DNA from: Sulfurifustis variabilis
GTDB taxonomy: Bacteria > Pseudomonadota > Gammaproteobacteria > Acidiferrobacterales > Sulfurifustaceae
NCBI RefSeq assembly: GCF_002355415.1
Contig: NZ_AP014936.1
Location: forward strand, 868,001-932,000
Reading direction: 5' to 3'
Length of the DNA: 64,000 nt
Shown in pieces: positions 1-64,000 of this stretch (the stretch's first letter is position 1; every line of letters begins with the position of its first letter). Made by a program: the position numbers and the translations under genes. The notes beneath the pieces were generated by a model. That model saw nothing but the letters and a program-made list of their open reading frames with translations. It made no database searches and had not been told where the DNA came from.

Positions 1-59
1 TTGCCTTCCCCAGCTGGGGGCGGGCATTTGGATCAACGACAAAAGCGGGAGGCTCTTCC

Positions 60-974
60 ATGCGTAACGCGCGTTCCCTCATTCTCGGCGTCTGTCTGGC
101 TTCGCTGACGGCGGCCGGCGCCGCGCAGGCGGCCAAGAACGAGGCGCCTGCCAAGCCCCAGACCGAGATGGAGGCGGCCTTCGCGGCGGCGAACGCCGTC
201 GCGCAGCACGGCCCGGGCGAGGTCAAGCTGGGCGACCAGGCGATGCTCGAGCTGCCCAAAGGATTCGTCTACGTGCCGCCCAGGGAGTCGGGCAAGCTGA
301 TGCACGCGATGGGCAACCGCACCGGGGACGATCTGCTCGGGCTCGTCTTTCCGGCCAGCGACGAAAACTGGTTCGTGGTGATCCGGTTCGATCCCGCGGG
401 CTACATCAAGGACGACGACGCGAAGGACTGGGACGCGGACGAGCTCCTCGCCTCGCTCAAGGCGGGGACCGAAGAGGCGAACAAGGAGCGCGCGGCGCGC
501 GGCATCTCGGCGGTCGAGGTGGTCGGCTGGGTGGAAAAGCCCCACTACGACGCGGCCTCCCACCAGCTCGTCTGGTCGATCGCCGCGAAGGACAAGGGCC
601 AGCCGGACACGGCCGACCAGGGCATCAACTACAACACCTACGCGCTCGGCCGCCACGGCTACATCAGCATGAACCTCGTCACCGACCGCAAGCTGATCGG
701 CCAGTACAAGGCCGCGGCGCGGACGCTGCTCGCGAACCTCGACTTCAACGACGGCAAGCGCTACGCCGACTTCGACGCGTCGACCGACAAGGTCGCGACC
801 TACGGGCTCGCCGCGCTGGTCGGCGGCGTCGCCGCGAAGAAGCTCGGCCTCTTCGCCGCGCTCGGCGTGTTCCTCGCGAAGTTCTGGAAGCTGATCGCGA
901 TCGCCCTGTTCGCCGGCGGCGGCGTCCTGACGAAGGTGTTCAAGCGCCGCAAAGAGGGTGACATCGCCGCCTGA
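60..974 (+). CDS. DUF2167 family membrane-anchored exported protein
   Basis: The 304-residue product has a signal peptide (about residues 1-24, ending in AQA-A). A globular region follows, rich in aromatic and acidic residues, with motifs such as GKLMHAMGN, DENWFVVIRFD and QGINYNTYALGRHGYISMNLV. A hydrophobic C-terminal segment at about 247-296 ends in a basic KVFKRRKE tail. This arrangement is typical of DUF2167 proteins, whose biochemical role is unknown. The ATG is preceded by a GGAGG ribosome site. The next gene, an M50 protease, begins 10 bases after the stop, so the two are probably co-transcribed. The family call comes from remembered motifs and is fairly firm; the function is unknown. 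Confidence 0.8.
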   Translation: MRNARSLILGVCLASLTAAGAAQAAKNEAPAKPQTEMEAAFAAANAVAQHGPGEVKLGDQAMLELPKGFVYVPPRESGKLMHAMGNRTGDDLLGLVFPASDENWFVVIRFDPAGYIKDDDAKDWDADELLASLKAGTEEANKERAARGISAVEVVGWVEKPHYDAASHQLVWSIAAKDKGQPDTADQGINYNTYALGRHGYISMNLVTDRKLIGQYKAAARTLLANLDFNDGKRYADFDASTDKVATYGLAALVGGVAAKKLGLFAALGVFLAKFWKLIAIALFAGGGVLTKVFKRRKEGDIAA

Positions 975-984
975 CGCCTGCGGC

Positions 985-1704
985 GTGAAGACCCTGCTGT
1001 TCCTGCTGAGCGCGCTCAAGCTCGGCAAGGTCCTGACCACGGGCGGCACCATGGTGCTGTCCGTGTTCGCCTACGCGCTCATCTTCGGCTGGTGGTACGC
1101 GGTCGGCTTCGTGCTGCTCATCTTCGTGCACGAGATGGGCCACTACGTCGCCGCCCGCCGGCGCCGGCTCGAGGTGGGCGCGCCCACGTTCATTCCGTTC
1201 GTGGGCGCGTGGATCGAGCTCAAGCAGCTTCCGCACGACGTCGAGACCGAGGCCTACGTCGGCATCGCCGGCCCGCTCGCCGGCACGCTCGGGGCGCTCG
1301 GCTGCTACTTTCTCGCGCGCGACCTGGACAGCTCCCTGCTGCTCGCGCTCGCCTACGCGGGGTTCTTCATCAATCTCTTCAACCTCATTCCGCTGTCCCC
1401 GTTCGACGGCGGACGCATCACGGCGATCATCTCGCCGCGCGTCTGGCTGCTGGGCGTGCCGATCCTCGTCGCGCTCTTTTTCTACCGACCGAGCCCGCTG
1501 CTCATCCTCGTGGCGATCCTCGCGGCCCCGCAGGTGTGGAAGGCCATCAAGCACGACCCGGACACGCCCGAGAACGCGCGGTACTACGACGTGCCCCTCG
1601 AGACGCGCCTGCAGTACGGGTTCTTCTACCTCGCGCTCGCCGGCTTCCTCGCCATCATGGCCCACGACGTCCACGAGATGCTCGGCCCCGCCCTGCGCGG
1701 CTGA
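985..1704 (+). CDS. Site-2-protease-like membrane metalloprotease (peptidase M50)
   Basis: This is a multi-pass membrane protein with a zinc-protease HExxH site (HEMGH, residues 49-53, inside a membrane helix). A second motif, LSPFDGG near residue 140, corresponds to the metal-binding NPDG/FDGG region of M50 proteases. Such enzymes cut substrates within the membrane. I chose the GTG at 985 because it follows the stop of the upstream gene. The in-frame GTG at 958 would overlap that gene by 17 bases and add nine residues with no similarity. The length of about 239 residues fits the short bacterial M50B group. The substrate cannot be inferred. Pairing with the DUF2167 gene suggests a shared envelope role. 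Confidence 0.85.
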   Translation: MKTLLFLLSALKLGKVLTTGGTMVLSVFAYALIFGWWYAVGFVLLIFVHEMGHYVAARRRRLEVGAPTFIPFVGAWIELKQLPHDVETEAYVGIAGPLAGTLGALGCYFLARDLDSSLLLALAYAGFFINLFNLIPLSPFDGGRITAIISPRVWLLGVPILVALFFYRPSPLLILVAILAAPQVWKAIKHDPDTPENARYYDVPLETRLQYGFFYLALAGFLAIMAHDVHEMLGPALRG

Positions 1705-1832
1705 GATCGGGCGGGCGTCCCGCTAGGCCGGAATACCTGTCTATCGAATAACACCTCGCAGGACGCCTGGCTTGCGGCGCCGGGACCGCTTGGGCAGTAT
1801 CGTGCCCGATCGACCACTTCAGGGCGGACACG

Positions 1833-2456
1833 ATGAGCGACCCTTGCGCTGCCGAGTGCTGCGCACTCGATGCACTCGAGCGCCGTCAGAAGCGAACCCT
1901 GAAAGCGGTCCTGGCCGTCAACGCGGGCATGTTCGTGGTGGAGCTCTCCGCCGGCCTCATCGCAGGATCGAGCGCGCTGCTCGCCGATTCGCTGGACATG
2001 CTGGGCGACGCGCTCGCCTACGGGGTGACGCTCTACGCGGTCGGTCGCGGCCTGCTCTGGAAGGCGAGGGCGGCCTTGTTCAAGGGCGTCCTCATGTGGG
2101 CGTTCGGCCTCTTCGTGCTCGTCGATGCGACCTACAAGGCCGTCTCGGGAGGGGTTCCGCATTACGAAACGATGGGGATCGTCGGCCTCGTCGCGCTGCT
2201 CGCGAACGCGCTCTGCCTCGGCCTGCTCTGGCGCCACCGGTCGGACGACCTGAACATGCGCTCCGTCTGGCTCTGCTCGCGCAACGACATTCTCGCCAAC
2301 GTCGCCGTCATCGTCGCCGCCGCCCTGGTTTACGCGAGCCGTTCCGTCTGGCCGGACGTCGTCGTCGGCCTCGGGATTGCCATCCTGTTCCTGCGTTCCG
2401 CGACGGGTGTGACGGTCGATGCGTCCCGTGCTTTGAGGCAACACCCCGCATCCTAG
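1833..2456 (+). CDS. Cation diffusion facilitator-like efflux protein (short form)
   Basis: The 207-residue membrane protein begins with a Cys-containing cytosolic segment (CAAECCALDAL) that could bind metal. About five to six hydrophobic helices follow. The motif LLADSLDMLGDAL matches the HxxxD-type zinc site in helix II of cation diffusion facilitators, with Ser-Leu-Asp in place of His. The motif SRNDILANVAV matches the second site in helix V. The C-terminal cytoplasmic domain of full-length family members is missing; the reading frame simply ends at SRALRQHPAS. It probably exports a divalent metal using the proton gradient, but the metal cannot be named. Confidence 0.82.
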   Translation: MSDPCAAECCALDALERRQKRTLKAVLAVNAGMFVVELSAGLIAGSSALLADSLDMLGDALAYGVTLYAVGRGLLWKARAALFKGVLMWAFGLFVLVDATYKAVSGGVPHYETMGIVGLVALLANALCLGLLWRHRSDDLNMRSVWLCSRNDILANVAVIVAAALVYASRSVWPDVVVGLGIAILFLRSATGVTVDASRALRQHPAS

Positions 2457-2585
2457 AGCCTTGTCACTAAGGGCCCGCCCGACTGAAGCGCCGCGAACCG
2501 CGGGCGTAGACTCCATGGCCTCCAAAACCCGGACGTCGATCCGTTCATCCGCCGTCGGCATGCGCAATCGTTCAAGGAGGAACCT

Positions 2586-2921
2586 ATGAAATCGATGCGG
2601 CATTTCTCGTTCGTCCTCGCCCTCTCGGCAGCCGTGCCGTTCGCCGCCCAGGCTCAGGGCGACCGGCCCGACCCGGCGGTCGGCGGTTACGAGGTCGAAA
2701 TCGAGCGGGCACCGATCGGCGCCCAGACGGCGCCTTCGTTCACGCAGATCGACGCGGACAACAGCGGGTACGTCGATCGCGACGAGGCCAAGCTGGTCAC
2801 GGGCCTCCTGTTTTCCGACGCCGACGAGGACGACGACGGCAAGCTCTCGCGTTCCGAGTTCGAGGCGGCGGTGAAGGTGCGAAGGGGGAACAGCCCCGGT
2901 AACGCCGAAAAGGCGCGTTGA
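2586..2921 (+). CDS. Exported EF-hand calcium-binding protein
   Basis: The 111-residue product has a signal peptide (residues 1-24, cleavage after AQA). It carries two EF-hand loops, DADNSGYVDRDE (residues 56-67) and DADEDDDGKLSRSE (residues 78-91). Both have the alternating acidic residues needed for calcium. The ribosome site AAGGAGG lies just upstream of the ATG. Small periplasmic EF-hand proteins are common in proteobacteria, and most have no assigned role. It stands alone between a cation exporter and a DUF3501 gene, which may reflect a loose metal-related neighbourhood. Confidence 0.85.
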   Translation: MKSMRHFSFVLALSAAVPFAAQAQGDRPDPAVGGYEVEIERAPIGAQTAPSFTQIDADNSGYVDRDEAKLVTGLLFSDADEDDDGKLSRSEFEAAVKVRRGNSPGNAEKAR

Positions 2922-3074
2922 GGCGGCGGGACCGGGCGCCGGGCGTTGCGATCGGCACTCACGCGCGCGGCCCGGGGCGAATTTCCCTTGTTGCAGCATC
3001 GGGACCCGGAGCCCGCGCACGGTGGTCGCAACGGTCGTCCTCCACTTTCGGTCAAAAGAAGTGGAGCGACGACC

Positions 3075-3644
3075 ATGCAAAAGCTCACGTCGCAGGACCT
3101 CTACAGTCCTGAGCGCTACGCCCAGTTGCGCGCCGGGTGGCGGGCCCGGGCGATGGCGCACAAGCGGCACCGGCGCCTCCAGCTCGGCCCCTGCCTCGTC
3201 CTCCAGTTCGAAGATCGCCTGACCGTCCAGTACCAGATCCAGGAGATGGTGCGCGTCGAGCGCATCACCGCGCCGGAGGGTCTCGAGGAGCAGCTCTCGA
3301 CCTACAACCCGCTCATCCCCGACGGCCGCAACTGGAAGGCGACGCTCCTGATCGAGTGCGACCACGCCTGGTGGGTCCACCGGGGCATCGCCGGGCGCGT
3401 CTGGGTCGCCGTCGGGAATCGAGGCAGGGCGTATGCGGTTGCGGACGAGGACCTCGGCGCCGCGGGATCGGACGATGGCCCGGTGCACTTCCTGCGCTTC
3501 GAGCTGACGGCAACGATGCGGGCGGGTGCGCTGCACGGCGCGCCGTTTTCGGCCGGCGTCGATCACGAGAGCTGTCGGTGCCGCGTGGCGCCGCTTCCGC
3601 ACGCGCTCGTTCGGGCGCTGCGCGCGGATCTTCTCCGGCCGTAA
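3075..3644 (+). CDS. DUF3501 family protein
   Basis: The 189-residue cytosolic protein matches my memory of DUF3501: LTSQDLYSPERYAQ at the N-terminus, AHKRHRRLQLGP, FEDRLTVQYQIQEMVR, YNPLIPDGRNWKATLLIE, and a C-terminal VHFLRFELT and GVDHE. DUF3501 genes often sit beside rubrerythrin genes and are thought to act in oxidative or metal stress. No rubrerythrin is visible here. I chose the ATG at 3075, giving MQKLTSQDL, because the family starts there. The open frame extends upstream to 2946 without family-like sequence. The biochemical function is not known. Confidence 0.82.
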   Translation: MQKLTSQDLYSPERYAQLRAGWRARAMAHKRHRRLQLGPCLVLQFEDRLTVQYQIQEMVRVERITAPEGLEEQLSTYNPLIPDGRNWKATLLIECDHAWWVHRGIAGRVWVAVGNRGRAYAVADEDLGAAGSDDGPVHFLRFELTATMRAGALHGAPFSAGVDHESCRCRVAPLPHALVRALRADLLRP

Positions 3645-3823
3645 TTCAAGGAACGCGAAGGTCCGCCCGACGGATGGCGTCGCCTCCGATGCGAGGCGCG
3701 ACTTCGCGGACCGGGGGAAGCGGCGATCGCGCGGGGCGGCGTTAAGGTATGCGCGTGGCCGTTGCGCGAGTACAGAAAAACGCGGGCGGCCGATGAACTC
3801 TAATAAGAGGCATGGGAGATCGC

Positions 3824-4216
3824 ATGAAAACATCCCGCCGCACGACCCCCGGCAACGTCGTCCGCTTCCAGAAGAACGGCGACGCCATCGAGCACCGCTG
3901 GTTTCCGCGCCGGCCGGCCGAGTTCCAGGTGAACGTCATCCCGCCCGATCTTCCGGCGGCGCTCGGCCGCACGACCGACATCGGTCTCGGCGGCATGTTC
4001 GTCACGATGAACGCCGAGCACCTGCAGGCGAACGACCTGGTCTCGGCCCTCATCTACATCGGCGCGCGCTGCTATCACACGCAGGCCTTCGTCACGCGCG
4101 TCACCGGGCAGGGCGTGGCGCTCATGTTCGCCCACCTCGACCGCAAGACGCTCGAGTTCCTGCTGGTGCTCGAAACCGGTGACAACCAGCACGAGCTGGA
4201 CGCCCGCCAGGCCTGA
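3824..4216 (+). CDS. PilZ-domain protein
   Basis: The product has about 130 residues and a PilZ pattern: RFPRRPAEF-like basic residues (WFPRRPAEFQVNV), then TTDIGLGGMFV, the DxSxxG-type element. Beta-strands follow, with VALMFAHLDRKTLEFL. PilZ domains bind cyclic di-GMP through these two motifs. Here the second motif has Gly in place of Ser (DIGLGG), so binding should be tested. The ATG at 3824 is favoured because GGGAG lies five bases upstream; the ATG at 3812 has no well-placed ribosome site. A cNMP/GGDEF-type protein is encoded elsewhere in the window, but not nearby. Confidence 0.75.
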   Translation: MKTSRRTTPGNVVRFQKNGDAIEHRWFPRRPAEFQVNVIPPDLPAALGRTTDIGLGGMFVTMNAEHLQANDLVSALIYIGARCYHTQAFVTRVTGQGVALMFAHLDRKTLEFLLVLETGDNQHELDARQA

Positions 4217-4274
4217 CGGTCACGCACACCGGGTATCTCCCTCTCCCGTCGAGGGGCGAACCGGAGAGGTGCGG

Positions 4275-4362
4275 ACGGTTCAGTGAACCGTTCGGCCGGT
4301 GAGCGGGCAGCCAGGACGGCTGCCCTGGGCTTTTCTGCAAAGCACGAAGCGAAGCAGAAAAG
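4275..4362. terminator. Three stacked inverted repeats between convergent genes
   Basis: Three perfect stems lie in a row. ACGGTTCA/TGAACCGT spans 4275-4291, GGGCAGCC/GGCTGCCC spans 4305-4325 with a five-base loop, and CTTTTCTGC/GCAGAAAAG spans 4330-4362. They sit between the convergent PilZ and GSP17M-like genes. The middle hairpin is followed by CTTTT on the top strand, so a bidirectional terminator is the simplest reading. Confidence 0.5.
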
Positions 4363-4419
4363 GGGATGGGGTGAGGGCAGAAGGCAATTCCGCCCAAAAC
4401 TCGCGGCCACCCGCCGCTA

Positions 4420-4965
4420 CTAGCAGTTGAATATCCGCGCGCAGGTCCGCCGCGACTCGTGCTCCGCTTCCGAGCGTTTGCGCTCCGCCGGGTTCGAATG
4501 GCCGGTGTCGGTCGACCCGGTCCAGCCCGGTTCGCCTTCCTCCATTCCCGGCGGTGTCCGTCCGCCGACCTGGGCTTCGAAGCCGGTCGCGCCGCGCGGC
4601 TCCTTGCCGATGTTCGTCGCGCGGCCCCGGCGCTCGTCGATGTCCACCGCGCCATGCTCGTCCATGAACGCCGCGATCGCCTCGGCGCGCGCGTCCGGCG
4701 TGACGACGACGAGGACGCCGTCCTCCGACGCGATCGGCCGCTGCTCCCCGGGCGACTTCATGCCGAGCTCCTCGAGAAACTGCTGGATGCCGCGGCGCAG
4801 GTCCTCGCCCTCGGCAGTCGGCGCCGTCGATTCCATTCGCGACACGAACTCGTCGCCGCGCTGCACCACGGCGCGGTCGTAGCGCTGCCCGCTCATTTCC
4901 AGCGCCTCGCGCGCCGCCCGCGCGTCCTCGAACGTCTCGAACACTCCGATCACCGTCTTCGACAT
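4420..4965 (-). CDS. General stress protein 17M-like protein
   Basis: The 181-residue protein opens with MSKTVIGVFETFEDARAAREALEMSG. This beta-alpha fold is typical of the heat-induced/general stress protein 17M N-terminal domain (ferredoxin-like). A second copy-like stretch, GVLVVVTPDARAEAIAAFMDEHGAVDIDER, follows at about residues 85-115. A low-complexity polar tail is rich in Gly, Glu and Arg. The start is fixed by a strong AAGGAGG seven bases upstream of the ATG at 4965. The frame continues further upstream but with no ribosome site. These proteins are induced by stress, and their mechanism is unknown. Confidence 0.78.
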   Translation of the reverse strand: MSKTVIGVFETFEDARAAREALEMSGQRYDRAVVQRGDEFVSRMESTAPTAEGEDLRRGIQQFLEELGMKSPGEQRPIASEDGVLVVVTPDARAEAIAAFMDEHGAVDIDERRGRATNIGKEPRGATGFEAQVGGRTPPGMEEGEPGWTGSTDTGHSNPAERKRSEAEHESRRTCARIFNC

Positions 4966-5270
4966 GAACGCCTCCTTGCGCGAGGGCCGCGAGCCTCCGG
5001 CTCGTCCGGCCCGGTTGGATACCTGTTCGACGCGGCAGGCGCGGATGGGTTCGGGCGAAGGGCCCGCCTTCCACCCCCGGCTTTCTCGATCGGAACAGCG
5101 CCTCGGGAGAGGGTGGCGCCAGCGCAGCAACGCCCCCGGCCGCCGAGTGGCTTTGCGCGGATCTTCGGACTATCTTTCAAGGCGTTGCGCGGCTTCGCAA
5201 AGTCCGGAAGCGGACCGGCCCCCGCGCTCACATAACCGAAAACAAACGAAACCGACGGGGAGGAAAAACC

Positions 5271-6245
5271 GTGTACCCGGTACCCGACTTCGACATCTTC
5301 ACCATCTTCGCGATCGCCATCGTGCTCTTTGCCGTCGTCTTCGTCTTCGGCGGCGTCACCACCGTGTCCCAGGGCTGGAACTACACCGTCGAGCGCTTCG
5401 GGAAGTACATCCGCACGCTCGAGCCCGGATTGCACATCATCGTCCCGGTCGTCGACCGCATCGGCTCCAAGATGAACATGATGGAGCGCGTCCTCGACAT
5501 CCAGTCCCAGGAGGTCATCACCAAGGACAACGCCATGGTCCGCGCGGATGGCGTCGTGTTCTTCCAGGTGCTCGACGCCTCGCGCGCGGCCTACGAGGTG
5601 CACGGGGTCGAGCTCGCGATCCACAACCTCGCCATGACCAACCTGCGCACCGTCATCGGGTCCATGGACCTCGACGAGGTGCTGTCCAACCGCGACAAGA
5701 TCAACGTCGCGCTGCTGCACGTCATCGACGAGGCCACGCGCCAGTGGGGCGTGAAGGTCACGCGCATCGAGATCAAGGACATCTCGCCGCCCAAGGACCT
5801 GATCGAGGCGATGGGGCGGCAGATGAAGGCCGAGCGCGAGAAGCGCGCGGTCATCCTCGAGGCCGAGGGCGAGAAGGAGGCCGCGATCAAGAAGGCCGAC
5901 GGCGAGAAGACCGCGATGATCCTCGCGGCCGAAGGGCGCCTGGTGGCGGCGCAGCGCGACGCCGAGGCGCGGGAGCGCCTCGCCATCGCCGAGGCCGAGG
6001 CGACGCGCGTCGTCTCCGACGCGATCTCCTCCGGCACGCCGCAGGCGATCAACTACTTTCTCGGCATCAAGTACGTCGAGGCCCTGCGCGCCATCGGTGA
6101 GGCGAAGAACGAGAAGATCGTGTTCCTGCCGCTCGACGCCACCGGCGTCATGGGCGCCATCGGCGGCATCCAGGAGCTCGTGAAGACCGCCGCGGCCTCC
6201 GCCGCCGCGACCCCGGCGCGCGTCGCGCCCGGCCGCGCGGGCTGA
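5271..6245 (+). CDS. SPFH/Band-7 (stomatin-like) membrane scaffold protein
   Basis: The 324-residue protein has one N-terminal membrane segment (about residues 8-31) followed by an SPFH domain, seen in [23 protein letters not shown] and [20 protein letters not shown] long Ala/Glu/Lys-rich coiled coil ([20 protein letters not shown]) then leads to a hydrophobic Gly/Ala-rich end. Stomatin/QmcA-type proteins form large membrane-associated assemblies that organise lipid microdomains and modulate proteases. The start is GTG, with GGGGAGG nine bases upstream. The nfeD-like gene begins 10 bases downstream, the classic SPFH-NfeD operon pairing. Confidence 0.92.
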
Positions 6246-6255
6246 GGGGACGGCG

Positions 6256-6699
6256 ATGAAACCCGTCCTCTTCTGGCACTGGTGGGTGCTGGCCGCGATC
6301 TTCGTCACGCTCGAGATCGTCGTTCCCGGCACCTTCATGCTCTGGCTCGGCGTCGCCGCCGGCGCGATCGGCCTCGTGCTCTTCGTCGCCCCGGACCTGC
6401 GCGTCGAAATCCAGCTGCTGATCTTCGCCGCGATCTCGGTGGGGAGCATCCTCGCCTGGCGCGCCTGGCTCAAACGCCACCCGACCCCCACGGATCACCC
6501 GACGCTCAATCGCCGCGCCGAGCAGTACATCTCGCGCGTCTTCAGGCTCGAGCAGCCGATCGTGAACGGGCAGGGCAAGGCGATCGTCGACGACACCACC
6601 TGGCTCGTCACCGGCCCCGACCTCCCGGCCGGGACGGCCGTGCGCTGCGTGGGCGTCGATGGGACCGTGCTCAGGGTCGAGAAGGCCGAGGCGGCCTAG
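6256..6699 (+). CDS. NfeD family membrane protein
   Basis: The 147-residue protein has two or three membrane helices in its first 80 residues, with VTLEIVVPGTFMLWLGVAAG being typical of short NfeD proteins. A C-terminal OB-fold follows (GQGKAIVDDTTWLVTGPDLPAGTAVRCVGVDG). NfeD proteins partner with the SPFH protein encoded immediately upstream. This is the short NfeD1b-like form without a protease domain. Confidence 0.9.
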   Translation: MKPVLFWHWWVLAAIFVTLEIVVPGTFMLWLGVAAGAIGLVLFVAPDLRVEIQLLIFAAISVGSILAWRAWLKRHPTPTDHPTLNRRAEQYISRVFRLEQPIVNGQGKAIVDDTTWLVTGPDLPAGTAVRCVGVDGTVLRVEKAEAA

Positions 6700-6791
6700 C
6701 GTGCTGGAACCGGAGGCAGGCTATTCCGCGTTCGGTTCCCGCACTTCGCCTGGCTCCACGGATCGAAGAACGACGCGGCAGACGATGACCG

Positions 6792-7208
6792 CTAGTGCGC
6801 GGTTACGGCCGAGCGCTCGAGGATCTGGCCCGCCAGGAAGTACGAACAACGAGCGATGTCGTCGACGGAAACGAGGCCGAGCATGCGGTTCTCGCGGTCG
6901 AGCACCGCCAGGCGACGAATATGCTGTTTCTCCATGAGGTGCGCGCCGTCCACGATGTCCTGATCGCCGAAGCAGAAGGCCACTTTCGCGGTCATGAAAT
7001 CGCGGACCGTCGCCCGGCTGGGGTCGATCCTGTCTGCTACGGCGCGGCAGCAGAGGTCGCGATCCGTGACGATTCCGATCGGTTCGCCCCCTTCGACCAC
7101 GACCAGGCAATCGATGTTGCGGTCGCGCATCTTGCGCGCCGCCTCCTGGATCGTGAGGTTGGAGCGCACCGTCGCGAACGTGCTTGTCATGATTTCTTCG
7201 ATTTTCAC
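6792..7208 (-). CDS. Two-CBS-domain protein
   Basis: The 138-residue protein consists of two CBS domains. The first runs from IEEIMTS to PIGIVTDRDLCCRAVAD, the second from VRDFMTAKVAFCF to MLGLVSVDDIARCS. CBS pairs bind adenosyl ligands and act as energy or redox sensors. The GTG at 7208 is chosen because AAGGAGG stands six bases before it. The ATG at 7226 would place that ribosome site inside the gene. The paralogue at 59399-59815 has the same length and the same AAGGAGG spacing. Neither is fused to an effector domain. Confidence 0.85.
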   Translation of the reverse strand: MKIEEIMTSTFATVRSNLTIQEAARKMRDRNIDCLVVVEGGEPIGIVTDRDLCCRAVADRIDPSRATVRDFMTAKVAFCFGDQDIVDGAHLMEKQHIRRLAVLDRENRMLGLVSVDDIARCSYFLAGQILERSAVTAH

Positions 7209-7717
7209 TGAAGTCCTCCTTGCCATTAGAGTTGATCGAGCCCACAGAACGGCTCTCGCCCCCGAGCAGGCGCGCAGGCGTCGGCACCATGCGCCCCGCG
7301 CGGAGCGCCGTCTTTGACAGTCGTCAAACTTTTCCCGGATGACGGCGGCACGAGGCATCTCTCCTGAGCACGACCTGAAGAACGGGCGTGCGTCTTTTCC
7401 GGCGCGGACCATCCGACTCGGCGCGTGCGCTGTTCGTCCAGTTCCAGATAGTGAACGAATCTCAATCACCGTGAGCACGTCTCGCTGCGCATCACCGAAC
7501 CCTCTGTGCATCAGCAAAGGAGCGAATGCTTATAGACTGGCTATCGTCCGAGTGTTGTTCGTCGAGTCCCACTTCACGACAATACGAAATGCCGCGGAGT
7601 CGGCGAGGACGAATAAAAGAAGAACAAACAGCGTCATAGGACAGGGAAGATAACGACACGGAAGGAACGAAGCGCTCTTGCATCGGTCATCGCGGCCGCT
7701 CGGCGCTCGGAGGGGAA
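7209..7717. other. Intergenic region with a palindrome, no gene seen
   Basis: This gap separates the divergent CBS gene and hybrid kinase. It must contain both promoters. A palindrome TTTGAC-AGTC-GTCAAA lies at 7313-7328 and could be an operator. The right half, from about 7480, is visibly richer in A and T. No reading frame in it has a convincing start or protein-like composition. Confidence 0.4.
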
Positions 7718-9658
7718 ATGAGCATCGACCATCCCACCGACCAACCCCGGCCGATTCCCTGCCCTTGGGAAAGAGTCTGCGAGCACCGAACGCTGTTCGA
7801 CGTGATGGCCGTCGGGCATGCGGTCAACGATGTCCGCACCGGCCACTTCCTGCAGGTCAACAGCAAGCTCTGCGAGCTGACCGGCTACACCGAGAAGGAG
7901 CTTCTCTCCCGCACCATCTTCGACGTCATCCACCCGGATGACTGCGAGCCGGTGCGCGAGCGCGCCCGCCGGATCGCGGCGGGGGAAGTGGCGGAGTGGC
8001 AGGCGGAGAAGCGCTACCTGCGCAAGGATGGGCAGATTCGCTGGGTGCTGATCGCCGGCCGGTCGGTCAGGAGCGCGCAAGACGCGGATCCGCGCGTCGT
8101 TCGCGCCGTGCAGGACGTCACCGAGCGGCGGATCGCGGAAGAGGCCCTGCGCGAGAGCGAGGCGCGCTACCGTCGTCTGGTCGAGCTCAGCCCGGGCATC
8201 GTCTTGGTGCACCGGGACGGCGCGGTGATCTACGCCAACCCGGCCTGCGTTCGCTTCTTCGGCGCGCAACGCGTACAGGAGGTCTTGGGCCGGGCACCCC
8301 TCGACTTCGTGCATTCCGACTATCGCGATCTGGTGCGCGAGCGCATGAAGCAGGTGAGCGAATCGAATGTGCCCAATCCGCCGCGGGAGATGAAGTGGCT
8401 GACCCTCGGCGGTGAAGCGCGGGACGTGGAGGTCGTCGCCGCCTCGATCCCCTGGGAAGGACGGCGGGCGATCATGGTGATCGCGCACGACATCACCGAG
8501 CGCAAGCGCGCGGAGGAGGAGCTCCGTGAGGCGGACCGTCGCAAGGACGAGTTTTTGGCGACGCTCGCGCACGAGCTGCGCAATCCGCTCGCGCCGATCC
8601 GCACCGGCGCCGACATCGTGCGGGTGCACGGCGGCGGCAGCTCGCGGCTCCAGTGGGCGGCCAGCCTCATCAACCGTCAGGTCGGACACCTGACTCACCT
8701 GGTGGACGACCTGCTGGACCTCTCGCGCGTCACCCGGGGCCGGCTCTCGCTCACGTTCGAGCAGGTCGATCTCCGCGACGTCGTCTGGCAGGCGGTCGAG
8801 ATGAACCGCGCGGCGCTCGACGCCAGAGGACACGCCCTCACGGTCGAAGTGACCGAAGGACGATTTTTCCTCCGCGGCGACGTCCTGCGGCTGGTCCAGG
8901 TCGTTTCGAACCTCCTCAGCAACGCCATCAAGTACACGCCGAACCACGGCACCCTGCATGTCTCCGCCATCCGCGAGGACGAGCGGGTGACCCTGCGCGT
9001 GCGCGACACCGGCGTCGGCATCAAGCCCGATCTTCTGCCGCACATCTTTCACCTCTTCGTCCAAGGCGAGCGGACGCTCGATCGTGCCGAAGGCGGGTTG
9101 GGCATCGGCCTCACGCTGGTCAAGGCGATCGTCGAGATGCACGGAGGCGAAGTCGCGGCGAAGAGCGCCGGGCCGGGCAAGGGCGCCGAGTTCACAATCC
9201 GGCTGCCGCTCCTCCCGATCTCCGGGTCTTACCGAACCGAGAGCAGACCGCAACCCAGCTATGCCCCGAGCCGCAACCCGCGGCGCGTTCTCCTCGTCGA
9301 CGACAATCGGGACGCGCTCGAAAGCCTCGGTTACCTGCTGGAGCAGATGGGGCACGACGTTCGGTTGGCCACCGACGGACACGAAGCGCTCGCGCTCGCG
9401 CGCGAGTTCCGCCCCGAGGTGGCGGTGCTCGACCTCGGCCTGCCGGGGCTCACCGGCTTCGAGCTGGCCAGGGAGCTGCGCCAGGATGCAACGCTCGGCT
9501 CGGTCATCCTGATCGCGCTCACCGGCTACGGCCAGGAGATCGACCAGCAGAAGAGCCGGAGGGCCGGATTCGATTTCCACCTGCTGAAGCCCGTCGGCCT
9601 GCCCGACCTCACGCAGATCCTCGAGGACGCGCCACCCAGGAAGGACGTGCCCGTTTGA
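7718..9658 (+). CDS. Hybrid sensor histidine kinase (PAS-PAS-HisKA-HATPase-receiver)
   Basis: The 646-residue cytosolic protein carries two PAS domains (about residues 22-145 and 148-268) with PAC motifs such as RYLRKDGQIRWVL. A HisKA domain has the phosphorylatable His at 285 (HELRNPLAP). The ATPase domain has DTGVGI at about 430 and a G2 box GGLGIGLTLVK. A C-terminal receiver domain has VLLVDDN and phospho-acceptor Asp572 (VAVLDLGLPG). There is no membrane segment, so the signal is probably cytosolic (redox, small molecule or light). No response regulator gene lies next to it. The start is ATG behind GGAGGGG. Confidence 0.93.
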   Translation: MSIDHPTDQPRPIPCPWERVCEHRTLFDVMAVGHAVNDVRTGHFLQVNSKLCELTGYTEKELLSRTIFDVIHPDDCEPVRERARRIAAGEVAEWQAEKRYLRKDGQIRWVLIAGRSVRSAQDADPRVVRAVQDVTERRIAEEALRESEARYRRLVELSPGIVLVHRDGAVIYANPACVRFFGAQRVQEVLGRAPLDFVHSDYRDLVRERMKQVSESNVPNPPREMKWLTLGGEARDVEVVAASIPWEGRRAIMVIAHDITERKRAEEELREADRRKDEFLATLAHELRNPLAPIRTGADIVRVHGGGSSRLQWAASLINRQVGHLTHLVDDLLDLSRVTRGRLSLTFEQVDLRDVVWQAVEMNRAALDARGHALTVEVTEGRFFLRGDVLRLVQVVSNLLSNAIKYTPNHGTLHVSAIREDERVTLRVRDTGVGIKPDLLPHIFHLFVQGERTLDRAEGGLGIGLTLVKAIVEMHGGEVAAKSAGPGKGAEFTIRLPLLPISGSYRTESRPQPSYAPSRNPRRVLLVDDNRDALESLGYLLEQMGHDVRLATDGHEALALAREFRPEVAVLDLGLPGLTGFELARELRQDATLGSVILIALTGYGQEIDQQKSRRAGFDFHLLKPVGLPDLTQILEDAPPRKDVPV

Positions 9659-9842
9659 CCGCGACGCACGGAAACGCTCCGTTACAGGGACGTTCAGGCG
9701 TACTGGGTGTGCGGGCTTCGATCGAGTCGCGCTTAAGGTCGAAAGGGCGGAGGGAGGTAGGTCTTCGCGAGGTGGGCAGAGAGCGGATAACGACTTCCCA
9801 GGTCAAGAGCGGCTACTGAATCAGCCGGCTTGAAGGTTGCCG

Positions 9843-10121
9843 TCATTCGCTCAGTGCTGACTGCATCACAAATACCATCCCGAGCGCGCCGACGGAGACC
9901 ACGCGGCCGTTCACGGTCGTGTACGAGCCGACGCCCCACGAGTGGTAGGTCGAGGTGAATGCGGTGAGCGCGCCGAGGCCGAGCACGCCGGCGATCGGGC
10001 TGCGGTCGGCGATCACGTCCTCGATCGTCGTCCGGTGCTTCTCGGGAGAGGGATTGAAGACGAAGGCGGCGACGATCAATGCCGCGGCGCCGACGATGGA
10101 GACAAGCGCGTTTTTAGACAC
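9843..10121 (-). CDS. Small hypothetical membrane protein
   Basis: The 92-residue product has a hydrophobic N-terminal helix (residues 6-22) and a second hydrophobic stretch at the C-terminus (VVSVGALGMVFVMQSAL). The middle segment, HRTTIEDVIADRSPIAGVLGLGALTAFTSTYHSWGVGSYTTV, is uncommon. I do not recognise a family. The start is GTG at 10121 with a weak purine-rich upstream region. Reading-frame base composition looks like real coding sequence. It is monocistronic, convergent with the histidine kinase. Confidence 0.55.
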   Translation of the reverse strand: MSKNALVSIVGAAALIVAAFVFNPSPEKHRTTIEDVIADRSPIAGVLGLGALTAFTSTYHSWGVGSYTTVNGRVVSVGALGMVFVMQSALSE

Positions 10122-10314
10122 GTTTTTTTCAACCTAAGCGGTCACCGGATCATTCGCAGGACGATGCACGCGAGCGAGCCCGGGGCGATTTCTGACCGGC
10201 TGATCGCGAGGCGCGTCGCCGCGGAGAAGATTCCGCCGGCCGGAAACCGCGCGGCGGCGCAGCCCGGTCGGGCGCGCCGCCGCGTTGCCTGCTCGCGACG
10301 CGGAGACAGCCGAG

Positions 10315-10731
10315 CTAATCGCGATGGCCTTTCCCGTGGCCGTTCCCGTGCCCGTTCTTTCCGCCGTTCTTGTTCTTCGGGCCCCCGTGCCGCTTCTGGT
10401 ATTCGGGCACGTAGACCTCGTTGTACCAGTTGCTCTGCACGAAATAGACCGGCCGGCCGCAGGCGCCGTACTGCCCGCAGTGCTTGGCCCAGTTCTTCAC
10501 GTGGCCGGGAGGGGCATGCACGTAGATGGGCTGGTAGACCACGCCGACCGGCACGGGCTGGACGATGACGGGCTGCGCGTAGACGACCGGCGGGGGCGGC
10601 ACGTTTCCGATGTCGATATGACCGTAAAAGCCGGGCTGGCCGATGCTGACCGATACGCCGACGTCGGCGGCGAGCGCCGGCATGGCGGTCGTGCCCGCAG
10701 CAAGGGCGATGGCGGAAAGAACACGTTTCAT
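10315..10731 (-). CDS. Exported hypothetical protein with Pro/Val-rich and His/Gly/Lys-rich parts
   Basis: The 138-residue protein has a signal peptide (residues 1-21, ending in ALA-AD). A Val/Pro/Gln-rich segment follows (PPVVYAQPVIVQPVPVGVVYQP). The motif HVKNWAKHCGQYGACGRPVYFV contains two cysteines, and the tail is rich in Gly, His, Lys and Asn (GGKNGHGNGHGKGH). Similar small secreted proteins occur in betaproteobacteria without an assigned function. The basic His-rich tail could bind metal or anionic polymers. The ATG at 10731 has GAGGGG upstream. The longer frame reaching 12147 is spurious. Confidence 0.75.
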   Translation of the reverse strand: MKRVLSAIALAAGTTAMPALAADVGVSVSIGQPGFYGHIDIGNVPPPPVVYAQPVIVQPVPVGVVYQPIYVHAPPGHVKNWAKHCGQYGACGRPVYFVQSNWYNEVYVPEYQKRHGGPKNKNGGKNGHGNGHGKGHRD

Positions 10732-11073
10732 TATTGGACCCCTCATTTTTTCCAAACCGGTGCTTGAACGCGCCAGACGCATCAAAGGATGACGTCCACC
10801 GAAACTAGGCGAGAGGCGAATCGACGTCAAAACCGGGCGACGGGCCGCAATGCCGCACGGACCGGCGGCATTCGCGGCGCGCGCGCAAGCCGCCCGGCGA
10901 TCCGCGGGGTCCGCCACCGTGCGCGAGGAGCGATTAGCGGGCGGGCTTCGAAGCGCGACCGCCGGCAGAACACCCGCGGCGTGTCCGGGCAACGAGAGCC
11001 GGTGATATAGTGAGCCGGCCGGCGGCAGATGCCCACGGAAGCCGCCGCCTGCTAATAATAGGAGGAGGGAGCC
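10732..11073. other. Divergent intergenic region
   Basis: This gap lies between the divergent exported-protein and GDSL genes. Apart from the ribosome site GGAGGAGGG before the GDSL start and a TATAGT-like box near 11003-11014, I see no gene or repeat in it. Confidence 0.3.
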
Positions 11074-12027
11074 ATGCCGATCTTCTCGCCCGCCCGCTTT
11101 ATCCGTCTCGCGCTCGTCGTTCTCTCGCTGCTCCTCGCCGGAAACGCCTTGGCCGGAACCGCGCAGGGGCGCATCGTCGTCTTCGGCGACAGCCTCTCCG
11201 ATCCGGGCAACGCCTTCGTGCTGCTGCACGACGTGGAGGTCCGCCCCTTCGAGCTGATCCCAGCCGCTCCCTACGCCATCGGCGGCCTCCACTTCACAAA
11301 CGGCGAGACCTGGGTGGAGCAGCTCGCGCGAGCGCTGGACCTCAACGGCAGCGGCCCCGCGCTCGCCGTCCCCGGAGTCCATTCCAACTACGCGGTCGGC
11401 GCCGCCCGCGCCCGGACGGGCGCTCCGTTCGATCTGTCCGCGCAGGTGGACCTCTTCCTCGCCGACTTCAGCGGCGTCGTCCCGGCCGACGGGGTCTATG
11501 TCGTCTTCGTCGGCGGCAACGATCTGCGCGACGCCATCGAGGCGCTCATCGTCGATCCTTCCGGAGAAACCACCGCCGGCATACTCGAAGACGCCGTCTC
11601 CGCCGTCGCCACCAACATCGAGCGGCTCCACGCCGCCGGCGCGCGCACGTTCCTGGTGCCGAACGCCCCCAACCTCGCGCTCGTGCCCGCGATACGCGCG
11701 CAGGGTGTCGGCGCGCAGCTCGTCGCCCAGATGCTCTCGGCCGCGTACAACGACATGCTCGCAGCGAGGCTCGCGGCGCTCGAAGCCCAGCTCGCCGGCG
11801 AGACGCTCCATCGCGTCGACGTGTACGCGCTGCTGAACCAGACGGTCGTCGCCCCGTCGCTCTTCCGGCTGTCCGAAGTGAAGGCGCCCTGCATCACGCC
11901 GGACACCTTTGTCGAGGCGATCTGCGACCGCCCCGACGACTACCTCTTCTGGGACGGCATCCACCCCACCCGCGCCGGCCACGCCATTCTCGCCCGCCGC
12001 GCCCGCACCGTCCTGCTCTCCCCCTGA
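11074..12027 (+). CDS. Secreted GDSL-type (SGNH) esterase/lipase
   Basis: The 317-residue protein has a signal peptide (about residues 1-26). It shows all blocks of the SGNH hydrolase family: GDSLSD with nucleophile Ser40, the oxyanion Gly in a block before residue 120, GGNDL with Asn149, and DGIHPT with Asp294 and His297. It should hydrolyse ester bonds of lipids or polysaccharide acetyl groups outside the cytoplasm. No autotransporter domain or PEP-CTERM tail is attached; the protein ends in RTVLLSP. The start is supported by GGAGGAGGG. Confidence 0.9.
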   Translation: MPIFSPARFIRLALVVLSLLLAGNALAGTAQGRIVVFGDSLSDPGNAFVLLHDVEVRPFELIPAAPYAIGGLHFTNGETWVEQLARALDLNGSGPALAVPGVHSNYAVGAARARTGAPFDLSAQVDLFLADFSGVVPADGVYVVFVGGNDLRDAIEALIVDPSGETTAGILEDAVSAVATNIERLHAAGARTFLVPNAPNLALVPAIRAQGVGAQLVAQMLSAAYNDMLAARLAALEAQLAGETLHRVDVYALLNQTVVAPSLFRLSEVKAPCITPDTFVEAICDRPDDYLFWDGIHPTRAGHAILARRARTVLLSP

Positions 12028-12205
12028 TTCCCCCAACCCCACTTCCCCTCTCCCCTCGCGGGAGAGGGGCCAGGGGAGAGGGGGCAAACCAATACGGCAT
12101 CCGCGCGAAGTACGCACCAAAGAGGCCAGCCGCCACCTTCGCCCCATATCGGCGCCACTTCCCCTCTCCCCTCGCGGGAGAGGGGCCAGGGGAAAGGGGG
12201 CAGAT
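12028..12205. repeat. Two copies of the CCCTCTCCC palindromic repeat
   Basis: Two near-identical blocks lie at about 12050-12090 and 12158-12202, each reading CTTCCCCTCTCCCCTCGCGG then GAGAGGGGCCAGGGG. Each can fold into a strong hairpin. They lie downstream of the GDSL gene. The same family recurs across the window between genes. Confidence 0.85.
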
Positions 12206-12318
12206 CACCTCGGCATCCAATTCGGGCAGTCTCCGAAGCGCAAGGCAGCCGTCCTCCCGACCCCATCATCGAGCCACGTGAACTAGGCTGTTACTAAACA
12301 ATCCCAAACGCCCCACCC

Positions 12319-12951
12319 ATGTCCTTTGCCTTCGCCCCCAGCCCCTGGCTCGCCATCTGGCTCAGCCCGCGCGCCACCGTCCGCCGCCTGCTCGACGGCC
12401 CGCCGCGGCATCGCGAGCACATCCTCGGCACCCTGTTCGCGATCTCCGACGCGCTCGGCATCGCGGTGCTGCGCAACTGGGGCGACGGGCTCGACCTGGA
12501 GGTGATCCTCCTGATCGCCGTCGGCCTCGCCCCGGTCCGGATGGTCTTTTATCTATATATGTACCCGGCCCTCGCCTGGCTCACCGGCCGCTGGCTGGGC
12601 GGGCAGGCGAGCCTCCGCGACATCCGCATCGCCACCGCCTGGTCGTTCGTCCCGGCGCTCGGCGCCGCGCTCCTCTGGATCCCGGAGATCGCCCTCTTCG
12701 GCGACGAGCTCTTCATGAGCGAGCACCCGACCATTGAAGGCAGCCCCTGGCTCACCGGCGCGCTCTACGCCTTCGTGGCCCTCGAGGTCGTCGGCCTCGC
12801 CTGGTTCGGCGTCGTCTTCCTCGCCGCCCTGGCCGAGGCCCAGCGCTTCGCCGTCTGGCGCGCCGTCGCCAGCGTCGCCCTCGCGGTCGCGCTCCTCGTC
12901 GGCCCGATCTATTTCGGCCTCAACTGGCTCGCCGGCGGGATCGAACCATGA
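12319..12951 (+). CDS. Yip1-domain membrane protein
   Basis: The 210-residue protein has five predicted membrane helices. It begins with PSPWLAIWLSPRATVRRLLD, typical of bacterial YIP1 proteins. Helical segments follow, including ILLIAVGLAPVRMVFYLYMYPALAWLTGRWLGG. The function of bacterial Yip1 proteins is not established. The downstream gene at 13185 is on the same strand but is separated by a cluster of inverted repeats. Confidence 0.78.
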   Translation: MSFAFAPSPWLAIWLSPRATVRRLLDGPPRHREHILGTLFAISDALGIAVLRNWGDGLDLEVILLIAVGLAPVRMVFYLYMYPALAWLTGRWLGGQASLRDIRIATAWSFVPALGAALLWIPEIALFGDELFMSEHPTIEGSPWLTGALYAFVALEVVGLAWFGVVFLAALAEAQRFAVWRAVASVALAVALLVGPIYFGLNWLAGGIEP

Positions 12952-12967
12952 ACCACGTTACGTGGCC

Positions 12968-13160
12968 GTCATGGCGAGCCGAAGCGGCGAGGCATCGACG
13001 CGGGCCCCGCCCCGGTGTCATTGCGAGTGCAGCGAAGCAATCTCCGCATCAACGAGCCACAACACAGAGCGTTCTGTCATTGCGAGCGCAGCGAAGCAAT
13101 CTCGCCTTACCGATCGACCAGCCACGGATTACTTCGTCCCGTGTCGCTCCTCGCAATGAC
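12968..13160. repeat. Cluster of GTCATTGCGAGC/GCAATGAC repeat elements
   Basis: Half-copies begin at 12968 (GTCATGGCGAGCC) and 13017 (GTCATTGCGAGTGC). A full 85-base element spans 13076-13160, opening with GTCATTGCGAGCGCAGCGAA and closing with TCGCTCCTCGCAATGAC in inverted orientation. The outer ends are near-perfect inverted repeats, as in REP or MITE-like elements. No reading frame lies inside. Confidence 0.85.
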
Positions 13161-13184
13161 AGACTTGCGATAAACGCCTGAGCC

Positions 13185-14540
13185 ATGCGCTACCTCGACA
13201 AATTCCTCAAGTGGCTCGGCTTCGGCCTGCTCCTCGCCCCCTTCGTCTGGTATCTCGTCTTCCGCTTCGACGAACCGCTCGACCCGGAAGTGCAGGCGGC
13301 CCTGACGGCCGAAGTCCGGGTGCCGGAGGAGGAGAACGGCTACTACGCACTCCTCGGCATGCACGCCCCCGCCGAAGTCGCGGACGTGCACGCCCACGGC
13401 CGCGACCTGGTCGCCCAGTACCGCCAGGCGCTCGCCGCCGATCCGGATCTGGCGGCGTACCAGTTTCCGGAACGCGCCCTCGACTTCCGCGGCGACCAGG
13501 CGCTCCTCTGCAAGCCCCAGAAATCCGCCTGCCTGTCGCAGGCCGCGAAATCGTCGCGTGGCCTCGACCGCCTCCTCGAACAGAACGCCGTCCTGCTCGC
13601 CCGCTACCGCGCTCTCTACCGCTACCCGCGCTTCGTCGAGACGATCCCCGCGCACCGCTCGGCGCCGTTCGCCCACTACCCGATCGACGCACGCAACCTC
13701 GTGCTCGCCCGGATCGCCCGGGACGCCGCGCGCGGCCGTCTCGAGCCGGCGCTCGACGCCCTCGCCGAGGACACGCGCTACTGGCGCGCGGTCCTCGCCG
13801 ACACGCGCACGCTGCTCACGAAAGTGGTGGCCGTGGCCTCCCTGCACCGCAACTACGAGCTCCTCGCCGAGATCCTCGCCGCCGCCCCGATTCCGCCGGC
13901 CGCGGAGCAGCGGCTAAAGCCGATGCTCGCGCCGCTCACCCCCGCCGAGCGCAGCATGGTCGAGCCGCTGCGCTGGGAGTTCGCCGCCTACGGCAACTAC
14001 GCGAAGGCGATCAAGGCGGGCGTCAAGGAAGGACTCGAGGGCCCCGACAACGGGAACGCCACCCGCGCCGTACTCGCCTGGCTGGGCGATGCCCTGGTCC
14101 AGGAGAACGCGACCCGCAACCTGGTCTACCGCCACCACATGGCCATCGCCGCCCTTGCCGACGTGCCCTCCACCGAGTTCGACGCCCGGCGCGCCGCCCT
14201 GGAAGAGGAGTACGCCTTCCGCTTAGGCTGGCACTACCTCTACAACCCGCTCGGCAAATTCCTTTTCCACGTCTCCCAACCGGAGTGGCCCAAGTACGCC
14301 GCCCGGATCCACGACCTCGACGGCTACATCCGCCTCGTCCGGCTTCAGCTCGAGCTGAAGTGGGGCAGGGTGCGCCTTCCCGACGTCCCGACCTACCTCG
14401 CCGACGCCGGCACGTCGCTCAACGACCCCTACACCGGCCAACCGATGGCCTGGGACCCGGCGACGAAAACCATCTCCTTCCGCGGCCGCGGCGTAAGGCC
14501 AAAGGACAGCCCGATACTGGCCGTGCGCCTGGGCGGTTAG
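13185..14540 (+). CDS. Hypothetical membrane-anchored protein, 451 residues
   Basis: The protein has one N-terminal membrane segment (LGFGLLLAPFVWYLVF, about residues 10-25). A long soluble part follows, with DEPLDPEVQAALTAE, EENGYYALLGMHAPAEVADVHAHGRDLV and a helical middle section. The C-terminus PYTGQPMAWDPATKTISFRG, with a final RLGG, looks like a beta-rich tail. I recognise no named family; similar proteins seem confined to proteobacteria. It is most likely anchored in the inner membrane facing the periplasm. Codon use matches the neighbouring core genes. Confidence 0.78.
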   Translation: MRYLDKFLKWLGFGLLLAPFVWYLVFRFDEPLDPEVQAALTAEVRVPEEENGYYALLGMHAPAEVADVHAHGRDLVAQYRQALAADPDLAAYQFPERALDFRGDQALLCKPQKSACLSQAAKSSRGLDRLLEQNAVLLARYRALYRYPRFVETIPAHRSAPFAHYPIDARNLVLARIARDAARGRLEPALDALAEDTRYWRAVLADTRTLLTKVVAVASLHRNYELLAEILAAAPIPPAAEQRLKPMLAPLTPAERSMVEPLRWEFAAYGNYAKAIKAGVKEGLEGPDNGNATRAVLAWLGDALVQENATRNLVYRHHMAIAALADVPSTEFDARRAALEEEYAFRLGWHYLYNPLGKFLFHVSQPEWPKYAARIHDLDGYIRLVRLQLELKWGRVRLPDVPTYLADAGTSLNDPYTGQPMAWDPATKTISFRGRGVRPKDSPILAVRLGG

Positions 14541-14965
14541 CCGCGTCCGCCGCAACCGAACGCGTACTATTTCCCCTCTCCCGCGGCGGGAGAGGGGTGG
14601 GGGAGAGGGGGCGAGAGGGTGAGAGGCGCGCTCGCGATCGGCCGCGTGCTGCTAGCGAACTGCTAGCGTGACAAGAATTAGCAGTTAGGGCCGCGTCGAG
14701 TCGGCCGCCCGCAAGCGCGCCACCAGGCGCTGATCGACCGCGTCGCCGACGAGTACTGCATCACGGCCGAGCGGCAGGGACTGCTGCTGAGGGTGTATGC
14801 CTGCCGCGGCGTCCCCTCCCCCTTGATGGGGGAGGGCGGGGGAGAGGGTGAAAGAGTCAGGCATTGGTCGAAATGAAATCGCCCACGTCCGCCGCGTCGC
14901 ACACGGCTGAGGCGGTCGCACGTGAAACTCTCGATCACGCCCGCGAAATCCCGCCGGTCGGCGGC
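14541..14965. other. Intergenic region with two palindromic repeats and a possible gene relic
   Basis: CCCTCTCCC-type repeats lie at about 14572-14615 and 14814-14855. Between them, about 14725-14805 reads on the + strand as a coding-like stretch containing HQALIDRVADEY, CITAERQGLLLRVYA. It has no start codon and no known family, so it may be a relic of a lost gene or chance. No intact gene is visible. Confidence 0.4.
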
Positions 14966-16081
14966 ATGAGCTATCGGTCAGGGGCCTTGAGCAGGCTGGT
15001 GGGCGTCCTGTGCCTCTGTCTCGTGGCCGGGGTCCAGGCCGATCAGCGCGAGATCGTCGTCTATCCGGGCTACGGCGGGAGCCGGGTCGTCATCGAGGGG
15101 CGGGTGATCGAGGCGCGCGGCGGGTCGACCGAGGCGGCGGGCGATTCGTGGATCACCAATCTTTGGCGCACCGCGCGGCGGCTGGTCAGCGACGAGCAGG
15201 AAGATGTCGCGGTGAACGTGCGGTTCGAGGGCCGCACGTTTCGCGCGGCAACGGACGAGGAGGGGTACTTCCGGGTCGAGGCGGACCTCCCGGCGGGCTC
15301 GCCGGCGGGGTGGCGCTCGGTCGAGGCGGCAACCGGAAACGGCGATGCCCGGGCGAAGGGCAAGGTGCTCGTCGTCCCCGCGGACAACCGGCTCGGCATC
15401 ATTTCCGATATCGACGACACGATCCTGATCTCGGAGGTCACCGACAAGTCGCGGCTGCTCCGGAATCTCCTCCTCGTGAACTACGTGCAGCGGCAGGCCG
15501 TGCCGGGGACCGCGGCGTTCTATGCCCGGCTGGCGGGCCGCAACCCGAAGCCGGAGGCGGCCCCCGTCTTCTATCTCTCCGCCTCGCCGCGGCAGTTGCA
15601 GGGCGGGATCCAGACGTTCCTCGATCGCAACGGTTTCCCGCCCGGAGTGCTGATCACCAAGAAGGTCACGAACGACGAGACGAGCGATCCCTTGCTCGAC
15701 CAGGTTCGGTACAAGACCGGCCGGATCGAGCAGTTGCTGGCGGCGCTGCCGCAGGTGCGTTTCGTGCTGGTCGGCGACGATGGGGAGAAGGACCCGGAGA
15801 TCTACGACGAGATCCGCCGGCGGTATCCGGATCGTATAGAGGCGATCTGGATCCGGAAGGCGGCGGATGTTGTCCCGCGGCCGACGTATCCCGGGCAGCG
15901 GGATCTGGCGGAGGCGCTTGGAGGTGCTGGCCGGGAACGGGGTGGACACCGTAACCAGCACGCTTTTTGGCTCCCGCCGGTAGCGCCTGAGCCAAATCAA
16001 AGGACCGCTCGAAGCAGCCTGCTAGGGTCGAGGCCGATTCTGACCCGCAGGGCTTCCTGGCGTCCCGCGGCTCTGTGTTAG
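14966..16081 (+). CDS. App1-like phosphatase (DUF2183), probably frameshifted near its 3' end
   Basis: The start at 14966 gives a signal-peptide-like N-terminus (SRLVGVLCLCLVAGVQA). The catalytic HAD-type motif SDIDDTIL (Asp148, Asp150) and LSASPRQL mark the App1/DUF2183 family, which includes phosphatidate phosphatases. The protein reads normally to about RDLAEAL at 15918. The annotated frame then gives a low-quality Arg/Gly-rich tail to 16081. Shifting one base at about 15919-15921 gives EVLAGNGVDTVTSTLFGSRR and a stop at 15983, with the high third-position GC seen upstream. I therefore suspect a one-base insertion, real or a sequencing error. Confidence 0.8.
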   Translation: MSYRSGALSRLVGVLCLCLVAGVQADQREIVVYPGYGGSRVVIEGRVIEARGGSTEAAGDSWITNLWRTARRLVSDEQEDVAVNVRFEGRTFRAATDEEGYFRVEADLPAGSPAGWRSVEAATGNGDARAKGKVLVVPADNRLGIISDIDDTILISEVTDKSRLLRNLLLVNYVQRQAVPGTAAFYARLAGRNPKPEAAPVFYLSASPRQLQGGIQTFLDRNGFPPGVLITKKVTNDETSDPLLDQVRYKTGRIEQLLAALPQVRFVLVGDDGEKDPEIYDEIRRRYPDRIEAIWIRKAADVVPRPTYPGQRDLAEALGGAGRERGGHRNQHAFWLPPVAPEPNQRTARSSLLGSRPILTRRASWRPAALC

Positions 16082-16323
16082 CATCCCCCTACTATTAGAA
16101 GCGGTGGGAGAGGGGGCTAGGCAGGCCTGACCCGAACGGCTCGGCAAGCTTCGCGCTTTGAGCGCGCCTCGTTTTCGTTGTGGCTCTCGATTGCGGGTCG
16201 CCCCAGCGCCTTTCGGGAGCTTCGGCGATAAGTTGCTTTCTGGTAGCGCCGTGCGATTGCCCGATTGTTACACGCACCGTAGCTGAATCGCAGTGAGCGC
16301 CAGTCAGTCGGGCAGGACAACAG
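16082..16323. other. Left edge of the defence island
   Basis: A truncated copy of the GGTGGGAGAGGGGG repeat lies at about 16101-16116. Beyond it the sequence becomes less GC-rich and leads directly to the helicase gene. I find no integrase, tRNA or clear direct repeat. The region just before 16324 should hold the operon promoter, but no strong -35/-10 pair stands out. Confidence 0.4.
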
Positions 16324-19300
16324 TTGATGCGCATTGACGAGCTAAAAGCTAACACTGTTATCCACGGTTCAAGTCTTCCCGAGCCGGTGCAAGTAATCGT
16401 CGTCGTGCCTCTAGGCACGTCGGCGAAGGTGATCGGCAAGGGGCGAAACACCGGGATGGTGTACGAACCTGTCCTAAACGAAGAGCAACTCATCGGCATC
16501 CAAGTACTACCGGAAGAAACATTCGACGGTGACGGCGAGCGTTTCCGGCTCGGTGTCGAGGCAATGCGCCTTGCGCTTGCCTATGAGTACGACCCCTATT
16601 TTTCGCTGTCTATCGCGCGCGTCGATCCGCTGCCGCATCAGCTTGAGGCGGTATACGACTACTTCATGAGGTTGCCGCGTATCCGGTTTCTGCTGGCCGA
16701 TGATCCGGGCGCTGGCAAGACGATCATGGCAGGGCTTCTGATCAAGGAGCTCAAGATTCGCGGCCTGGTCAAGCGGGTGCTGATCATCACACCGGCCAAC
16801 CTCACGTTCCAGTGGCAACGCGAGTTGAAGGACAAGTTCCGCGAAAACTTCGAAGTCATTCGCAGCGACGTTCTGCGCGCCAACTACGGGATGAATCCAT
16901 GGCAGGAGAAGGATCAGGTCGTCACCTCGGTGTCCTGGGTCTCTCGCATCGAAGATGCCAAGGATTCTTTGCTACGGAGCCGGTGGGATCTGGTCATTGT
17001 CGACGAGGCGCACAAGATGAGCGCCTACAGCAGCGAGAAGAAGACTCTTGCCTATCAGCTCGGCGAGGCCCTTTCGAACATGACGGATCACTACCTGCTG
17101 ATGACGGCGACCCCACACAAGGGCGATCCCGAGAACTTCTGCCTGTTCCTCGAGCTGCTCGACCGTGATGTCTATGGCGACATCAGGAGTCTGGAGGAAG
17201 CGATGGCGCGGCACGAAGCGCCGTTCTATCTGCGCCGCGTCAAGGAGGCGCTGGTCACGTTCCCCGAGCCGGAAACCGGTCACGTTAAGGCGCTTTTCAC
17301 CCGACGCATCGTCACTACCTCAGAATTTCAGATTTCGGACGAGGAACTGGATTTCTATGACCGCCTGACTCGCTACGTCGAAGATCAATCGATTAAAGCC
17401 GCAGCCGATGATTCGGCCCGTGGCCGGGCGCTCGCCTTCACCATGGCCATGCTTCAGCGCCGATTCGCCTCCAGCCTTTACGCTGTGCGGCGCAGCCTGG
17501 AACGCATGCGCGACAAGCGCGAGCGCATTCTCAAGGACCCGGAGGGCTACCGGCGGGAGCAGATGAACAAGCGGCTGCCCGAGGACTTCGAGGATCTGAC
17601 CGACGAAGAACAGCAGGAGATCATCTCCCAGCTCGAGGACGTCGTCGCCAGCGTCGATCCGGCGGCACTGCGCGAAGAGATCGCCGAGCTGAACAAACTG
17701 ATCAACCACGCCCGAGAGCTGGAAGCACGGGAGGTCGAGACCAAACTCACCGCTCTGAAGGATCTGCTAACCAAGCAGGGGGTCTTCGCCGACCCCAAGA
17801 TGAAGCTCTTAGTTTTTACCGAACACAAGGATACCCTGGACTTCCTTGCTGGGAGCGGACGCGAAGGCCGACCACTCGGGAAGCTGCGCGAATGGGGTCT
17901 CACTCTCACGCAAATCCATGGCGGTATGAAAATCGGTGACCGGGACACACCTGGCACCCGTATTTTCGCCGAGCGCGAATTCCGGGAATCAGCTCAAGTA
18001 TTGGTCGCCACAGAGGCCGCCGGCGAGGGCATAAACCTGCAGTTCTGTTGGTTGATGATCAACTACGACATCCCTTGGAACCCCGTACGCCTCGAACAGC
18101 GCATGGGCCGTATCCACCGCTACGGTCAGGAGAAGGACTGTCTGATCTTCAACTTCGTCTCGACCAACACCCGCGAGGGGCGCGTTCTGCACAAACTCTT
18201 CGAGCGTATCGAGGCGATCCAAGACGATCTAGACCCCAAGCGTACCGGCAAGATCTTCAACGTCCTCGGCGACGTGTTTCCTGCCAACCAACTCGAAAAG
18301 ATGCTGCGCGACATGTATGCGCACAACCAGATGACCGAAGAACTCATCAAGCAGCGCATCGTCGAGCAGGTCGACCGGAGGCGCTTCGAAAACATCACGC
18401 AATCCACGCTCGAGGGTCTCGCCAAGAAGGAACTGAACCTTTCCGCCATCATCGGCAAGTCCGCCGAGGCCAAGGAACGGCGGCTCGTGCCGGAAGTCAT
18501 CGAGGACTTCTTCCTCGAAGCCGGGCCGCTTACCGGCGTCTCACCAAAACCCGCAAAGACAGGCGCTCACATTTACAAAGTTGGCCGAGTCCCGCGCAAC
18601 CTATGGCCGACCGGCGAGCGCCTGGAGTCCCGCTTCGGCAAGCTCGGGCGTGAGTACGGCAACATTGTCTTCGATAAGGAACTGCTCAAGCAGGATGCCA
18701 CCCTGGAATGGGTGACGCCGGGCCATCCACTCTTCGAGGCGGTGCGCCAAGACGTCCTGGGACAGGTGCAGGAGCACCTCAAGCGCGGCGCCGTATTCTA
18801 CGACCTCCATAGTCAGACCCCGTACCGCCTGGATGTCTTCAGCGCGTCCATTCGCGACGGCCGGGGCAATGTCTTAAGCCGTCGGCTGTTCGTGGTACAA
18901 GCCGGTATGGATGGGAAGACGACCATCAAGCAGCCGACAATCTTCCTCGATCTCACTGCTGCTGAGACCCCGCCAGAAGTCCCGCACGATGCAGCCCTGC
19001 CGGATCGAAACCAGGTCGAGGTCGTCTTGCTGGAACAGGCGCTGAACCCGCTGCTCGAGGAATCGCGCCGGGAGCGCGAACGCGAGGTGGCCACCATTTC
19101 CCGCCATGCCGAGCTCTCGCTGAATACCATTATCCACCGCGAAAACCTTCTGTTGGCGGACCTCATATCCCAAAAGGAAAGTGGCTCCACCGAACCCGGA
19201 CTGGAAGGCCGCATCAAGATATCGGAAGACAAGCTCCTGGAGCTCGACCACCGCCTACAAAGCCGCCGCCGGGAGCTGGAGCAGGAACGGCAATGCTCGA

Positions 19301-19812
19301 TTGGAGATATCCAGCACATTGGTCGAGCGTGGGTCCTGCCCCATCCGGACCGGGCTGCCCCCGGGATCGCCCCCATGGTTTCCGACCCGGAGATCGAGCG
19401 CATAGCAGTCGACACCGTGATCGCGCACGAGGAAGCGGAAGGCCGAGTGGTGGAAAGCGTCGAAGCGGAGAACCGCGGTTTCGACCTCATCTCGCGCCGT
19501 CCGCACCCGGAGGACCCAAAGACCGCAATCGATGTTCGTTTCATTGAGGTCAAGGGTCGGGCTAGCGCCGGCGAGATCGCCCTGACGACCAACGAATACA
19601 AGACCGCGCAGCGCCTTGGCAACGACTACTGGCTTTATGTCGTTTTCCACTGCGCCACGCCGAATCCTTCCGTCAACATCCTGCGTAACCCCGCCACGCT
19701 CGACTGGCAGCCGATCGTCAAGGTCGAGCATTACCGTCTGAACGTCGATTCTGTAAGGCATCCTGTGGAGCTTCGAGAAGATCGCGCGCCTTATCAAAAG
19801 GGCGGGGAGTAA
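16324..19812 (+). CDS. SNF2-type DNA helicase/translocase with C-terminal DUF3883-like domain
   Basis: The 1162-residue protein has superfamily 2 helicase motifs: Walker A DDPGAGKT (residues 126-133), DEAH (227-230) and MTATPHKG. The C-terminal helicase lobe has EAAGEGINLQ (about 564) and QRMGRIHRYGQ (592-602). A region rich in Arg/Glu coiled-coil (about 900-1000) precedes a C-terminal DUF3883-like domain (about 1030-1140), with NRGFDLISRR and FIEVKGRAS; the GFD...EVKGR pattern resembles PD-(D/E)XK nuclease-like folds. This helicase type is found with methyltransferases in defence islands. It is the first gene of the operon, and the next gene starts three bases after its stop. Codon use is less GC-rich than that of the flanking core genes. 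Confidence 0.92.
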   Translation: MMRIDELKANTVIHGSSLPEPVQVIVVVPLGTSAKVIGKGRNTGMVYEPVLNEEQLIGIQVLPEETFDGDGERFRLGVEAMRLALAYEYDPYFSLSIARVDPLPHQLEAVYDYFMRLPRIRFLLADDPGAGKTIMAGLLIKELKIRGLVKRVLIITPANLTFQWQRELKDKFRENFEVIRSDVLRANYGMNPWQEKDQVVTSVSWVSRIEDAKDSLLRSRWDLVIVDEAHKMSAYSSEKKTLAYQLGEALSNMTDHYLLMTATPHKGDPENFCLFLELLDRDVYGDIRSLEEAMARHEAPFYLRRVKEALVTFPEPETGHVKALFTRRIVTTSEFQISDEELDFYDRLTRYVEDQSIKAAADDSARGRALAFTMAMLQRRFASSLYAVRRSLERMRDKRERILKDPEGYRREQMNKRLPEDFEDLTDEEQQEIISQLEDVVASVDPAALREEIAELNKLINHARELEAREVETKLTALKDLLTKQGVFADPKMKLLVFTEHKDTLDFLAGSGREGRPLGKLREWGLTLTQIHGGMKIGDRDTPGTRIFAEREFRESAQVLVATEAAGEGINLQFCWLMINYDIPWNPVRLEQRMGRIHRYGQEKDCLIFNFVSTNTREGRVLHKLFERIEAIQDDLDPKRTGKIFNVLGDVFPANQLEKMLRDMYAHNQMTEELIKQRIVEQVDRRRFENITQSTLEGLAKKELNLSAIIGKSAEAKERRLVPEVIEDFFLEAGPLTGVSPKPAKTGAHIYKVGRVPRNLWPTGERLESRFGKLGREYGNIVFDKELLKQDATLEWVTPGHPLFEAVRQDVLGQVQEHLKRGAVFYDLHSQTPYRLDVFSASIRDGRGNVLSRRLFVVQAGMDGKTTIKQPTIFLDLTAAETPPEVPHDAALPDRNQVEVVLLEQALNPLLEESRREREREVATISRHAELSLNTIIHRENLLLADLISQKESGSTEPGLEGRIKISEDKLLELDHRLQSRRRELEQERQCSIGDIQHIGRAWVLPHPDRAAPGIAPMVSDPEIERIAVDTVIAHEEAEGRVVESVEAENRGFDLISRRPHPEDPKTAIDVRFIEVKGRASAGEIALTTNEYKTAQRLGNDYWLYVVFHCATPNPSVNILRNPATLDWQPIVKVEHYRLNVDSVRHPVELREDRAPYQKGGE

Positions 19813-19815
19813 GGC

Positions 19816-21288
19816 ATGGCCGATCCTAAGAACGAACTCCAGGCAAGCTTTCAGCCGGCGAAACGTTTTCAAACCTATGGCGACCTCATTCTCGGTCTTC
19901 GCGCCAAAGGTTTTCGCAATCACTTTGATACCAAGATCGAGATCGAAAGCCCGATCACAGCCTTTTGCGGAGTCAATGGCACAGGGAAGTCAACGCTGTT
20001 ACAACTCGCCGCCGCTAGTTACCAAGCGCCAAACGGGCAAAATCGGCACTACGTCTCGTCGTTCATCCTGGCGGGAACCCTGGACAGCAAGCCTTTCGCC
20101 GACGATGCCTCGATCGAGATTACCTACGAACAGCCCCCCGAAAGCAGCGGGTCCATCCAGCCTCGAACGCTGACGGTTTCCCGATCGGGATCGTCGTGGT
20201 CCGGTTATGACCGCCAGCCTGAGCGCACGGTCCTGTATCTCGGCCTAGCCTTTCATCTGCCTCATGCTGAGCGCGACGAGAACTTCAAGACACTGTTCGG
20301 CGACGCGCAGTTCCGTCTCAGGGAAAAGCATGCGCTCGAAGATAGGGTTGTCGAGCGGGTCTCGACCATTCTCCTGTGCAAATACGACGCCGCGCATCGA
20401 AATACGCTGAGGAAGCGGTATGGTCGCACGAACACGCATCTCCTTACAGCTAAGCGCTGTGCTGGTGCGGAGTACTCGGAGGCCAACATGGGCTCGGGAG
20501 AGGCACGTTTGTATGCCCTCGTCATGCAGATTGAAGCGGCACCCGAGAAGAGTCTGCTTCTCGTTGAGGAGCCGGAAACGTCGTTGCACCCGAGCGCCCA
20601 ATACGAGCTTGGTCGCTACCTTGTGGAGGTTGCCAAGCGCCGCGGCCTACAGATATGGCTCACCACGCACAGCGAATACCTTCTGCTGGCATTGCCCCAA
20701 AAATCGCGCATCTATCTCAAACGGGACGGCGCGTCGGTCGTCCCCATCCCAGGCGTGGGCGTGCGACAAGCCGTGAGCCTGATGGACAACTTCGCGATCC
20801 CAGCGATTTACGTGCTGGTCGAGGACGATGTGGCTGAGTCGATCGTTGCCGAACTCCTGCGCATGCATGACCCGGACTTCCTCAAGACGGCACGTGTGAT
20901 CGTGGGCGGTGACAAAGCCCGGATCCGCCAGATGATGGAGGTCTTCCAGGATCAGAAGCTGCCGGTCTGCGGGGTACGCGACGGCGATTTCGGTGATGAC
21001 AAGAAGCTCAAGATGTACAAGCTTTTCGGCAACGAGCCGCCGGAGAGGGAAATCTTCAAGTCGGCAAAGTTCAGAGAGCTCTTTGCCGGCCAGCACGGGG
21101 TGGATTGGGACGCTGTGGATATCGCGAACCAAGACAAGGACCATCACGGATGGTTTGATGTCCTCGAGCAGCAGCTGGCCCGAAAACGGGCGGAGATCCT
21201 CCCCTTGGCAGCCCGCGCCTACCTCGAAGGAATCCTAGAAACCGACCGGCAAGCGTTGGTCGATCAAATCAAGGCAGCAGTACCATGA
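19816..21288 (+). CDS. OLD-family-like ATPase with TOPRIM-like nuclease part
   Basis: The 490-residue protein has an N-terminal ABC/SMC-like ATPase: Walker A GVNGTGKST (residues 52-60), a signature-like GSGEARLYAL, Walker B LLLVEEPETSLHP (Glu251/Glu252) and the H-loop LTTHSEYLLL. The C-terminal part has VEDDVAE (Glu336) and VRDGDFGDD (Asp389/Asp391), which match the acidic Glu and DxD residues of TOPRIM nucleases. OLD proteins are ATP-driven nucleases used in phage exclusion (P2 Old, GajA, retron partners). It overlaps the next gene by four bases (ATGA), so the two are translationally coupled. Confidence 0.87.
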   Translation: MADPKNELQASFQPAKRFQTYGDLILGLRAKGFRNHFDTKIEIESPITAFCGVNGTGKSTLLQLAAASYQAPNGQNRHYVSSFILAGTLDSKPFADDASIEITYEQPPESSGSIQPRTLTVSRSGSSWSGYDRQPERTVLYLGLAFHLPHAERDENFKTLFGDAQFRLREKHALEDRVVERVSTILLCKYDAAHRNTLRKRYGRTNTHLLTAKRCAGAEYSEANMGSGEARLYALVMQIEAAPEKSLLLVEEPETSLHPSAQYELGRYLVEVAKRRGLQIWLTTHSEYLLLALPQKSRIYLKRDGASVVPIPGVGVRQAVSLMDNFAIPAIYVLVEDDVAESIVAELLRMHDPDFLKTARVIVGGDKARIRQMMEVFQDQKLPVCGVRDGDFGDDKKLKMYKLFGNEPPEREIFKSAKFRELFAGQHGVDWDAVDIANQDKDHHGWFDVLEQQLARKRAEILPLAARAYLEGILETDRQALVDQIKAAVP

Positions 21289-24158
21289 AAAACGATTACA
21301 AGCGGTTGATTGAGGTCGACCTTCCCATCCGCCGCATTTCGAACCACGCGCGGGCCGAGAAGAACATTCGTTCCGGCCACCCGTGGCAGCTTCACATCTG
21401 GTGGGCACGCCGCCCCTGGGGGGCCTGCCGTGCCGTGGCGCTCGCCTCGCTGATTCCCGCGCCGACGGATGAGCGTTGCCCGGAGGAGTTCGTCAAGACT
21501 GCCACTTCAGTGCTGACCGAAGTTGGTTTCAAACCGGCTGACGGTTCTCGGCAGAAGGTGGAGGATGCGCTGCTGCGCTTCATTGGAGAATTCGCCCGCT
21601 GGGAAGCCGGCGGAGATCCACACTGGCGCAGCGCAGCGCGTAAGCTCGTCAAAGCGATGCATCCTCACGCGCCCCACGTGTTCGATCCATTCTCCGGCTA
21701 TGGCGCCATCCCGGGGGAAGCCGCACGGCTCGGCTGCGAGAGCGTTGCCTCCGAGCTGAATCCGGTGGCCCTGCTGTGTCTGCGCACCTTGCTAGAGGCA
21801 ATGCCGCGGCACGGCGAATCGCTCATCGAGAAGTTCAATGAAGGCGCGGAATTCGTCAAGGCGGAGGCGGAGAAGCGTCTAGCGTCGTATTACCCCGAGA
21901 GAAACGGCAAGCAAGTCATCGCCTGGTTGTGGGCGCGCACGGTGACCTGTGAAGGGCCGGGCTGCGGCGCGACCGTCCCGCTGATTTCCCAGACCACCAT
22001 TGCCAAGGGCAGTCGTAAGGCGTGGATCGAGGTCACGGGCGACCCCAAAACCAAGGAAGTGCGCATTGCCGTACGCTCGGGCAAGTTTATCCCCGCAGGA
22101 CTCAAAAAGACCGCTGGTGGTGGCTATGCTATCTGCCCGGTGTGCGGCTTCACCACTGACAAGGAGCGGGTCAAGGCGCAAGGCAAGGAAGGGAGGATCG
22201 CACACCGACTTTATGGCGTGGCGATGGCCATCGGGACCCGGCAGGGCAAGGAGTATGCCGAGCCGATGCCGGAAGACTTGGCGGCGTTCGATAAAGCTGT
22301 CGCGGCGTGGGAGCGAACCCTAAAGAGCAACCCGGATGCTGACCCGCGTGAGAAATATCCGTTTCACGATCCTCGCGCATTTACAGCAGGGCAGTATGGC
22401 ATCAAGACCTGGGGCGACTTGTTCTCACCGCGCCAAAAACTGGCGCTTCACACCATCGGTGAAATCCTCCGCGATTATGAGCAGCGCTTGGCGGCTCGTG
22501 GCGAAGATCGGTCACTGGTGCGCGACACGGTGACCGCACTGGCGCTCTCAGTAAGCAACACGGTGCACTATCTGACGACCATGAGCACATGGTTATCCGA
22601 GGGCATGATCTCGTGCTTCATCGCGGGCAATGCTATTGCCATGCGTTGGGATTGGGCTGAGGCAAATCCTCTCGTCGATACATATGCCGGGGGGCTCGAC
22701 TTTTCCTTTAAGAAGTCCGAAGAAGCTCTTGCCTCAACCATCGCCATCGACAATACGACCACCACGGTGATGCGCGCTGATGCGGCCAACTATCCGCTGC
22801 CGGACGATGCAGCCGAGATGTTTTTTTCGGACCCGCCCTATTATGACGTCGTGCCCTATGCCGACCTCTCCGATCTCTGCTATGTCTGGCTCAAACGATT
22901 CGTCGGCCATGCACAGCCTGATCTGCTGTCGGAAGACCTGACCCCAAAAGCTGAGCAGATCGTGGTCAATCCTTATGCGGTTGAGGACGGCCGAGGCGAC
23001 CAGTCGCCGCAGCGCTATCAGGAGCGCATGACGCAGGCTTTCACCGAAGCGCGCCGGGTGCTCAGGCCCGATGGCATCGGCTGCGTTGTTTTCGCCCACA
23101 AGGGCACGGCGGCGTGGGAAACGTTGCTCGCATCCATCATCGACGCGGGCTTCGTGGTGACCGCCTCGTGGCCTATCGATACCGAACGCGCGGCGCGCAT
23201 GCGCGCCTACAAGTCAGCCGCCCTTGGCTCCAGTGTCCATATCGTGGTGCGCCCGCGCGAAAACCCGGATGGCTCCTTGCGTACCCAAGAAGTGGGCGAC
23301 TGGCGCGATGTGCTCGCCGAACTGCCGCGCAAGATCCGGGGCTGGATTCGGCGTTTGATTCATGAGGGCGTGGTGGGGGCCGACGCGATCTTCGCGTGCC
23401 TTGGGCCGGCATTGGAAATCTATTCCCGTCATGCCCGAGTCGAAAAGGCGAACGGAGACCAAGTGTTCCTACGCGAGTATCTGGAACACGTTTGGGCAAC
23501 CATCTCTCGGGAGGCATTGGCCACCATTTTTGAAGGCGCGGACGCCACGGGCTTCGAGCCAGATGCGCGCCTTACCGCCATGTGGCTGTGGACGCTGCGC
23601 ACGGAGGCGGGCGACGCCGCGGCAGCGGTTGACGATGAGGACGATGAGTCCGAGAGCAAAGCCGGTAACGCCAAAGGGTATGCTTTGGAGTTCGATGCGG
23701 TGAACAACATTGCGAAAGGTCTCGGTATTCACCTGGAGGACCTTACCTCGGTGGTGGAGATCAGCAAGGGCAACGCGCGCCTCCTGGCAGTCTCAGAGCG
23801 CACGCGGTACCTGTTCGGTGGGGCGCCGGAGGAACCGGTCAAGCGAGGACGAAAGAAGGCCGAACAGCAGGATCTGTTCGCGGAACTGTTGGATGAGGCG
23901 GATGCAGAATTTGCGAGGCGCGAGAAGGTAATCTTGAAGCCTGGAGCCACGACTCTCGACCGCGTGCATCAAGCCATGATCCTGTTTGCCACAGGTCGCG
24001 GTGAGGCTTTGAAGCGGCTGCTGGTGGATGACGGCGCGGGGCGGGATGCTCGCTTCTGGACGCTGGCAAACGCGCTGCTGGCACTCTATCCCAAATCAAG
24101 CGAGGAGAGTCGCTGGGTGGACGGCGTGCTGGCGCGGAAGAAGGGCCTGGGGTTGTGA
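21285..24158 (+). CDS. DUF1156 adenine-specific DNA methyltransferase with zinc ribbons
   Basis: The 957-residue protein begins with the DUF1156 signature (LIEVDLPIRRISNHARAEKN, then HIWWARRPW). It carries methyltransferase motif I (FDPFSGYGAIPGEAARLG, from residue 133) and motif IV DPPYYD (from residue 516), typical of N6-adenine methylases. Two CxxC/CxxxxC zinc-ribbon pairs occur: CEGPGC (222-227) and CPVC (284-287). It is long for a methylase, and the C-terminal region adds substrate-specificity or partner domains. It should modify host DNA to mark self in the neighbouring nuclease/helicase system. The next ORF starts two bases after its stop. Confidence 0.93.
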   Translation: MKNDYKRLIEVDLPIRRISNHARAEKNIRSGHPWQLHIWWARRPWGACRAVALASLIPAPTDERCPEEFVKTATSVLTEVGFKPADGSRQKVEDALLRFIGEFARWEAGGDPHWRSAARKLVKAMHPHAPHVFDPFSGYGAIPGEAARLGCESVASELNPVALLCLRTLLEAMPRHGESLIEKFNEGAEFVKAEAEKRLASYYPERNGKQVIAWLWARTVTCEGPGCGATVPLISQTTIAKGSRKAWIEVTGDPKTKEVRIAVRSGKFIPAGLKKTAGGGYAICPVCGFTTDKERVKAQGKEGRIAHRLYGVAMAIGTRQGKEYAEPMPEDLAAFDKAVAAWERTLKSNPDADPREKYPFHDPRAFTAGQYGIKTWGDLFSPRQKLALHTIGEILRDYEQRLAARGEDRSLVRDTVTALALSVSNTVHYLTTMSTWLSEGMISCFIAGNAIAMRWDWAEANPLVDTYAGGLDFSFKKSEEALASTIAIDNTTTTVMRADAANYPLPDDAAEMFFSDPPYYDVVPYADLSDLCYVWLKRFVGHAQPDLLSEDLTPKAEQIVVNPYAVEDGRGDQSPQRYQERMTQAFTEARRVLRPDGIGCVVFAHKGTAAWETLLASIIDAGFVVTASWPIDTERAARMRAYKSAALGSSVHIVVRPRENPDGSLRTQEVGDWRDVLAELPRKIRGWIRRLIHEGVVGADAIFACLGPALEIYSRHARVEKANGDQVFLREYLEHVWATISREALATIFEGADATGFEPDARLTAMWLWTLRTEAGDAAAAVDDEDDESESKAGNAKGYALEFDAVNNIAKGLGIHLEDLTSVVEISKGNARLLAVSERTRYLFGGAPEEPVKRGRKKAEQQDLFAELLDEADAEFARREKVILKPGATTLDRVHQAMILFATGRGEALKRLLVDDGAGRDARFWTLANALLALYPKSSEESRWVDGVLARKKGLGL

Positions 24159-24159
24159 G

Positions 24160-24744
24160 ATGGTCGATGCCCTGGGTGCGCGCTTCCGGGAGACATTCTT
24201 CGCTGTTATCCAGGAAGACGAGTTGGCGCGAGCGCTGAAGCAGGCGGCTTCCGACGCGAACCTCGGGGCATGGACGAGAGCTCTTACTGAGGCAGCGATC
24301 AGAACCTGCTCGAGGCTGGGGCTGATGGCCTCCGCCAAGGGGCACAAGCTGGAACTGCTGCCTATCCACCGTAATGAGTACTTGGCGCTGGATGTGATGG
24401 CCTTCTCCGAGGGCGAAAAGCGCTGGCGTTTTCCGGCGGCCGTGATGGAGTTGGAGAACAGCGCCCGGGACGACCAAATCGCCTACTCGCTTTGGAAGGT
24501 GTTGTCGGTACGGGCGGAGCTGCGGATCGTGTTCTGCTACCGGAGGAACGGGGAGGAGATCCCTGCCTTGCTTCGCCACCTGCGAGAAGAGGTGATCGAG
24601 GCGATGGGCTTGGCGGGCCGCGTGAAACTCGATGGGGCAACTTTGCTGGTGGTGGGCTCTCGAAGCGAATCGGGGACCTTTCCTTTCGGCTACTTCGGTT
24701 GGTGGTCGCTGGATACTAATACCGGAAGATTTGAACGGCTGTAG
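24160..24744 (+). CDS. Unrecognised 194-residue protein in the defence operon, weak nuclease-like pattern
   Basis: The ATG at 24160 follows the methylase stop by one base. The protein is all soluble. Helices cover residues 1-60. A strand pattern YLALDVMAF, WRFPAAVMELEN, then SLWKVLSVRAELRIVFCYRR resembles the Asp...Glu-x-x spacing of PD-(D/E)XK nucleases, with Glu-Asn where the catalytic Lys would be. The end reads PFGYFGWWSLDTN. DUF1156-DUF499 cassettes often carry a small DUF3780 protein between them; this gene holds that slot, but I cannot confirm the family. Nuclease function is only a suggestion. Confidence 0.75.
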   Translation: MVDALGARFRETFFAVIQEDELARALKQAASDANLGAWTRALTEAAIRTCSRLGLMASAKGHKLELLPIHRNEYLALDVMAFSEGEKRWRFPAAVMELENSARDDQIAYSLWKVLSVRAELRIVFCYRRNGEEIPALLRHLREEVIEAMGLAGRVKLDGATLLVVGSRSESGTFPFGYFGWWSLDTNTGRFERL

Positions 24745-24753
24745 GGGACAACG

Positions 24754-27585
24754 ATGAAACTGAAACCTTGGTATGACGTAGTGAAGCCGCGCGAGGACTT
24801 GCGGGAGGGCAAGCCACTCGACGCTTCTGAATTCGCCGTTCATCTGGATAAGGTGCGCCTCGGAGACCAGGGCAATGCGCCAGAGGACTACAAGGACCCG
24901 CAACGGTTTTTCGACCGGACGTTCCTCACCGAGAATCTGGCGGGCCTGGGAGCAGAGGTAATGCGCAGGCTCAGTGGCATCACCACTGAGACAAGCGCCG
25001 TGTTCAACATGACCACGCAGTTCGGTGGCGGCAAGACCCACGCGCTGACCCTGCTCTATCATCTTGCACGGCATGGATCGGCCGGCAATGGTTGGCGAGG
25101 TGTCGCCAAGATTCTACAGCGGGCCGGCATTCCAACCGTTCCTGACCACTGCGCGGTCGCTGTCTTCGTCGGTACAGAGTTCGATTCCGTTACCGGTCGG
25201 GGGGGCGACGACGGGACACCGAGGCGTAGGACACCCTGGGGCGAGCTCGCTTGGCAATTGGGGGGCACGGAGTCCTTTGCCCATGTCGCCCAGCACGACG
25301 CGGAGTTCATCGAACCCAAGGGCGACGTGATCGGAAAGTTCCTGCCGGCGGATCGTCCCTGCCTGATCCTGATGGACGAGGTGCTGAACTACATCAGTAC
25401 CTACCGCGACCGGGGCTGGCACAACAAGCTTTATAACTTCATTCAAGCGCTGTCGGAAACAGTTCGCGGGCGCAACAACGCCGTCTTGGTTGGTTCGATT
25501 CCGGCCTCCGAGCTTTCCTACACGGACAAGGACCACGCCGACCAGCAGCGCCTGAAGAATCTACTGGACCGGCTCGGCAAGGCGGTGATCGTGTCGGTGG
25601 AGTCGGAAACCTCCGAGATCATCCGTCGCCGGCTATTCGAATGGGATGAGCGGGCCGTGACCTCGGATGGCCGAGTGATCCTGGACAAGCAGGCGGAGGA
25701 CACCTGCCGCGCCTATGCGGACTGGGTGCAAGAACATCGCCAGCAGTTGCCGAGCCTCATCAACCCCGACCTCGCCCGCGAGGAGTTTCGAGCAACCTAT
25801 CCATTTCACCCTATGGTGATTTCCGTCTTCGAGCGGAAGTGGCAGACCCTGCCGCGCTTTCAGCAGACGCGCGGCATCCTGCGCCTGTTGGCACTTTGGG
25901 TGTCCAGGGCCTACCAGGAGGGCTACAAGGGGGCGCAACGCGATCCCTTGATCACACTGGGTACCGCGCCACTCGATGACCCCATGTTCCGTGCTGCCGT
26001 GTTCGAGCAGCTTGGCGAGACCAAACTGGAGGCGGCGGTCACCACGGACATTGCCGGCAAGAAGGATGCCCATGCCGTCCGGCTTGATGCCGAGGCCATC
26101 GACGCGATCAAGAAGGCTAGGCTCCATCGCAAGGTTGCGGCCACGATCTTTTTCGAGTCGAACGGTGGGCAGGTTGGTGCGGAAGCGCAGGAGGCCAGCG
26201 TCCCCGAGATTCGGCTTGCTGTGGGGCAACCCGGTAGCGACATCGGCAACATAGAGACCGTGCTGGAGGCACTCACCGACGCTTGCTACTACCTGAACGT
26301 CGAAAAGACCCGGTACAAGTTCAGCCTGAAGGAAAACCTCAACAAGCGATTCGCAGACCGCCGCGCCACCGTCCAGGCCCCGCAAGTGGACGAGGAGGTT
26401 AAACGGGAGATTCAGAAGATATTCGCGCCGAAGGAATTCGTCGAACGAGTGTTCTTCCCCGAAAAGAGTATTCAGATTTCCGATCGCCCTGTGATCAGCT
26501 TTCTCATCGCCGACCTGGATCGGACGATGGAAGACGAGAAGGCAACCCGCCAGTTCGTGGAGCAGATGATCAGGGAATGCGGTACGACCGCGCGGACGTT
26601 CAAGAGCGCGCTGATCGGGGTGGTGCCGGATTCCGCTCAGTCCATGCGGGAGGAGGCCCGGAAACTTCTGGCCTGGCAGGCAATTCAAGACGACGCGGAC
26701 GATTTAAAGCTCGACGAAGCGCAGAAGAAGCAGCTCGCCGAGTACAGCCATAAGGCCAAACGTGATCTGAAGGAGTCCATCTGGCGCAGCTACAAACACC
26801 TGTTCCTGCTTGCCAAGGACAACACGGTGAAGATGGTCGATCTCGGGCTTGTTCATTCCAGTGCAGCGGACTCGCCTCTCTCCAACATCCTTAACCGGTT
26901 GTCCGCCGATGGCGACGTCGAGAAAGGAGTGAGCCCGAACTTTTTGGTGCGCAACTGGCCGCCCGCTTTCAAGGAATGGGCGACCAAGTCCGTTCGCGAC
27001 GCGTTCTACGCGTCACCCGTTTTTCCACGCCTATTGAACGCGGAGACGATCAAAGAAACGATCGCGCGCGGTGTCGAGAGCGGAATTCTCGCCTACGTGG
27101 GTAAAGGTACCTCCGGCAAGTATCAACCGTTCGCCTTCAATCAGAGCGTCAGCCCCGCCGACATCGAGTTCTCTGACGACATGTTTGTCATCACGGCGGA
27201 AACGGCGCGAGCCTATCTGGAGGGGCAAGCCGCACAACCTCCCGAGGGAGTTTCTGTAGGAGCAGGTGGCACGGGTGCTGGAGCTGCGACGGGAGGTGGC
27301 GTGGAGCCGGATGGCAAACCGATTGAGCTGCCTCCATCGGCACCGACACCGCCTGATGCGGGCCCAGCGAAGATAGCCGGCCTCAGATGGTCAGGCGAAG
27401 TGCCTCCGCAGAAATGGATGAATTTCTACACCAAGGTGCTCTCCCGCTTTGCCGCTACTGGAGGCCTGAAACTTACTGTCGAGGTTGACGTAAACCCACC
27501 CGACGGGTTCTCAAAACAGACCTATGAGGACACTCAAAACGCATTACGAGAATTGGGGCTCGATGATCGAGTGGCTGAAAAATGA
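24754..27585 (+). CDS. DUF499 (COG1483-like) AAA-type ATPase
   Basis: The 943-residue protein opens with MKLKPWYDVVKPREDLREG. It contains an unusual Walker A, TQFGGGKTHALTLL (GGGKTH at residues 91-96), and Walker B LILMDEV (Asp208, Glu209). These match DUF499 proteins, which accompany DUF1156 methylases. The C-terminal 200 residues include a Gly/Pro-rich linker and a final alpha/beta region (LRWSGEVPPQKWMNFYTKVL). It probably acts as the motor or regulator of the methylase/nuclease assembly. It starts nine bases after the previous gene's stop and is the last large gene of the operon. Confidence 0.9.
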   Translation: MKLKPWYDVVKPREDLREGKPLDASEFAVHLDKVRLGDQGNAPEDYKDPQRFFDRTFLTENLAGLGAEVMRRLSGITTETSAVFNMTTQFGGGKTHALTLLYHLARHGSAGNGWRGVAKILQRAGIPTVPDHCAVAVFVGTEFDSVTGRGGDDGTPRRRTPWGELAWQLGGTESFAHVAQHDAEFIEPKGDVIGKFLPADRPCLILMDEVLNYISTYRDRGWHNKLYNFIQALSETVRGRNNAVLVGSIPASELSYTDKDHADQQRLKNLLDRLGKAVIVSVESETSEIIRRRLFEWDERAVTSDGRVILDKQAEDTCRAYADWVQEHRQQLPSLINPDLAREEFRATYPFHPMVISVFERKWQTLPRFQQTRGILRLLALWVSRAYQEGYKGAQRDPLITLGTAPLDDPMFRAAVFEQLGETKLEAAVTTDIAGKKDAHAVRLDAEAIDAIKKARLHRKVAATIFFESNGGQVGAEAQEASVPEIRLAVGQPGSDIGNIETVLEALTDACYYLNVEKTRYKFSLKENLNKRFADRRATVQAPQVDEEVKREIQKIFAPKEFVERVFFPEKSIQISDRPVISFLIADLDRTMEDEKATRQFVEQMIRECGTTARTFKSALIGVVPDSAQSMREEARKLLAWQAIQDDADDLKLDEAQKKQLAEYSHKAKRDLKESIWRSYKHLFLLAKDNTVKMVDLGLVHSSAADSPLSNILNRLSADGDVEKGVSPNFLVRNWPPAFKEWATKSVRDAFYASPVFPRLLNAETIKETIARGVESGILAYVGKGTSGKYQPFAFNQSVSPADIEFSDDMFVITAETARAYLEGQAAQPPEGVSVGAGGTGAGAATGGGVEPDGKPIELPPSAPTPPDAGPAKIAGLRWSGEVPPQKWMNFYTKVLSRFAATGGLKLTVEVDVNPPDGFSKQTYEDTQNALRELGLDDRVAEK

Positions 27586-27767
27586 CCATTGGGTGCGCGT
27601 ATCGATTTGCAGCTGATCCGCGTCGGACCCGCCCAAACGGGCGAACGCGCGAACTAGCTGTCTCCGATAGGCTGGTGTCGGAGCTGGGAAGCGCGTTTTT
27701 CGATCAGAAAAAGGCCTTCAGGGAGGAGCAGAACAAATTCGCGGTGAGATCCCGCAGTTTGATATAG
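27582..27767 (+). CDS. Possible short ORF overlapping the end of the DUF499 gene
   Basis: A 61-residue frame starts at an ATGA overlap with the DUF499 stop and ends with SELGSAFFDQKKAFREEQNKFAVRS. The overlap is typical of coupled operon genes and the second half looks protein-like. The first half is Arg/Pro-rich and weak. It could be a short real gene, a decayed one, or chance. Confidence 0.25.
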   Translation: MTIGCAYRFAADPRRTRPNGRTRELAVSDRLVSELGSAFFDQKKAFREEQNKFAVRSRSLI

Positions 27768-27804
27768 GGGCTGCTCTGTGGTTTTTAAAAAAGACGAATA
27801 GCCA

Positions 27805-28176
27805 ATGGCAAAGAAGAAGGCAATCATTCACCGCTACGATAATCTGCCCGATATCTTGGCGGTCGAAAAGAATGGCTGCAGCGAAGTATACAAGCGAAGT
27901 CGTGACGACGATTTCGAACTCGTCATCGTAGTGCCGACAACGAGGGCGCGTACGCAAAAAGCGGTCGTTGCTGATGCCGCAAGTCGACAGTACAGACCGC
28001 CGCGCGCTCGACCTTGGCCAGGACGGCCAGACGCATATCCGGTACGAGTTGACGTTAGGAACGTACGATACACCACTCTCAGCAAAGTTCGCGATGCTAT
28101 GAAGAAAGCCGGCGAGTCCTGGGCGGCCGCTTGGGTTATCAAGAGCGTAATGTTGGAAGAAAACGACCTATTCTGA
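27805..28176 (+). CDS. Hypothetical protein at the end of the defence island
   Basis: The 123-residue protein has a Lys-rich start (MAKKKAIIHRYDNLPDIL), a strand-rich segment (DDFELVIVVPTTRAR) and a compact C-terminal motif (PWPGRPDAYPVRVDVRNVRYTT, then AMKKAGESWAAAWVIKSVML). The pattern of a PWPGxPxxYPVRVDV strand followed by a helix is distinctive, but I do not recognise the family. A small modified-base reader would be one idea; nothing proves it. It lies 219 bases after the DUF499 gene on the same strand, with a purine-rich leader (AATAGCCAATGG) and no strong ribosome site. Confidence 0.6.
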   Translation: MAKKKAIIHRYDNLPDILAVEKNGCSEVYKRSRDDDFELVIVVPTTRARTQKAVVADAASRQYRPPRARPWPGRPDAYPVRVDVRNVRYTTLSKVRDAMKKAGESWAAAWVIKSVMLEENDLF

Positions 28177-28522
28177 GGCGAGTGTGTCCCTGAGAAGCGA
28201 AACAAAAAATACGCTGGTATCGGGTCTCACAATACTATTTTAGTGGCCGACTCAAAACAATTAGAGGAATCAGCACCTAGCAGGACATCGGTCGAACAAA
28301 GCTTGATATCGCGCTGCCCGTCGTTTCACTGCGCTGATCTGGCCGCAGTGGTTTAGAGCAGATAACCGCCCTCTGTGCGTTCGAGTTTTCTTCGGGAGAA
28401 GAAACAAGAGCGGGCTAAACCGGGTCAGAGAGCAAAATCCGCTAATATTCGCCCGCCGCAGCCCGGACCAATAATAACTAGCGCCCGATGAACAATCGGT
28501 CGTCACAGGGAGGTAGGTTCCA
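28177..28522. other. AT-richer intergenic region at the right island edge
   Basis: No gene is visible. A small inverted repeat TTTCTTC-GGGA-GAAGAAA lies at 28387-28404. The sequence is visibly less GC-rich than the core. It runs into a transposase relic at 28523. Confidence 0.4.
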
Positions 28523-28665
28523 ATGGCCCGCAAGCCGCGCTTCATCCGGCCCCGGGTTCTTCAACACGTCATCCAGCGCGGTAACAACCGCGAGCCGTGC
28601 TTCTACGCCGAGGCTGACGCCCCGGCGATTACCTCTGGTCGAGCTTCCAACCCGGCTTCAGCGGA
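28523..28665 (+). pseudogene. Decayed REP-associated (Y1-type) transposase
   Basis: The first 33 codons read MARKPRFIRPRVLQHVIQRG then NNREPCFYAEAD, the conserved N-terminus of REP-associated tyrosine transposases. The frame then meets a second family motif in another frame (PGDYLWSSF at about 28618-28645), which normally lies near the middle of the protein. So the gene lost its central part and is out of frame. Repeated AGTACRAAAGTC motifs follow at about 28667-28700. It marks the right boundary of the island. Confidence 0.75.
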
Positions 28666-28928
28666 TAGTACAAAAGTCCTCCCGGTAGTACGAAAGTCTT
28701 ATTTAGTGCTTGCCGTCGCGGGTGTCTAATCATGGCGCGGGTGGAGCACGCAGCCAGGTAACGGCCCCCGTGAAGGCACCACGCTTTCCGGCCGCACATA
28801 AGAAAAAAAGTGCATGCACCGCATGAAATCCGCCTCGTTTATGGCTTTACCGTGCTTCTGAGAGCGCTGCCGAGCATCGCTTGCCGAACGACGTTCGGTG
28901 GGCCTCGACTAATGGGAGAGAAACAACA

Positions 28929-30014
28929 ATGAGACTTCCAACGATCGCATCGACGTTCCTGGCTGCGCTGGCGCTCGCACCCGATGCTGCGCTATCGGGG
29001 GCTGCCCATCCTGCCTCGCCGCAAAAAACCGGGCAGATTGAATTGCAGGTGAATTACTGTCGAGGCAATACCGGCCTGATGGCGCACCTGCCGGGAACCA
29101 ATCAACAGGTCATTCTGGGGCAGAACGGCACGGGCATTTTCTACTTCGTCGTGCCCGGAACGTACACGTTGACCATCGAGATCCCCGGTCGGCAGCCGCA
29201 CACCATCCAGAACGTCGTGGTCCAGGACAATACGATCACGCAAGTCTCCGAAAGCTTCTGCGTGGACAATGACGGCGACGGCTACTCCGAACTGGAAGAC
29301 TGCAACGACAACAACGTCACGATCAATCCGGCAGCCGCTGAAACCTGCGACGGCGTCGACAACAACTGCAATGCTCAAACGGACGAGGGATGTCAGTTCT
29401 GCACGGATGCAGACAACGACGGTTTCTATGCGCAGGCGGGATGCGGGAGCGCGGTCGACTGCGATGACCACAACGCCACCACGTCGCCTGGCGCCCTGGA
29501 GCACAGCTGTGACGGCAAGGATAATGACTGCGATGGCAGAATCGACGAGACCTTCGACAAGGAGTCGGACCCGAACCATTGCGGGGCGTGTTTCAACGTC
29601 TGCTCGTTTCCCAATGCCGCTGCCGTCTGCTCGAATGGCACATGCGGGCTCGCTTCGTGCATGCCGGGATTTTCCGATTGCGACGGCAACCCGCAAAACG
29701 GCTGTGAAGCCGGCGTGTCGAATGACCCGGGTAACTGCGGGGCGTGCGGCAACGTTTGCCCCTCCGGGTGGTCCTGCAACGCCGGCCAATGCACCGCGCA
29801 GTGCACCGGGGACGTCAACTGTCCCTATCAGGATTTCTGCGATACGACCCTCACCTGTCAGCGCGACCTTCTGGACGGCGGCGCCTGCAACCGCAATTCG
29901 CAGTGTGTGAGCGCCAACTGCGAGTTCGGAACCTGCCAGGCCGCATGCCCGACGGGCACGCACCGCTGTGAGTCGGGCGGGACGTGCATTCCGGATGCTA
30001 TTCCGTGTCTCTAG
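28929..30014 (+). CDS. MopE-like cysteine-rich secreted protein with metal-binding motifs
   Basis: The 361-residue protein has a signal peptide (about residues 1-24) and a beta-rich N-terminal domain. Repeats of the MopE-type 'putative metal-binding motif' follow (VDNDGDGYSELEDCNDNN, TCDGVDNNCN, TDADNDGFY, CDGKDNDCDGRIDE). The rest is a Cys-rich region of CxxxCxx units with about 30 cysteines overall. Related proteins are outer-membrane or secreted and can bind calcium or copper. The start is ATG at 28929. The end overlaps the next gene, a DsbA-like oxidoreductase, which suits a protein needing many disulfides. Confidence 0.85.
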   Translation: MRLPTIASTFLAALALAPDAALSGAAHPASPQKTGQIELQVNYCRGNTGLMAHLPGTNQQVILGQNGTGIFYFVVPGTYTLTIEIPGRQPHTIQNVVVQDNTITQVSESFCVDNDGDGYSELEDCNDNNVTINPAAAETCDGVDNNCNAQTDEGCQFCTDADNDGFYAQAGCGSAVDCDDHNATTSPGALEHSCDGKDNDCDGRIDETFDKESDPNHCGACFNVCSFPNAAAVCSNGTCGLASCMPGFSDCDGNPQNGCEAGVSNDPGNCGACGNVCPSGWSCNAGQCTAQCTGDVNCPYQDFCDTTLTCQRDLLDGGACNRNSQCVSANCEFGTCQAACPTGTHRCESGGTCIPDAIPCL

Positions 30015-30751
30015 GCGCGCGGTCGATCGGTGCTCTGGCGGCGGCGATGTTGCTCGCTGCCGGTGGGGTGGCGGCCGAGGGAATCACCGAGCAGCAGGCG
30101 GACGACATCCTGAACGAGCTGCGGGCGATCCGCCGGGTGCTCGAGCGCCAGCAGGAGCCCGAGCAACCCCAGGCGCGCCCGCCGGCAGACCAGAAGGTGA
30201 GCATCGAGTTTGCGCCGGGCGGCTATTCACTCGGGCGCGCGGATGCGCCGGTGGTCATGGTCGAATACGCAGATTACCAGTGCCCGTTCTGTCGTCAGTA
30301 CCACCAGACCACCTTCGAGCAGATCAAGAGGAACTACGTGGACACCGGGCGGGTGCGCTACGTGAGCCGCGATTTTCCGCTCGCCTTCCATGAACACGCG
30401 CGCGGCGCCGCCCTGGCCGCGCGCTGTGCCGGAGAGCAGGGCCGGTTCTGGGAGCTTCGCCATGCCATGATCGCGAACGCGAACCAGGTAAAAGCCGAAA
30501 ACATTTTCGCGTACGCCGGCGATCTCGGTCTGGACATGGACCGATTTCGCGGCTGCCTGGAATCCGGGCGCTACGGCGAGAAGGTGGAGCGCGATGTGGC
30601 CGAAGGCAGAGCGGCGGGCGTATCCGGAACGCCCTCGTTCGTGCTTGGCCGGCTCAATGGCGACCGGCTCGAGGGTATCCGGATAGTCGGCGCAATGCCG
30701 TATCAAGCCTTTGCATCCAGGCTTGAAGAGGCGATCGAGCAGAGTCGGTGA
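30005..30751 (+). CDS. DsbA-family thiol:disulfide oxidoreductase
   Basis: The product has a signal peptide (SIGALAAAMLLAAGGVAAEG). A short coiled helix with Gln/Pro follows, then a thioredoxin-fold domain with CPFC (Cys93, Cys96 in a start at 30005) and a cis-Pro loop VSGTPSFVLG. A family of such DsbA-like proteins (for example BdbD and DsbA-like YyaL neighbours) makes or reduces disulfides in the periplasm. GTG at 30005 is preferred over the GTG at 29984; both overlap the upstream Cys-rich gene, so translation is coupled. Confidence 0.88.
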   Translation: MSLGARSIGALAAAMLLAAGGVAAEGITEQQADDILNELRAIRRVLERQQEPEQPQARPPADQKVSIEFAPGGYSLGRADAPVVMVEYADYQCPFCRQYHQTTFEQIKRNYVDTGRVRYVSRDFPLAFHEHARGAALAARCAGEQGRFWELRHAMIANANQVKAENIFAYAGDLGLDMDRFRGCLESGRYGEKVERDVAEGRAAGVSGTPSFVLGRLNGDRLEGIRIVGAMPYQAFASRLEEAIEQSR

Positions 30752-31107
30752 CGTTAAACCGGACGTTTGTTCGGCCCTGAACAGCGGGGTCGGATCTCAG
30801 AAATTGAGGAAGGCGTTTTCGAGTCGGCTAAGCGTGGTCCGGCCTGTCCGCGCTTTTTCGCGAGCTGCTCCTGCGTCATATCCCGCGTCTGGCTTTCAAG
30901 TTCTGAGCCAGTCGCTCCTGTTCCGGTGCCTCCCAGCGTACTGCCTGGAAAGGGAGCAACCGGGGGCTGACTCTGGCTACATTCGTAGCCGAAACAAAAA
31001 CAGGCAGTCGACGGCGTGTAGCTCCGGGCCGAGGACCTGCGGGCCGGGTAGCGCGCCGTTTACTTATGATGGGCTGCCCATAGCCCATTCCCGAGCCGGT
31101 CGCCGCG
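30752..31107. other. Intergenic region, no gene seen
   Basis: I find no convincing gene in this stretch. A segment around 30788-30810 (GGGTCGGATCTCAGAAATTGA) resembles sequences seen beside REP elements, but it is single-copy here. Frames on both strands read as Arg/Ser/Cys-rich noise. Confidence 0.3.
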
Positions 31108-32439
31108 ATGATACGGAAGCGAAACAACCTCTCCTTCAACCACGAGCTCACGTTCGGAACCCGACGCAGGAGGATCAGGGCGCCCTGGGTGCTCTCGGGG
31201 TTGGTGGTGGCCGGCGGCCTGGCTTACGCCGTTTCGCGGGAGATGCCGCCGGCCGCACCGGAACCGATGCCGTTTCCGACAGCCGCGGAACTCGCCGTGG
31301 CTCCGGCGCCGGCGCCCGAGCCTCCGCCGGTAAGAAAGGTCGATATCGATTATGTCGTGAAGCCCAAGGACTCGCTGGGCTCGATCTTCACGGCGCTGCA
31401 GATCGACGTCGCCGAGCTTCGCGCGATGTTAAGCGACCCGGCCGTGCAGGAGCGGTTCAAGGTGCTCAAGCCCGGCGACCGGCTCACCATCACCCTCAAG
31501 AACGGCGTGCTGGATGGGCTTCAGCGTCGGATCAGCGAGACGGAGGTGCTGACCGTGACGCGCGCGGAGAGCGGCTTCACCGCGAAGGTCGTCGAGACGC
31601 CGATCGAGACCCAGACGGCCCAGGTGCGCGGGACGATCAACGCCTCCCTCTTCGTCGCCGGCCGCGCGGTCGGTCTGTCGCCGGAGATGCTTCAGCAACT
31701 CGCGACCGACATCTTCGGGTGGCAGGTCGACTTCGCCCGCGACATCCGCCCGGGCGATCGCTTCAACGTCGTGTTCGAGCAGAAGTACCGCAACGGCGAG
31801 TATCTCGGCGACGGGCGCATCGTGGCCGCCGAGCTCACGAGCAACGGCGAGACCCATCGGGCGGTTCGCTACACCTCGAGCGACGGCAAGATCGACGACT
31901 ACTTCACGCCGGAGGGCCAGAGCGTGCGCCGCCAGTTCCTGCGCACGCCGATCGACTTCACGCGCGTGAGCCCGAGCTCCCACGACGAGCGTCAGCCGGT
32001 CATCACGACGCTGCGCGAGAACCAGGGGATCGACTATCCCGCGGCCATCGGCACGGCGGTCATGGCGGCCGCCGACGGCCGGGTCAAGGTCCTGGGCGAA
32101 CGCGGCGAGTACGGCAACACCGTGATCGTCGTCCACGGCGGCGGCCGTTCCACGCTTTACGCACACCTCTCGGGCTTCGCCCGCGGCCTGGCGCCCGAGC
32201 AGCTAGTGAAGCAGGGCGAGATCATCGGCTACGTGGGCAACACCGGCGCCGCGACCGCCCCGCATCTGCACTACGAGTATCGCGTCAACGGGGCTCACGC
32301 GGCGCCCGGCACGGGCGAGCCGGAGGCAGCCTCGATTCCTCCGGAGTATCTCGCCGACTTCCAGGCGAAATCAGAGGCCCTGCTCGCGAGCCTCGAGCAG
32401 CCGGGCGAAGCGGTCGTGACCGCGTTGCTATCCGACTGA
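31108..32439 (+). CDS. M23-type peptidoglycan protein with degenerate zinc site
   Basis: The 443-residue protein has one N-terminal membrane helix (about residues 25-45), a Pro/Ala-rich linker, an OapA/LysM-like domain (VKPKDSLGSIFTALQ) and a C-terminal M23 (LytM) domain. In active M23 enzymes the first zinc ligand is the His of HxxxD. Here that site reads NQGID (Asn305...Asp309). The preceding RxHPV element is RQPV, losing another His. YAHLSG (His353) and HLHYE (His386/388) remain. It is therefore probably an inactive activator or scaffold protein like EnvC or NlpD. The start is the ATG at 31108. Confidence 0.85.
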   Translation: MIRKRNNLSFNHELTFGTRRRRIRAPWVLSGLVVAGGLAYAVSREMPPAAPEPMPFPTAAELAVAPAPAPEPPPVRKVDIDYVVKPKDSLGSIFTALQIDVAELRAMLSDPAVQERFKVLKPGDRLTITLKNGVLDGLQRRISETEVLTVTRAESGFTAKVVETPIETQTAQVRGTINASLFVAGRAVGLSPEMLQQLATDIFGWQVDFARDIRPGDRFNVVFEQKYRNGEYLGDGRIVAAELTSNGETHRAVRYTSSDGKIDDYFTPEGQSVRRQFLRTPIDFTRVSPSSHDERQPVITTLRENQGIDYPAAIGTAVMAAADGRVKVLGERGEYGNTVIVVHGGGRSTLYAHLSGFARGLAPEQLVKQGEIIGYVGNTGAATAPHLHYEYRVNGAHAAPGTGEPEAASIPPEYLADFQAKSEALLASLEQPGEAVVTALLSD

Positions 32440-32647
32440 GCCGCCTGGTCCGAAGGTCGCCGTGGCGTTGCCTGAAGTCCGGGCTGCGGCCATGGCGCCT
32501 CTGTATGAGGCGAGACCTGAACGTCCGGCTCCAATCCATGCCCCCAGGCAATAGGGCGGGGCGATGCCGATCTCAAAAGCGCCTTTGCCAAGGGCCGGGC
32601 GGGCGGCAAAATAGGCCGGTTCAACAACAACAGACGGAGCTTCAAAA

Positions 32648-32956
32648 ATGAAACCTGCGTCCACCGTCATCCGCCAACTGTTCGTGGCCGTGCTCGTAGC
32701 CGGCCTGCTGGGCTGTGCCGGCGCCGGCCAGACGACCGGCGAGTTTGTCGACGACTCGAGCATCACCACCAAGGTGAAGACCAAGCTGTTCAACGACCCG
32801 GCCACGAGCGGGTGGCAAATCTCGGTCCGGACCGATGGGGGCGTGGTTTATCTGACCGGCGTTGTCGCCTCGGCGACGGAAAAAGCCCGTGCCGGCGAGC
32901 TCGCGCGCAGTGTGGCCGGCGTGAAGTCTGTGCGAAACGAACTGACCGTGAAGTAG
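32648..32956 (+). CDS. BON-domain lipoprotein
   Basis: The 102-residue product has a lipoprotein signal with lipobox LLGC (Cys23). One BON domain follows (DDSSITTKVKTKLFNDP to VAGVKSVRNELTVK). BON domains bind phospholipid or membrane surfaces. The OsmY family has two; this single-domain lipoprotein is a common short form in proteobacteria. The leader contains GACGGAGC upstream of the ATG. It is monocistronic. Confidence 0.9.
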   Translation: MKPASTVIRQLFVAVLVAGLLGCAGAGQTTGEFVDDSSITTKVKTKLFNDPATSGWQISVRTDGGVVYLTGVVASATEKARAGELARSVAGVKSVRNELTVK

Positions 32957-33086
32957 CGCGGAAGGATGTAAGCCGGGCTGATCCGGGCCGGACCCGCGGA
33001 ACCGGACAATCAGGGACAATTTTCGAACCCTGGCTACTGCTTATCCCGAACTTCTTCGCAACCTGGTCGCCTTGCGGGTCTAACCG

Positions 33087-33314
33087 CTACACGTTCTTTA
33101 GTAGGTTGCCTGGCGGAATACCTAGCGCTTTTGCCAGGCGCACGATATTGAGCACGGATATATTCCGCTCACCCCGCTCGACTCCCCCCACGTAGGTTCG
33201 GTCCAGGTCAGCAAGTTCGGCCAAGGCTTCTTGGGAAAGTTCGGCCTTGAGGCGTTCGGCTCTCAAGGTCGCGCCGAATTGCTTGAGGATCTTGGTTTCG
33301 GACGGTGTGCTCAT
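33087..33314 (-). CDS. XRE-type DNA-binding regulator
   Basis: The 75-residue protein is a single helix-turn-helix domain. The recognition region reads LSQEALAELADLDRTYVGGVERGERNISVLNIVRLAKALG, as in Cro/C1-type and restriction controller proteins. The ATG at 33314 is chosen over a GTG at 33320. It is divergent from the csrA-like gene and shares a 136-base regulatory interval with repeated GACTAT motifs, so it may regulate itself and csrA. It is not next to any visible restriction gene. Confidence 0.85.
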   Translation of the reverse strand: MSTPSETKILKQFGATLRAERLKAELSQEALAELADLDRTYVGGVERGERNISVLNIVRLAKALGIPPGNLLKNV

Positions 33315-33354
33315 CGCCACGGGCTCGAATCGGCGAGTAGCTAACCGGACCGAT

Positions 33355-33423
33355 GACTATGGTTCCACGGACTATAAGTACCATTCCGTTGCCGGGTAAA
33401 TCCGGGCAAGCTATGATGACTAT
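33355..33423. promoter_or_regulatory. Three GACTAT-type repeats between divergent XRE and csrA-like genes
   Basis: Copies read GACTATGGTTCC (33355-33366), GACTATAAGTACC (33370-33382) and GACTATAGGTATC (33418-33430). The first two are 15 bases apart; the third overlaps the -10 box of the csrA promoter. Repeated half-sites like this suit binding of the neighbouring XRE regulator. It is an inference from spacing and position. Confidence 0.4.
33389..33417 (+). promoter_or_regulatory. Probable sigma-70 promoter for the csrA-like gene
   Basis: A -35 box TTGCCG (33389-33394), a 17-base spacer and a -10 box TATGAT (33412-33417) lie 33 bases before the csrA ATG. The fit to the consensus is good, and the box overlaps a GACTAT repeat. 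Confidence 0.55.
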
Positions 33424-33450
33424 AGGTATCAATGCGGAAGGGGAGGGAGG

Positions 33451-33690
33451 ATGCTGGTGTTGAGTCGGAGACCCGGGGAAGGGCTCCAGATCGAACTGGG
33501 GGACAGCGCGGCGCCAACGACCACCATAGGCGAGCTGTTCAGGGACGGGCCGATCAGAATTACCGTCACACAGGTCGACCGCAATCGGGTCAAGCTCGGT
33601 ATCCAAGCCGACCCGCGCCTGCTCGTGCTGCGTTCGGAGCTGCACGACAGACCAAAGGCCGCCAAGCGCGTGGTTGGCAGATCAAAATAG
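33451..33690 (+). CDS. csrA: CsrA/RsmA-like RNA-binding regulator with an internal insertion
   Basis: The 79-residue protein begins MLVLSRRPGEGLQI and ends DRNRVKLGIQADPRLLVLRSEL, both clear CsrA elements including the Arg needed for RNA binding (VLRSEL is the VHREEI equivalent). Between strands one and two it carries about 15 extra residues (GDSAAPTTTIGELFRDGP) that are not in standard 60-residue CsrA. It should bind GGA motifs in mRNA leaders and control translation or stability. A ribosome site GGGAGG lies four bases upstream of the ATG. It is divergent from an XRE gene. Confidence 0.85.
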   Translation: MLVLSRRPGEGLQIELGDSAAPTTTIGELFRDGPIRITVTQVDRNRVKLGIQADPRLLVLRSELHDRPKAAKRVVGRSK

Positions 33691-33960
33691 CGAACAACCT
33701 GGGGCAGAGCGTCGGCAAAGGCGTCGCCCATGCCGGACCTGCCGCAAGCGCGTAAAACTTTCCCCGCTGCGCCGAATAGCGGGACGTGTAAGCGACGCGG
33801 TCGGCGGGCACGCCGCGCACTGTAGGCCTGAACTGGGCCAAGAAGGGGTCATTGCGCCCGCCGCTCTGCGGCGGCTTCGGCTGCCCCTGGCTTGGCGGGC
33901 ACGTTGAGCCTATGGGCGGGGTGTCTTATCGGGTTACCGCTTAGCCGCAGTTCCGTCTTT
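33691..33960. other. Intergenic region, no gene seen
   Basis: I see no gene here. The sequence is GC-rich with scattered short complementary runs. It ends at the promoter of the AbrB-Doc operon. Confidence 0.3.
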
Positions 33961-33990
33961 TTGACAGACGCCCACGTGGCGCACTATGCT
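33961..33990 (+). promoter_or_regulatory. Probable promoter of the AbrB-Doc toxin-antitoxin operon
   Basis: A perfect -35 box TTGACA (33961-33966), an 18-base spacer and a -10-like TATGCT (33985-33990) lie upstream of the antitoxin start at 34022. The palindrome at 33996-34011 falls at the expected transcription start. Confidence 0.6.
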
Positions 33991-33995
33991 TGAGA

Positions 33996-34011
33996 TATAT
34001 ACGTGTATATA
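33996..34011. promoter_or_regulatory. Palindromic operator, TATATAC-GT-GTATATA
   Basis: The arms are seven bases with a two-base centre, perfectly complementary and AT-rich in a GC-rich region. The position just downstream of the -10 box suits autorepression by the AbrB-fold antitoxin. Confidence 0.6.
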
Positions 34012-34021
34012 CAGGTGCCGG

Positions 34022-34249
34022 ATGGGCAAGATAGCGCTGCGTAAGGTCGGTTCGAGCTACGTCACGACGATACCCTCCGAGCTCGTTCAGGAGCTTCATC
34101 TCAAGGAAGGGCAGAAGTTCGAAGTGACGAAGGAGAACGGCCGGCTCGTGCTGACCCCGATCACGCCCGAGAGCGAAGCGGTGATGAAGGCGCACGAAAA
34201 GGTGCTGCAGAAATACCGTGCGGCATTCCAGAAGCTCGCCGACGCGTGA
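34022..34249 (+). CDS. AbrB/MazE-fold antitoxin
   Basis: The 75-residue protein is a swapped-hairpin AbrB-type DNA-binding domain (MGKIALRKVGSSYVTTIPSE, then KEGQKFEVTKENGRLVLTP) with a C-terminal helical tail that would bind and inhibit the toxin. The ATG at 34022 is used; upstream in-frame sequence is the operator region. The stop overlaps the GTG start of the doc-like toxin gene by four bases (GTGA), so translation is coupled. Confidence 0.9.
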   Translation: MGKIALRKVGSSYVTTIPSELVQELHLKEGQKFEVTKENGRLVLTPITPESEAVMKAHEKVLQKYRAAFQKLADA

Positions 34250-34629
34250 GCCGGCCGAAGTTTATCGGTATCGAGGCGGTCCTCGCAATTCATTACGATC
34301 AGGTCAATACGTTCGGCGGAGCGCACGGGTTGCGCGATCAAGGCCTGCTCGAGTCGGCCTTTGGCCAGGCACAGCAGACGTTCGCCGACACGAACGATAT
34401 CCACGAAGCGGCGGCTCAGTACGCCGTATCGCTCGCCAGGAATCACCCCTTCGTCGACGGTAACAAGCGCACGGCCGCCGACTGCATGCTGACGTTCCTT
34501 GTGCTCAACGGGTTCGAGCCGACCATGACCAATGAGCAACTCTTCGAGTGGACCTTGAAAGTCGCGATCGAGAAGCTGACTCGCACCGAGCTGGCGAGAT
34601 CGCTGCGCGGGCATTCGCGGCGCCGTTGA
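34246..34629 (+). CDS. doc: Doc-type Fic-domain toxin
   Basis: The 127-residue protein contains the Fic/Doc core motif HPFVDGNKRTA (His67 and following). Motifs typical of Doc include FIGIEAVLAIHYDQ and GLRDQGLLESAF. Doc phosphorylates elongation factor Tu and stops translation. The partner antitoxin upstream is AbrB-fold, not Phd, a known alternative pairing. The start is GTG overlapping the antitoxin stop. Confidence 0.92.
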   Translation: MSRPKFIGIEAVLAIHYDQVNTFGGAHGLRDQGLLESAFGQAQQTFADTNDIHEAAAQYAVSLARNHPFVDGNKRTAADCMLTFLVLNGFEPTMTNEQLFEWTLKVAIEKLTRTELARSLRGHSRRR

Positions 34630-34660
34630 GGCGCCGGGCGCCATTCAGACGGGAGGGCCG

Positions 34661-35059
34661 ATGAAGACAATGATCACGCTGCACGGCAAGCCGGTACAGG
34701 TCGAGCTGAGCGACGCCGCGGAAAGGGAGTTGAAGAAACGGACCGCGCCGCTTTACGCGGAGGTGCAGTTGATCTTCGGCTGTATGATCGCCAAGCGCGT
34801 GTGGTTTAGCGATGAGGCCGTCGAACATGCGGTCGTTGTAACACCCAACTTTCTGGTCTGGTTCCGTCCCGTGCGTTATGCGAAATCGTGCAGCTTCGAC
34901 GACATCGACAATGGCGCCGAGGCCTCCGACTACCCGATGGTCGCGGACCGAACACGATTCGTTCCCGACGCGCTGACGATTCATTATCGTGCGGGAAAGT
35001 GGATCGGCGATTTCACGTTTTCGCTGGATTTGGCGCGCGCACGGCATTCGCACCCGTAG
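34661..35059 (+). CDS. Hypothetical protein, 132 residues
   Basis: A soluble protein with ITLHGKPVQVELSDAAERELKKR, a central LYAEVQLIFGCMIAKRVWF and a C-terminal IHYRAGKWIGDFTFSLDL. I do not recognise a family. It begins 31 bases after the Doc gene, behind GGGAGG, and may be a third gene of the operon or independent. It resembles small conserved beta-rich proteins in gammaproteobacteria, but no function can be given. Confidence 0.7.
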   Translation: MKTMITLHGKPVQVELSDAAERELKKRTAPLYAEVQLIFGCMIAKRVWFSDEAVEHAVVVTPNFLVWFRPVRYAKSCSFDDIDNGAEASDYPMVADRTRFVPDALTIHYRAGKWIGDFTFSLDLARARHSHP

Positions 35060-35207
35060 ATCCTTCCAAAGCGACGAAGGGGCGAAGCGATGCGGAAGTC
35101 GATTGTGGCGCTTCAACCCGGCCGGCCAGTAAAGAAACCGCTCGATCCCCGCACGCCTCTCACCGCTCGGCGTTCCCCCAAGCATCGATAAGGCTCAGGA
35201 TATACGG

Positions 35208-35549
35208 ATGAGTAACTTACCCAAGTGCCCGAAGTGCGGTTCCCAATACACATACGAAGACCGCGATATGTTCGTCTGCCCGGAATGCGCGCACGAATGG
35301 TCGAAGGAGGCGGCAATCGATGCCGCAGACGAGACGCTCGTTGTCAAGGATGCTCACGGTAACGTTCTGCAGGACGGCGACAGCGTGACCGTCATCAAGG
35401 ACCTCAAGGTCAAAGGGTCGTCGTCGGTGGTCAAGGTCGGCACCAAGGTCAAGAACATCCGGCTGGTCGAGGGCGACCACAATATCGATTGCCGGATCGA
35501 CGGCATCGGCCCGATGAAGCTCAAGTCCGAGTTCGTGAAGAAGGTGTAG
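35208..35549 (+). CDS. PhnA/YjdM-family zinc-ribbon protein
   Basis: The 113-residue protein has an N-terminal zinc ribbon with four Cys (7, 10, 24, 27: CPKC, then CPEC) and the family pattern [20 protein letters not shown]-terminal SH3-like domain reads [27 protein letters not shown]. PhnA/YjdM proteins were misnamed as phosphonate enzymes; their role is unclear. The start ATG is at 35208. Confidence 0.92.
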
Positions 35550-35720
35550 TGGCGCCAGACGACTGCGGGCAGCGCCGGTCCGTTTTGCCAGACGGCTGCG
35601 CCTTTGGGCATGCGTTTGTCAGCGGCACCCGCCTGATCGGCGGCGATCTCGTTGCTGCGCCTGAAAGTCGTTAAGTAAGCTGCGTACTCTCACTCACGCA
35701 GGCGAGCAAAAGGGAGCAGG

Positions 35721-36458
35721 ATGAACGACAGATCCATTTCATGTCCGAAGTGCGGCCAGAAGGCCCAAGACAACTTCTGCAGCCACTGCGGTGCGCCGCT
35801 CGGAGCGGGAGCCGGCACAGGGATCGGACGATGGGGCATGCGAACCGTCGCGCCCTGGCTGGTCGCCGGCGTCGCCCTGGTGGCGGTGGTCGTGATGCTG
35901 GCCAAGACGGCCGATCGCGACGAGGTCGTTCCGATACCGATGTCGTCGCTGCCAGGTCCCGGGCCCACGGGCACGCCGCCGGCGGGCGGGCCGGTCGATC
36001 TGTCGTCCATGACGCCCCGGGAGGCGGCGGATCGGCTGTTCAACCGCATTATGACGGCGAGCGAGCGCGGCGACCGCGAGGAAGCGCTGCGGTTCGTGCC
36101 GATGGCGCTCATGGCCTATGACGAGCTCGGGACGCTGGACAACGACGCGCACTATCACGTGGCGCTGATTCAGCTCGTTGCGGGCGATACGGCGAAGGTC
36201 CGGGCGCATATCGAGAGCCTTCGCCAAGCCGTGCCGGGCCATCTGCTCGCCAGCATGCTGGAGCACCGGATCGCCGAACGGGAGGGAAAACCCGACGGCA
36301 TGGCGCGCGCGTACCGGGCGTTCCTCGCGGCCTACGATGCCGAGATCGCGGCGGGAAGAACCGAGTACCAGGACCACCGGGGATTGATCGATCGCTTCCG
36401 CGACGCCGCGGCGCAGGCAGCGGCGCGGCCGGCAGCCGCTCGCGCGCCGGGCAAGTAG
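35721..36458 (+). CDS. Zinc-ribbon membrane protein with helical-repeat tail
   Basis: The 245-residue protein has a zinc-ribbon (Cys8, 11, 20, 23: CPKC, CSHC), a membrane helix (about residues 45-61), a Gly/Pro-rich linker and a TPR-like helical region (REAADRLFNRIMTASERGDREEALRFVPMAL, LGTLDNDAHYHVALIQLVAGD). The layout is of a single-pass protein whose zinc ribbon is cytosolic. The function is unknown. A ribosome site GGGAGCAGG precedes the ATG. Confidence 0.8.
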   Translation: MNDRSISCPKCGQKAQDNFCSHCGAPLGAGAGTGIGRWGMRTVAPWLVAGVALVAVVVMLAKTADRDEVVPIPMSSLPGPGPTGTPPAGGPVDLSSMTPREAADRLFNRIMTASERGDREEALRFVPMALMAYDELGTLDNDAHYHVALIQLVAGDTAKVRAHIESLRQAVPGHLLASMLEHRIAEREGKPDGMARAYRAFLAAYDAEIAAGRTEYQDHRGLIDRFRDAAAQAAARPAAARAPGK

Positions 36459-36582
36459 TGGACCGCAGGGCAGGAGGGCGAATTTTTTCGATCCGAGCTT
36501 TACGCCTTCAAAGGGCGCGACACCGGCTTGACCAAAGCCCTGCGCGAAGGGCGAGCACGTGAACTCGGACTCCCGCCGACCG

Positions 36583-36843
36583 CTAGCGCTCGTCCCGGCG
36601 TCCGCTTTCCAGCTCGCGTTTGATCGCGGCCAGCTCCTGCTGCGCATCCGCAAACTCGCCGTAGGAATGGCCCGTACGAGCATACCAATAGCGGCTGTTG
36701 CCCGCGTCGCCCTCGATCTTGTGCAGCACGGCGTGGAGCCAGCAGGCGAAGGGGTCGTCTTCATCCCGCTGCACGATCGCGTGCGCGCGGTCCCACTTCC
36801 CGGCCAGGGCGGCGTTAACAGCGTCCAGCAGGTCGGCGCTCAT
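36583..36843 (-). CDS. Small conserved hypothetical protein
   Basis: The 86-residue protein from the ATG at 36843 reads SADLLDAVNAALAGKWDRAHAIVQ and DPFACWLHAVLHKIEGDAGNSRYWYART. This pattern of a short helical-repeat with Trp-His and RYWYxR is familiar from many proteobacterial hypotheticals. The upstream frame begins at a TTG at 36879 but has no ribosome site. Function unknown. Confidence 0.65.
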   Translation of the reverse strand: MSADLLDAVNAALAGKWDRAHAIVQRDEDDPFACWLHAVLHKIEGDAGNSRYWYARTGHSYGEFADAQQELAAIKRELESGRRDER

Positions 36844-36930
36844 TGGCGAATAGTGAACAAGCAATGGTCTGTCGTTCAATGGGGAGCGGGGCGGGGCCGG
36901 CAGTGCGAACTCTGGCGGCTTCGGCTCTCA

Positions 36931-36967
36931 CCCTCCCTGACCCTCCCCCATCGAGGGGAGGGGAAGT
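36931..36967. repeat. C/T-rich palindromic repeat copy
   Basis: CCCTCCCCCATCGAGGGGAG is flanked by CCCTGA and GAAGT, a copy of the dispersed palindrome with central ATCGA. It lies upstream of the DUF445 gene. Confidence 0.75.
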
Positions 36968-37020
36968 ACTTTTGAGAGCTGTTCTGGGGATAATGCCTTA
37001 CCTGACCCCGGTTCGTGTCC

Positions 37021-38283
37021 ATGGCCTCTGTCCCTTTCAGTGTCGACGACCCCGAGAAGCAGGCGCGGCTGAATAGTATGAAGCGGCGGGCCACGGGCCT
37101 GCTGCTGCTCGCGGTCGCCGTCTTCCTCGGCGCCGTGGCGTACGAGGGCGCGTATCCCGGTCTCGGCTACGTGCGGGCGGCGGCGGAGGCGGCGGTGGTC
37201 GGCGGGCTCGCGCACTGGTTCGCGGTCACGGCGCTGTTTCGCCATCCGCTCGGCATACCGATCCCGCACACGGCGATCGTCCCCCGGCGCAAGGACCGCA
37301 TCGGCGGAGCGCTCGGGAACTTCGTGCAGCGCAATTTCCTCTCGCCGGAGCTCATCCGCGCGCGGCTGGGCGAACTGCGTCTCGCCGAGCGGGTGCTGCG
37401 CTGGGTGGCGGAGCCCGAGCACGCCCAACGCGTGGCGCAGAGCGTCGCGCGCGGGCTCGCCGGCGGCGCGCGCGTGCTGAAGGACGAGGACGTGCAGGCG
37501 CTGATCGACCGCGCCGTCGCGGCGCGGGTGCGGCGGACGCCGCTCGCGCCCCTCGTCGGCAACCTGCTCGCGCACCTCACGGCCGACAACCGGCACGAGC
37601 AGCTCCTCGACGAGGCGCTCCGGATCCTCGGGCGCACGGTCGAGGAGCACGAGGCGGTGATCCGGGAGCGGGTGCGGGCCGAGAGTCCGTGGTGGATCCC
37701 CGAGGGCATCGACGACCGCATCCACGACAAGATCGTGACCGGGATCGAGCGCACGCTCGAGCAGGTCGGCCAGGACCGCGAGCACCCGCTCCGTCTGCGC
37801 TTCGACGCGGCGCTCGCGCGCTTCATCGAGCGGCTGCGCACCGACCCGGAGCTCGCCGGCCGCGCCGAGGCGATCAAGGAGGAGATGCTGGCGCACCCGG
37901 CCGTGCGGCAGTTCTCGGCCGCCCTGTGGGACGACGTGAAGCAGTCGCTCATCCGCTACGGCGAGCAGCACGAGGCGGGCGCGGGCGCGGGCCCGATCGA
38001 GCAGGGGCTGCGCTCGCTCGCCGACGCGGTGCTGGCGGACCCCGAGCTGATCGCCAAGCTCGACCGCTGGCTGATCGAGGCGATCGCGGGCCTCGTCGAG
38101 CAGTACCGCACCGATGTGGGCAAGTTCATCTCGGACACGGTCGCCGCCTGGGACCCCGAGGCGACGTCGCGCAAGATCGAGCTGCAGATCGGCCGGGACC
38201 TGCAGTTCGTGCGGATCAACGGCACCGTGGTAGGCGCGCTGGTCGGGCTCGCACTCTACACGCTGAGCCGGTTCCTGGCATGA
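37021..38283 (+). CDS. DUF445 family membrane protein
   Basis: The 420-residue protein has an N-terminal membrane segment (TGLLLLAVAVFLGAVAYEG) and the DUF445 hallmark AAAEAAVVGGLAHWFAVTALFRHPLGIPIPHTAIVPRRKDRIG. A long amphipathic helical region follows, and a C-terminal membrane helix (VVGALVGLALYTLSRFL). The function is unknown. GTG at 37015 or ATG at 37021 could be the start. It overlaps the next gene (S4 protein) by four bases. Confidence 0.9.
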   Translation: MASVPFSVDDPEKQARLNSMKRRATGLLLLAVAVFLGAVAYEGAYPGLGYVRAAAEAAVVGGLAHWFAVTALFRHPLGIPIPHTAIVPRRKDRIGGALGNFVQRNFLSPELIRARLGELRLAERVLRWVAEPEHAQRVAQSVARGLAGGARVLKDEDVQALIDRAVAARVRRTPLAPLVGNLLAHLTADNRHEQLLDEALRILGRTVEEHEAVIRERVRAESPWWIPEGIDDRIHDKIVTGIERTLEQVGQDREHPLRLRFDAALARFIERLRTDPELAGRAEAIKEEMLAHPAVRQFSAALWDDVKQSLIRYGEQHEAGAGAGPIEQGLRSLADAVLADPELIAKLDRWLIEAIAGLVEQYRTDVGKFISDTVAAWDPEATSRKIELQIGRDLQFVRINGTVVGALVGLALYTLSRFLA

Positions 38284-38681
38284 CGACCGACGCGAACCGC
38301 GCCGAGGCGCGCGTCGACAAGTGGCTCTGGACGGCGCGGTTCTTCAAGACGCGCTCGCTCGCGGCCGAGGCGGTGGCGGGCGGCAAAGTCAGGGTGAACG
38401 GCGAGCGGGCGAAGCCGGCCAGGACCGTGCGGCCCGGGGACGAGCTGCGGATCCACTTCGGTCCTTACGAGCACGTCATCCGGGTGCGGGGCGTCGCCGC
38501 CCGGCGCGGGCCCGCGACGGAAGCGGCGCTGCTCTACGAGGAGAGCGACGAGAGCAGGGCGGCGCGCAAGGAGCTGGCCGCCCGGCTCGCCGCGGAGCGC
38601 GTCTACTCGCGCGCCGCGAAAGGCCGCCCGAGCAAGAAGGAACGCCGCGAGCTCATCCGGCTGAAGCAGGGGGACTCGTAA
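38280..38681 (+). CDS. hslR: S4-domain RNA-binding protein, Hsp15 type
   Basis: The 133-residue protein has the S4 RNA-binding fold (EARVDKWLWTARFFKTRSLAAEAVAGGKVRVNG) and a basic tail (GRPSKKERRELIRLKQ). Hsp15 binds stalled 50S subunits carrying nascent chains and frees them. Length and the N-terminal VDKWLW motif match. The ATGA overlap with the DUF445 gene shows an operon. Confidence 0.92.
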   Translation: MTTDANRAEARVDKWLWTARFFKTRSLAAEAVAGGKVRVNGERAKPARTVRPGDELRIHFGPYEHVIRVRGVAARRGPATEAALLYEESDESRAARKELAARLAAERVYSRAAKGRPSKKERRELIRLKQGDS

Positions 38682-38943
38682 AAACCCGTCGAGAGAAACC
38701 GGGCGGGCGCCGCACAGTCCTTGAGGCGTGAGGTAGCGCGTGGGGAGCACACGCGCGATTGCGTGCGCAGCGCCGGCGCAAACCCAATTCGACTATTGGC
38801 GTTCGGGCATCGATGCGAGCCGAATTTCTTGCGCCGAGCCGGGATTGTGGCTCCCGACGTTCTCCTGCTCGGGTTCCCTGAGCACGACGGCGATGACGGC
38901 TGGGGGCCAGGGGATGTGGGGGAAGCGTGAAGAGATCGGCCGG

Positions 38944-39318
38944 CTAGCTGCCGAGCCGCTGGAGCGCGTCCTTGCCCCACCCGACCAGCCTGCCGTCCTG
39001 AAATATCAGCGGCGTCAGCTCGTCGTCCGTGATCTTGTCGTCGCGCTGTTTCATATCCGTGTAGTAATAAAGCACTTCGTAGGGTTTGCCGTCGTTTCCC
39101 GTGATCCATTCGCTGCGATGCGGGTTGTCAATCCACATGAACACGCCGCGCGATGGTTCGGTACCCATCAATTCCATGGCGGTCGTCTTCGCCATTCCGA
39201 CTGAGAGTTTGGCGAGATTCTGTTTGTTCGCCTCGCGAAACGGCTCCGCCGGGTCGATATAGAAGGTACCGCAGGCCGCCAGGGCGGCCGTGATCGCCAC
39301 TATCCATCCGTGTCTCAT
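38944..39318 (-). CDS. Outer-membrane lipoprotein, SmpA/BamE-like (DUF3192-like)
   Basis: The 124-residue protein has a lipoprotein signal with lipobox LAAC (Cys16). Its soluble part begins LAKLSVGMAKTTAMELMGTEPSR, the SmpA/BamE-type motif, and continues YEVLYYYTDMKQRDDKITDDELTPLIFQDGRLVGWG. BamE fold proteins support outer-membrane assembly. This one belongs to the DUF3192-like group of unknown function. An unassigned 262-base gap, 38682-38943, lies downstream. Confidence 0.82.
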   Translation of the reverse strand: MRHGWIVAITAALAACGTFYIDPAEPFREANKQNLAKLSVGMAKTTAMELMGTEPSRGVFMWIDNPHRSEWITGNDGKPYEVLYYYTDMKQRDDKITDDELTPLIFQDGRLVGWGKDALQRLGS

Positions 39319-39347
39319 TGGGACCTCGTTGTGAAATTCAGCGATTC

Positions 39348-39434
39348 GTCATTGTGCGGAGCGTAGCGACGAAGCAACCCCGGAGTCTTTAGCCTGGACG
39401 AAACCCCAGATTGCCTCGCTGCGCTCGCAACGAC
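39348..39434. repeat. Diverged GTCATTGCGAGC-type inverted element
   Basis: An 87-base copy starts GTCATTGTGCGGAGCGTAGC and closes with CTCGCTGCGCTCGCAACGAC. Ends are imperfect inverted repeats. It is a diverged member of the dispersed family. Confidence 0.8.
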
Positions 39435-39585
39435 GATAAATCAGAGCCTCTTTCATGCGAAAGCGATTGGCAAGCGCGTCGTGATCCTGCGCCGGGCCGG
39501 AAATCTCCCGCGGTAGCCTGCATTCGTACGCCGCCAACACCCCTGCAATGAGTGCCGGCGTTTAAGAAGCCGCTTCTTCGGTCCT

Positions 39586-39784
39586 GTGGCACGATGCGCT
39601 TGCGATCGAAGGGCAGGTGGCCCACGTTCAAGGCCATCCACGAGGCGCCTCGGCATAGGTTCTGCTCTCCGCCGGCTTGCTTCTGGCCCGCTCGAGGGGG
39701 TTCGTCCGCCTCAATCGCTATGCGGAAAAGCGGGAGCCCGAGGCTATGCAGAGGGCGAAGCGCGAAGACAGGAAGTTCGAATAA
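39586..39784 (+). pseudogene. Internally deleted copy of the gene at 43310-43813
   Basis: Its start region CCTGTGGCACGATG (39586-39599) matches the sequence just before the intact gene (43291-43304). A 3' part then reads VRLNRYAEKREPEAMQRAK, REDRKFE stop, almost identical to VRLNRYAEELEPEAMQRAKREDKKLE in the intact gene. About 330 bases of the middle are missing. So it is a degraded duplicate, not a functional gene. Confidence 0.75.
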
Positions 39785-39930
39785 CGGTTGTCGCCATCCT
39801 TCATGCCGCGGTTGCGATCGATCCCATCCTGACCACTTCTCTCAGAAATACCATTCCAGGCGCGGCCGGTGGCACCAGGCTCGATCACCGGATCCAGCAC
39901 GTGCCGTTTTCGGTGCTACGCTCAATAGCG

Positions 39931-41175
39931 ATGCACTACACCGCCGATCATAGCGTCACGCCCGCCGCGGACGCGCTCGATCCCTCCCGTTTTCCGCGCA
40001 CATACCGCGTCTCGACGCGCAACCGCATCCTGTTCCTTTTGCTGGGCGGAGTGGCGCTCGCGGGCGGGCTGGCGGGGATGTGGTATTTCGGGACCGGACA
40101 CGAGACGAAGACGATGACGGAAGCGGTCGCGCTCGCGGCCGTTTCCTTTGGGTTCGTGCTCCTCGGCGGGGCGCTCGTCCTGTACGTGCTGACCACGAAG
40201 GTCGTGTTGCGCGCGGACGCCATCGAGCTGCACGACTTCATGCGGACGCGAACGCTGCGGCGCGACGACATCGCGGGCTGGCGAGTGCTCCAGGCACAGC
40301 ACGTGTCGGTGCTGACGCTCGAGTCGAAGCGGGCGGGCGTGAAGCCGCTCAAGATCACGCAGATCCTGAAGACCGACGCGCTGCTCGACGCGTGGCTGGC
40401 GGGGCTGTCGGACCTCGACGCGCGGGAGCGGGAACGGTCCACCGCCGAAATCGCCGCGAGCCGGGATCTGGGTCGGACATCGGAGGAGCGCCTGGCGCGG
40501 CTCGCCGTCGCGCGCAAGGTCGCCAACGCGCTCACCGGCATTGCCGTCGTCGTCTCCGCGTGGGGTTTCCTCCTGCCCGAGCCGTACGAGCTCGTCATCG
40601 CGTCGCTCGCGGCGCTTCCGCTCGTCGCGGTGGCGCTCGCGGCCAGGGCGGGAAGCCTCTATCAGATCGCCGGACACAAGAACGACGCGCGGGCCAGCCT
40701 CGCGCTGGTCTTCATCGGCCCGGGCATGGTGCTGGGGCTGCGGGCGATCCTGGACATCGAGCTCCTCGAGTGGGGCCCGGCGTTGGCTGCGACCGTCGTC
40801 GCGGCTGCCGCGCTGACGCTCGTGCTTGCGGCGACCGACCGGCAGATGCGGGGGCGGCGCTGGGAGCTTCTGGCCATGCTGTTCCTCTCGCTCTTCTACG
40901 CCTACGGCGGGGTGGTGGAGGCCAATGCGCTGCTCGACCGCTCGGCCCCGCAGGTGTACGAGGCGAAGGTCGTGGACAAGCACAAGTCGAGCGGCAAGAC
41001 GACGCAGTACTACCTGCGCCTCACGCCGTGGGGCCCGCGCGCGACGGAGGAAGACGTGTCGGTGACGCGCGACCTGTACGAGTCGAGCTCGGCGGGACGC
41101 ACGATGTGCGTCGTGTATCGCGCGGGCGCGCTCGAGATTCCCTGGTTCACGGTTTACCCCTGCCGCGGTAGCTAG
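39931..41175 (+). CDS. Polytopic membrane protein with PH-like domain
   Basis: The 414-residue protein from the ATG at 39931 has two N-terminal membrane helices and then a bacterial PH-like region (TTKVVLRADAIELHDFMRTRTLRRDDIAG). Further membrane segments follow (LVIASLAALPLVAVALAARAG, LALVFIGPGMVLGLRAILDI, AATVVAAAALTLVLAATD). A C-terminal Cys-containing beta part reads YYLRLTPWGPR. I do not recognise a named family. The upstream in-frame extension to 39586 belongs to the pseudogene. Confidence 0.78.
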   Translation: MHYTADHSVTPAADALDPSRFPRTYRVSTRNRILFLLLGGVALAGGLAGMWYFGTGHETKTMTEAVALAAVSFGFVLLGGALVLYVLTTKVVLRADAIELHDFMRTRTLRRDDIAGWRVLQAQHVSVLTLESKRAGVKPLKITQILKTDALLDAWLAGLSDLDARERERSTAEIAASRDLGRTSEERLARLAVARKVANALTGIAVVVSAWGFLLPEPYELVIASLAALPLVAVALAARAGSLYQIAGHKNDARASLALVFIGPGMVLGLRAILDIELLEWGPALAATVVAAAALTLVLAATDRQMRGRRWELLAMLFLSLFYAYGGVVEANALLDRSAPQVYEAKVVDKHKSSGKTTQYYLRLTPWGPRATEEDVSVTRDLYESSSAGRTMCVVYRAGALEIPWFTVYPCRGS

Positions 41176-41214
41176 GCATAGCCGGGATCGGCGGGGGCCG
41201 GTTGGGCCCACCCG

Positions 41215-41435
41215 GAGTCTTGGGTAAACGCCCCCTCCCATACTAGAAAACCTGCCTGCTCCTTTGGCGGGAGCGGCGCGGGGGAGATGTCACTGCGCTT
41301 TTGCTCACCCTCTCCCCGGCCCTCCCCCATCGAGGGGGAGGAAGTGGAATGAAGGTGAGGGGGAAGAGTGATGTCGCTGTCAGGCTCTGTTCTTCACTCT
41401 CTCCCCGGCCCTCCCCCATCGAGGGGGAGGGAAGT
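41215..41435. repeat. Cluster of C/T-rich palindromic repeats
   Basis: Two close copies read CTCTCCCCGGCCCTCCCCCA then TCGAGGGGGAGGAAG, at about 41310-41345 and 41395-41435. A shorter block near 41230-41285 resembles them. They lie between the PH-like gene and the AEC transporter. Confidence 0.85.
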
Positions 41436-41676
41436 TTCGATTCGCTTTGGTCGCTTGCGGGGTGCTCGCGCGCTGACAGTCTTCTAATAAGACACGATCC
41501 GTCGGTTTCTCGGCGGCGGCGAGCCGTTCGTCGGGCGGGGCCTCGGGGGTGAACGCGCCGGTACTTTAATCAGAGGGTGCGGGGAGAACGGGCCTTGCTC
41601 CCGGCACTTGGGCAGATCGCGGAGAGCCGGGCCGGCCAGGACAGAACCGCCGGGACAACAACAACGAGGAGGGACG

Positions 41677-42615
41677 ATGCAAGGCAGTGTGCTGACGATT
41701 CTGTTCTTTCTGGCGCTGGGCATCGGATGGCGCTTTGTCTCGCCGCAAGGCATCGCGGCCGCCTCGCTGCAGCGCCACCTTCAGGTACTGGCCCACTACG
41801 TGATACTGCCGGTCGCGGTATTTTTTATCCTCGCCAAGCTGCCGATGAATGCGGCGGCGATGAAGATACTGTGGTATGTCCTCGGCACCTCGGCCATCAC
41901 GCTGGCGGTCGCCTGGGTCTGGCTCCACTACAGCAAGATGGCGCCGAAGACCAAGGGCGCGCTGCTCATCGCCGCCGGGTTCGGCAACGTGCTGTTCCTC
42001 GGCGTGCCGCTGAACAAGGCGCTTGTCGGCGACTGGTCGATGCGCATCGCGGTGGAATACGGTCTCCTCGCCAATGTGCTCCTGCTGTACACCGCCGGCG
42101 CGATCCTGAGCCGGAGCTTCACGGAAGCGGGTGCGCCGCGGTTCAAAGGCCTCGCGAGCGAAGTCCTCGCTCAGCGCTTCTGGCTGAGGGAGCCGCTGCT
42201 GTGGGCGGCGCTGGCCGGGCTGTTCGCCAACTTCACCAGCATGGAGTTCCCGTGGTTCGCTTCGACGCAGGCCGCGATCTACGAGCTCCTGCTGCCGTTG
42301 CTGCTCCTGTCCACGGCGCTGGCCGTGAGCTGGAGCGATGCGTGGAAGACGCAGTTCGTGACCGTTCTTCCGGCGGCGGCGATACAGCTCATCCTCGCGC
42401 CCTTGGCGATGTGGGCCATGGTCTCCCTGTTCGGCTCCGTGGGCGCGAAGGGCACGCAGGCGCTCATGCTGAACAGCATGCTGCCCACCGCGCTGCTCGG
42501 CTTCGCCGCCTGCGAGCGCCACAAGCTGGATACCGGGACCTATGCCCTGGCCTTCTCGCTGACCAGCGCGCTGGCGCTCGTTACCGTTCCCCTCTGGTTC
42601 GCTCTGCTCTTCTAG
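41677..42615 (+). CDS. AEC-family transporter
   Basis: The 312-residue protein has ten hydrophobic segments in two halves. Examples are LAHYVILPVAVFFILAKLPM and LIAAGFGNVLFLGVPLNKALVG, with the typical AEC GN...G(V/I)P motif. AEC (auxin efflux carrier) proteins export organic acids or related anions. The ATG at 41677 has GAGGAGGG upstream. The substrate cannot be inferred. Confidence 0.87.
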   Translation: MQGSVLTILFFLALGIGWRFVSPQGIAAASLQRHLQVLAHYVILPVAVFFILAKLPMNAAAMKILWYVLGTSAITLAVAWVWLHYSKMAPKTKGALLIAAGFGNVLFLGVPLNKALVGDWSMRIAVEYGLLANVLLLYTAGAILSRSFTEAGAPRFKGLASEVLAQRFWLREPLLWAALAGLFANFTSMEFPWFASTQAAIYELLLPLLLLSTALAVSWSDAWKTQFVTVLPAAAIQLILAPLAMWAMVSLFGSVGAKGTQALMLNSMLPTALLGFAACERHKLDTGTYALAFSLTSALALVTVPLWFALLF

Positions 42616-42811
42616 CGCCGCAGGCCGCGCACGGAATCCGGTCGCGACGCGGCCGGCGGCCGCGGCCGCGACGACCGAACGGCCGGGGCCGCGGCTAGCC
42701 CTCGTCGATCATGTCGTTCGTCGGGTTGTCTCGCCTCCTGCGCCGGTCGGGTAAGGCGGCCCGTGCGGTCGGCTCTCGCCGTTCGCCGACCGCCGGCCCG
42801 GCAGCGCGTGA

Positions 42812-43108
42812 TCACCGTGGACTGAACGTCAGGCAGTTGATGTCCCGGCCGACGTGTCCGACCTTGATCTCCGGCGCGGTGCATTCGTAGTCGTCGTTGT
42901 GCGTGCAGCCGGTCACCTTGCAGGCACCGACACCGGCGCTGTGGCTGGTGTCGCGGGTATGGCGGACGTCGCCGAGGAAGGTGTCGCATCCCGGGTGGAC
43001 CCCGTCGCCGATGGTGATGGCACGCGCGTGGCAGGCGTCGTCGACGTTGTAGGCGCACGCGTAGATCGTGCACCCCGCGACGAGGGGCATGTCGATGGTC
43101 AGTCTCAT
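42812..43108 (-). CDS. DUF1540 cysteine-rich protein
   Basis: The 98-residue protein has the DUF1540 pattern: VAGCTIYACAYNVDDACHARAITIGDG, PGCDTFLGD, AGVGACKVTGCTHNDDYECTAPEI. The many cysteines suggest metal or disulfide binding; the family function is unknown. A strong ribosome site AGGAGGG lies eight bases before the ATG at 43108. It is convergent with the AEC gene. Confidence 0.9.
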   Translation of the reverse strand: MRLTIDMPLVAGCTIYACAYNVDDACHARAITIGDGVHPGCDTFLGDVRHTRDTSHSAGVGACKVTGCTHNDDYECTAPEIKVGHVGRDINCLTFSPR

Positions 43109-43309
43109 GGGAGATCCCTCCTGACTTGCAGCGTCTTCCTGACCGAGGGGAAATTCACTCTACGCCGGCAGGGGAGCGGGTCAAGACAAGCGGCAACGGT
43201 GCTGATGTCATTACATCGCGCACGGACGGGTGTATGGCGCGCACTTCGCCCGCCAATCGTGAAGGCGGCACGAGCGGCAGGCGGCTCGGCCCTGTGGCAC
43301 GATGTACTT

Positions 43310-43813
43310 ATGAAGAGCGTTCTGCGTGCCTTCGCCGTCGTCCATGGGCTCATGGCGATCCTCTTCGCCTGCGCGGCGCTCGTGCTCGTCGCCATCGCTG
43401 CGCGCATAGGGTGGGTGGCGCTCACGGGCGATTTCGACCGGTCCGCGGCACAGGACGTCATCGAGGCCGTCGGGCTGCTCGCCGCCGCTGTCGTCGCGCT
43501 GCAGATCGCGCAGACCATCGCGGAGGAAGAGGTCGTGCGCGGCGCTCACATCAGCGCCCCGACACGGGTCCGGCGCTTTTTGTCCCGGTTCTTCGTCGTG
43601 GTCATCGTCGCGCTCGCCATCGAAGGGCTCGTCGCGACGTTCAAGGCGATACACGAGGAGCCGGAGCAACTGCTGTATGCGGCGAGCATCGTGTTGTCCA
43701 CCGGCGCGCTTCTGGCCGGCTGGGGCGTGTTCGTCCGCCTCAACCGCTATGCCGAAGAGCTGGAGCCCGAAGCCATGCAGAGGGCGAAGCGTGAAGACAA
43801 GAAGCTCGAGTAG
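43310..43813 (+). CDS. Small membrane protein, intact copy of a duplicated gene
   Basis: The 167-residue protein has four membrane helices (for example AVVHGLMAILFACAALVLVAIAARIGW, LLAAAVVALQIAQTI, FFVVVIVALAIEGLVATFKA). A polar linker (EEEVVRGAHISAPTRVRRFLSRF) and a charged C-terminal tail (NRYAEELEPEAMQRAKREDKKLE) follow. I do not recognise a family. An internally deleted copy occurs at 39586-39784. The start is the ATG at 43310. Confidence 0.78.
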   Translation: MKSVLRAFAVVHGLMAILFACAALVLVAIAARIGWVALTGDFDRSAAQDVIEAVGLLAAAVVALQIAQTIAEEEVVRGAHISAPTRVRRFLSRFFVVVIVALAIEGLVATFKAIHEEPEQLLYAASIVLSTGALLAGWGVFVRLNRYAEELEPEAMQRAKREDKKLE

Positions 43814-44076
43814 CGGCAGTCACAAGCTGCGGAGGCACGAGGAAGCGCCAGGGCAGGACCGATACTTCGCCGCCGCGCACATCGTTTGGCGTTTGCGCCG
43901 TGACCGCGGGCCATCCATCTTGGCCCGGTTGCCATTGATCGGACAACGCGTGCCCGGCGCAGCGCATTCGTTTTAATTTTGCAGCTCATGTCGCGGTCGC
44001 AAAGACGGCGACGTCGCGCTCTTCCGGTTCCCCCCGGGCGCGCGCAGACCACGACCAACAATAAGGAGGCAACTTC

Positions 44077-44793
44077 GTGAATCGGTTTCTACTGACTTCG
44101 GCCGTCGTTGCGGCGACGCTCGCGATGGGCGGCTGCGTGAGCTCGGGCAAGTACGAGCAGCTCGAGGCCGACAAGAACCAGGTCGAAAAGGAGAAGGGCA
44201 CGCTCCAGGAGCAGACGGCGGCGCTCGAGAAGGAGAAGAGCCTGCTGCAGGAGCAGATCGCCGCGCTGGAGAAGGAGAAGGCGGCGCTGGAAGCCAACAG
44301 CCAGCAGAGGCAGTCGCAGTACGACGCGCTGGTGAAGAAGCTCTCGGCCGAGGTGGAGCAGGGTCAGCTTCAGGTACGGCAGTACAAGAACATGCTGTCG
44401 GTGGACGTCGCCGAGAAGATCTTCTTCGACTCCGGGCGCGCGGAGCTGAAGGAGAGCGGCAAGGAAGTGCTCGCCAAGGTCGGCGAGGCGCTTAAGTCGT
44501 ACGAGGACAAGGTCATCCGGGTCGTGGGCTACACGGACAACGTCCCGATCGCCAAGTCCATGCAGCGGATCTATCCCACGAACTGGGAGCTTTCCGTGGC
44601 GCGCGCCACTAACGTCGTGCGCTTCCTCCAGGACGCCGGCGTGCCGCCCGAGCGCATGGTCGCGGCCGGGCGCGGCGAGTTCTCGCCGGTCGCCCCGAAC
44701 GACACCGCCGAGGGCCGGCAGAAGAACCGGCGCATCGAGATCATGCTGATCGACGAGAAGGCCGCCGAGGAGCTGACGACGGCCCAGCAGTAA
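44077..44793 (+). CDS. OmpA-family lipoprotein with coiled coil
   Basis: The 238-residue product has lipobox MGGC (Cys20), a long heptad coiled coil (about residues 27-75) and an OmpA-like peptidoglycan-binding domain. In that domain IFFDSGRAELKESG, VVGYTDNVPI, TNWELSVARATNVVRFL and KNRRIEIML bind diaminopimelate. It tethers the outer membrane to the wall. The start is GTG behind AAGGAGGC. A long coiled coil in front of OmpA is known in Pal-like and YiaD-like proteins. Confidence 0.92.
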   Translation: MNRFLLTSAVVAATLAMGGCVSSGKYEQLEADKNQVEKEKGTLQEQTAALEKEKSLLQEQIAALEKEKAALEANSQQRQSQYDALVKKLSAEVEQGQLQVRQYKNMLSVDVAEKIFFDSGRAELKESGKEVLAKVGEALKSYEDKVIRVVGYTDNVPIAKSMQRIYPTNWELSVARATNVVRFLQDAGVPPERMVAAGRGEFSPVAPNDTAEGRQKNRRIEIMLIDEKAAEELTTAQQ

Positions 44794-44819
44794 CGCTCGT
44801 TCCCGTCCCGACGCGCGAC

Positions 44820-44966
44820 CCTCACCCCCCGCCCCTCTCCCGTTCACCGGAGAGGGGAGAGGGCGATGGTGCCGGAGGCGAGGCGACGGCGGGGTGAGGA
44901 GGTGGGGGTTGCTTCACGCGGCGTTACCCCTCTCCCCCGGCCCTCTCCCGCAAGGGGAGAGGGAGA
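44820..44966. repeat. Two C/T-rich palindromic repeats
   Basis: Copies lie at about 44825-44862 (CCCGCCCCTCTCCCGTTCAC, then CGGAGAGGGGAGAGGG) and 44928-44966 (CCCCTCTCCCCCGGCCCTCT, CCCGCAAGGGGAGAGGG). They follow the OmpA gene. Confidence 0.85.
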
Positions 44967-45011
44967 CCGGCGCCTCGCCGGCGGGCCGGCGCTTGAAGGC
45001 CTTGGTGACTT

Positions 45012-45234
45012 GTCGTGGCGAGCGCAGCGAAGCGAAGGAGATTGCTTCGTCGCTTCGCTCCTCGCAATGACAACAGTGGGGCGACAACCTCCAGGGCGGA
45101 CGTGTCGTGTGTGACATGGTTTCTGCGTCGCCTGCTCACGCTTTCGCCCGCTCCGCGCGCTTGCTCACGGCTCCTTCTGTCATTGCGAGCGCAGCGAAGC
45201 AATCTCGTGCTTTGTGCGGTGCTCCCGCAATGAC
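45012..45234. repeat. Two GTCATTGCGAGC-type elements
   Basis: One element spans 45012-45071 (GTCGTGGCGAGCGCAGCGAA ... CTCCTCGCAATGAC). The second spans 45179-45234 (GTCATTGCGAGCGCAGCGAA ... CTCCCGCAATGAC). Each has inverted ends. No gene lies between. Confidence 0.85.
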
Positions 45235-45264
45235 AGCTCCGGTCGAGAGCGGGTGGCGTAGCCC

Positions 45265-45840
45265 CTACGCCGCCCAGCCTTCCTTCGCCAGGCGGGCGCG
45301 GCGGAGGTAGTTGTGCAGGCGCGTGTCGACGCCCGAGCCGGTCAGCAGGGCCGGGTCGGAGCGGACGGCGGTCATCCATTTGTGCCGGAGCTCCAGGTCG
45401 CCGGCGGTCAGTTCGTCGAGCCCGCTCTCCCATTGCCGCAACAGCGCCTGCACCGCCGGGCTCGCCGCGGAGGCGCCGCGGTTCATCTCCTCGCGCAGGG
45501 CGTACAGCACGCGGGGCCACTCGCGCTGCCTCGGTCCGTTCGTGCGTAAGCGGTTCGATTCGTCGGGGGTAAGGTGCTTCGCCCACAGGGCGGCGCTCAG
45601 GAAGTCGAGCATCTCGATGTCGATTCCGCCAGTCGACGGGCAGCCGGGTTCGAGGCGCCGGGTGCCGTCGTATTCGTGGAGCAGCTCCGGCGCTTCGACG
45701 GCCGTGCGCCGCAGCAGGTCCATCCAGTGCCGGGCCAGCACCTGCACCGCCTGGCCGCGCGGCGACAGCTGCCGTTCCATGGCGTTGCGCATGGCGGCGA
45801 TGAGTACGGGCCACTCGTCTCTCACGTTCCTCTCTTGCAT
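45265..45840 (-). CDS. Protein with two related TipAS-like helical repeats
   Basis: The 191-residue product has two related segments: WPVLIAAMRNAMERQLSPRGQAVQVLARHWMDL and WPRVLYALREEMNRGASAASPAVQALLRQWESGL. This four-helix pattern resembles the TipAS ligand-binding domain, which binds thiopeptide antibiotics. It lacks the DNA-binding MerR part, so any role in drug binding is speculative. The ATG at 45840 is chosen because the family region starts there; the open frame extends upstream to 47403 without similarity. A repeat-filled gap lies downstream. Confidence 0.7.
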   Translation of the reverse strand: MQERNVRDEWPVLIAAMRNAMERQLSPRGQAVQVLARHWMDLLRRTAVEAPELLHEYDGTRRLEPGCPSTGGIDIEMLDFLSAALWAKHLTPDESNRLRTNGPRQREWPRVLYALREEMNRGASAASPAVQALLRQWESGLDELTAGDLELRHKWMTAVRSDPALLTGSGVDTRLHNYLRRARLAKEGWAA

Positions 45841-46058
45841 GGGGTTCTCCAATCGGTCTGAAGCGCTCGGTCTGTTGCCGCCGCCGGCCGGGTCCGCTGC
45901 GCGGATCCGGGAAGGCGGGCCTGTTCGTGCATCGCACGACAGGAGGATGGACGACGCGTTTGAAGGCCGTTTGAAGGCAGTGCGGGGGTAGTGTGAAGCG
46001 TGTGTGAGAGGGAAGCGGTCCGGATCGCGACCGCGCGACCCGGACCGGAAGGCCTTAC

Positions 46059-46080
46059 CCGCTTCCCCGTGGGGAAGCGG
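46059..46080 (-). terminator. GC-rich hairpin after the PEP-CTERM relic
   Basis: A perfect 10-base stem, CCGCTTCCCC-GT-GGGGAAGCGG, lies just downstream (minus strand) of the relic at 46086-46169. There is no T run, so intrinsic termination is only likely by position. Confidence 0.4.
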
Positions 46081-46085
46081 TCGGA

Positions 46086-46169
46086 TCAGCTCGCGGCTTT
46101 CCCGCGCCGCAAGAGGCCGAGGCCGCCGAGGCCAGAGGCCAGCAACCAGAAGGCGGCGGGGAGGGGTCG
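46086..46169 (-). pseudogene. Orphan PEP-CTERM sorting-signal relic in frame after a stop
   Basis: Directly after the TAA of the cNMP/GGDEF-like gene, and in the same frame, the sequence reads RPLPAAFWLLASGLGG then LGLLRRGKAAS and a stop. Pro-Leu-Pro-Ala-Ala, a Trp-containing hydrophobic helix, a Gly-rich turn and an Arg-Arg cluster are the marks of a PEP-CTERM (exosortase) anchor. No complete gene carrying it remains. It could be a relic of a lost gene or part of a read-through protein. Confidence 0.65.
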
Positions 46170-47276
46170 TTACTGCGTTTCGCTGACGCAGTTGCCGCCG
46201 AGCTTGACGGACTTGCGGATGAGGGCTTCGGTCCGGACGAGAAATTCCTTGTCCCGCATTCCCTTCTCGAGCTCGGCGATGCCGAGAGCGAGCGTGATCG
46301 CCATCGCCGGTTTGCCGGGCGCGAGCGTGACCGGCAGCGTGCGGGCCTGCACCTTGAGGCGGTCGGCCAGCTGGCGCGCGGCGTCGAGGTCGCAGTCGGG
46401 CAGGAAGGCGTAGAGGTAGCGGTTCTGGCCCACCGCGAGCAGGTCGGTGGGGCGCGTCTGGTCCAGCAGCCAGTGTCCGACCGCTTCGAGCACGCGCAGG
46501 CCCGGGCCGATGCCGTTCGCCTTGACGACGTCGTCGAGCTGGTCGATCGCGAAGCCGACGACGGCGAGCGGCTTGTTGCCCAGGCGGCACCGGGTCACGA
46601 GACGCGGGTACACCGTGTCCAGCCAGTGCTGGTTGTGCAGCAGCGTGAGCTCGTCGACGTAGCTCTCTCGCGCCGTCCCGCCGGGCGGGCGGCCGCCGAC
46701 GTGGAGGCAGTGGTCGCCGCGCACGTAACGCGCGAGCAGCGCCGCGTAGTTGCGGGCGAAGGTGTGCGAGCGCTTGACGTGCTCGTCGATCGCCGAGACG
46801 TCGACCGCGAGGACGTGGGAAACCTCGGTCGCGATCACCGCGTGCTCGGCGGGCTGCATGGCGAGCGCCGAGCGCAGGCCGGTCGAGTGGCCGATGTCGG
46901 CGACGGCCGTCGGCCGCTTGTCGCTGGTCCGGGCGTAGAGCCGGAGCTGACCTTCGATGACGAAGTAGACCTTGTTGTCGATCCGCCCGGGCGCGAGCAG
47001 GACGTAGCCGGGCACGGCATGGATCGACTGGCAGCGCGGGGCGAGCGCGTCGATGTCCTTGCTCTCGAGGCCCTGGAAGAGCTCGACCGCGCGGAGGTCG
47101 TCGGCGGTCGCCGGTTCCGTGCGCGTGCTGTCCAGCTCGAGCACCGGGGGCGGCGCGGCGCGCTTGCCGAACACCTCCTCGACGTCGAACTCGAGGTCGA
47201 CGTCGGAAAGCTCCACGACCTCGATGCCCTCGAGGCTGAGGCCGGGTTTCGGCGGGGGAGAGGAGGAGTCCGTCAT
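46170..47276 (-). CDS. Cyclic-nucleotide-binding protein with degenerate GGDEF domain
   Basis: The 368-residue protein has an N-terminal acidic segment and a cNMP-binding domain (VELFQGLESKDIDALAP, VPGYVLLAPGRIDNKVYFVIEGQLRLY). A C-terminal GGDEF-fold domain follows (YVDELTLLHNQHWLDTVYPRL). The catalytic GGDEF signature is replaced by VGQNRYLYAFL, so it is unlikely to make c-di-GMP; it may sense GTP or act as a scaffold. The start at 47276 follows no clear ribosome site. An in-frame PEP-CTERM-like relic follows its stop. Confidence 0.8.
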   Translation of the reverse strand: MTDSSSPPPKPGLSLEGIEVVELSDVDLEFDVEEVFGKRAAPPPVLELDSTRTEPATADDLRAVELFQGLESKDIDALAPRCQSIHAVPGYVLLAPGRIDNKVYFVIEGQLRLYARTSDKRPTAVADIGHSTGLRSALAMQPAEHAVIATEVSHVLAVDVSAIDEHVKRSHTFARNYAALLARYVRGDHCLHVGGRPPGGTARESYVDELTLLHNQHWLDTVYPRLVTRCRLGNKPLAVVGFAIDQLDDVVKANGIGPGLRVLEAVGHWLLDQTRPTDLLAVGQNRYLYAFLPDCDLDAARQLADRLKVQARTLPVTLAPGKPAMAITLALGIAELEKGMRDKEFLVRTEALIRKSVKLGGNCVSETQ

Positions 47277-47342
47277 TGTCTCGCGGCAAACGTGTCCCTT
47301 TGTCTAACCATATGTCAGGGAAGGGGTTCGGGCGAGTCGTGG

Positions 47343-47580
47343 GGTTTGTTGCCCCCTCTCCCCCGGCCCCTCTCCCGCGAGGGGCGAGGGGGAGTGTGTT
47401 CAACCCTCACTCCGGCCCTCTCCCGCAGGGCGGGCGGACCTTACCGCGAAGCGGGAGAGGGATAAGGGATGGAGCCGATAGCCCCGGCCCTCTCCCGCAG
47501 GCGGGGGGAGGGAGAACGGATGAGCGGGAGAGCGGGCCCTCACCCCGACCCTCTCCCGCTTTGCGGGAGAGGGAGAAGAT
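47343..47580. repeat. Dense block of four C/T-rich palindromic repeats
   Basis: Copies occur at about 47345-47397, 47405-47462, 47482-47515 and 47536-47577, each with CCCTCTCCCGC and a complementary GGGAGAGGG arm. Such density in 240 bases is the highest in the window. No reading frame in it looks real. Confidence 0.85.
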
Positions 47581-47603
47581 GAGTTGAGGCAGGGGGGGGC
47601 GGG

Positions 47604-47753
47604 TCAGTCGACCAGGCGGTGGACGGGGAGCTTGCTCATGCGCCACGCGCCGGTGCGCGCGTCGTACTGGGAGCCGGTGAAGACCTGCCACGCGGCGTCG
47701 TTGATGGGCCAAGCGCAGGCCGGCGAGGACGCCGGGTTCGGGGACGCAAGCGT
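47604..47753 (-). pseudogene. Possible 3' relic of a lost gene
   Basis: A frame of about 50 codons with no start codon reads INDAAWQVFTGSQYDARTGAW, RMSKLPVHRLVD and a stop. Codon use fits coding sequence and the residues look protein-like, but I do not recognise the family. It lies between the repeat block and the rhomboid gene. It may be chance. Confidence 0.3.
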
Positions 47754-47829
47754 CTACACTCTACGAGGATGGCGCGGATAGCGGCGCGGCACGCCACCCG
47801 CGCGAAACACCCTGGGAGTCCAACGAGAA

Positions 47830-48444
47830 ATGGCTAACGACACGGCACGGCTCGGATCGCTCCCGCCCCTGACGGTCGCGCTGATCGTCGTCAGCGGCCT
47901 GTTGGCGCTCCACTCCAATCTGGGCGCGTCGCGCGCCGCGCTCGCCCCGTTCCTTTTCACGCCGCCGGGAGGCGACCTCCTGGCCGGTCTGCGGGCGGGC
48001 GAGTACTGGCGACTGCTGACGCCGATCTTCATCCACTTCGGTCCGTTGCATCTGCTCTTCAACATGATGTGGCTGTGGGACCTCGGCGGGCTGCTCGAGC
48101 GCCGGCGCGGGGTCGTGTTCCTGGCCGGCTTCGTGGCGGCCGTCGGCATCGCCGCGAACCTCGCCGAGTACCTCGTGAGCGGCGCGCGCATCTTCGGCGG
48201 CATGTCCGGCGTGGTGTACGGCCTGCTCGGCTACTTCTGGATGCAGGGCAAGTACAACCCGCGGTTCGGGTACGTGCTGCACAAGCAGGTCGTGGTCACG
48301 ATGCTCGCCTGGTACGTGCTGTGCTGGACCGGCCTGCTCGGCCCGATCGCGAACTGGGCACACACGGCGGGCCTCGTGATCGGCGTGGTCTGGGGTTACC
48401 TCGAAAGGGGCGGGCGCGAGCCGGCGCCGGACGCCGGGACGTGA
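47830..48444 (+). CDS. Rhomboid-family intramembrane serine protease
   Basis: The 204-residue protein has six membrane helices with the active-site motif GMSG (Ser126) and the catalytic His in WAHTAG (His178). The family motif HLLFNMMWLWDLG is present near residue 76. Rhomboids cut membrane substrates. The ATG at 47830 has no strong ribosome site; GTCCAACGAGAA precedes it. Confidence 0.92.
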   Translation: MANDTARLGSLPPLTVALIVVSGLLALHSNLGASRAALAPFLFTPPGGDLLAGLRAGEYWRLLTPIFIHFGPLHLLFNMMWLWDLGGLLERRRGVVFLAGFVAAVGIAANLAEYLVSGARIFGGMSGVVYGLLGYFWMQGKYNPRFGYVLHKQVVVTMLAWYVLCWTGLLGPIANWAHTAGLVIGVVWGYLERGGREPAPDAGT

Positions 48445-48571
48445 CGCCCGTCCACGCGGGCCCCTGATCACGATGCGTACGCTTTCCGATTCCCTGCACC
48501 GCCGTCCCGCGCGCGTCGCGGGCTACACTTTCCCTGTTCAATAACAACAACCCTTTCACGGAGCCGCACAG

Positions 48572-50098
48572 TTGAAACGTCGCACCCTCGCCGTCGCGCT
48601 GTCCGCCCTCACGCTGGTCGGTGGCCACTTCTACAACCGTCGCTGGGATCGGGCGGTGTTGTTTTTCGTGGCGTTCGTGCTCTGGGGCTTGGGCGTGTAC
48701 GCGAGCCTCACCTTCCAAATGAACCGGCTGATGGATGCGACCGGCGGCGCGGCGTTTTTCGACGTCTTTCAGGGGCACGTCACCGCGTTCGGCGTCGGCA
48801 GTCTGCTCCTGTGGCTCGCGAGTCTCATCGTCGCCTTCGTGGACGGCGGCCGGACCGCGGAGGCGCCCCTTGCGCGCTGGACCGGCTCCGGCGTGGCGGC
48901 GGCCGTCGGCCTCAGTATCGTGAGCAGCCTCGCGCTCGCGCTGGCGGCCGCGACATCGGGTACCGTCCGGGTGGGGCACGAGCCGTACGAGACAACGGCC
49001 GCGCCGGAGCCGGTGCGGCATGCGCCGCGCCACTTTTCCCATTACGTCTATCTCGGGCGCTCCACGCCTTCCGGATCGCAGGCGCCCGCTCCGCCCGCCG
49101 GCGACGGTTACCTGCGCGGACGGTTCGTGTTCGAAGACAGGCCGGCGGCGGGCGTGGAGTTGACCCTTACGCTCAACGGCAAGTACGAGACCGGTCGTCT
49201 CACGACCGACGAGAACGGCGAGTTCACCGTGCGGGTGCCGAGCGGAGACTGGTTCGTCAACATGCTGGTCACCCACGCGTGGAGCGAAAAGCCGGAAGAG
49301 GGGGAGTACATGATCGTGACCGGTCACGAACCGAAGCTCGTCGGCGACGACTGGAACGAGCACCACTGGCTCGAGCGCGACGGGATCCGGGTCGAGGTGG
49401 GCGGGCAGCCGAAGGAACCGCAGCTGACCTTCACGATCCGCCGGCGCGTGAGCGTGAACTGGCCCGAGCCGGGCACACAGGCGACGCGCACGAGCGTGGA
49501 CCAGGGCGTGGTGACCTGGGAACCGTACCCGGGGGCCGACGCGTACCTCGTCCGGATCACGGAGCTCGAGCGCGAAGGGCGGTCCACCACCTTTCATGGC
49601 GTGGCCGCCAAGAAGGTCGCCGGGGATACCCGCTTCCCCCTCGCCCGGTTGCAGGCGCTGCCGAGCCGGGAGGGAGAAAAGGAGTATCAGGTGTCCGTTT
49701 CCGCGTTCGCGAAGGACGGGTCGCTGCTGAGCGAATCGAACAACCGGCTGGACGGGCGGCTCTTCGTGCTGGCGGACGCCAAACAGTTCCTGCGCGATTC
49801 CGACCGGATACCGGGCTCGGATGCATTCTCGGCCAGGGAGCTCGAGGAAGCGCACGACAACAATCGCCGGATCGAGGCGGTCGCGGTGCTGCTCAAGGAC
49901 GGGCTCGTCGGCGAGGCCGAACGCCTGCTCGGCAAGGTCAAGGGCAAGACCGATCCGGGCAAGAAGGCCGCCGTGACGGGTTACCTGATGGCCAGCCGCG
50001 GCCGCTGCGCCGAGGCGAAGCGGCTGTTCGCGCAGGCGTTGTCCGAGGGCGGCCGGACCTGCGTGCCGCAGCACTACCGCGCGGGCTGCGGCGAGTGA
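48572..50098 (+). CDS. Membrane protein with carboxypeptidase-regulatory-like domain
   Basis: The 508-residue protein has an N-terminal membrane part with two to three helices (VLFFVAFVLWGLGVYASLTF, GSLLLWLASLIVAFVDGG). A beta-sandwich domain follows (YLRGRFVFEDRPAAGVELTLTLNGKYETGRLTTDENGEFTVRVPSG), typical of carboxypeptidase regulatory-like folds. Fibronectin-like strands come next and a helical C-terminus with Cys. The function is unknown. The start is TTG with GGAG nine bases upstream. Confidence 0.7.
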   Translation: MKRRTLAVALSALTLVGGHFYNRRWDRAVLFFVAFVLWGLGVYASLTFQMNRLMDATGGAAFFDVFQGHVTAFGVGSLLLWLASLIVAFVDGGRTAEAPLARWTGSGVAAAVGLSIVSSLALALAAATSGTVRVGHEPYETTAAPEPVRHAPRHFSHYVYLGRSTPSGSQAPAPPAGDGYLRGRFVFEDRPAAGVELTLTLNGKYETGRLTTDENGEFTVRVPSGDWFVNMLVTHAWSEKPEEGEYMIVTGHEPKLVGDDWNEHHWLERDGIRVEVGGQPKEPQLTFTIRRRVSVNWPEPGTQATRTSVDQGVVTWEPYPGADAYLVRITELEREGRSTTFHGVAAKKVAGDTRFPLARLQALPSREGEKEYQVSVSAFAKDGSLLSESNNRLDGRLFVLADAKQFLRDSDRIPGSDAFSARELEEAHDNNRRIEAVAVLLKDGLVGEAERLLGKVKGKTDPGKKAAVTGYLMASRGRCAEAKRLFAQALSEGGRTCVPQHYRAGCGE

Positions 50099-50262
50099 CG
50101 GCGATGCGCGTCCGGCATCCCGCCGGGTCCGCATCGAGACTCCCTTGCGATGAACGCCCGTCCGCGCTGGACGAGGATCGCGCTCGGGTGGGCACGAACC
50201 GCCGGCCTTCCTTTATACTGTGCCCCGGAAAAAGCGGCCGTGACCGACCGAACAGGGCAAGC

Positions 50263-50340
50263 ATGAACGACCTCCGCATCACGATCCCCCAGACGCCAGG
50301 CGCCGGCATCCCCAGGCATCGGCAGTTCGAGAGGGCCTGA
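50263..50340 (+). CDS. Possible leader peptide before yebC
   Basis: A 25-codon frame ([25 protein letters not shown]) starts at ATG 50263 and ends one base before the yebC ATG. The sequence TATACT at 50214-50219 could be the -10 box of its promoter. The start is preceded by AGGG. It may be a real short ORF coupled to yebC or a chance frame. Confidence 0.3.
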
Positions 50341-50341
50341 C

Positions 50342-51043
50342 ATGGGCGCGCAGTGGAAGACCAAGATCAAAGAGACGACGGCGGCCGCGAAGGGCCGGAT
50401 CTTCACGAAGCTCGCCAAGGAGATCATGGTGGCCGCGCGCGGCGGCCCGGATCCCAACCAGAATTCGAAGCTGCGGATGGCGGTGGAGCAGGCCAAGAAG
50501 GCCTCGATGCCCAAGGACAACATCGAGCGGGCGATCAAGAAGGGCGCCGGGCTGCTCGACGAACAGGTGAGCTACGAGAAGCTCACTTATGAAGGGTTCG
50601 CGCCGCACCGCGTGCCGGTCATCGTCGAATGCCTGACGGACAACGCGAACCGCACCGCGTCGAACATCCGGATGCTGTTCCGCAAGGGGCAGTTGGGCGC
50701 CTCCGGCTCGGTCTCGTGGGACTTCGACTACGTCGGCATGATCGAGGCGACCCCGGAATCGCCCGGAGCGGATCCGGAGGTCGCCGCCATCGAGGCCGGC
50801 GCCCGGGACCTGGAGCCGGCGGAGAACGGCGCGACGCTGTTCCTCACCGAGCCGTCCGATCTCGACGCCGTCGCCCGGGCCCTGCCCGCGCACGGCTTCG
50901 TCGTGCAGTCGGCGCAGCTCGGCTACCGGCCGAAGAACCCGGTCACCCTCGGCGCCGCCGAGCGCGCGGAGGTCGAGGCGTTTTTAGAAGCGATCGACGC
51001 CGACGACGACGTGCAGAACGTCTATCCGGGACTGGCGGACTGA
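50342..51043 (+). CDS. yebC: YebC/PmpR-type regulator or translation factor
   Basis: The 233-residue protein has the YebC fold: [75 protein letters not shown] and [20 protein letters not shown]. The N-terminus differs from the standard MAGHSKWANIK but matches the second YebC subgroup. Recent work links YebC proteins to translation of polyproline motifs, older work to DNA binding. A partly duplicated copy of its 3' end follows it. Confidence 0.92.
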
Positions 51044-51510
51044 GAAGCGGCTGCCTGGTGATCGGTATCGGTTCCTCTCTCCCCTCACCCTCACCCCAGC
51101 CCTCTCCCGCTCGCGGGAGAGGGAGCCGAAAACCACGACGTGCAGAATGTTCTTATCCGGGAGCGGCGGGGTTAGGTGACCTTTGAATAAGACGTCATTG
51201 CGAGGAGCGAAGCGACGAAGCAATCTCGCATCCGATCGACCAGAGGACAGATTGCTTCGCTGCGCTCGCAATGACACGGGAGCGCCCTCACCCCAACCCT
51301 CTCCCGCGAGCGGGAGAGGGAGTGGAAAGCCAACGGCGTGCGGAAAACGTCTATCCGGGATTGGCGGACTGAGAAGCGGCTTGCCTGGTGATTGATATCG
51401 GTCCCCTCTCCCCTCCGTGGGAGAGGGACAGGGAGAGGGGGGCGTGATCGGCAAACCGCTGAACGCGGTCACCCCAACCCGCTCCCGCGAGAGGGAGCGG
51501 AAAGCCACGT
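51044..51510. repeat. Tandem partial copies of the yebC 3' end mixed with palindromic repeats
   Basis: The yebC 3' sequence from about 51007 (ACGTGCAGAACGTCTATCCG, then the stop and GAAGCGGCTGCCTGGTGAT) recurs degraded at 51137-51172. It recurs again near-complete at 51335-51412 (CGTGCGGAAAACGTCTATCC, GGGATTGGCGGACTGAGAAG). Each copy is followed by CCCTCTCCC-type palindromes (about 51073-51125, 51286-51325, 51402-51440). A fragment of the left flank recurs just before the YgjP-like gene. The copies lack any open frame. Confidence 0.85.
51194..51275. repeat. Complete GTCATTGCGAGC-type inverted element
   Basis: An 82-base element from GTCATTGCGAGGAGCGAAGC to GCTGCGCTCGCAATGAC, with long near-perfect inverted ends and a 20-base unrelated centre. 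It is inserted between two yebC-end copies. Confidence 0.9.
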
Positions 51511-52224
51511 ATGACGGAAACGCCTTTTGACTACCGCGTTCGGGTCAGCGCCCGGAGTCGGCGCGTTTGTCTGCGCGTGACCGTGGAGCAGGGGCTCGAG
51601 GTCGTCGTGCCGCGCGGGTACGACTGCGGGCTGCTGTCGGATCTCCTGAAGCGGAAAGAGCGATGGATACGCGGCGCCCTCGAACGCATCGAGGGGTACC
51701 GGAAGGCGCTCGGGTTCGGCGCCACCTGGGCGCCGCCGCCGCGGATCGATCTCCCGGCCCTCGATCGCTCCTGGCAGGTCGCCGCGCACGCGACCGCAGC
51801 GAACGGCGTGACGGTGCGCGAAGCGGAGCCCGGGTTCCTGCGGCTCTCGGGGCCGATCGACGACGAGCGCCTCGCCCGCGCCGCGCTTCGTCGCTGGCTG
51901 GTGCGCCAGGCGCAGGCCCACCTCGCGCCGCGGCTGGAGGCGCTGAGCCGCTCGACCGGGCTGCGCCATCGCCGCGTCGCGTTTCGCTGCCAGAAGACGC
52001 GCTGGGGGAGCTGCTCGCGGGATGGCGGCATCTCGCTCAATGCCCGCCTGCTGTTCCTGCCGCCCGAGCTCGTCGACTACATCCTGATCCACGAGCTCTG
52101 CCACACCGCCCACATGAACCATTCGAAGCGCTTCTGGGCGCTGGTCGCGCGCCACTGCCCGGACTTCCGTATCCACGACCGGCGGCTGCACGAGATGGGG
52201 AAGCACGTCCCGCGCTGGGGCTGA
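51511..52224 (+). CDS. YgjP-like metal-dependent hydrolase (M48/DUF45)
   Basis: The 237-residue protein has the zinc-protease motif HELCH (His194, Glu195, His198) within VDYILIHELCHTAHMNHSKRFW. The preceding KTRWGSCSRDGGISLNARLLFLPPELVD is typical of YgjP/DUF45. An N-terminal beta-rich region carries KRKERWI. Related enzymes are predicted metalloproteases of unknown target. The start ATG is preceded by a copy of the repeat's GCGGAAAGCCACGT. Confidence 0.9.
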   Translation: MTETPFDYRVRVSARSRRVCLRVTVEQGLEVVVPRGYDCGLLSDLLKRKERWIRGALERIEGYRKALGFGATWAPPPRIDLPALDRSWQVAAHATAANGVTVREAEPGFLRLSGPIDDERLARAALRRWLVRQAQAHLAPRLEALSRSTGLRHRRVAFRCQKTRWGSCSRDGGISLNARLLFLPPELVDYILIHELCHTAHMNHSKRFWALVARHCPDFRIHDRRLHEMGKHVPRWG

Positions 52225-52356
52225 GCCCCACGGGGCGTAAGGGAAGAATGCACTCGGCTGCACGCCCGAACGGCCCTGAGACAGGCTCGCGTTCTCATTG
52301 TGCGGTTCCCCTTCGCGGTGCTACTCTGGTGCTACCTGACTTCCTGAGTCGCCTGC

Positions 52357-52638
52357 ATGGCCACGACGACCACGCTCAAGTTACCGGACAAGCTGAAGGC
52401 CCGGATCGCACGCCTGGCTAGAGAAACCGGACGCTCCCCACACAGCCTGATGGTGGAAGCGCTGGAGCGCGAGGTCGCGCGCGAGGAGCGGATGCGCGAG
52501 TTCGTTCGCGAAGCAATCGCTGCGGATACCGCGGTGGAAGAGGGAGCGGCAGTCTATCGGGCCGAGGACGTGCACGCCTGGCTCGATCGCCTCGCACGGC
52601 ATCGCAAGGCGCCACGCCCAAAAGCGTGGCGCAGGTAG
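52357..52638 (+). CDS. Ribbon-helix-helix antitoxin
   Basis: The 93-residue protein has an N-terminal RHH fold (TTTTLKLPDKLKARIARLARETGRSPHSLMVEALEREV) and a C-terminal helical tail that would wrap the toxin. It overlaps the following RelE/ParE gene by 13 bases, the usual antitoxin-first order. It should repress its own operon. Confidence 0.92.
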   Translation: MATTTTLKLPDKLKARIARLARETGRSPHSLMVEALEREVAREERMREFVREAIAADTAVEEGAAVYRAEDVHAWLDRLARHRKAPRPKAWRR

Positions 52639-52919
52639 TCTACACGCAGAACGCGCTCGAGAACCTGGAGCGCCTGTTCGCCTTCCTCTCCGAACACGAT
52701 CCGGATGCTGCCGCAGCCGCCGCCACGGCCATTCGGACGGCGGTGGGGACTTTGGCGGATCATCCGTTGATCGGTCGAAGGATCGAGGGAGAAGTGCGGG
52801 AACTGGTCGTCTCTTACGGAAAGACCGGATACGTCGCACTCTACCGGATCGTGCCCGAGCAGAACCTCATCCGTCTTCTGGCCGTTCGTCATCAACGAGA
52901 TCTCGACTACCCGGGCTGA
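52626..52919 (+). CDS. RelE/ParE-superfamily toxin
   Basis: The 97-residue protein has the ParE-type pattern AQVVYTQNALENLERLFAFLSEH, LADHPLIGRRIEGEVRELVVSYG and YVALYRIVPEQNLIRLLAVRHQRDLDY. Members inhibit gyrase (ParE) or cut mRNA (RelE); the spacing favours ParE. The GTG at 52626 overlaps the antitoxin end. Confidence 0.92.
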   Translation: MAQVVYTQNALENLERLFAFLSEHDPDAAAAAATAIRTAVGTLADHPLIGRRIEGEVRELVVSYGKTGYVALYRIVPEQNLIRLLAVRHQRDLDYPG

Positions 52920-52920
52920 G

Positions 52921-54402
52921 TCAGTCCCTCGCCGCCGCGCGCAGACCCTGCGGCACCACCCATCGCTCCAGCAGCTCGAACGCGCCCTGCACGAGCAGCG
53001 CGAGCGCGGCGGCGGGCACCGCGCCCTGCAGGATCAGGTCGATGTCGTCGAGGCGGATGCCGGTGAGGATCGGCTGGCCGTAGCCGCCCGCGCCGATGAG
53101 CGCGCCGAGCGTCGCGGTGCCGACGTTGATCACGGCCGAGGTCTTGATGCCCGCGAGGATCGAGCGCGAGGCGAGCGGCAGGTCGACGAGCCGCAGCCGC
53201 GCGGCGAACGGCAGCCCCAGCGCGTCGGCCGACTCGCGCACCGGCGGGGGCACGTCGTGCAGCCCGGCGTGCGTGTTGCGGACGATCGGCAGGAGGCTGT
53301 AGAGAAAGAGCGCGACCACCGCGGGCGGACCGCCGATCCCGAGCAGCGGAATCATGAACACGAGCAGCGCGAGCGCCGGGATCGTCTGGATCGCGCCGGC
53401 GACGCCGAGGATCAGCTGGCCGGCGGCGGGCCTGAGCCACGCGAGCACGCCGAGCGGGATGGCGACGAGCACGGCGGCCGAGAGCGAGAGCCCGACGAGC
53501 GCCAGGTGCTCGCGGGTGTGCCGCCAGAAGCGCTGGAGGGTGCTCCGGTCGCGGACGGCGACCTCGATGCCGAGCGACTCGCCGAGGAACTCGGCCGCGA
53601 CGCGCGCCTCGGGCACGCCGTCCAGTTTCGCCCGCGCGTTCATCGACGTCATCGCGGGCGCGGTGATGCGGCCTTCGAGCCGTCGGAGGGCGTCCAGCGC
53701 CTTGGGGGCCCGGTCGGCGAGATCGGCCCGGTACAGGAACAGCGCGCGGTAGTCGGGAAAGTAGCCGAGGTCGTCCTCCAGCACCGAGAGGTCGTAATAC
53801 TCGATCTCGGCGTCGGTCGAGTAGAGGTCGACGACGTGCAGGCTGCCGGCCGCGAGTCCCCGGTACGCAAGGTCGTGGTCGAGGCCGCGCACGTCGCGCT
53901 GCGGCAGACCGTAGCGCGCCCGCAGGCCGCGCCACCCGTCGGCGCGATCCATGAACTCGCTGCTGAAGCCGAAGGCGAGCCCGGGGTGCGCCTTGAGGTC
54001 GGAGATGCGGCGGATGCCGAGGCGCTCGGCGAGCTCCGGCCGCATCCCGAGGGCGTAGGTGTTGTTGAACCCGAGCGGCCGGGTCATGCGCACGCCGTGC
54101 TCCGCGAGGAGCGCGTCGAGCGCCTCGCCGCGCGGCCGCCCGGCGAAGATCTCGTGCCGCAGCGTTCCGGTGTACTCCGGGTAGATGTCGATGTCCCCGG
54201 CGAGCAGCGCGTTCCACAGCACGCGCGTGCCGCCGAGCTCGGCGCGGTGCCGCGCCGGCATGCCCTGCGCCTCGACGAGCTGGCGGGCCGCTTCCCCGAG
54301 GATCACGGATTCGGTGAACTTCTTCGAGCCGACGGTCACCGCGTCCCCGGCGAACGCGGGCGCGGCGAGCAGCAGCCCCGACAGAAAGGCGATCGCTTTC
54401 AC
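52921..54402 (-). CDS. OsmU/OpuC-type transporter: substrate-binding domain fused to permease
   Basis: The 493-residue protein has a signal peptide and an OpuAC-like binding domain (VTVGSKKFTESVILGEA, IDIYPEYTGTLRHEIF, GLAFGFSSEFMDRADGW) to about residue 275. A six-helix permease with the BPD-transport loop (SADALGLPFAARLRLVDLPLASRSILAGIKTSAVINVGTATLGALIGAGGYG) follows. It should import glycine betaine, choline or related osmolytes. The binding domain is N-terminal and the permease C-terminal. The start is GTG, overlapping the ATPase gene's stop by four bases (GTGA). Confidence 0.9.
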   Translation of the reverse strand: MKAIAFLSGLLLAAPAFAGDAVTVGSKKFTESVILGEAARQLVEAQGMPARHRAELGGTRVLWNALLAGDIDIYPEYTGTLRHEIFAGRPRGEALDALLAEHGVRMTRPLGFNNTYALGMRPELAERLGIRRISDLKAHPGLAFGFSSEFMDRADGWRGLRARYGLPQRDVRGLDHDLAYRGLAAGSLHVVDLYSTDAEIEYYDLSVLEDDLGYFPDYRALFLYRADLADRAPKALDALRRLEGRITAPAMTSMNARAKLDGVPEARVAAEFLGESLGIEVAVRDRSTLQRFWRHTREHLALVGLSLSAAVLVAIPLGVLAWLRPAAGQLILGVAGAIQTIPALALLVFMIPLLGIGGPPAVVALFLYSLLPIVRNTHAGLHDVPPPVRESADALGLPFAARLRLVDLPLASRSILAGIKTSAVINVGTATLGALIGAGGYGQPILTGIRLDDIDLILQGAVPAAALALLVQGAFELLERWVVPQGLRAAARD

Positions 54403-55151
54403 GATTCGCTCGAGGGCGAGGGGTCGAAGGCCACGCGCTGCGCGCGCAGGAAGCGCGTGACGAAGGGATCGGCGGGGCGCCGGACGAACTCGTCGGCGGC
54501 GCCGAGCTGCACGATGCGGCCGTCGCGCAGCAGCGCGATCCGGTCGCCGAAGAACGCGGCCTCGGCCATGTCGTGCGTGACCATCACGACGGTCTTTCGC
54601 AGGCGGCGGAAGATTTCCCGCAGCTCCTCCTGCAGGTCGTAGCGGATCAGGGGGTCGAGCGCGCCCAGCGGCTCGTCCAGCAGCAGCGCTTCCGGATCGA
54701 GCATCAGGGCGCGCATGAGCGCGACGCGCTGGCGCTGACCGCCGGAAAGCTGCGCCGGGTAGCGCGCGAGGAGATCGGCAGGAAGCCGGACGAGGCCCGC
54801 GAGCTCGTCCACGCGCGCGGCGGTGCGCGCCGCGTCCCAGCCGAGGTACTCCGCCATCAGCGTCACGTTGCGCCGCGCGCTGAGGTGCGGAAACAGCCCG
54901 CCCTCCTGGATCACGTAGCCCATGCGCCGGCGCAAGAGCAGCACGTTCGCGCGGGTGACGGCCTCGCCGTCGAACTTGACGTTGCCCGTGTCGGGCGCCA
55001 GCAGGCCGACGAGGAGCTTGAGCAGCGTGGTCTTGCCGCATCCGCTCGGGCCGACGAGCACGGTCGTCTGCGCCGCCGGCAGGACGAGTGTCACGTCCTG
55101 AAGCGCGGGCGCCTCGCGGTAGCGCTTGGTCACCGATTGCAGCTCGAACAC
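54399..55151 (-). CDS. OsmU/OpuC-type ABC transporter ATP-binding protein
   Basis: The product has about 250 residues with Walker A GPSGCGKTT, the Q-loop VIQEGGLFPH, signature LSGGQRQR, Walker B LLLDEPLGALDP and the H-loop VTHD. It powers the fused permease/binding protein encoded next. I use GTG at 55151, giving MFELQSVTKRY; an upstream GTG at 55172 is possible. No CBS domain is attached. Confidence 0.9.
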   Translation of the reverse strand: MFELQSVTKRYREAPALQDVTLVLPAAQTTVLVGPSGCGKTTLLKLLVGLLAPDTGNVKFDGEAVTRANVLLLRRRMGYVIQEGGLFPHLSARRNVTLMAEYLGWDAARTAARVDELAGLVRLPADLLARYPAQLSGGQRQRVALMRALMLDPEALLLDEPLGALDPLIRYDLQEELREIFRRLRKTVVMVTHDMAEAAFFGDRIALLRDGRIVQLGAADEFVRRPADPFVTRFLRAQRVAFDPSPSSES

Positions 55152-55272
55152 GGTTGTTCTTATAACACGCACGCGGGCGCGACCCGACGATCGGAAACGC
55201 GCCGGTCGCGCGTGTCGTCTTCAGGGGATGTCACCCGCGCGGGCCGGCGGGCGTCGAAACGGTCGGCCAGGC

Positions 55273-55503
55273 TCAAGTCGACCGCATTTCCTCGCCAGCG
55301 GCGGGCAGCGGATTCCGACCGGTTCCGCGCCGCACGAAGGCATCGGCCGGCGGCGACGAGGCGGCGGGACGCAGGTCGTCGACACTGTCGAGGACGACCC
55401 GGATGGCGACGGCTACCGCCACCAGCGGGGCGAGGACGAGAATCGCCGCGGCGCTGGCCAAGGCGATCAGCAGGGCGGCCAGCAGCCTGGCGCACAGCCT
55501 CAC
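55273..55503 (-). CDS. Possible small membrane protein
   Basis: The 76-residue frame begins MRLCARLLAALLIALASAAA, ILVLAPLVAVAVAIRVVLD, a likely membrane helix. Its remaining half is Pro/Arg-rich. GGGAGGGG lies just before the GTG, though the spacing is short. I do not recognise it; it may be chance in GC-rich DNA. Confidence 0.35.
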   Translation of the reverse strand: MRLCARLLAALLIALASAAAILVLAPLVAVAVAIRVVLDSVDDLRPAASSPPADAFVRRGTGRNPLPAAGEEMRST

Positions 55504-55911
55504 GACCCCTCCCGCACGGACCGTCTGCTCCTCGGTGTCGATCGCCCGGTGCGAGGCCGGCCGCCGTCCGGCCCGGTCGGGCGTGCCTTCGCGGTCGGTG
55601 GGGTGCGCATGCGTGTCTCCCTCTTGTCGTTATCGCGCGCGCCTTCATCTTCGCGCCGTGGCGGCGGGCGGCAAGGCGGGATTTACCCTAACGCGAGCTG
55701 CCGCGTCCGGTTCCGCTCGCACCGCTCGGCGGATCAGGCGCTTGCCTGCGGCGGTTGAAGTCGTTGCAGTCGATGCCGGCACGGAAGTCATGGCGAGCCG
55801 GCGGGCCGGACGCCACGGCGCGAAAGAGCGACGGGGCGCCGGCGCGGTCGGAGACTGGATGATCGCATCGCGCCTGCGGGAGAATGAGCCCGGCGAGTCG
55901 AGGTGGTCACC
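55504..55911. other. Intergenic region, no gene seen
   Basis: Long open frames exist here on several strands, but all read as Arg/Pro-rich GC-bias noise. A likely ribosome site (GAGGTGG) for the YjbQ-like gene lies at its right end. Confidence 0.35.
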
Positions 55912-56319
55912 ATGCGCAGAACCATCACGTTGAGCACGCGCCGGCGGGAGGAGCTGATCGACATCACGGAGCAGGTGAAGGCGGTCGTGCGCGAGAGCGG
56001 CGTCCGCGACGGGCTGGTGCACGTGTACGCCCAGGGGGCGACTGCGGCGACGATGGTCCAGGAGAACTGGGACGAAAGCGTGCAGACCGACGTCGTGCAT
56101 CTGCTCCAGAAGCTGATCCCGAGAGGCGTGTGGCTGCACGACCGGCAGGACGGCAACGGCGACGCCCACCTCAAGGCCGGCCTCGTCGGGCCGTCGGAAA
56201 CGGTTCCGATCGTCGACGGCGAGCTGGGGCTTTCGACCTGGCAGAACGTCTTCTTCTGCGAGTTCGACGGCCCGCGCGACGATCGGAAGATCGTATGCAC
56301 GGTGTTGGCCGATCGTTAG
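55912..56319 (+). CDS. yjbQ: YjbQ/UPF0047-family protein
   Basis: The 135-residue protein matches UPF0047/YjbQ: LSTRRREELIDITEQVK, VQENWDESVQTDVVHLLQKLIP, GNGDAHLKAGL and LSTWQNVFFCEFDGPR. Some members have thiamine-phosphate synthase activity. A usually conserved His in PHTTA is replaced here by AQGATAA, so activity is doubtful. ATG at 55912 is preferred over GTG at 55903. Confidence 0.88.
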   Translation: MRRTITLSTRRREELIDITEQVKAVVRESGVRDGLVHVYAQGATAATMVQENWDESVQTDVVHLLQKLIPRGVWLHDRQDGNGDAHLKAGLVGPSETVPIVDGELGLSTWQNVFFCEFDGPRDDRKIVCTVLADR

Positions 56320-56329
56320 GAACGATGTC

Positions 56330-56394
56330 GTCATGGCGAGGAGCGAAGCGACGAAGCCATCTCCGTCAGATTGCTTCGCTGCGCTCGCAATGAC
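56330..56394. repeat. GTCATTGCGAGC-type inverted element
   Basis: A 65-base copy from GTCATGGCGAGGAGCGAAGC to CGCTGCGCTCGCAATGAC lies between the YjbQ-like and thioesterase genes, so they are probably not co-transcribed without read-through. Confidence 0.88.
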
Positions 56395-56418
56395 AGTAAA
56401 GCCCGGCCGCGCGCACGA

Positions 56419-56892
56419 ATGAACCGAGAGGAACTCGAACGGTACCTCCACCGGCACATCCCGCTGTCGCAGGCGATGGGGGTCTCGGTCCGGGAGGCGA
56501 GCCCGGCGGGCGTCGTCCTCGCCGCGCCGCTCGCGCCGAACATCAATCACCGGGAGACGGTGTTCGGCGGCAGCGCATCGGCCGTCGCCATCCTCGCCGC
56601 GTGGGCGCTGGTGCACGTGCGCCTCCAGGACGCCGGCATCCGCAGCCGCCTCGTGATCCAGCGAAACACGATGCGCTACGAGCAGCCGATCCTCGGCGAT
56701 TTCACGGCGCGCTCGGAGATCCGCGACCCGGCGGCGTGGGCGACGTTCCTCAAGACGCTCACGCGCCGGAACCGGGCGAGGATCGCCGTCACGGCGACCC
56801 TCCACTGTCAGGGCGAAAAGGTGGGAGAGCTCGAAGGCGACTTCGTCGCCTTCGGGGGCGGCGGGGGGGTGAGAGGATCGTCGAACGAATAA
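56419..56892 (+). CDS. Thioesterase-like protein (YiiD C-terminal type)
   Basis: The 157-residue protein has LERYLHRHIPLSQAMGVSV, LAPNINHRETVFGGSASAVAILAAWALVHVRL and TATLHCQGEKVGELEGDFVAF, matching the hotdog-fold YiiD-C/TIGR02447 family. The Asn/His/Arg (NINHR) block carries the probable catalytic residues. It likely cleaves acyl-CoA or acyl-ACP. The start is the ATG at 56419. Confidence 0.85.
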   Translation: MNREELERYLHRHIPLSQAMGVSVREASPAGVVLAAPLAPNINHRETVFGGSASAVAILAAWALVHVRLQDAGIRSRLVIQRNTMRYEQPILGDFTARSEIRDPAAWATFLKTLTRRNRARIAVTATLHCQGEKVGELEGDFVAFGGGGGVRGSSNE

Positions 56893-56966
56893 CCTGATGC
56901 CCATTTTTTCTGGGCGATGCGGCTCGAGCGCATTGAAAACGTCCGGCAGCGATCTAGAGTTGATTC

Positions 56967-57416
56967 ATGCCCGCGAGAATACACCCGGCGGTTGCCGCGA
57001 TCGCCCTGTTCGTCGCCGTATCGGATGCGTCGGCGGTCGACGTCTATAAATGGAAGGACGCGCAGGGCAGGACCCATATCTCCGACCGGCCGCCCGCGGA
57101 CGCACAGGCCGAGCGCCTGCAGATCCGCACCTTTTCCGCCCCCGTCGAGACCGGGCCGGTGGACGCGGCGCCTGCCGCAGGTCAGAACGTCGTCATGTTG
57201 ACCACCACCTGGTGCGGCGTGTGCAAGCGGGCGCGCAACTGGCTCACCGAAAAAGGCATCCCCTTCACCGAGCACGACGTCGAGCGGAGCGAAACGGGCA
57301 AGGCGGAGTATCGCCGGCTGGCGGGAAGAGGGGTGCCGATCATCCTGGTCGGCAACCAGCGGATGGACGGTTTCGATCCCAATCGACTCGCCGCGATGCT
57401 GAAGCGCGGCGAGTAG
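56967..57416 (+). CDS. Exported glutaredoxin fused to DUF4124
   Basis: The 149-residue protein has a signal peptide, a DUF4124 segment (VDVYKWKDAQGRTHISDRPP) and a glutaredoxin domain with CGVC (Cys83, Cys86), VPIILVGNQRMDGFDPNRL. DUF4124 is a common envelope module. It should reduce or exchange disulfides in the periplasm. The start is the ATG at 56967. Confidence 0.92.
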   Translation: MPARIHPAVAAIALFVAVSDASAVDVYKWKDAQGRTHISDRPPADAQAERLQIRTFSAPVETGPVDAAPAAGQNVVMLTTTWCGVCKRARNWLTEKGIPFTEHDVERSETGKAEYRRLAGRGVPIILVGNQRMDGFDPNRLAAMLKRGE

Positions 57417-57487
57417 CGCGTCTCCCGCCGGCCGCATCGACCCTGCCGCCTCACCGATCGCCCGATTCGCCGCGCGACCGATATTCC

Positions 57488-58225
57488 TCAGGGTCGCGCG
57501 AGTCCGAGACCCCGGCGCAGCTCCCGCGCGGTGAGCGCCTTGCCGTACACGGCGGTGCCGACGTCGAACTCCTTCGCGCGGGCGAGCGGACCGACCGCGA
57601 CGGGTTCGAAGCCCGCGTCTTCCACCAGTCGCGCGGCGACCCGGAGCGCTTCCTCGTCGTCGGCGGCGAGAGGAACGGCCGCGCGCTCGCCCGAACGGTG
57701 GGCTTCGCTGCGCAGCGCCGTGTGCGGCAGCGAGTTGAAGGCGCGGACGAGGCGCACGCCGGGCAGGAACCCGGCGGAGGCGACGCCCGTGCCCTTTGCC
57801 CGCGCGGCGACCGCCATGTCGCCGTCGCGCGAAGGGTAGGGGTTGCCGGTGTCGAGTACGATCTTGCCCGCGAGCTCCGCCGCCAGATCGCGACCCACCT
57901 GCGGCAGCGCGCCGTAGGGCACCGACATCAATATGACGTCGCCGAAGACCGCCGCCTCCCGCGGCGTGCCGGCCCGCGCCCTCGGTCCCAGACGTCGGGC
58001 CAGATCTTCGAGCCGCTCCGGATGGCGCGACGACAACAGCACTTCGTGGCCCGCCTTCACCCACAGCTCGCCGAGCGTCCCCCCTATGCGCCCCGCGCCG
58101 ATGATGCCGATCTTGAGCGGCTTTCGTTCGCCCCCATGCCCCGGTAGACCCGAAAGCAGCAGGGCGGCGGCGGGAACGAGGAGAAATGCGCGTCGTCCCG
58201 GATTTGCGGGTGGGTTCGTTTCCAT
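57488..58225 (-). CDS. Exported NADPH-dependent F420-reductase-like oxidoreductase
   Basis: The 245-residue protein has a signal-like N-terminus (RAFLLVPAAALLLSGLPGHGG) and a Rossmann motif GIIGAGRIGGTLGELW, then VILMSVPYGALPQVGRDL, VRAFNSLPH. These resemble F420-dependent NADP reductases and related NAD-binding proteins. An exported member is unusual; the signal region may be a membrane anchor. The ATG at 58225 is chosen. Confidence 0.82.
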   Translation of the reverse strand: METNPPANPGRRAFLLVPAAALLLSGLPGHGGERKPLKIGIIGAGRIGGTLGELWVKAGHEVLLSSRHPERLEDLARRLGPRARAGTPREAAVFGDVILMSVPYGALPQVGRDLAAELAGKIVLDTGNPYPSRDGDMAVAARAKGTGVASAGFLPGVRLVRAFNSLPHTALRSEAHRSGERAAVPLAADDEEALRVAARLVEDAGFEPVAVGPLARAKEFDVGTAVYGKALTARELRRGLGLARP

Positions 58226-58361
58226 GGCGTGCTCACCGTGGTCGGGGGTTTCGTGCAGGTTACCAGCCAGCCGGGTCCCCATGCGCATCCGGTGATCCCC
58301 CAATCCCTCGGGACGAACCGCCGTGTCAGGCTCTGCGCCGACGGCAAAAAGGAGATGCGCC

Positions 58362-58874
58362 ATGAAGGGACTCATTCGCTCGTCCGTTTCCCCGTTCGTC
58401 GCCGCCCTGGTGTTCGCGCCCGCCGCCTGGGCGCTCGACGAGGGCAGCAGCTCGTTTCTGAAGGAGGCCGCGCAGGGCGGGCTGGCCGAGGTGGAGCTGG
58501 CCGAGGTCGCCCAGGAGCGCGCGGCGCGCAAGGAGGTGAAGGATCTCGCCAAGAAGATCGAGGACCATCACAAGAAGGCCAACGATCAGCTCAAGTCGCT
58601 TGCCGAGAACAAGGACGTGGAGCTGCCCGACGAGCCGGCGAAGCAGCACAAGCAGACGAAGGAGCAGCTCGAGAAGCTCAAGGGCGCGCAGTTCGACCAG
58701 GCCTATCTGCAGACGATGGTTCAGGAGCACCAGAAGGACATCAGGAAGTTCGAGCAACAGGCGAAGTCGGCCAAGGACCCGGAAGTGAAGCAGTTCGCCT
58801 CGCAGACGCTGCCCACCCTCAAGGAGCATCTGAAACAGGCGCAGGCCCTGCAGAAGCCGTCATCGTCCAAATAA
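58362..58874 (+). CDS. DUF4142 exported protein
   Basis: The 170-residue protein has a signal peptide (to about residue 24, WALDEG) and an all-helical, ferritin-like DUF4142 domain (FLKEAAQGGLAEVELAEVAQERA, DHHKKANDQLKSLAE, YLQTMVQEHQKDIRKFEQQAK). Its role is unknown, possibly envelope stress. GGAG lies upstream of the ATG at 58362. Confidence 0.88.
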   Translation: MKGLIRSSVSPFVAALVFAPAAWALDEGSSSFLKEAAQGGLAEVELAEVAQERAARKEVKDLAKKIEDHHKKANDQLKSLAENKDVELPDEPAKQHKQTKEQLEKLKGAQFDQAYLQTMVQEHQKDIRKFEQQAKSAKDPEVKQFASQTLPTLKEHLKQAQALQKPSSSK

Positions 58875-58914
58875 GCACGGCGGCCTCGGCGCGCGGCCGC
58901 CAGCGGCCGCGCGC

Positions 58915-59259
58915 TCAGGTGTCCGGCGGGGGCTTCGGCAGGCCGGCCAGCTTGCAGAGCTCGCGTACCGGGTCGCTCGGGAACAGGCGGTAAAGAAAGC
59001 GCTGGTACGTCTTCTCGTCGTGGAAGTGCGCGCCGTGGTGTCGGCCGAGCGTGCGCACGAGCATGTGCATGGTGGGCACCAGGCCGGTCGCCTGGTAGTG
59101 CTCGCGGAAGTAAAGAATCAGGCCCCAGTGATCGTCGTAGAGCGCGATGCCGTCCCGCGCCGCCGTCCGCTCGGCGAAATCCTCGCTCCAGTCCTCCGGG
59201 TCGAGCAGGTATCCCTGCTCGTCCGTCCGGACGGGCCGACCGCCGACGTCGAGATCCAT
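58915..59259 (-). CDS. DsrC/TusE-like protein lacking the terminal cysteine
   Basis: The 114-residue protein has the DsrC fold: VGGRPVRTDEQGYLLDPEDWSEDFAE, YDDHWGLILYFREHYQATGLVPTMHML, KTYQRFLYRLFPSDPVRELCKLAGLPKPP. DsrC proteins carry sulfur on the penultimate Cys (CysA), with CysB about ten residues before. Here CysB is kept (Cys102) but the C-terminus is PPPDT, so CysA is absent. The protein may not carry persulfide. Start at 59259 follows the family; an upstream in-frame ATG (at 59331) is less likely. Confidence 0.85.
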   Translation of the reverse strand: MDLDVGGRPVRTDEQGYLLDPEDWSEDFAERTAARDGIALYDDHWGLILYFREHYQATGLVPTMHMLVRTLGRHHGAHFHDEKTYQRFLYRLFPSDPVRELCKLAGLPKPPPDT

Positions 59260-59398
59260 GACTGTTGCCGCCGTGCCGGCGAAAGGTTCGCCGACTCCGT
59301 TCACTGTCGCCCAGGGCGGCGCCGCTTTCAACGCGGGGAAAGTGCAGGATTAGCCGAGGGGCGCGCGACGGGCGACCGCCGCGCGCCGGATTCGACGG

Positions 59399-59815
59399 CT
59401 AGTGCGACTGCGGGCTCGCGCGCTCGAGCACCTCGCCGGCGAGATCGTGCGAGTAGTGCGCCAGGTCGTCGACCGAGAGAAACCCGACCATCTGCTTGCG
59501 GCGGTTGAGGACCGCCAGGCGGCGGATGTGCTTGTGCTCCATCTGCTGCGCGGCGTCGGTGATGTCCTCGTCCTCGAAGCAGTAGGCGACGTCGGCCGTC
59601 ATGATCTCGCTGACCCTGGTCGTCGTCGGGCTCCTGCCCTCGGCCACCGCGCGGCAGCAGATGTCGCGGTCGGTCACCATGCCGATCAGGTCGCCGCCGT
59701 CCTCGACGGCGAGCGAACCGATGTTGAGATCGCACATCTTGCGAGCCGCCTCCTGCAGCGTGATGCTCGGGCTCACGGTCTCGATCCGGGACCTCATGAT
59801 CTCCTGTATCTGCAT
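59399..59815 (-). CDS. Two-CBS-domain protein (second copy)
   Basis: The 138-residue protein is a CBS pair (MQIQEIMRSRIETVSPSITL, IGMVTDRDICCRAVAEG, MVGFLSVDDLAHYSHDLAG). It is closely related to the protein at 6792-7208, sharing length and motif order (for example DLN/DRN then LVV, TDRDxCCRAV). The ATG at 59815 is behind AAGGAGG. CBS pairs bind adenosine compounds and usually regulate partner enzymes. Confidence 0.88.
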   Translation of the reverse strand: MQIQEIMRSRIETVSPSITLQEAARKMCDLNIGSLAVEDGGDLIGMVTDRDICCRAVAEGRSPTTTRVSEIMTADVAYCFEDEDITDAAQQMEHKHIRRLAVLNRRKQMVGFLSVDDLAHYSHDLAGEVLERASPQSH

Positions 59816-60008
59816 CGCAGCCTCCTTGCACGGGTCAGACCCGTTCACGGTGAACCACGCCCTCGAACGCGCGCGCCGGCCCGTCCGTGGCCGATTCACA
59901 ATGCGCGCGCCCCGGAAGCGCGTCAATACGCCGGGATAGCGTCGGACGATCGGGAGGAGCGTGTCCGGCGGCCGGCTCGCCGACGGGGCGAGCGGCCGGC
60001 GGCGCGGG

Positions 60009-60635
60009 TTACTTGAGGAACTGGAACTTGGTTCCCGCGACCTCGATGATGTCCCCGTTCTCGAGCAGGTGACCGCCCGGCGGCACGGGCTTGTCGTTCA
60101 GGCGCGGCTCGCCGGGTCCCACCTGCGCCTGCAGGAGGTAACCGTCGGACGTGCGGTAAATGCGGGCCGGGTTCTTTCCGGGGTTCTCCAGCGTGACCTC
60201 GTCCTTCACCAGAGGCACGGGCTTGCCCTTGTTCTTGCCCTCGATGGCGAGGAGCTGCGCGATCGCCGTGAGGACGACGGTCTTGTCCTGCACGGCGGGC
60301 GGCGCGGGCGGCGCGGGGCGCTTACCGAGCGTGGGCGGTTCGAGGTTGGGATCGTCGCGGTAATAGAGCGTGTGCTCCCCCATGACGATCGTTTCGCCGT
60401 GCTTCAGCTCGCGCTTGCGCACGCGCTCGTTCTCGATGAACGTGCCGTTCGTGCTGTCGAGATCGTAGAGGGTGGACTTCATGCCCACCGTCTTGATCAC
60501 CGCGTGGACGCCGCTGACGCCCGCGTCGTTGAGGACGATATCGCATCCCGGCTTGCGGCCGATTCGGGTATCGCCGAGCTTGAGATTGACCTCACCGACC
60601 TGCTTGCCCTGGTAACGAATGACTAGCTTGCCCAT
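60009..60635 (-). CDS. Protein with two FHA-type domains
   Basis: The 208-residue protein has an N-terminal FHA domain (RIGRKPGCDIVLNDAGVSGVHAVIKT, STNGTFIENERV), a Pro-rich linker and a second, weaker FHA-like region (TLENPGKNPARIYRTSDGYLLQ to LENGDIIEVAGTKFQFL). FHA domains bind phosphothreonine proteins. No kinase gene lies next to it. The start is the ATG at 60635. Confidence 0.9.
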   Translation of the reverse strand: MGKLVIRYQGKQVGEVNLKLGDTRIGRKPGCDIVLNDAGVSGVHAVIKTVGMKSTLYDLDSTNGTFIENERVRKRELKHGETIVMGEHTLYYRDDPNLEPPTLGKRPAPPAPPAVQDKTVVLTAIAQLLAIEGKNKGKPVPLVKDEVTLENPGKNPARIYRTSDGYLLQAQVGPGEPRLNDKPVPPGGHLLENGDIIEVAGTKFQFLK

Positions 60636-60826
60636 ACCGACCGACCTTGACCCTCGGGTTCGACCCCCTAAGCAAACTGTAATCCCTGCCGTGCAATTAT
60701 CAAATGATGCGGCCACGCGGCCCGATCGGCAGTCGGCGCGGACCGCGCGGCGGCCGGAAGGGCGGCTCCCTCGCCCGGGTGGCCGACGGTAGAATGCCCG
60801 CTTCGCACGACAACGAGGGGAGGTTC

Positions 60827-61249
60827 ATGAGGCGCTTATTCATGCTGCTTGCCGGCGTGGCCGCCGGCGGAATGGCGGCCGCCGCGCCGCCCGCGATGAA
60901 GCCCGGGCTCTGGGAGATCACGACGAGCATGGAGATGCCCGGCATGCCGCGGTCGATGCCGCCGACGAAGATCAAGCGCTGCTACCGGGCCGAGGAGGTC
61001 CAGGACCTTCGCAGGACGCTTCCCGAGCAACAGAAGGCGAACTGCACGACCTCCGACTGGAAACAGTCGGGGAACACGGTCAACTGGACGGTGAGCTGCG
61101 GCGGCGACACGCCCATGACCATGACGGGCAGCATGACCTATGCCGGCGACCGCTACAGCGGCGTCAGCAGGATGAGGATGAGCCAGGGCGGCCAGGTGAT
61201 GCACATGACGCAGAAGTACGATGCCCGCCGCATCGGCGACTGCCCATAG
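60827..61249 (+). CDS. DUF3617 exported protein
   Basis: The 140-residue protein has a signal peptide (residues 1-20) and the DUF3617 pattern PAMKPGLWEITTSMEMPGMP, KRCYRAEEV, GDTPMTMTGSMTYAGDRYSGV. The family function is unknown. The ATG has GGGGAGG upstream. Confidence 0.9.
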   Translation: MRRLFMLLAGVAAGGMAAAAPPAMKPGLWEITTSMEMPGMPRSMPPTKIKRCYRAEEVQDLRRTLPEQQKANCTTSDWKQSGNTVNWTVSCGGDTPMTMTGSMTYAGDRYSGVSRMRMSQGGQVMHMTQKYDARRIGDCP

Positions 61250-61270
61250 CAGGATGGAACGGCGCTGAGC

Positions 61271-62122
61271 GTGCGCGGAGGGCGCCGGCCCTCGCGCAAG
61301 CGACGGCGCCGCCGATTTCGCCTCGGGCGCTTCTGGCCGGGCGCGCGCTGGCGCCGGCGGGCATGGCGCGCGTTCAGGACCGCGCCGCTCCCGTTCCAGC
61401 TGATCGCCGTCGCGGTGCTGGCCGGCACGCTGTGGGCGGCGACCAACTGGATGTACCAGGTTGCGCGCAAGCCGGCGGAGCTTTTCTTCCCGGTGAGCCG
61501 CACCCTCGACAAGACGCCGGCCGAAACGTGGCGCAAGTACGAGCCGATCTTCCGCGCGCACGCGACTCCCGTCATCACCCCGGATTTTCTCGCCGCGCTC
61601 GCGCAGGTCGAGGGCGCCGGCAACCCGGTCGCGCGCACGTATTGGCGCTGGGAGGCGACGTGGGATCCCTTCGGCGTGTACCGCCCGGCCTCGAGCGCGG
61701 TGGGCATGTACCAGATCACCGACGCGACGTACGCCGAGGCGAAGCGCTTGTGCATCCACGACCATGCGGTGGTCGAGGACGGACCGTGGCACGACCCGCG
61801 CTCGTGCTGGTTCAACCGCTTCTACCTGCGCGTCGTCCCGACTCACGCGGTCGAGATGACCTCCGCGCTGCTCGACCGGCGGGTCGCGCGCACGCTCGAG
61901 CGCCAGGGCATCGCGCAGCCGACCCTCGCTCAGAAGCAGGCGCTCGCCGCGATCGTTCACCTCTGCGGCGCGGCGGCGGGCGACGCGTACGCGAGCCGCG
62001 GCTTTCGCCTGACGCCCGCGCAGCGCTGCGGCGATCACCTCGTGGCGGACTATCTCTCCCGGGTCGACGCGATGAAGGCATTGTTCGGGCGTCTGGCGAA
62101 CGCCGGAACGGGAAGCGGCTGA
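61271..62122 (+). CDS. Lytic-transglycosylase-like protein (SLT domain)
   Basis: The 283-residue protein has a basic N-terminus, one membrane helix (about residues 44-60) and an SLT-like domain with VEGAGNPVARTYW (the Glu as probable catalytic residue), SSAVGMYQITDATYAEAKR and HLCGAAAGDAYASRGF. Such enzymes cleave peptidoglycan. The first codon GTG gives a highly basic leader. It starts 22 bases after the DUF3617 gene. Confidence 0.85.
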   Translation: MRGGRRPSRKRRRRRFRLGRFWPGARWRRRAWRAFRTAPLPFQLIAVAVLAGTLWAATNWMYQVARKPAELFFPVSRTLDKTPAETWRKYEPIFRAHATPVITPDFLAALAQVEGAGNPVARTYWRWEATWDPFGVYRPASSAVGMYQITDATYAEAKRLCIHDHAVVEDGPWHDPRSCWFNRFYLRVVPTHAVEMTSALLDRRVARTLERQGIAQPTLAQKQALAAIVHLCGAAAGDAYASRGFRLTPAQRCGDHLVADYLSRVDAMKALFGRLANAGTGSG

Positions 62123-62343
62123 GCCGATTCGAGCTCTTTCCGTCCGGGAGGCGCGACCCACCGGCCTCGAGCGCTGAATCGGCGCACGATCGAGGTCGCA
62201 GGCGCGACACGTCCCGTCCGTCGGCTGCGACGTGACGTTCGGTCGTCACCGGGGCGGGTTCGGATGACCTGCAGCCCGGCGCGGTCCGGGAGGCGCTTCT
62301 ATACTCCGGACTGTTGCCCGAATAACCGAACGTGGAGGGTGTC

Positions 62344-62769
62344 ATGTATCGCTACCTGCTCGTTGTCGCGCTCGCGGTGCCCGCGGTCGCTTCGGCGGCC
62401 GATATCTCGCTGTCCGGCAGTGTCTCGGTGAGGGATCGGAACAAGTCGGTCGACGTGGTGTTCACCAGCGGCGACAGGGCGACGATCCAGAAGTATTACC
62501 AGGTTCGCGAGAGCGACCATCGGCACAAGGGCAAGCACGGCAAGAAGACGCCGCCCGGCCTCGCCAAGAAAGGCGGTCTGCCGCCGGGTCTCGCGAAACG
62601 TCAGAGGCTGCCCGATCACGTCGAATACGAGATGCTGCCGCGCGACCTCGAGGCGAGGCTGCCGCCGCTGCCTTCGAACTACGTGCGCGTGCGCGTCGGG
62701 GACGATTTCGCGATCCTCGACAGGAAAAGCCGCGTCGTCTTCGACGTGGCCGTGGGACTCACGCTGTAG
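62344..62769 (+). CDS. CigR-like exported protein
   Basis: The 141-residue protein has a signal peptide and the pattern KTPPGLAKKGGLPPGLAKRQ, LPRDLEARLPPLPSNYVRVRVGDDFAILDR, common to CigR/RcnB-like envelope proteins. The function is uncertain. The ATG at 62344 has GGAGGG upstream and TATACT at about 62300 could be its -10 box. Confidence 0.82.
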   Translation: MYRYLLVVALAVPAVASAADISLSGSVSVRDRNKSVDVVFTSGDRATIQKYYQVRESDHRHKGKHGKKTPPGLAKKGGLPPGLAKRQRLPDHVEYEMLPRDLEARLPPLPSNYVRVRVGDDFAILDRKSRVVFDVAVGLTL

Positions 62770-63022
62770 GACGTTCACCCTCGTATCGGTCAGCGCACAG
62801 GGAAGTGGGCTGGCCGGCCAGTCAGGCCCGCAGGTCTCATCGGAACGCGGGAGTTCCCCGCGCGCCGCACTTCCGGGCGCGAAGCGGGCGCTTCGTTCGT
62901 CAGCCGCCGCATGCGCATGGTCGGCCTGTCCGCAACCCGGCCCGGCCGCGCCGGTCCATCCAGTGAAAGGCGGTTCGACCGTCTTCACGGCGATGCAGCA
63001 AAAGCGAACGAGGAGAAAAACA

Positions 63023-63310
63023 ATGGCTGATGCGCGACCTTCCGTTCTTTCGAAGTTGCCCGGAATCTCCTTCGCCACCCTGGCGGCCACCGGCGAGACG
63101 ATCGCGATTTGCCGCGGCGAACCGAATTACTACCGGGTGGAGAGCACCCGAACGGCCGACGAGCTCAACGCGTTGTACGGCGTGAGCCAGGCGCAGGCCC
63201 GGGCGATGCTGGCCGGGGTGATGCAGGGCTGGGACGCGCCGCAGGTCGATCCCGCGCGCTACGAGGAGGATGCCGGGAAGGCAACCGAAGCGCGCTCGCG
63301 TCCCGCGTAG
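63023..63310 (+). CDS. Small hypothetical protein
   Basis: A 95-residue protein with LPGISFATLAATGETIAICRGEPNYYRVESTRTADELNALYGVSQAQARAMLAG. I do not recognise the family. The ATG at 63023 has GAGGAG upstream; the upstream frame extends to 62963 but has no ribosome site. Confidence 0.65.
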   Translation: MADARPSVLSKLPGISFATLAATGETIAICRGEPNYYRVESTRTADELNALYGVSQAQARAMLAGVMQGWDAPQVDPARYEEDAGKATEARSRPA

Positions 63311-63652
63311 CTCCGCAACCGCGGGGCAAGCGCGGCTCGACGCGCCCGCCGGCGCGGGAAGCGGCCGAGGTTCATTTCCACCCTCACATGCCGGTCATTG
63401 TTCGCCCCGACCAACGATCCGTAGCGGCTTCACCGCGCGACTGAACCGCGCGACCGCAGGCTTGTCTTTTACGAATGCGATCCCTTTCGACGGTGGCCGC
63501 CGCGACGCCAGCGGCCTCCGTCTACGGATCGGACTCCCGCCGGCTCGAGTCCCGGAGCGGCGGGGCCGCGCGGCCGTTCGCGAAGCCCGGTTACGACGGA
63601 CGGAGATACGGCCGGACACGTTCGGTCCGTCGGAACGCGAAGGAGCGCTGGC
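63311..63652. other. Intergenic region, no gene seen
   Basis: No convincing gene appears here. The AAGGAG at 63640-63645 is the ribosome site for the barrel protein gene. Confidence 0.35.
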
Positions 63653-64000
63653 ATGCCACCCGACTCGGATCATCGCGGTTACACGGAGTGGAGGAGGAAC
63701 GCGCGCCGGGCGGTCACGGGCGCGTTAGGTCTCGTCCTGACTGCGCTGTGTCTTCCCGCTCCCGCCCAGACGCCGGGAGGCTACGCGGGAATCGGGTTCG
63801 GGCGATCGTCGGTCGATATCGACGGCGGCGCCCTGGAGCAGAATCTGCTCGACTTCGCCGCCGCGGAAGGCGTGGCCATCGCCTCGAGCTCCTCGAGCGA
63901 CGACGGAACGGACACCAGCGTCAAACTCTTCCTGGGGTATCGCTTCAACCGGTATTTCGGAATCGAAGGGGCCTTCGTGGACCTCGGCGATTTCGACGCG
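63653..64000 (+). CDS. Outer-membrane beta-barrel protein, cut by the window end
   Basis: The first 116 codons include a signal peptide (AVTGALGLVLTALCLPAPAQ) and strands typical of OmpA/opacity-type barrels: GGYAGIGFGRSSVDIDGG, DTSVKLFLGYRFNRYFGIEGAFVDLGDF. The alternating hydrophobic strands and GYRFNRYFGIE motif support a membrane barrel. The 3' end lies outside the window. Confidence 0.85.
   Translation, partial: MPPDSDHRGYTEWRRNARRAVTGALGLVLTALCLPAPAQTPGGYAGIGFGRSSVDIDGGALEQNLLDFAAAEGVAIASSSSSDDGTDTSVKLFLGYRFNRYFGIEGAFVDLGDFDA

What the first reader, a model, noticed from the sequence alone, without database searches (positions are those of the whole stretch)
16324..28176. Five-gene candidate defence system: helicase, OLD-like nuclease, DUF1156 methylase, unknown protein, DUF499 ATPase
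The first five genes are head-to-tail with gaps of 1-10 bases or overlaps, implying one operon. The methylase (DUF1156 plus zinc ribbons) and DUF499 ATPase are a known pairing in defence islands, usually with a SNF2-type helicase and a small third protein. I recall, but cannot verify, that related sets have been called DISARM-related arrays. The OLD-like ATPase/TOPRIM nuclease inserted between helicase and methylase is not part of the sets I know, so this may be a new variant combining restriction-modification with an OLD effector.
Basis: partly seen in the sequence, partly recalled or inferred. Interest (0 to 1): 0.87.

Follow-up and report, generated by a model that had tools for sequence, protein, structure and literature searches.

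The report
Hma defence operon carrying OLD-type nuclease
This is a bacterial anti-virus gene cluster of a known type (Hma: helicase, methylase, ATPase) with a second, OLD-type defence gene inserted in it; such insertions have been described before, but close relatives show the site-recognition part being swapped while the rest of the machine stays the same.

Summary
In detail: five same-strand genes at 16324-27585, joined by gaps of 1-9 bases or a 4-base overlap. They are HmaA (Snf2 helicase with a C-terminal PD-(D/E)XK/NOV_C domain), an OLD-like ABC-ATPase-TOPRIM protein, HmaB (DUF1156 N6-methylase), an unnamed 195-aa protein and HmaC (DUF499 ATPase). This is an Hma system (also called a DUF499-centred 'BREX-related' system), not DISARM. 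The inserted OLD gene is not a new combination: it best matches PADLOC's HEC-04, 'Hma-embedded candidate 4', whose earlier members protect E. coli from T4 and T5. The same five genes in the same order occur in Tepidicella (OLD 90% identical), and a 39% identical OLD sits in the same slot in Nostoc. Verdict: new member of a known kind.

Two results go somewhat further. (1) In near-identical operons HmaB alone varies: its central segment is swapped in four Planktothrix operons, and the whole slot+HmaB block differs between Tepidicella and Tepidimonas, whose HmaA and HmaC are ~98-99% identical. HmaB is thus the likely sole specificity subunit. (2) The 195-aa protein matches no library searched, lies between HmaB and HmaC, has a tentative PD-(D/E)XK fold, and occurs in about a third of sampled relatives (accessory).

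The parts
16324..19812 (+). HmaA: Snf2-type helicase with C-terminal NOV_C/DUF3883 PD-(D/E)XK nuclease domain
   Evidence: PADLOC HmaA 663 bits, E 3e-199; Pfam SNF2-rel_dom, Helicase_C, NOV_C; GAGKT at 129, DEAH at 227, FDL...IEVKGR at 1053-1079
19816..21288 (+). Embedded OLD-like effector (HEC-04-like): ABC ATPase + TOPRIM in one protein
   Evidence: PADLOC HEC-04 150 bits as best hit; Walker A, VEEPE, THS and TOPRIM E336, D389/D391 invariant in 7 homologues; model residues 328-490 match the OLD TOPRIM domain, Z 9.4 to 6p74, rmsd 3.0 over 118
21285..24158 (+). HmaB: DUF1156 adenine-N6 DNA methylase; central segment between DPFSGYG (134) and DPPYYD (516) is the likely target recognition part
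   Evidence: PADLOC HmaB 340 bits; Pfam DUF1156; central segment hypervariable in otherwise near-identical operons
24160..24744 (+). Unnamed 194-195 aa accessory protein (U195), tentative PD-(D/E)XK fold with D78, E97, E99, K113 invariant (numbered from the ATG)
   Evidence: No Pfam, PADLOC or NCBIfam hit; alignment of 16 sequences, 52-92% identical to the window's, all between HmaB and HmaC where context is visible; model pLDDT 68, best Z 4.4 to REase-fold 3ijm
24754..27585 (+). HmaC: DUF499 AAA+ ATPase
   Evidence: PADLOC HmaC 423 bits over residues 1-924; Pfam DUF499; GGGKT at 91, LILMDE at 204

Best explanation
An Hma (DUF499-centred BREX-related) restriction-like defence system that carries an embedded HEC-04-like OLD effector. 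Proposed working: HmaB methylates adenine in a site set by its central recognition segment and marks host DNA. HmaC (DUF499 ATPase) and HmaB together survey incoming DNA. On unmethylated sites they recruit or license HmaA, a translocating helicase with a PD-(D/E)XK nuclease, which destroys the DNA. HmaB is the single specificity subunit for both modification and restriction, as PglX is in BREX. The OLD-like gene is a separate module: an ATP-regulated TOPRIM nuclease that senses phage action and cuts nucleic acid as a second line, sharing the promoter. Shown here: gene content, operon layout, intact catalytic motifs, exchange of HmaB's central segment and of slot genes in relatives. Inferred: methylation, the division of labour, phage protection, and the role of U195 (perhaps a PD-(D/E)XK helper).
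For: Profiles for HmaA/B/C and HEC-04. Same five genes in order in Tepidicella L006 (92/90/84/92/91% identity) and OLD in the same slot in Nostoc L014. Catalytic motifs present in HmaA, OLD, HmaB and HmaC, OLD's conserved across 7 homologues; OLD TOPRIM fold. Slot HmaA|HmaB in relatives holds other defence genes: HEC-01A/B (L007), PsyrTA/ShosTA-like (L015), Schlafen-AlbA+ParA (L008), or nothing (L017, L114); the genome's own second Hma operon holds a CBASS cyclase + 2TM effector there. Single specificity subunit: Planktothrix operons have HmaA 97.5-99.6% and HmaC 96-99.5% identical, and HmaB near-identical at both ends but falling to 26-45% in much of its centre in most pairs; Tepidicella and Tepidimonas share 100% DNA identity in nearly all windows over about 3 kb of HmaA and about 2 kb of U195-HmaC, yet differ in the whole slot + HmaB. 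[quoted passage not shown] Literature: Hma (PMC8565338), HEC (PMC12111858), BR systems (PMC12839542).
Against: No phenotype, methylation data or expression data for this operon. The HEC-04 match covers profile 21-403 of 494 at 150 bits with no curated cut-off, so the OLD is a divergent member. The HmaB tree does not formally reject window+Tepidicella+Tepidimonas as one clade (AU p 0.108); the swap rests on the identity pattern. Whether HmaC or U195 also recognises DNA is untested.
Confidence: 0.85

Rival explanations
1. The OLD protein is an integral effector of this Hma subtype: HmaA/B/C sensing activates it, and the five genes form one obligate machine.
For: Tight spacing and overlap; it differs together with HmaB between Tepidicella and Tepidimonas, so the pair may be matched; recurs at the slot in Nostoc.
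Against: A relative with 92% identical HmaA/HmaC has HEC-01A/B instead, others have TA genes or nothing; OLD homologues also sit outside Hma operons on plasmids, beside other restriction genes or without any; the Nostoc OLD goes with a different HmaB clade; HEC-04 is reported to protect E. coli (PMC12111858).
Confidence: 0.12
2. A DISARM-related system.
For: HmaA is homologous to DrmD and BrxH helicases (429 and 345 bits).
Against: HmaA profile scores far higher (663 bits); DrmD equivalog cut-offs missed (356 of 610; 224 of 950); no separate DrmA, DrmB or DrmC gene in the operon.
Confidence: 0.02
3. An add-on to the best explanation: the slot + HmaB block is exchanged as a unit because flanking HmaA and U195-HmaC give homology for recombination, so effector and specificity change together in one event.
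For: Tepidicella against Tepidimonas: identity drops inside the last about 350 bases of HmaA and returns at about the start of U195. Window and Tepidicella share OLD (90%) and HmaB (84-88%).
Against: One clear pair; in Planktothrix most of the change is confined to the HmaB centre, with slot 1 differing only in one member. Two separate replacements would give the same pattern.
Confidence: 0.45

Closest known systems
Hma system (Payne et al. 2021, PMC8565338)
   Same: Helicase HmaA, methylase HmaB, ATPase HmaC in one operon, all matched by their profiles
   Different: HmaB here is divergent from the profile (340 bits; an order relative reaches 1677 with PDLC00661); carries an extra 195-aa gene before HmaC
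Type-1 BREX-related (BR) DUF499 system (PMC12839542)
   Same: DUF499 ATPase, DUF1156 N6-methylase, Snf2 helicase with C-terminal PD-(D/E)XK; nearby TOPRIM auxiliaries reported
   Different: No HEPN domain found on the DUF499 protein (present in a subset of type 1); the 195-aa protein was not seen in the parts of that paper that were read
HEC-04 / IbfA (PMC12111858)
   Same: ABC ATPase fused to TOPRIM, embedded between Hma genes
   Different: Divergent sequence (150 bits over 77% of the profile); phage activity untested here
BREX type 3 / PglX specificity (PMC11341690, PMC12839542)
   Same: Methylase carries the recognition domain; inferred single specificity factor
   Different: No PglZ found; HmaB here is only distantly similar to PglX (41 bits)

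Membership tests
Hma | HmaA helicase present | tested here: met
   663 bits, residues 2-1123 on profile 2-1146/1176
Hma | HmaB methylase present | tested here: met
   340 bits; DUF1156 above the Pfam cut-off; DPPY present
Hma | HmaC ATPase present | tested here: met
   423 bits over residues 1-924
Hma | Adjacent same-strand operon | tested here: met
   Gaps of 1-9 bases or overlap
Type-1 BR system | C-terminal PD-(D/E)XK nuclease on helicase | tested here: met
   NOV_C 70.5 bits; FDL...IEVKGR motif
Type-1 BR system | Absence of type-2 DUF3780 gene and type-3 PglZ | tested here: met
   No such Pfam hit in the six ORFs
Type-1 BR system | N-terminal TUDOR domain on helicase; RRM at DUF499 C-terminus | not tested
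   No model of these proteins was made
HEC-04 | ABC ATPase fused to TOPRIM | tested here: met
   ATPase and TOPRIM motifs; TOPRIM fold Z 9.4 to OLD 6p74
HEC-04 | Matches HEC-04 profile and lies between Hma genes | tested here: met
   150 bits, best of 127 families; between HmaA and HmaB. No curated cut-off is given
HEC-04 | Anti-phage activity | not testable with these tools
   Needs a plating assay
DISARM | DrmA, DrmB, DrmC with a methylase and, in class 1, DrmD | tested here: not met
   No separate DrmA/B/C gene; DrmD cut-offs missed
Gabija | GajA next to GajB helicase | tested here: not met
   OLD scores 48 bits at best with GajA and no GajB lies beside it
PARIS | AriA ATPase with AriB TOPRIM nuclease | tested here: not met
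   AriA 84 bits against HEC-04 150; no AriB gene
PD-(D/E)XK nucleases (U195) | alpha-beta core with D...(E/D)xK | tested here: inconclusive
   Compatible strand order and invariant D78/E97/E99/K113; best Z only 4.4 among unrelated rows

The most novel reading that the evidence does not exclude
Hma systems change target by swapping HmaB's central recognition segment, or the whole effector+HmaB block, inside an otherwise near-identical operon. HmaB then fixes both methylation and restriction specificity, and U195 is an undescribed PD-(D/E)XK-like helper of a subset of them.
Probability: 0.45. Interest if true: 0.5.

Novelty: new member of a known kind. Interest (0 to 1): 0.33.

Why it matters
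It removes a claimed novelty (OLD within a methylase-DUF499 operon is the known HEC-04 arrangement). It also points to natural near-identical operon pairs that differ only in HmaB's central segment, or in HmaB plus the effector. These make the open question of what sets target specificity in Hma/BR systems directly testable by comparing methylomes and by segment swaps, as was done for BREX PglX.

Tried and rejected
DISARM membership: rejected on profile scores and missing genes. U195 as a core fourth subunit: rejected, because HmaC-based sampling shows most same-subfamily operons lack it. U195 by family search, PDB sequence search and profile comparison with HSDR_N, Uma2 and other slot-2 proteins of relatives: nothing. 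Foldseek with the U195 model gave no hit under E 0.001; BRCC36-like and acetyl-CoA carboxylase hits were ignored because the model is of low confidence. OLD and U195 in viral contigs: no relatives. ORF 27805-28176: no homologue in plasmids. Empty-site comparison: a flanking gene was searched in relatives, but the matches were too distant and it was not pursued. AU test on HmaB did not reject the shared clade (p 0.108). Rfam and tRNA scans of the window: nothing. The Halomonas Hma paper (PMC11232893) is not held; the HEC preprint is not held either, so whether it already reports the exchange is unknown.
Full report
The window lies at 868001-932000 of a 3.96-Mb single-contig genome. The reported genes are all there on the + strand: HmaA-like helicase 16324-19812, OLD-like protein 19816-21288, DUF1156 methylase 21285-24158, a 195-aa protein 24160-24744 and DUF499 ATPase 24754-27585, spaced +3, -4, +1 and +9 bases. 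A sixth ORF (27805-28176) lies 219 bases further on and has no homologue in any search made.

Identity. PADLOC profiles give HmaA 663 bits, HmaB 340, HmaC 423, and HEC-04 (150 bits) as the best of 127 families for the OLD-like protein; the 195-aa protein has no hit. Pfam agrees: SNF2/Helicase_C/NOV_C, AAA_15/AAA_21 with weak OLD TOPRIM, DUF1156, none, DUF499. The DISARM DrmD equivalogs fall below their cut-offs. Hma was named in 2021 (PMC8565338). In 2026 the same systems were reclassified as DUF499-centred BREX-related systems, whose type 1 mostly has a helicase-PD-(D/E)XK fusion and can have TOPRIM or other nucleases near or within the locus (PMC12839542). HEC means Hma-embedded candidate; HEC-04 is an ABC ATPase fused to TOPRIM that protects E. 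coli against T4 and T5 but not T7 or lambda (PMC12111858, citing Payne 2024, which is not held).

The OLD-like protein. Walker A, VEEPE, THS, and the TOPRIM acids E336 and D389/D391 are invariant in seven homologues. The AlphaFold model is poor in the ATPase half (pLDDT 53 overall) but good from residue 330 on. Foldseek's first hit is Thermus OLD (6p74, E 4e-7), followed by GajA; residues 328-490 align to 6p74 with Z 9.4, rmsd 3.0 over 118 residues.

Relatives. A scan with the 195-aa protein found 16 genomic loci, besides a Planktothrix plasmid. Where context is visible the 195-aa gene always lies between HmaB and HmaC. Tepidicella L006 has the identical five-gene order. The slot between HmaA and HmaB holds OLD in the window, L006 and Nostoc L014; HEC-01A/B in Tepidimonas L007; Schlafen+ParA in L008; PsyrTA/ShosTA-like genes in L015; others elsewhere; nothing in L017 or L114. 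The window genome's second Hma operon carries a CBASS cyclase (357 bits) and a 2TM effector (141 bits) in the same slot. This is the embedding pattern already published, so the finding is an instance of it.

Is the 195-aa protein core? Sampling by HmaC instead gave operons of the same subfamily: the 195-aa gene is present in L014, L018, L114 and L015, and absent in L111, L112, L113 and L115-L120; it is also absent from five cyanobacterial plasmid operons (L055-L059). So it is an accessory, found in about a third or fewer. Its slot is otherwise filled by HSDR_N+Uma2+PD-(D/E)XK-type genes, PIN or VapBC genes, or others. Its model (pLDDT 68) has a strand order that suits PD-(D/E)XK, with D78, E97, E99 and K113 invariant. 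The best structural match is a restriction-endonuclease-fold protein, but with Z 4.4 only, so the fold call is tentative.

Natural swaps. Tepidicella L006 and Tepidimonas L007 (different genera) have 100% DNA identity in nearly all 100-base windows over about 3 kb of HmaA and about 2 kb of U195-HmaC, while everything between, slot genes and HmaB, differs, HmaB being about 50% identical. HmaC places the window, L006 and L007 in one clade (SH-aLRT 98); HmaB puts window+L006 on a long branch of their own, although an AU test does not exclude the joint clade (p 0.108). In four Planktothrix-type operons (L055, L056, L058 and L116, an unnamed relative whose slot-2 genes are nearly the same) HmaA is 97.5-99.6% and HmaC 96-99.5% identical, and HmaB is near-identical at both ends but falls to 26-45% in much of its centre in most pairs. 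That centre lies between motif I (DPFSGYG, 134) and DPPY (516) in the window numbering, where the methylase target recognition insert is placed (PMC12839542). Because nuclease and ATPase stay constant while the methylase's recognition part changes, HmaB most simply sets specificity for both marking and restriction, as shown for PglX in BREX (PMC11341690). This is inference from sequence; no methylome was available.

Conclusion. A real, intact-looking Hma system with an embedded HEC-04-like OLD effector: a new member of a known kind. The OLD insertion is already described; the HmaB exchange and the unnamed 195-aa protein are the parts worth a follow-up.

Noticed in passing
L062 (G000:C1:3041000-3060000), about 7683-19001, minus strand: Second, divergent Hma operon in the same genome with a CBASS cyclase and 2TM effector between HmaA and HmaB.
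   Followed up: yes
L055, L056, L058, L116: Planktothrix-type Hma operons nearly identical except for the central part of HmaB; slot 2 holds a trio of HSDR_N, Uma2 and a third protein that looks PD-(D/E)XK-like by eye.
   Followed up: partly
L008:4776-6976 and L117:3914-6075: The same Schlafen-AlbA + ParA-like gene pair sits in slot 1 of one Hma operon and in slot 2 of another, suggesting a mobile two-gene defence module without a specific PADLOC name.
   Followed up: partly
L013:3959-5662 and L013:8761-9969: Two embedded genes (568 and 403 aa) in a planctomycete Hma operon with no Pfam or PADLOC match; candidates for new defence genes.
   Followed up: no
window 27805-28176: Orphan 123-aa ORF after HmaC without any homologue found; an antisense ORF of the same length overlaps it.
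   Followed up: partly
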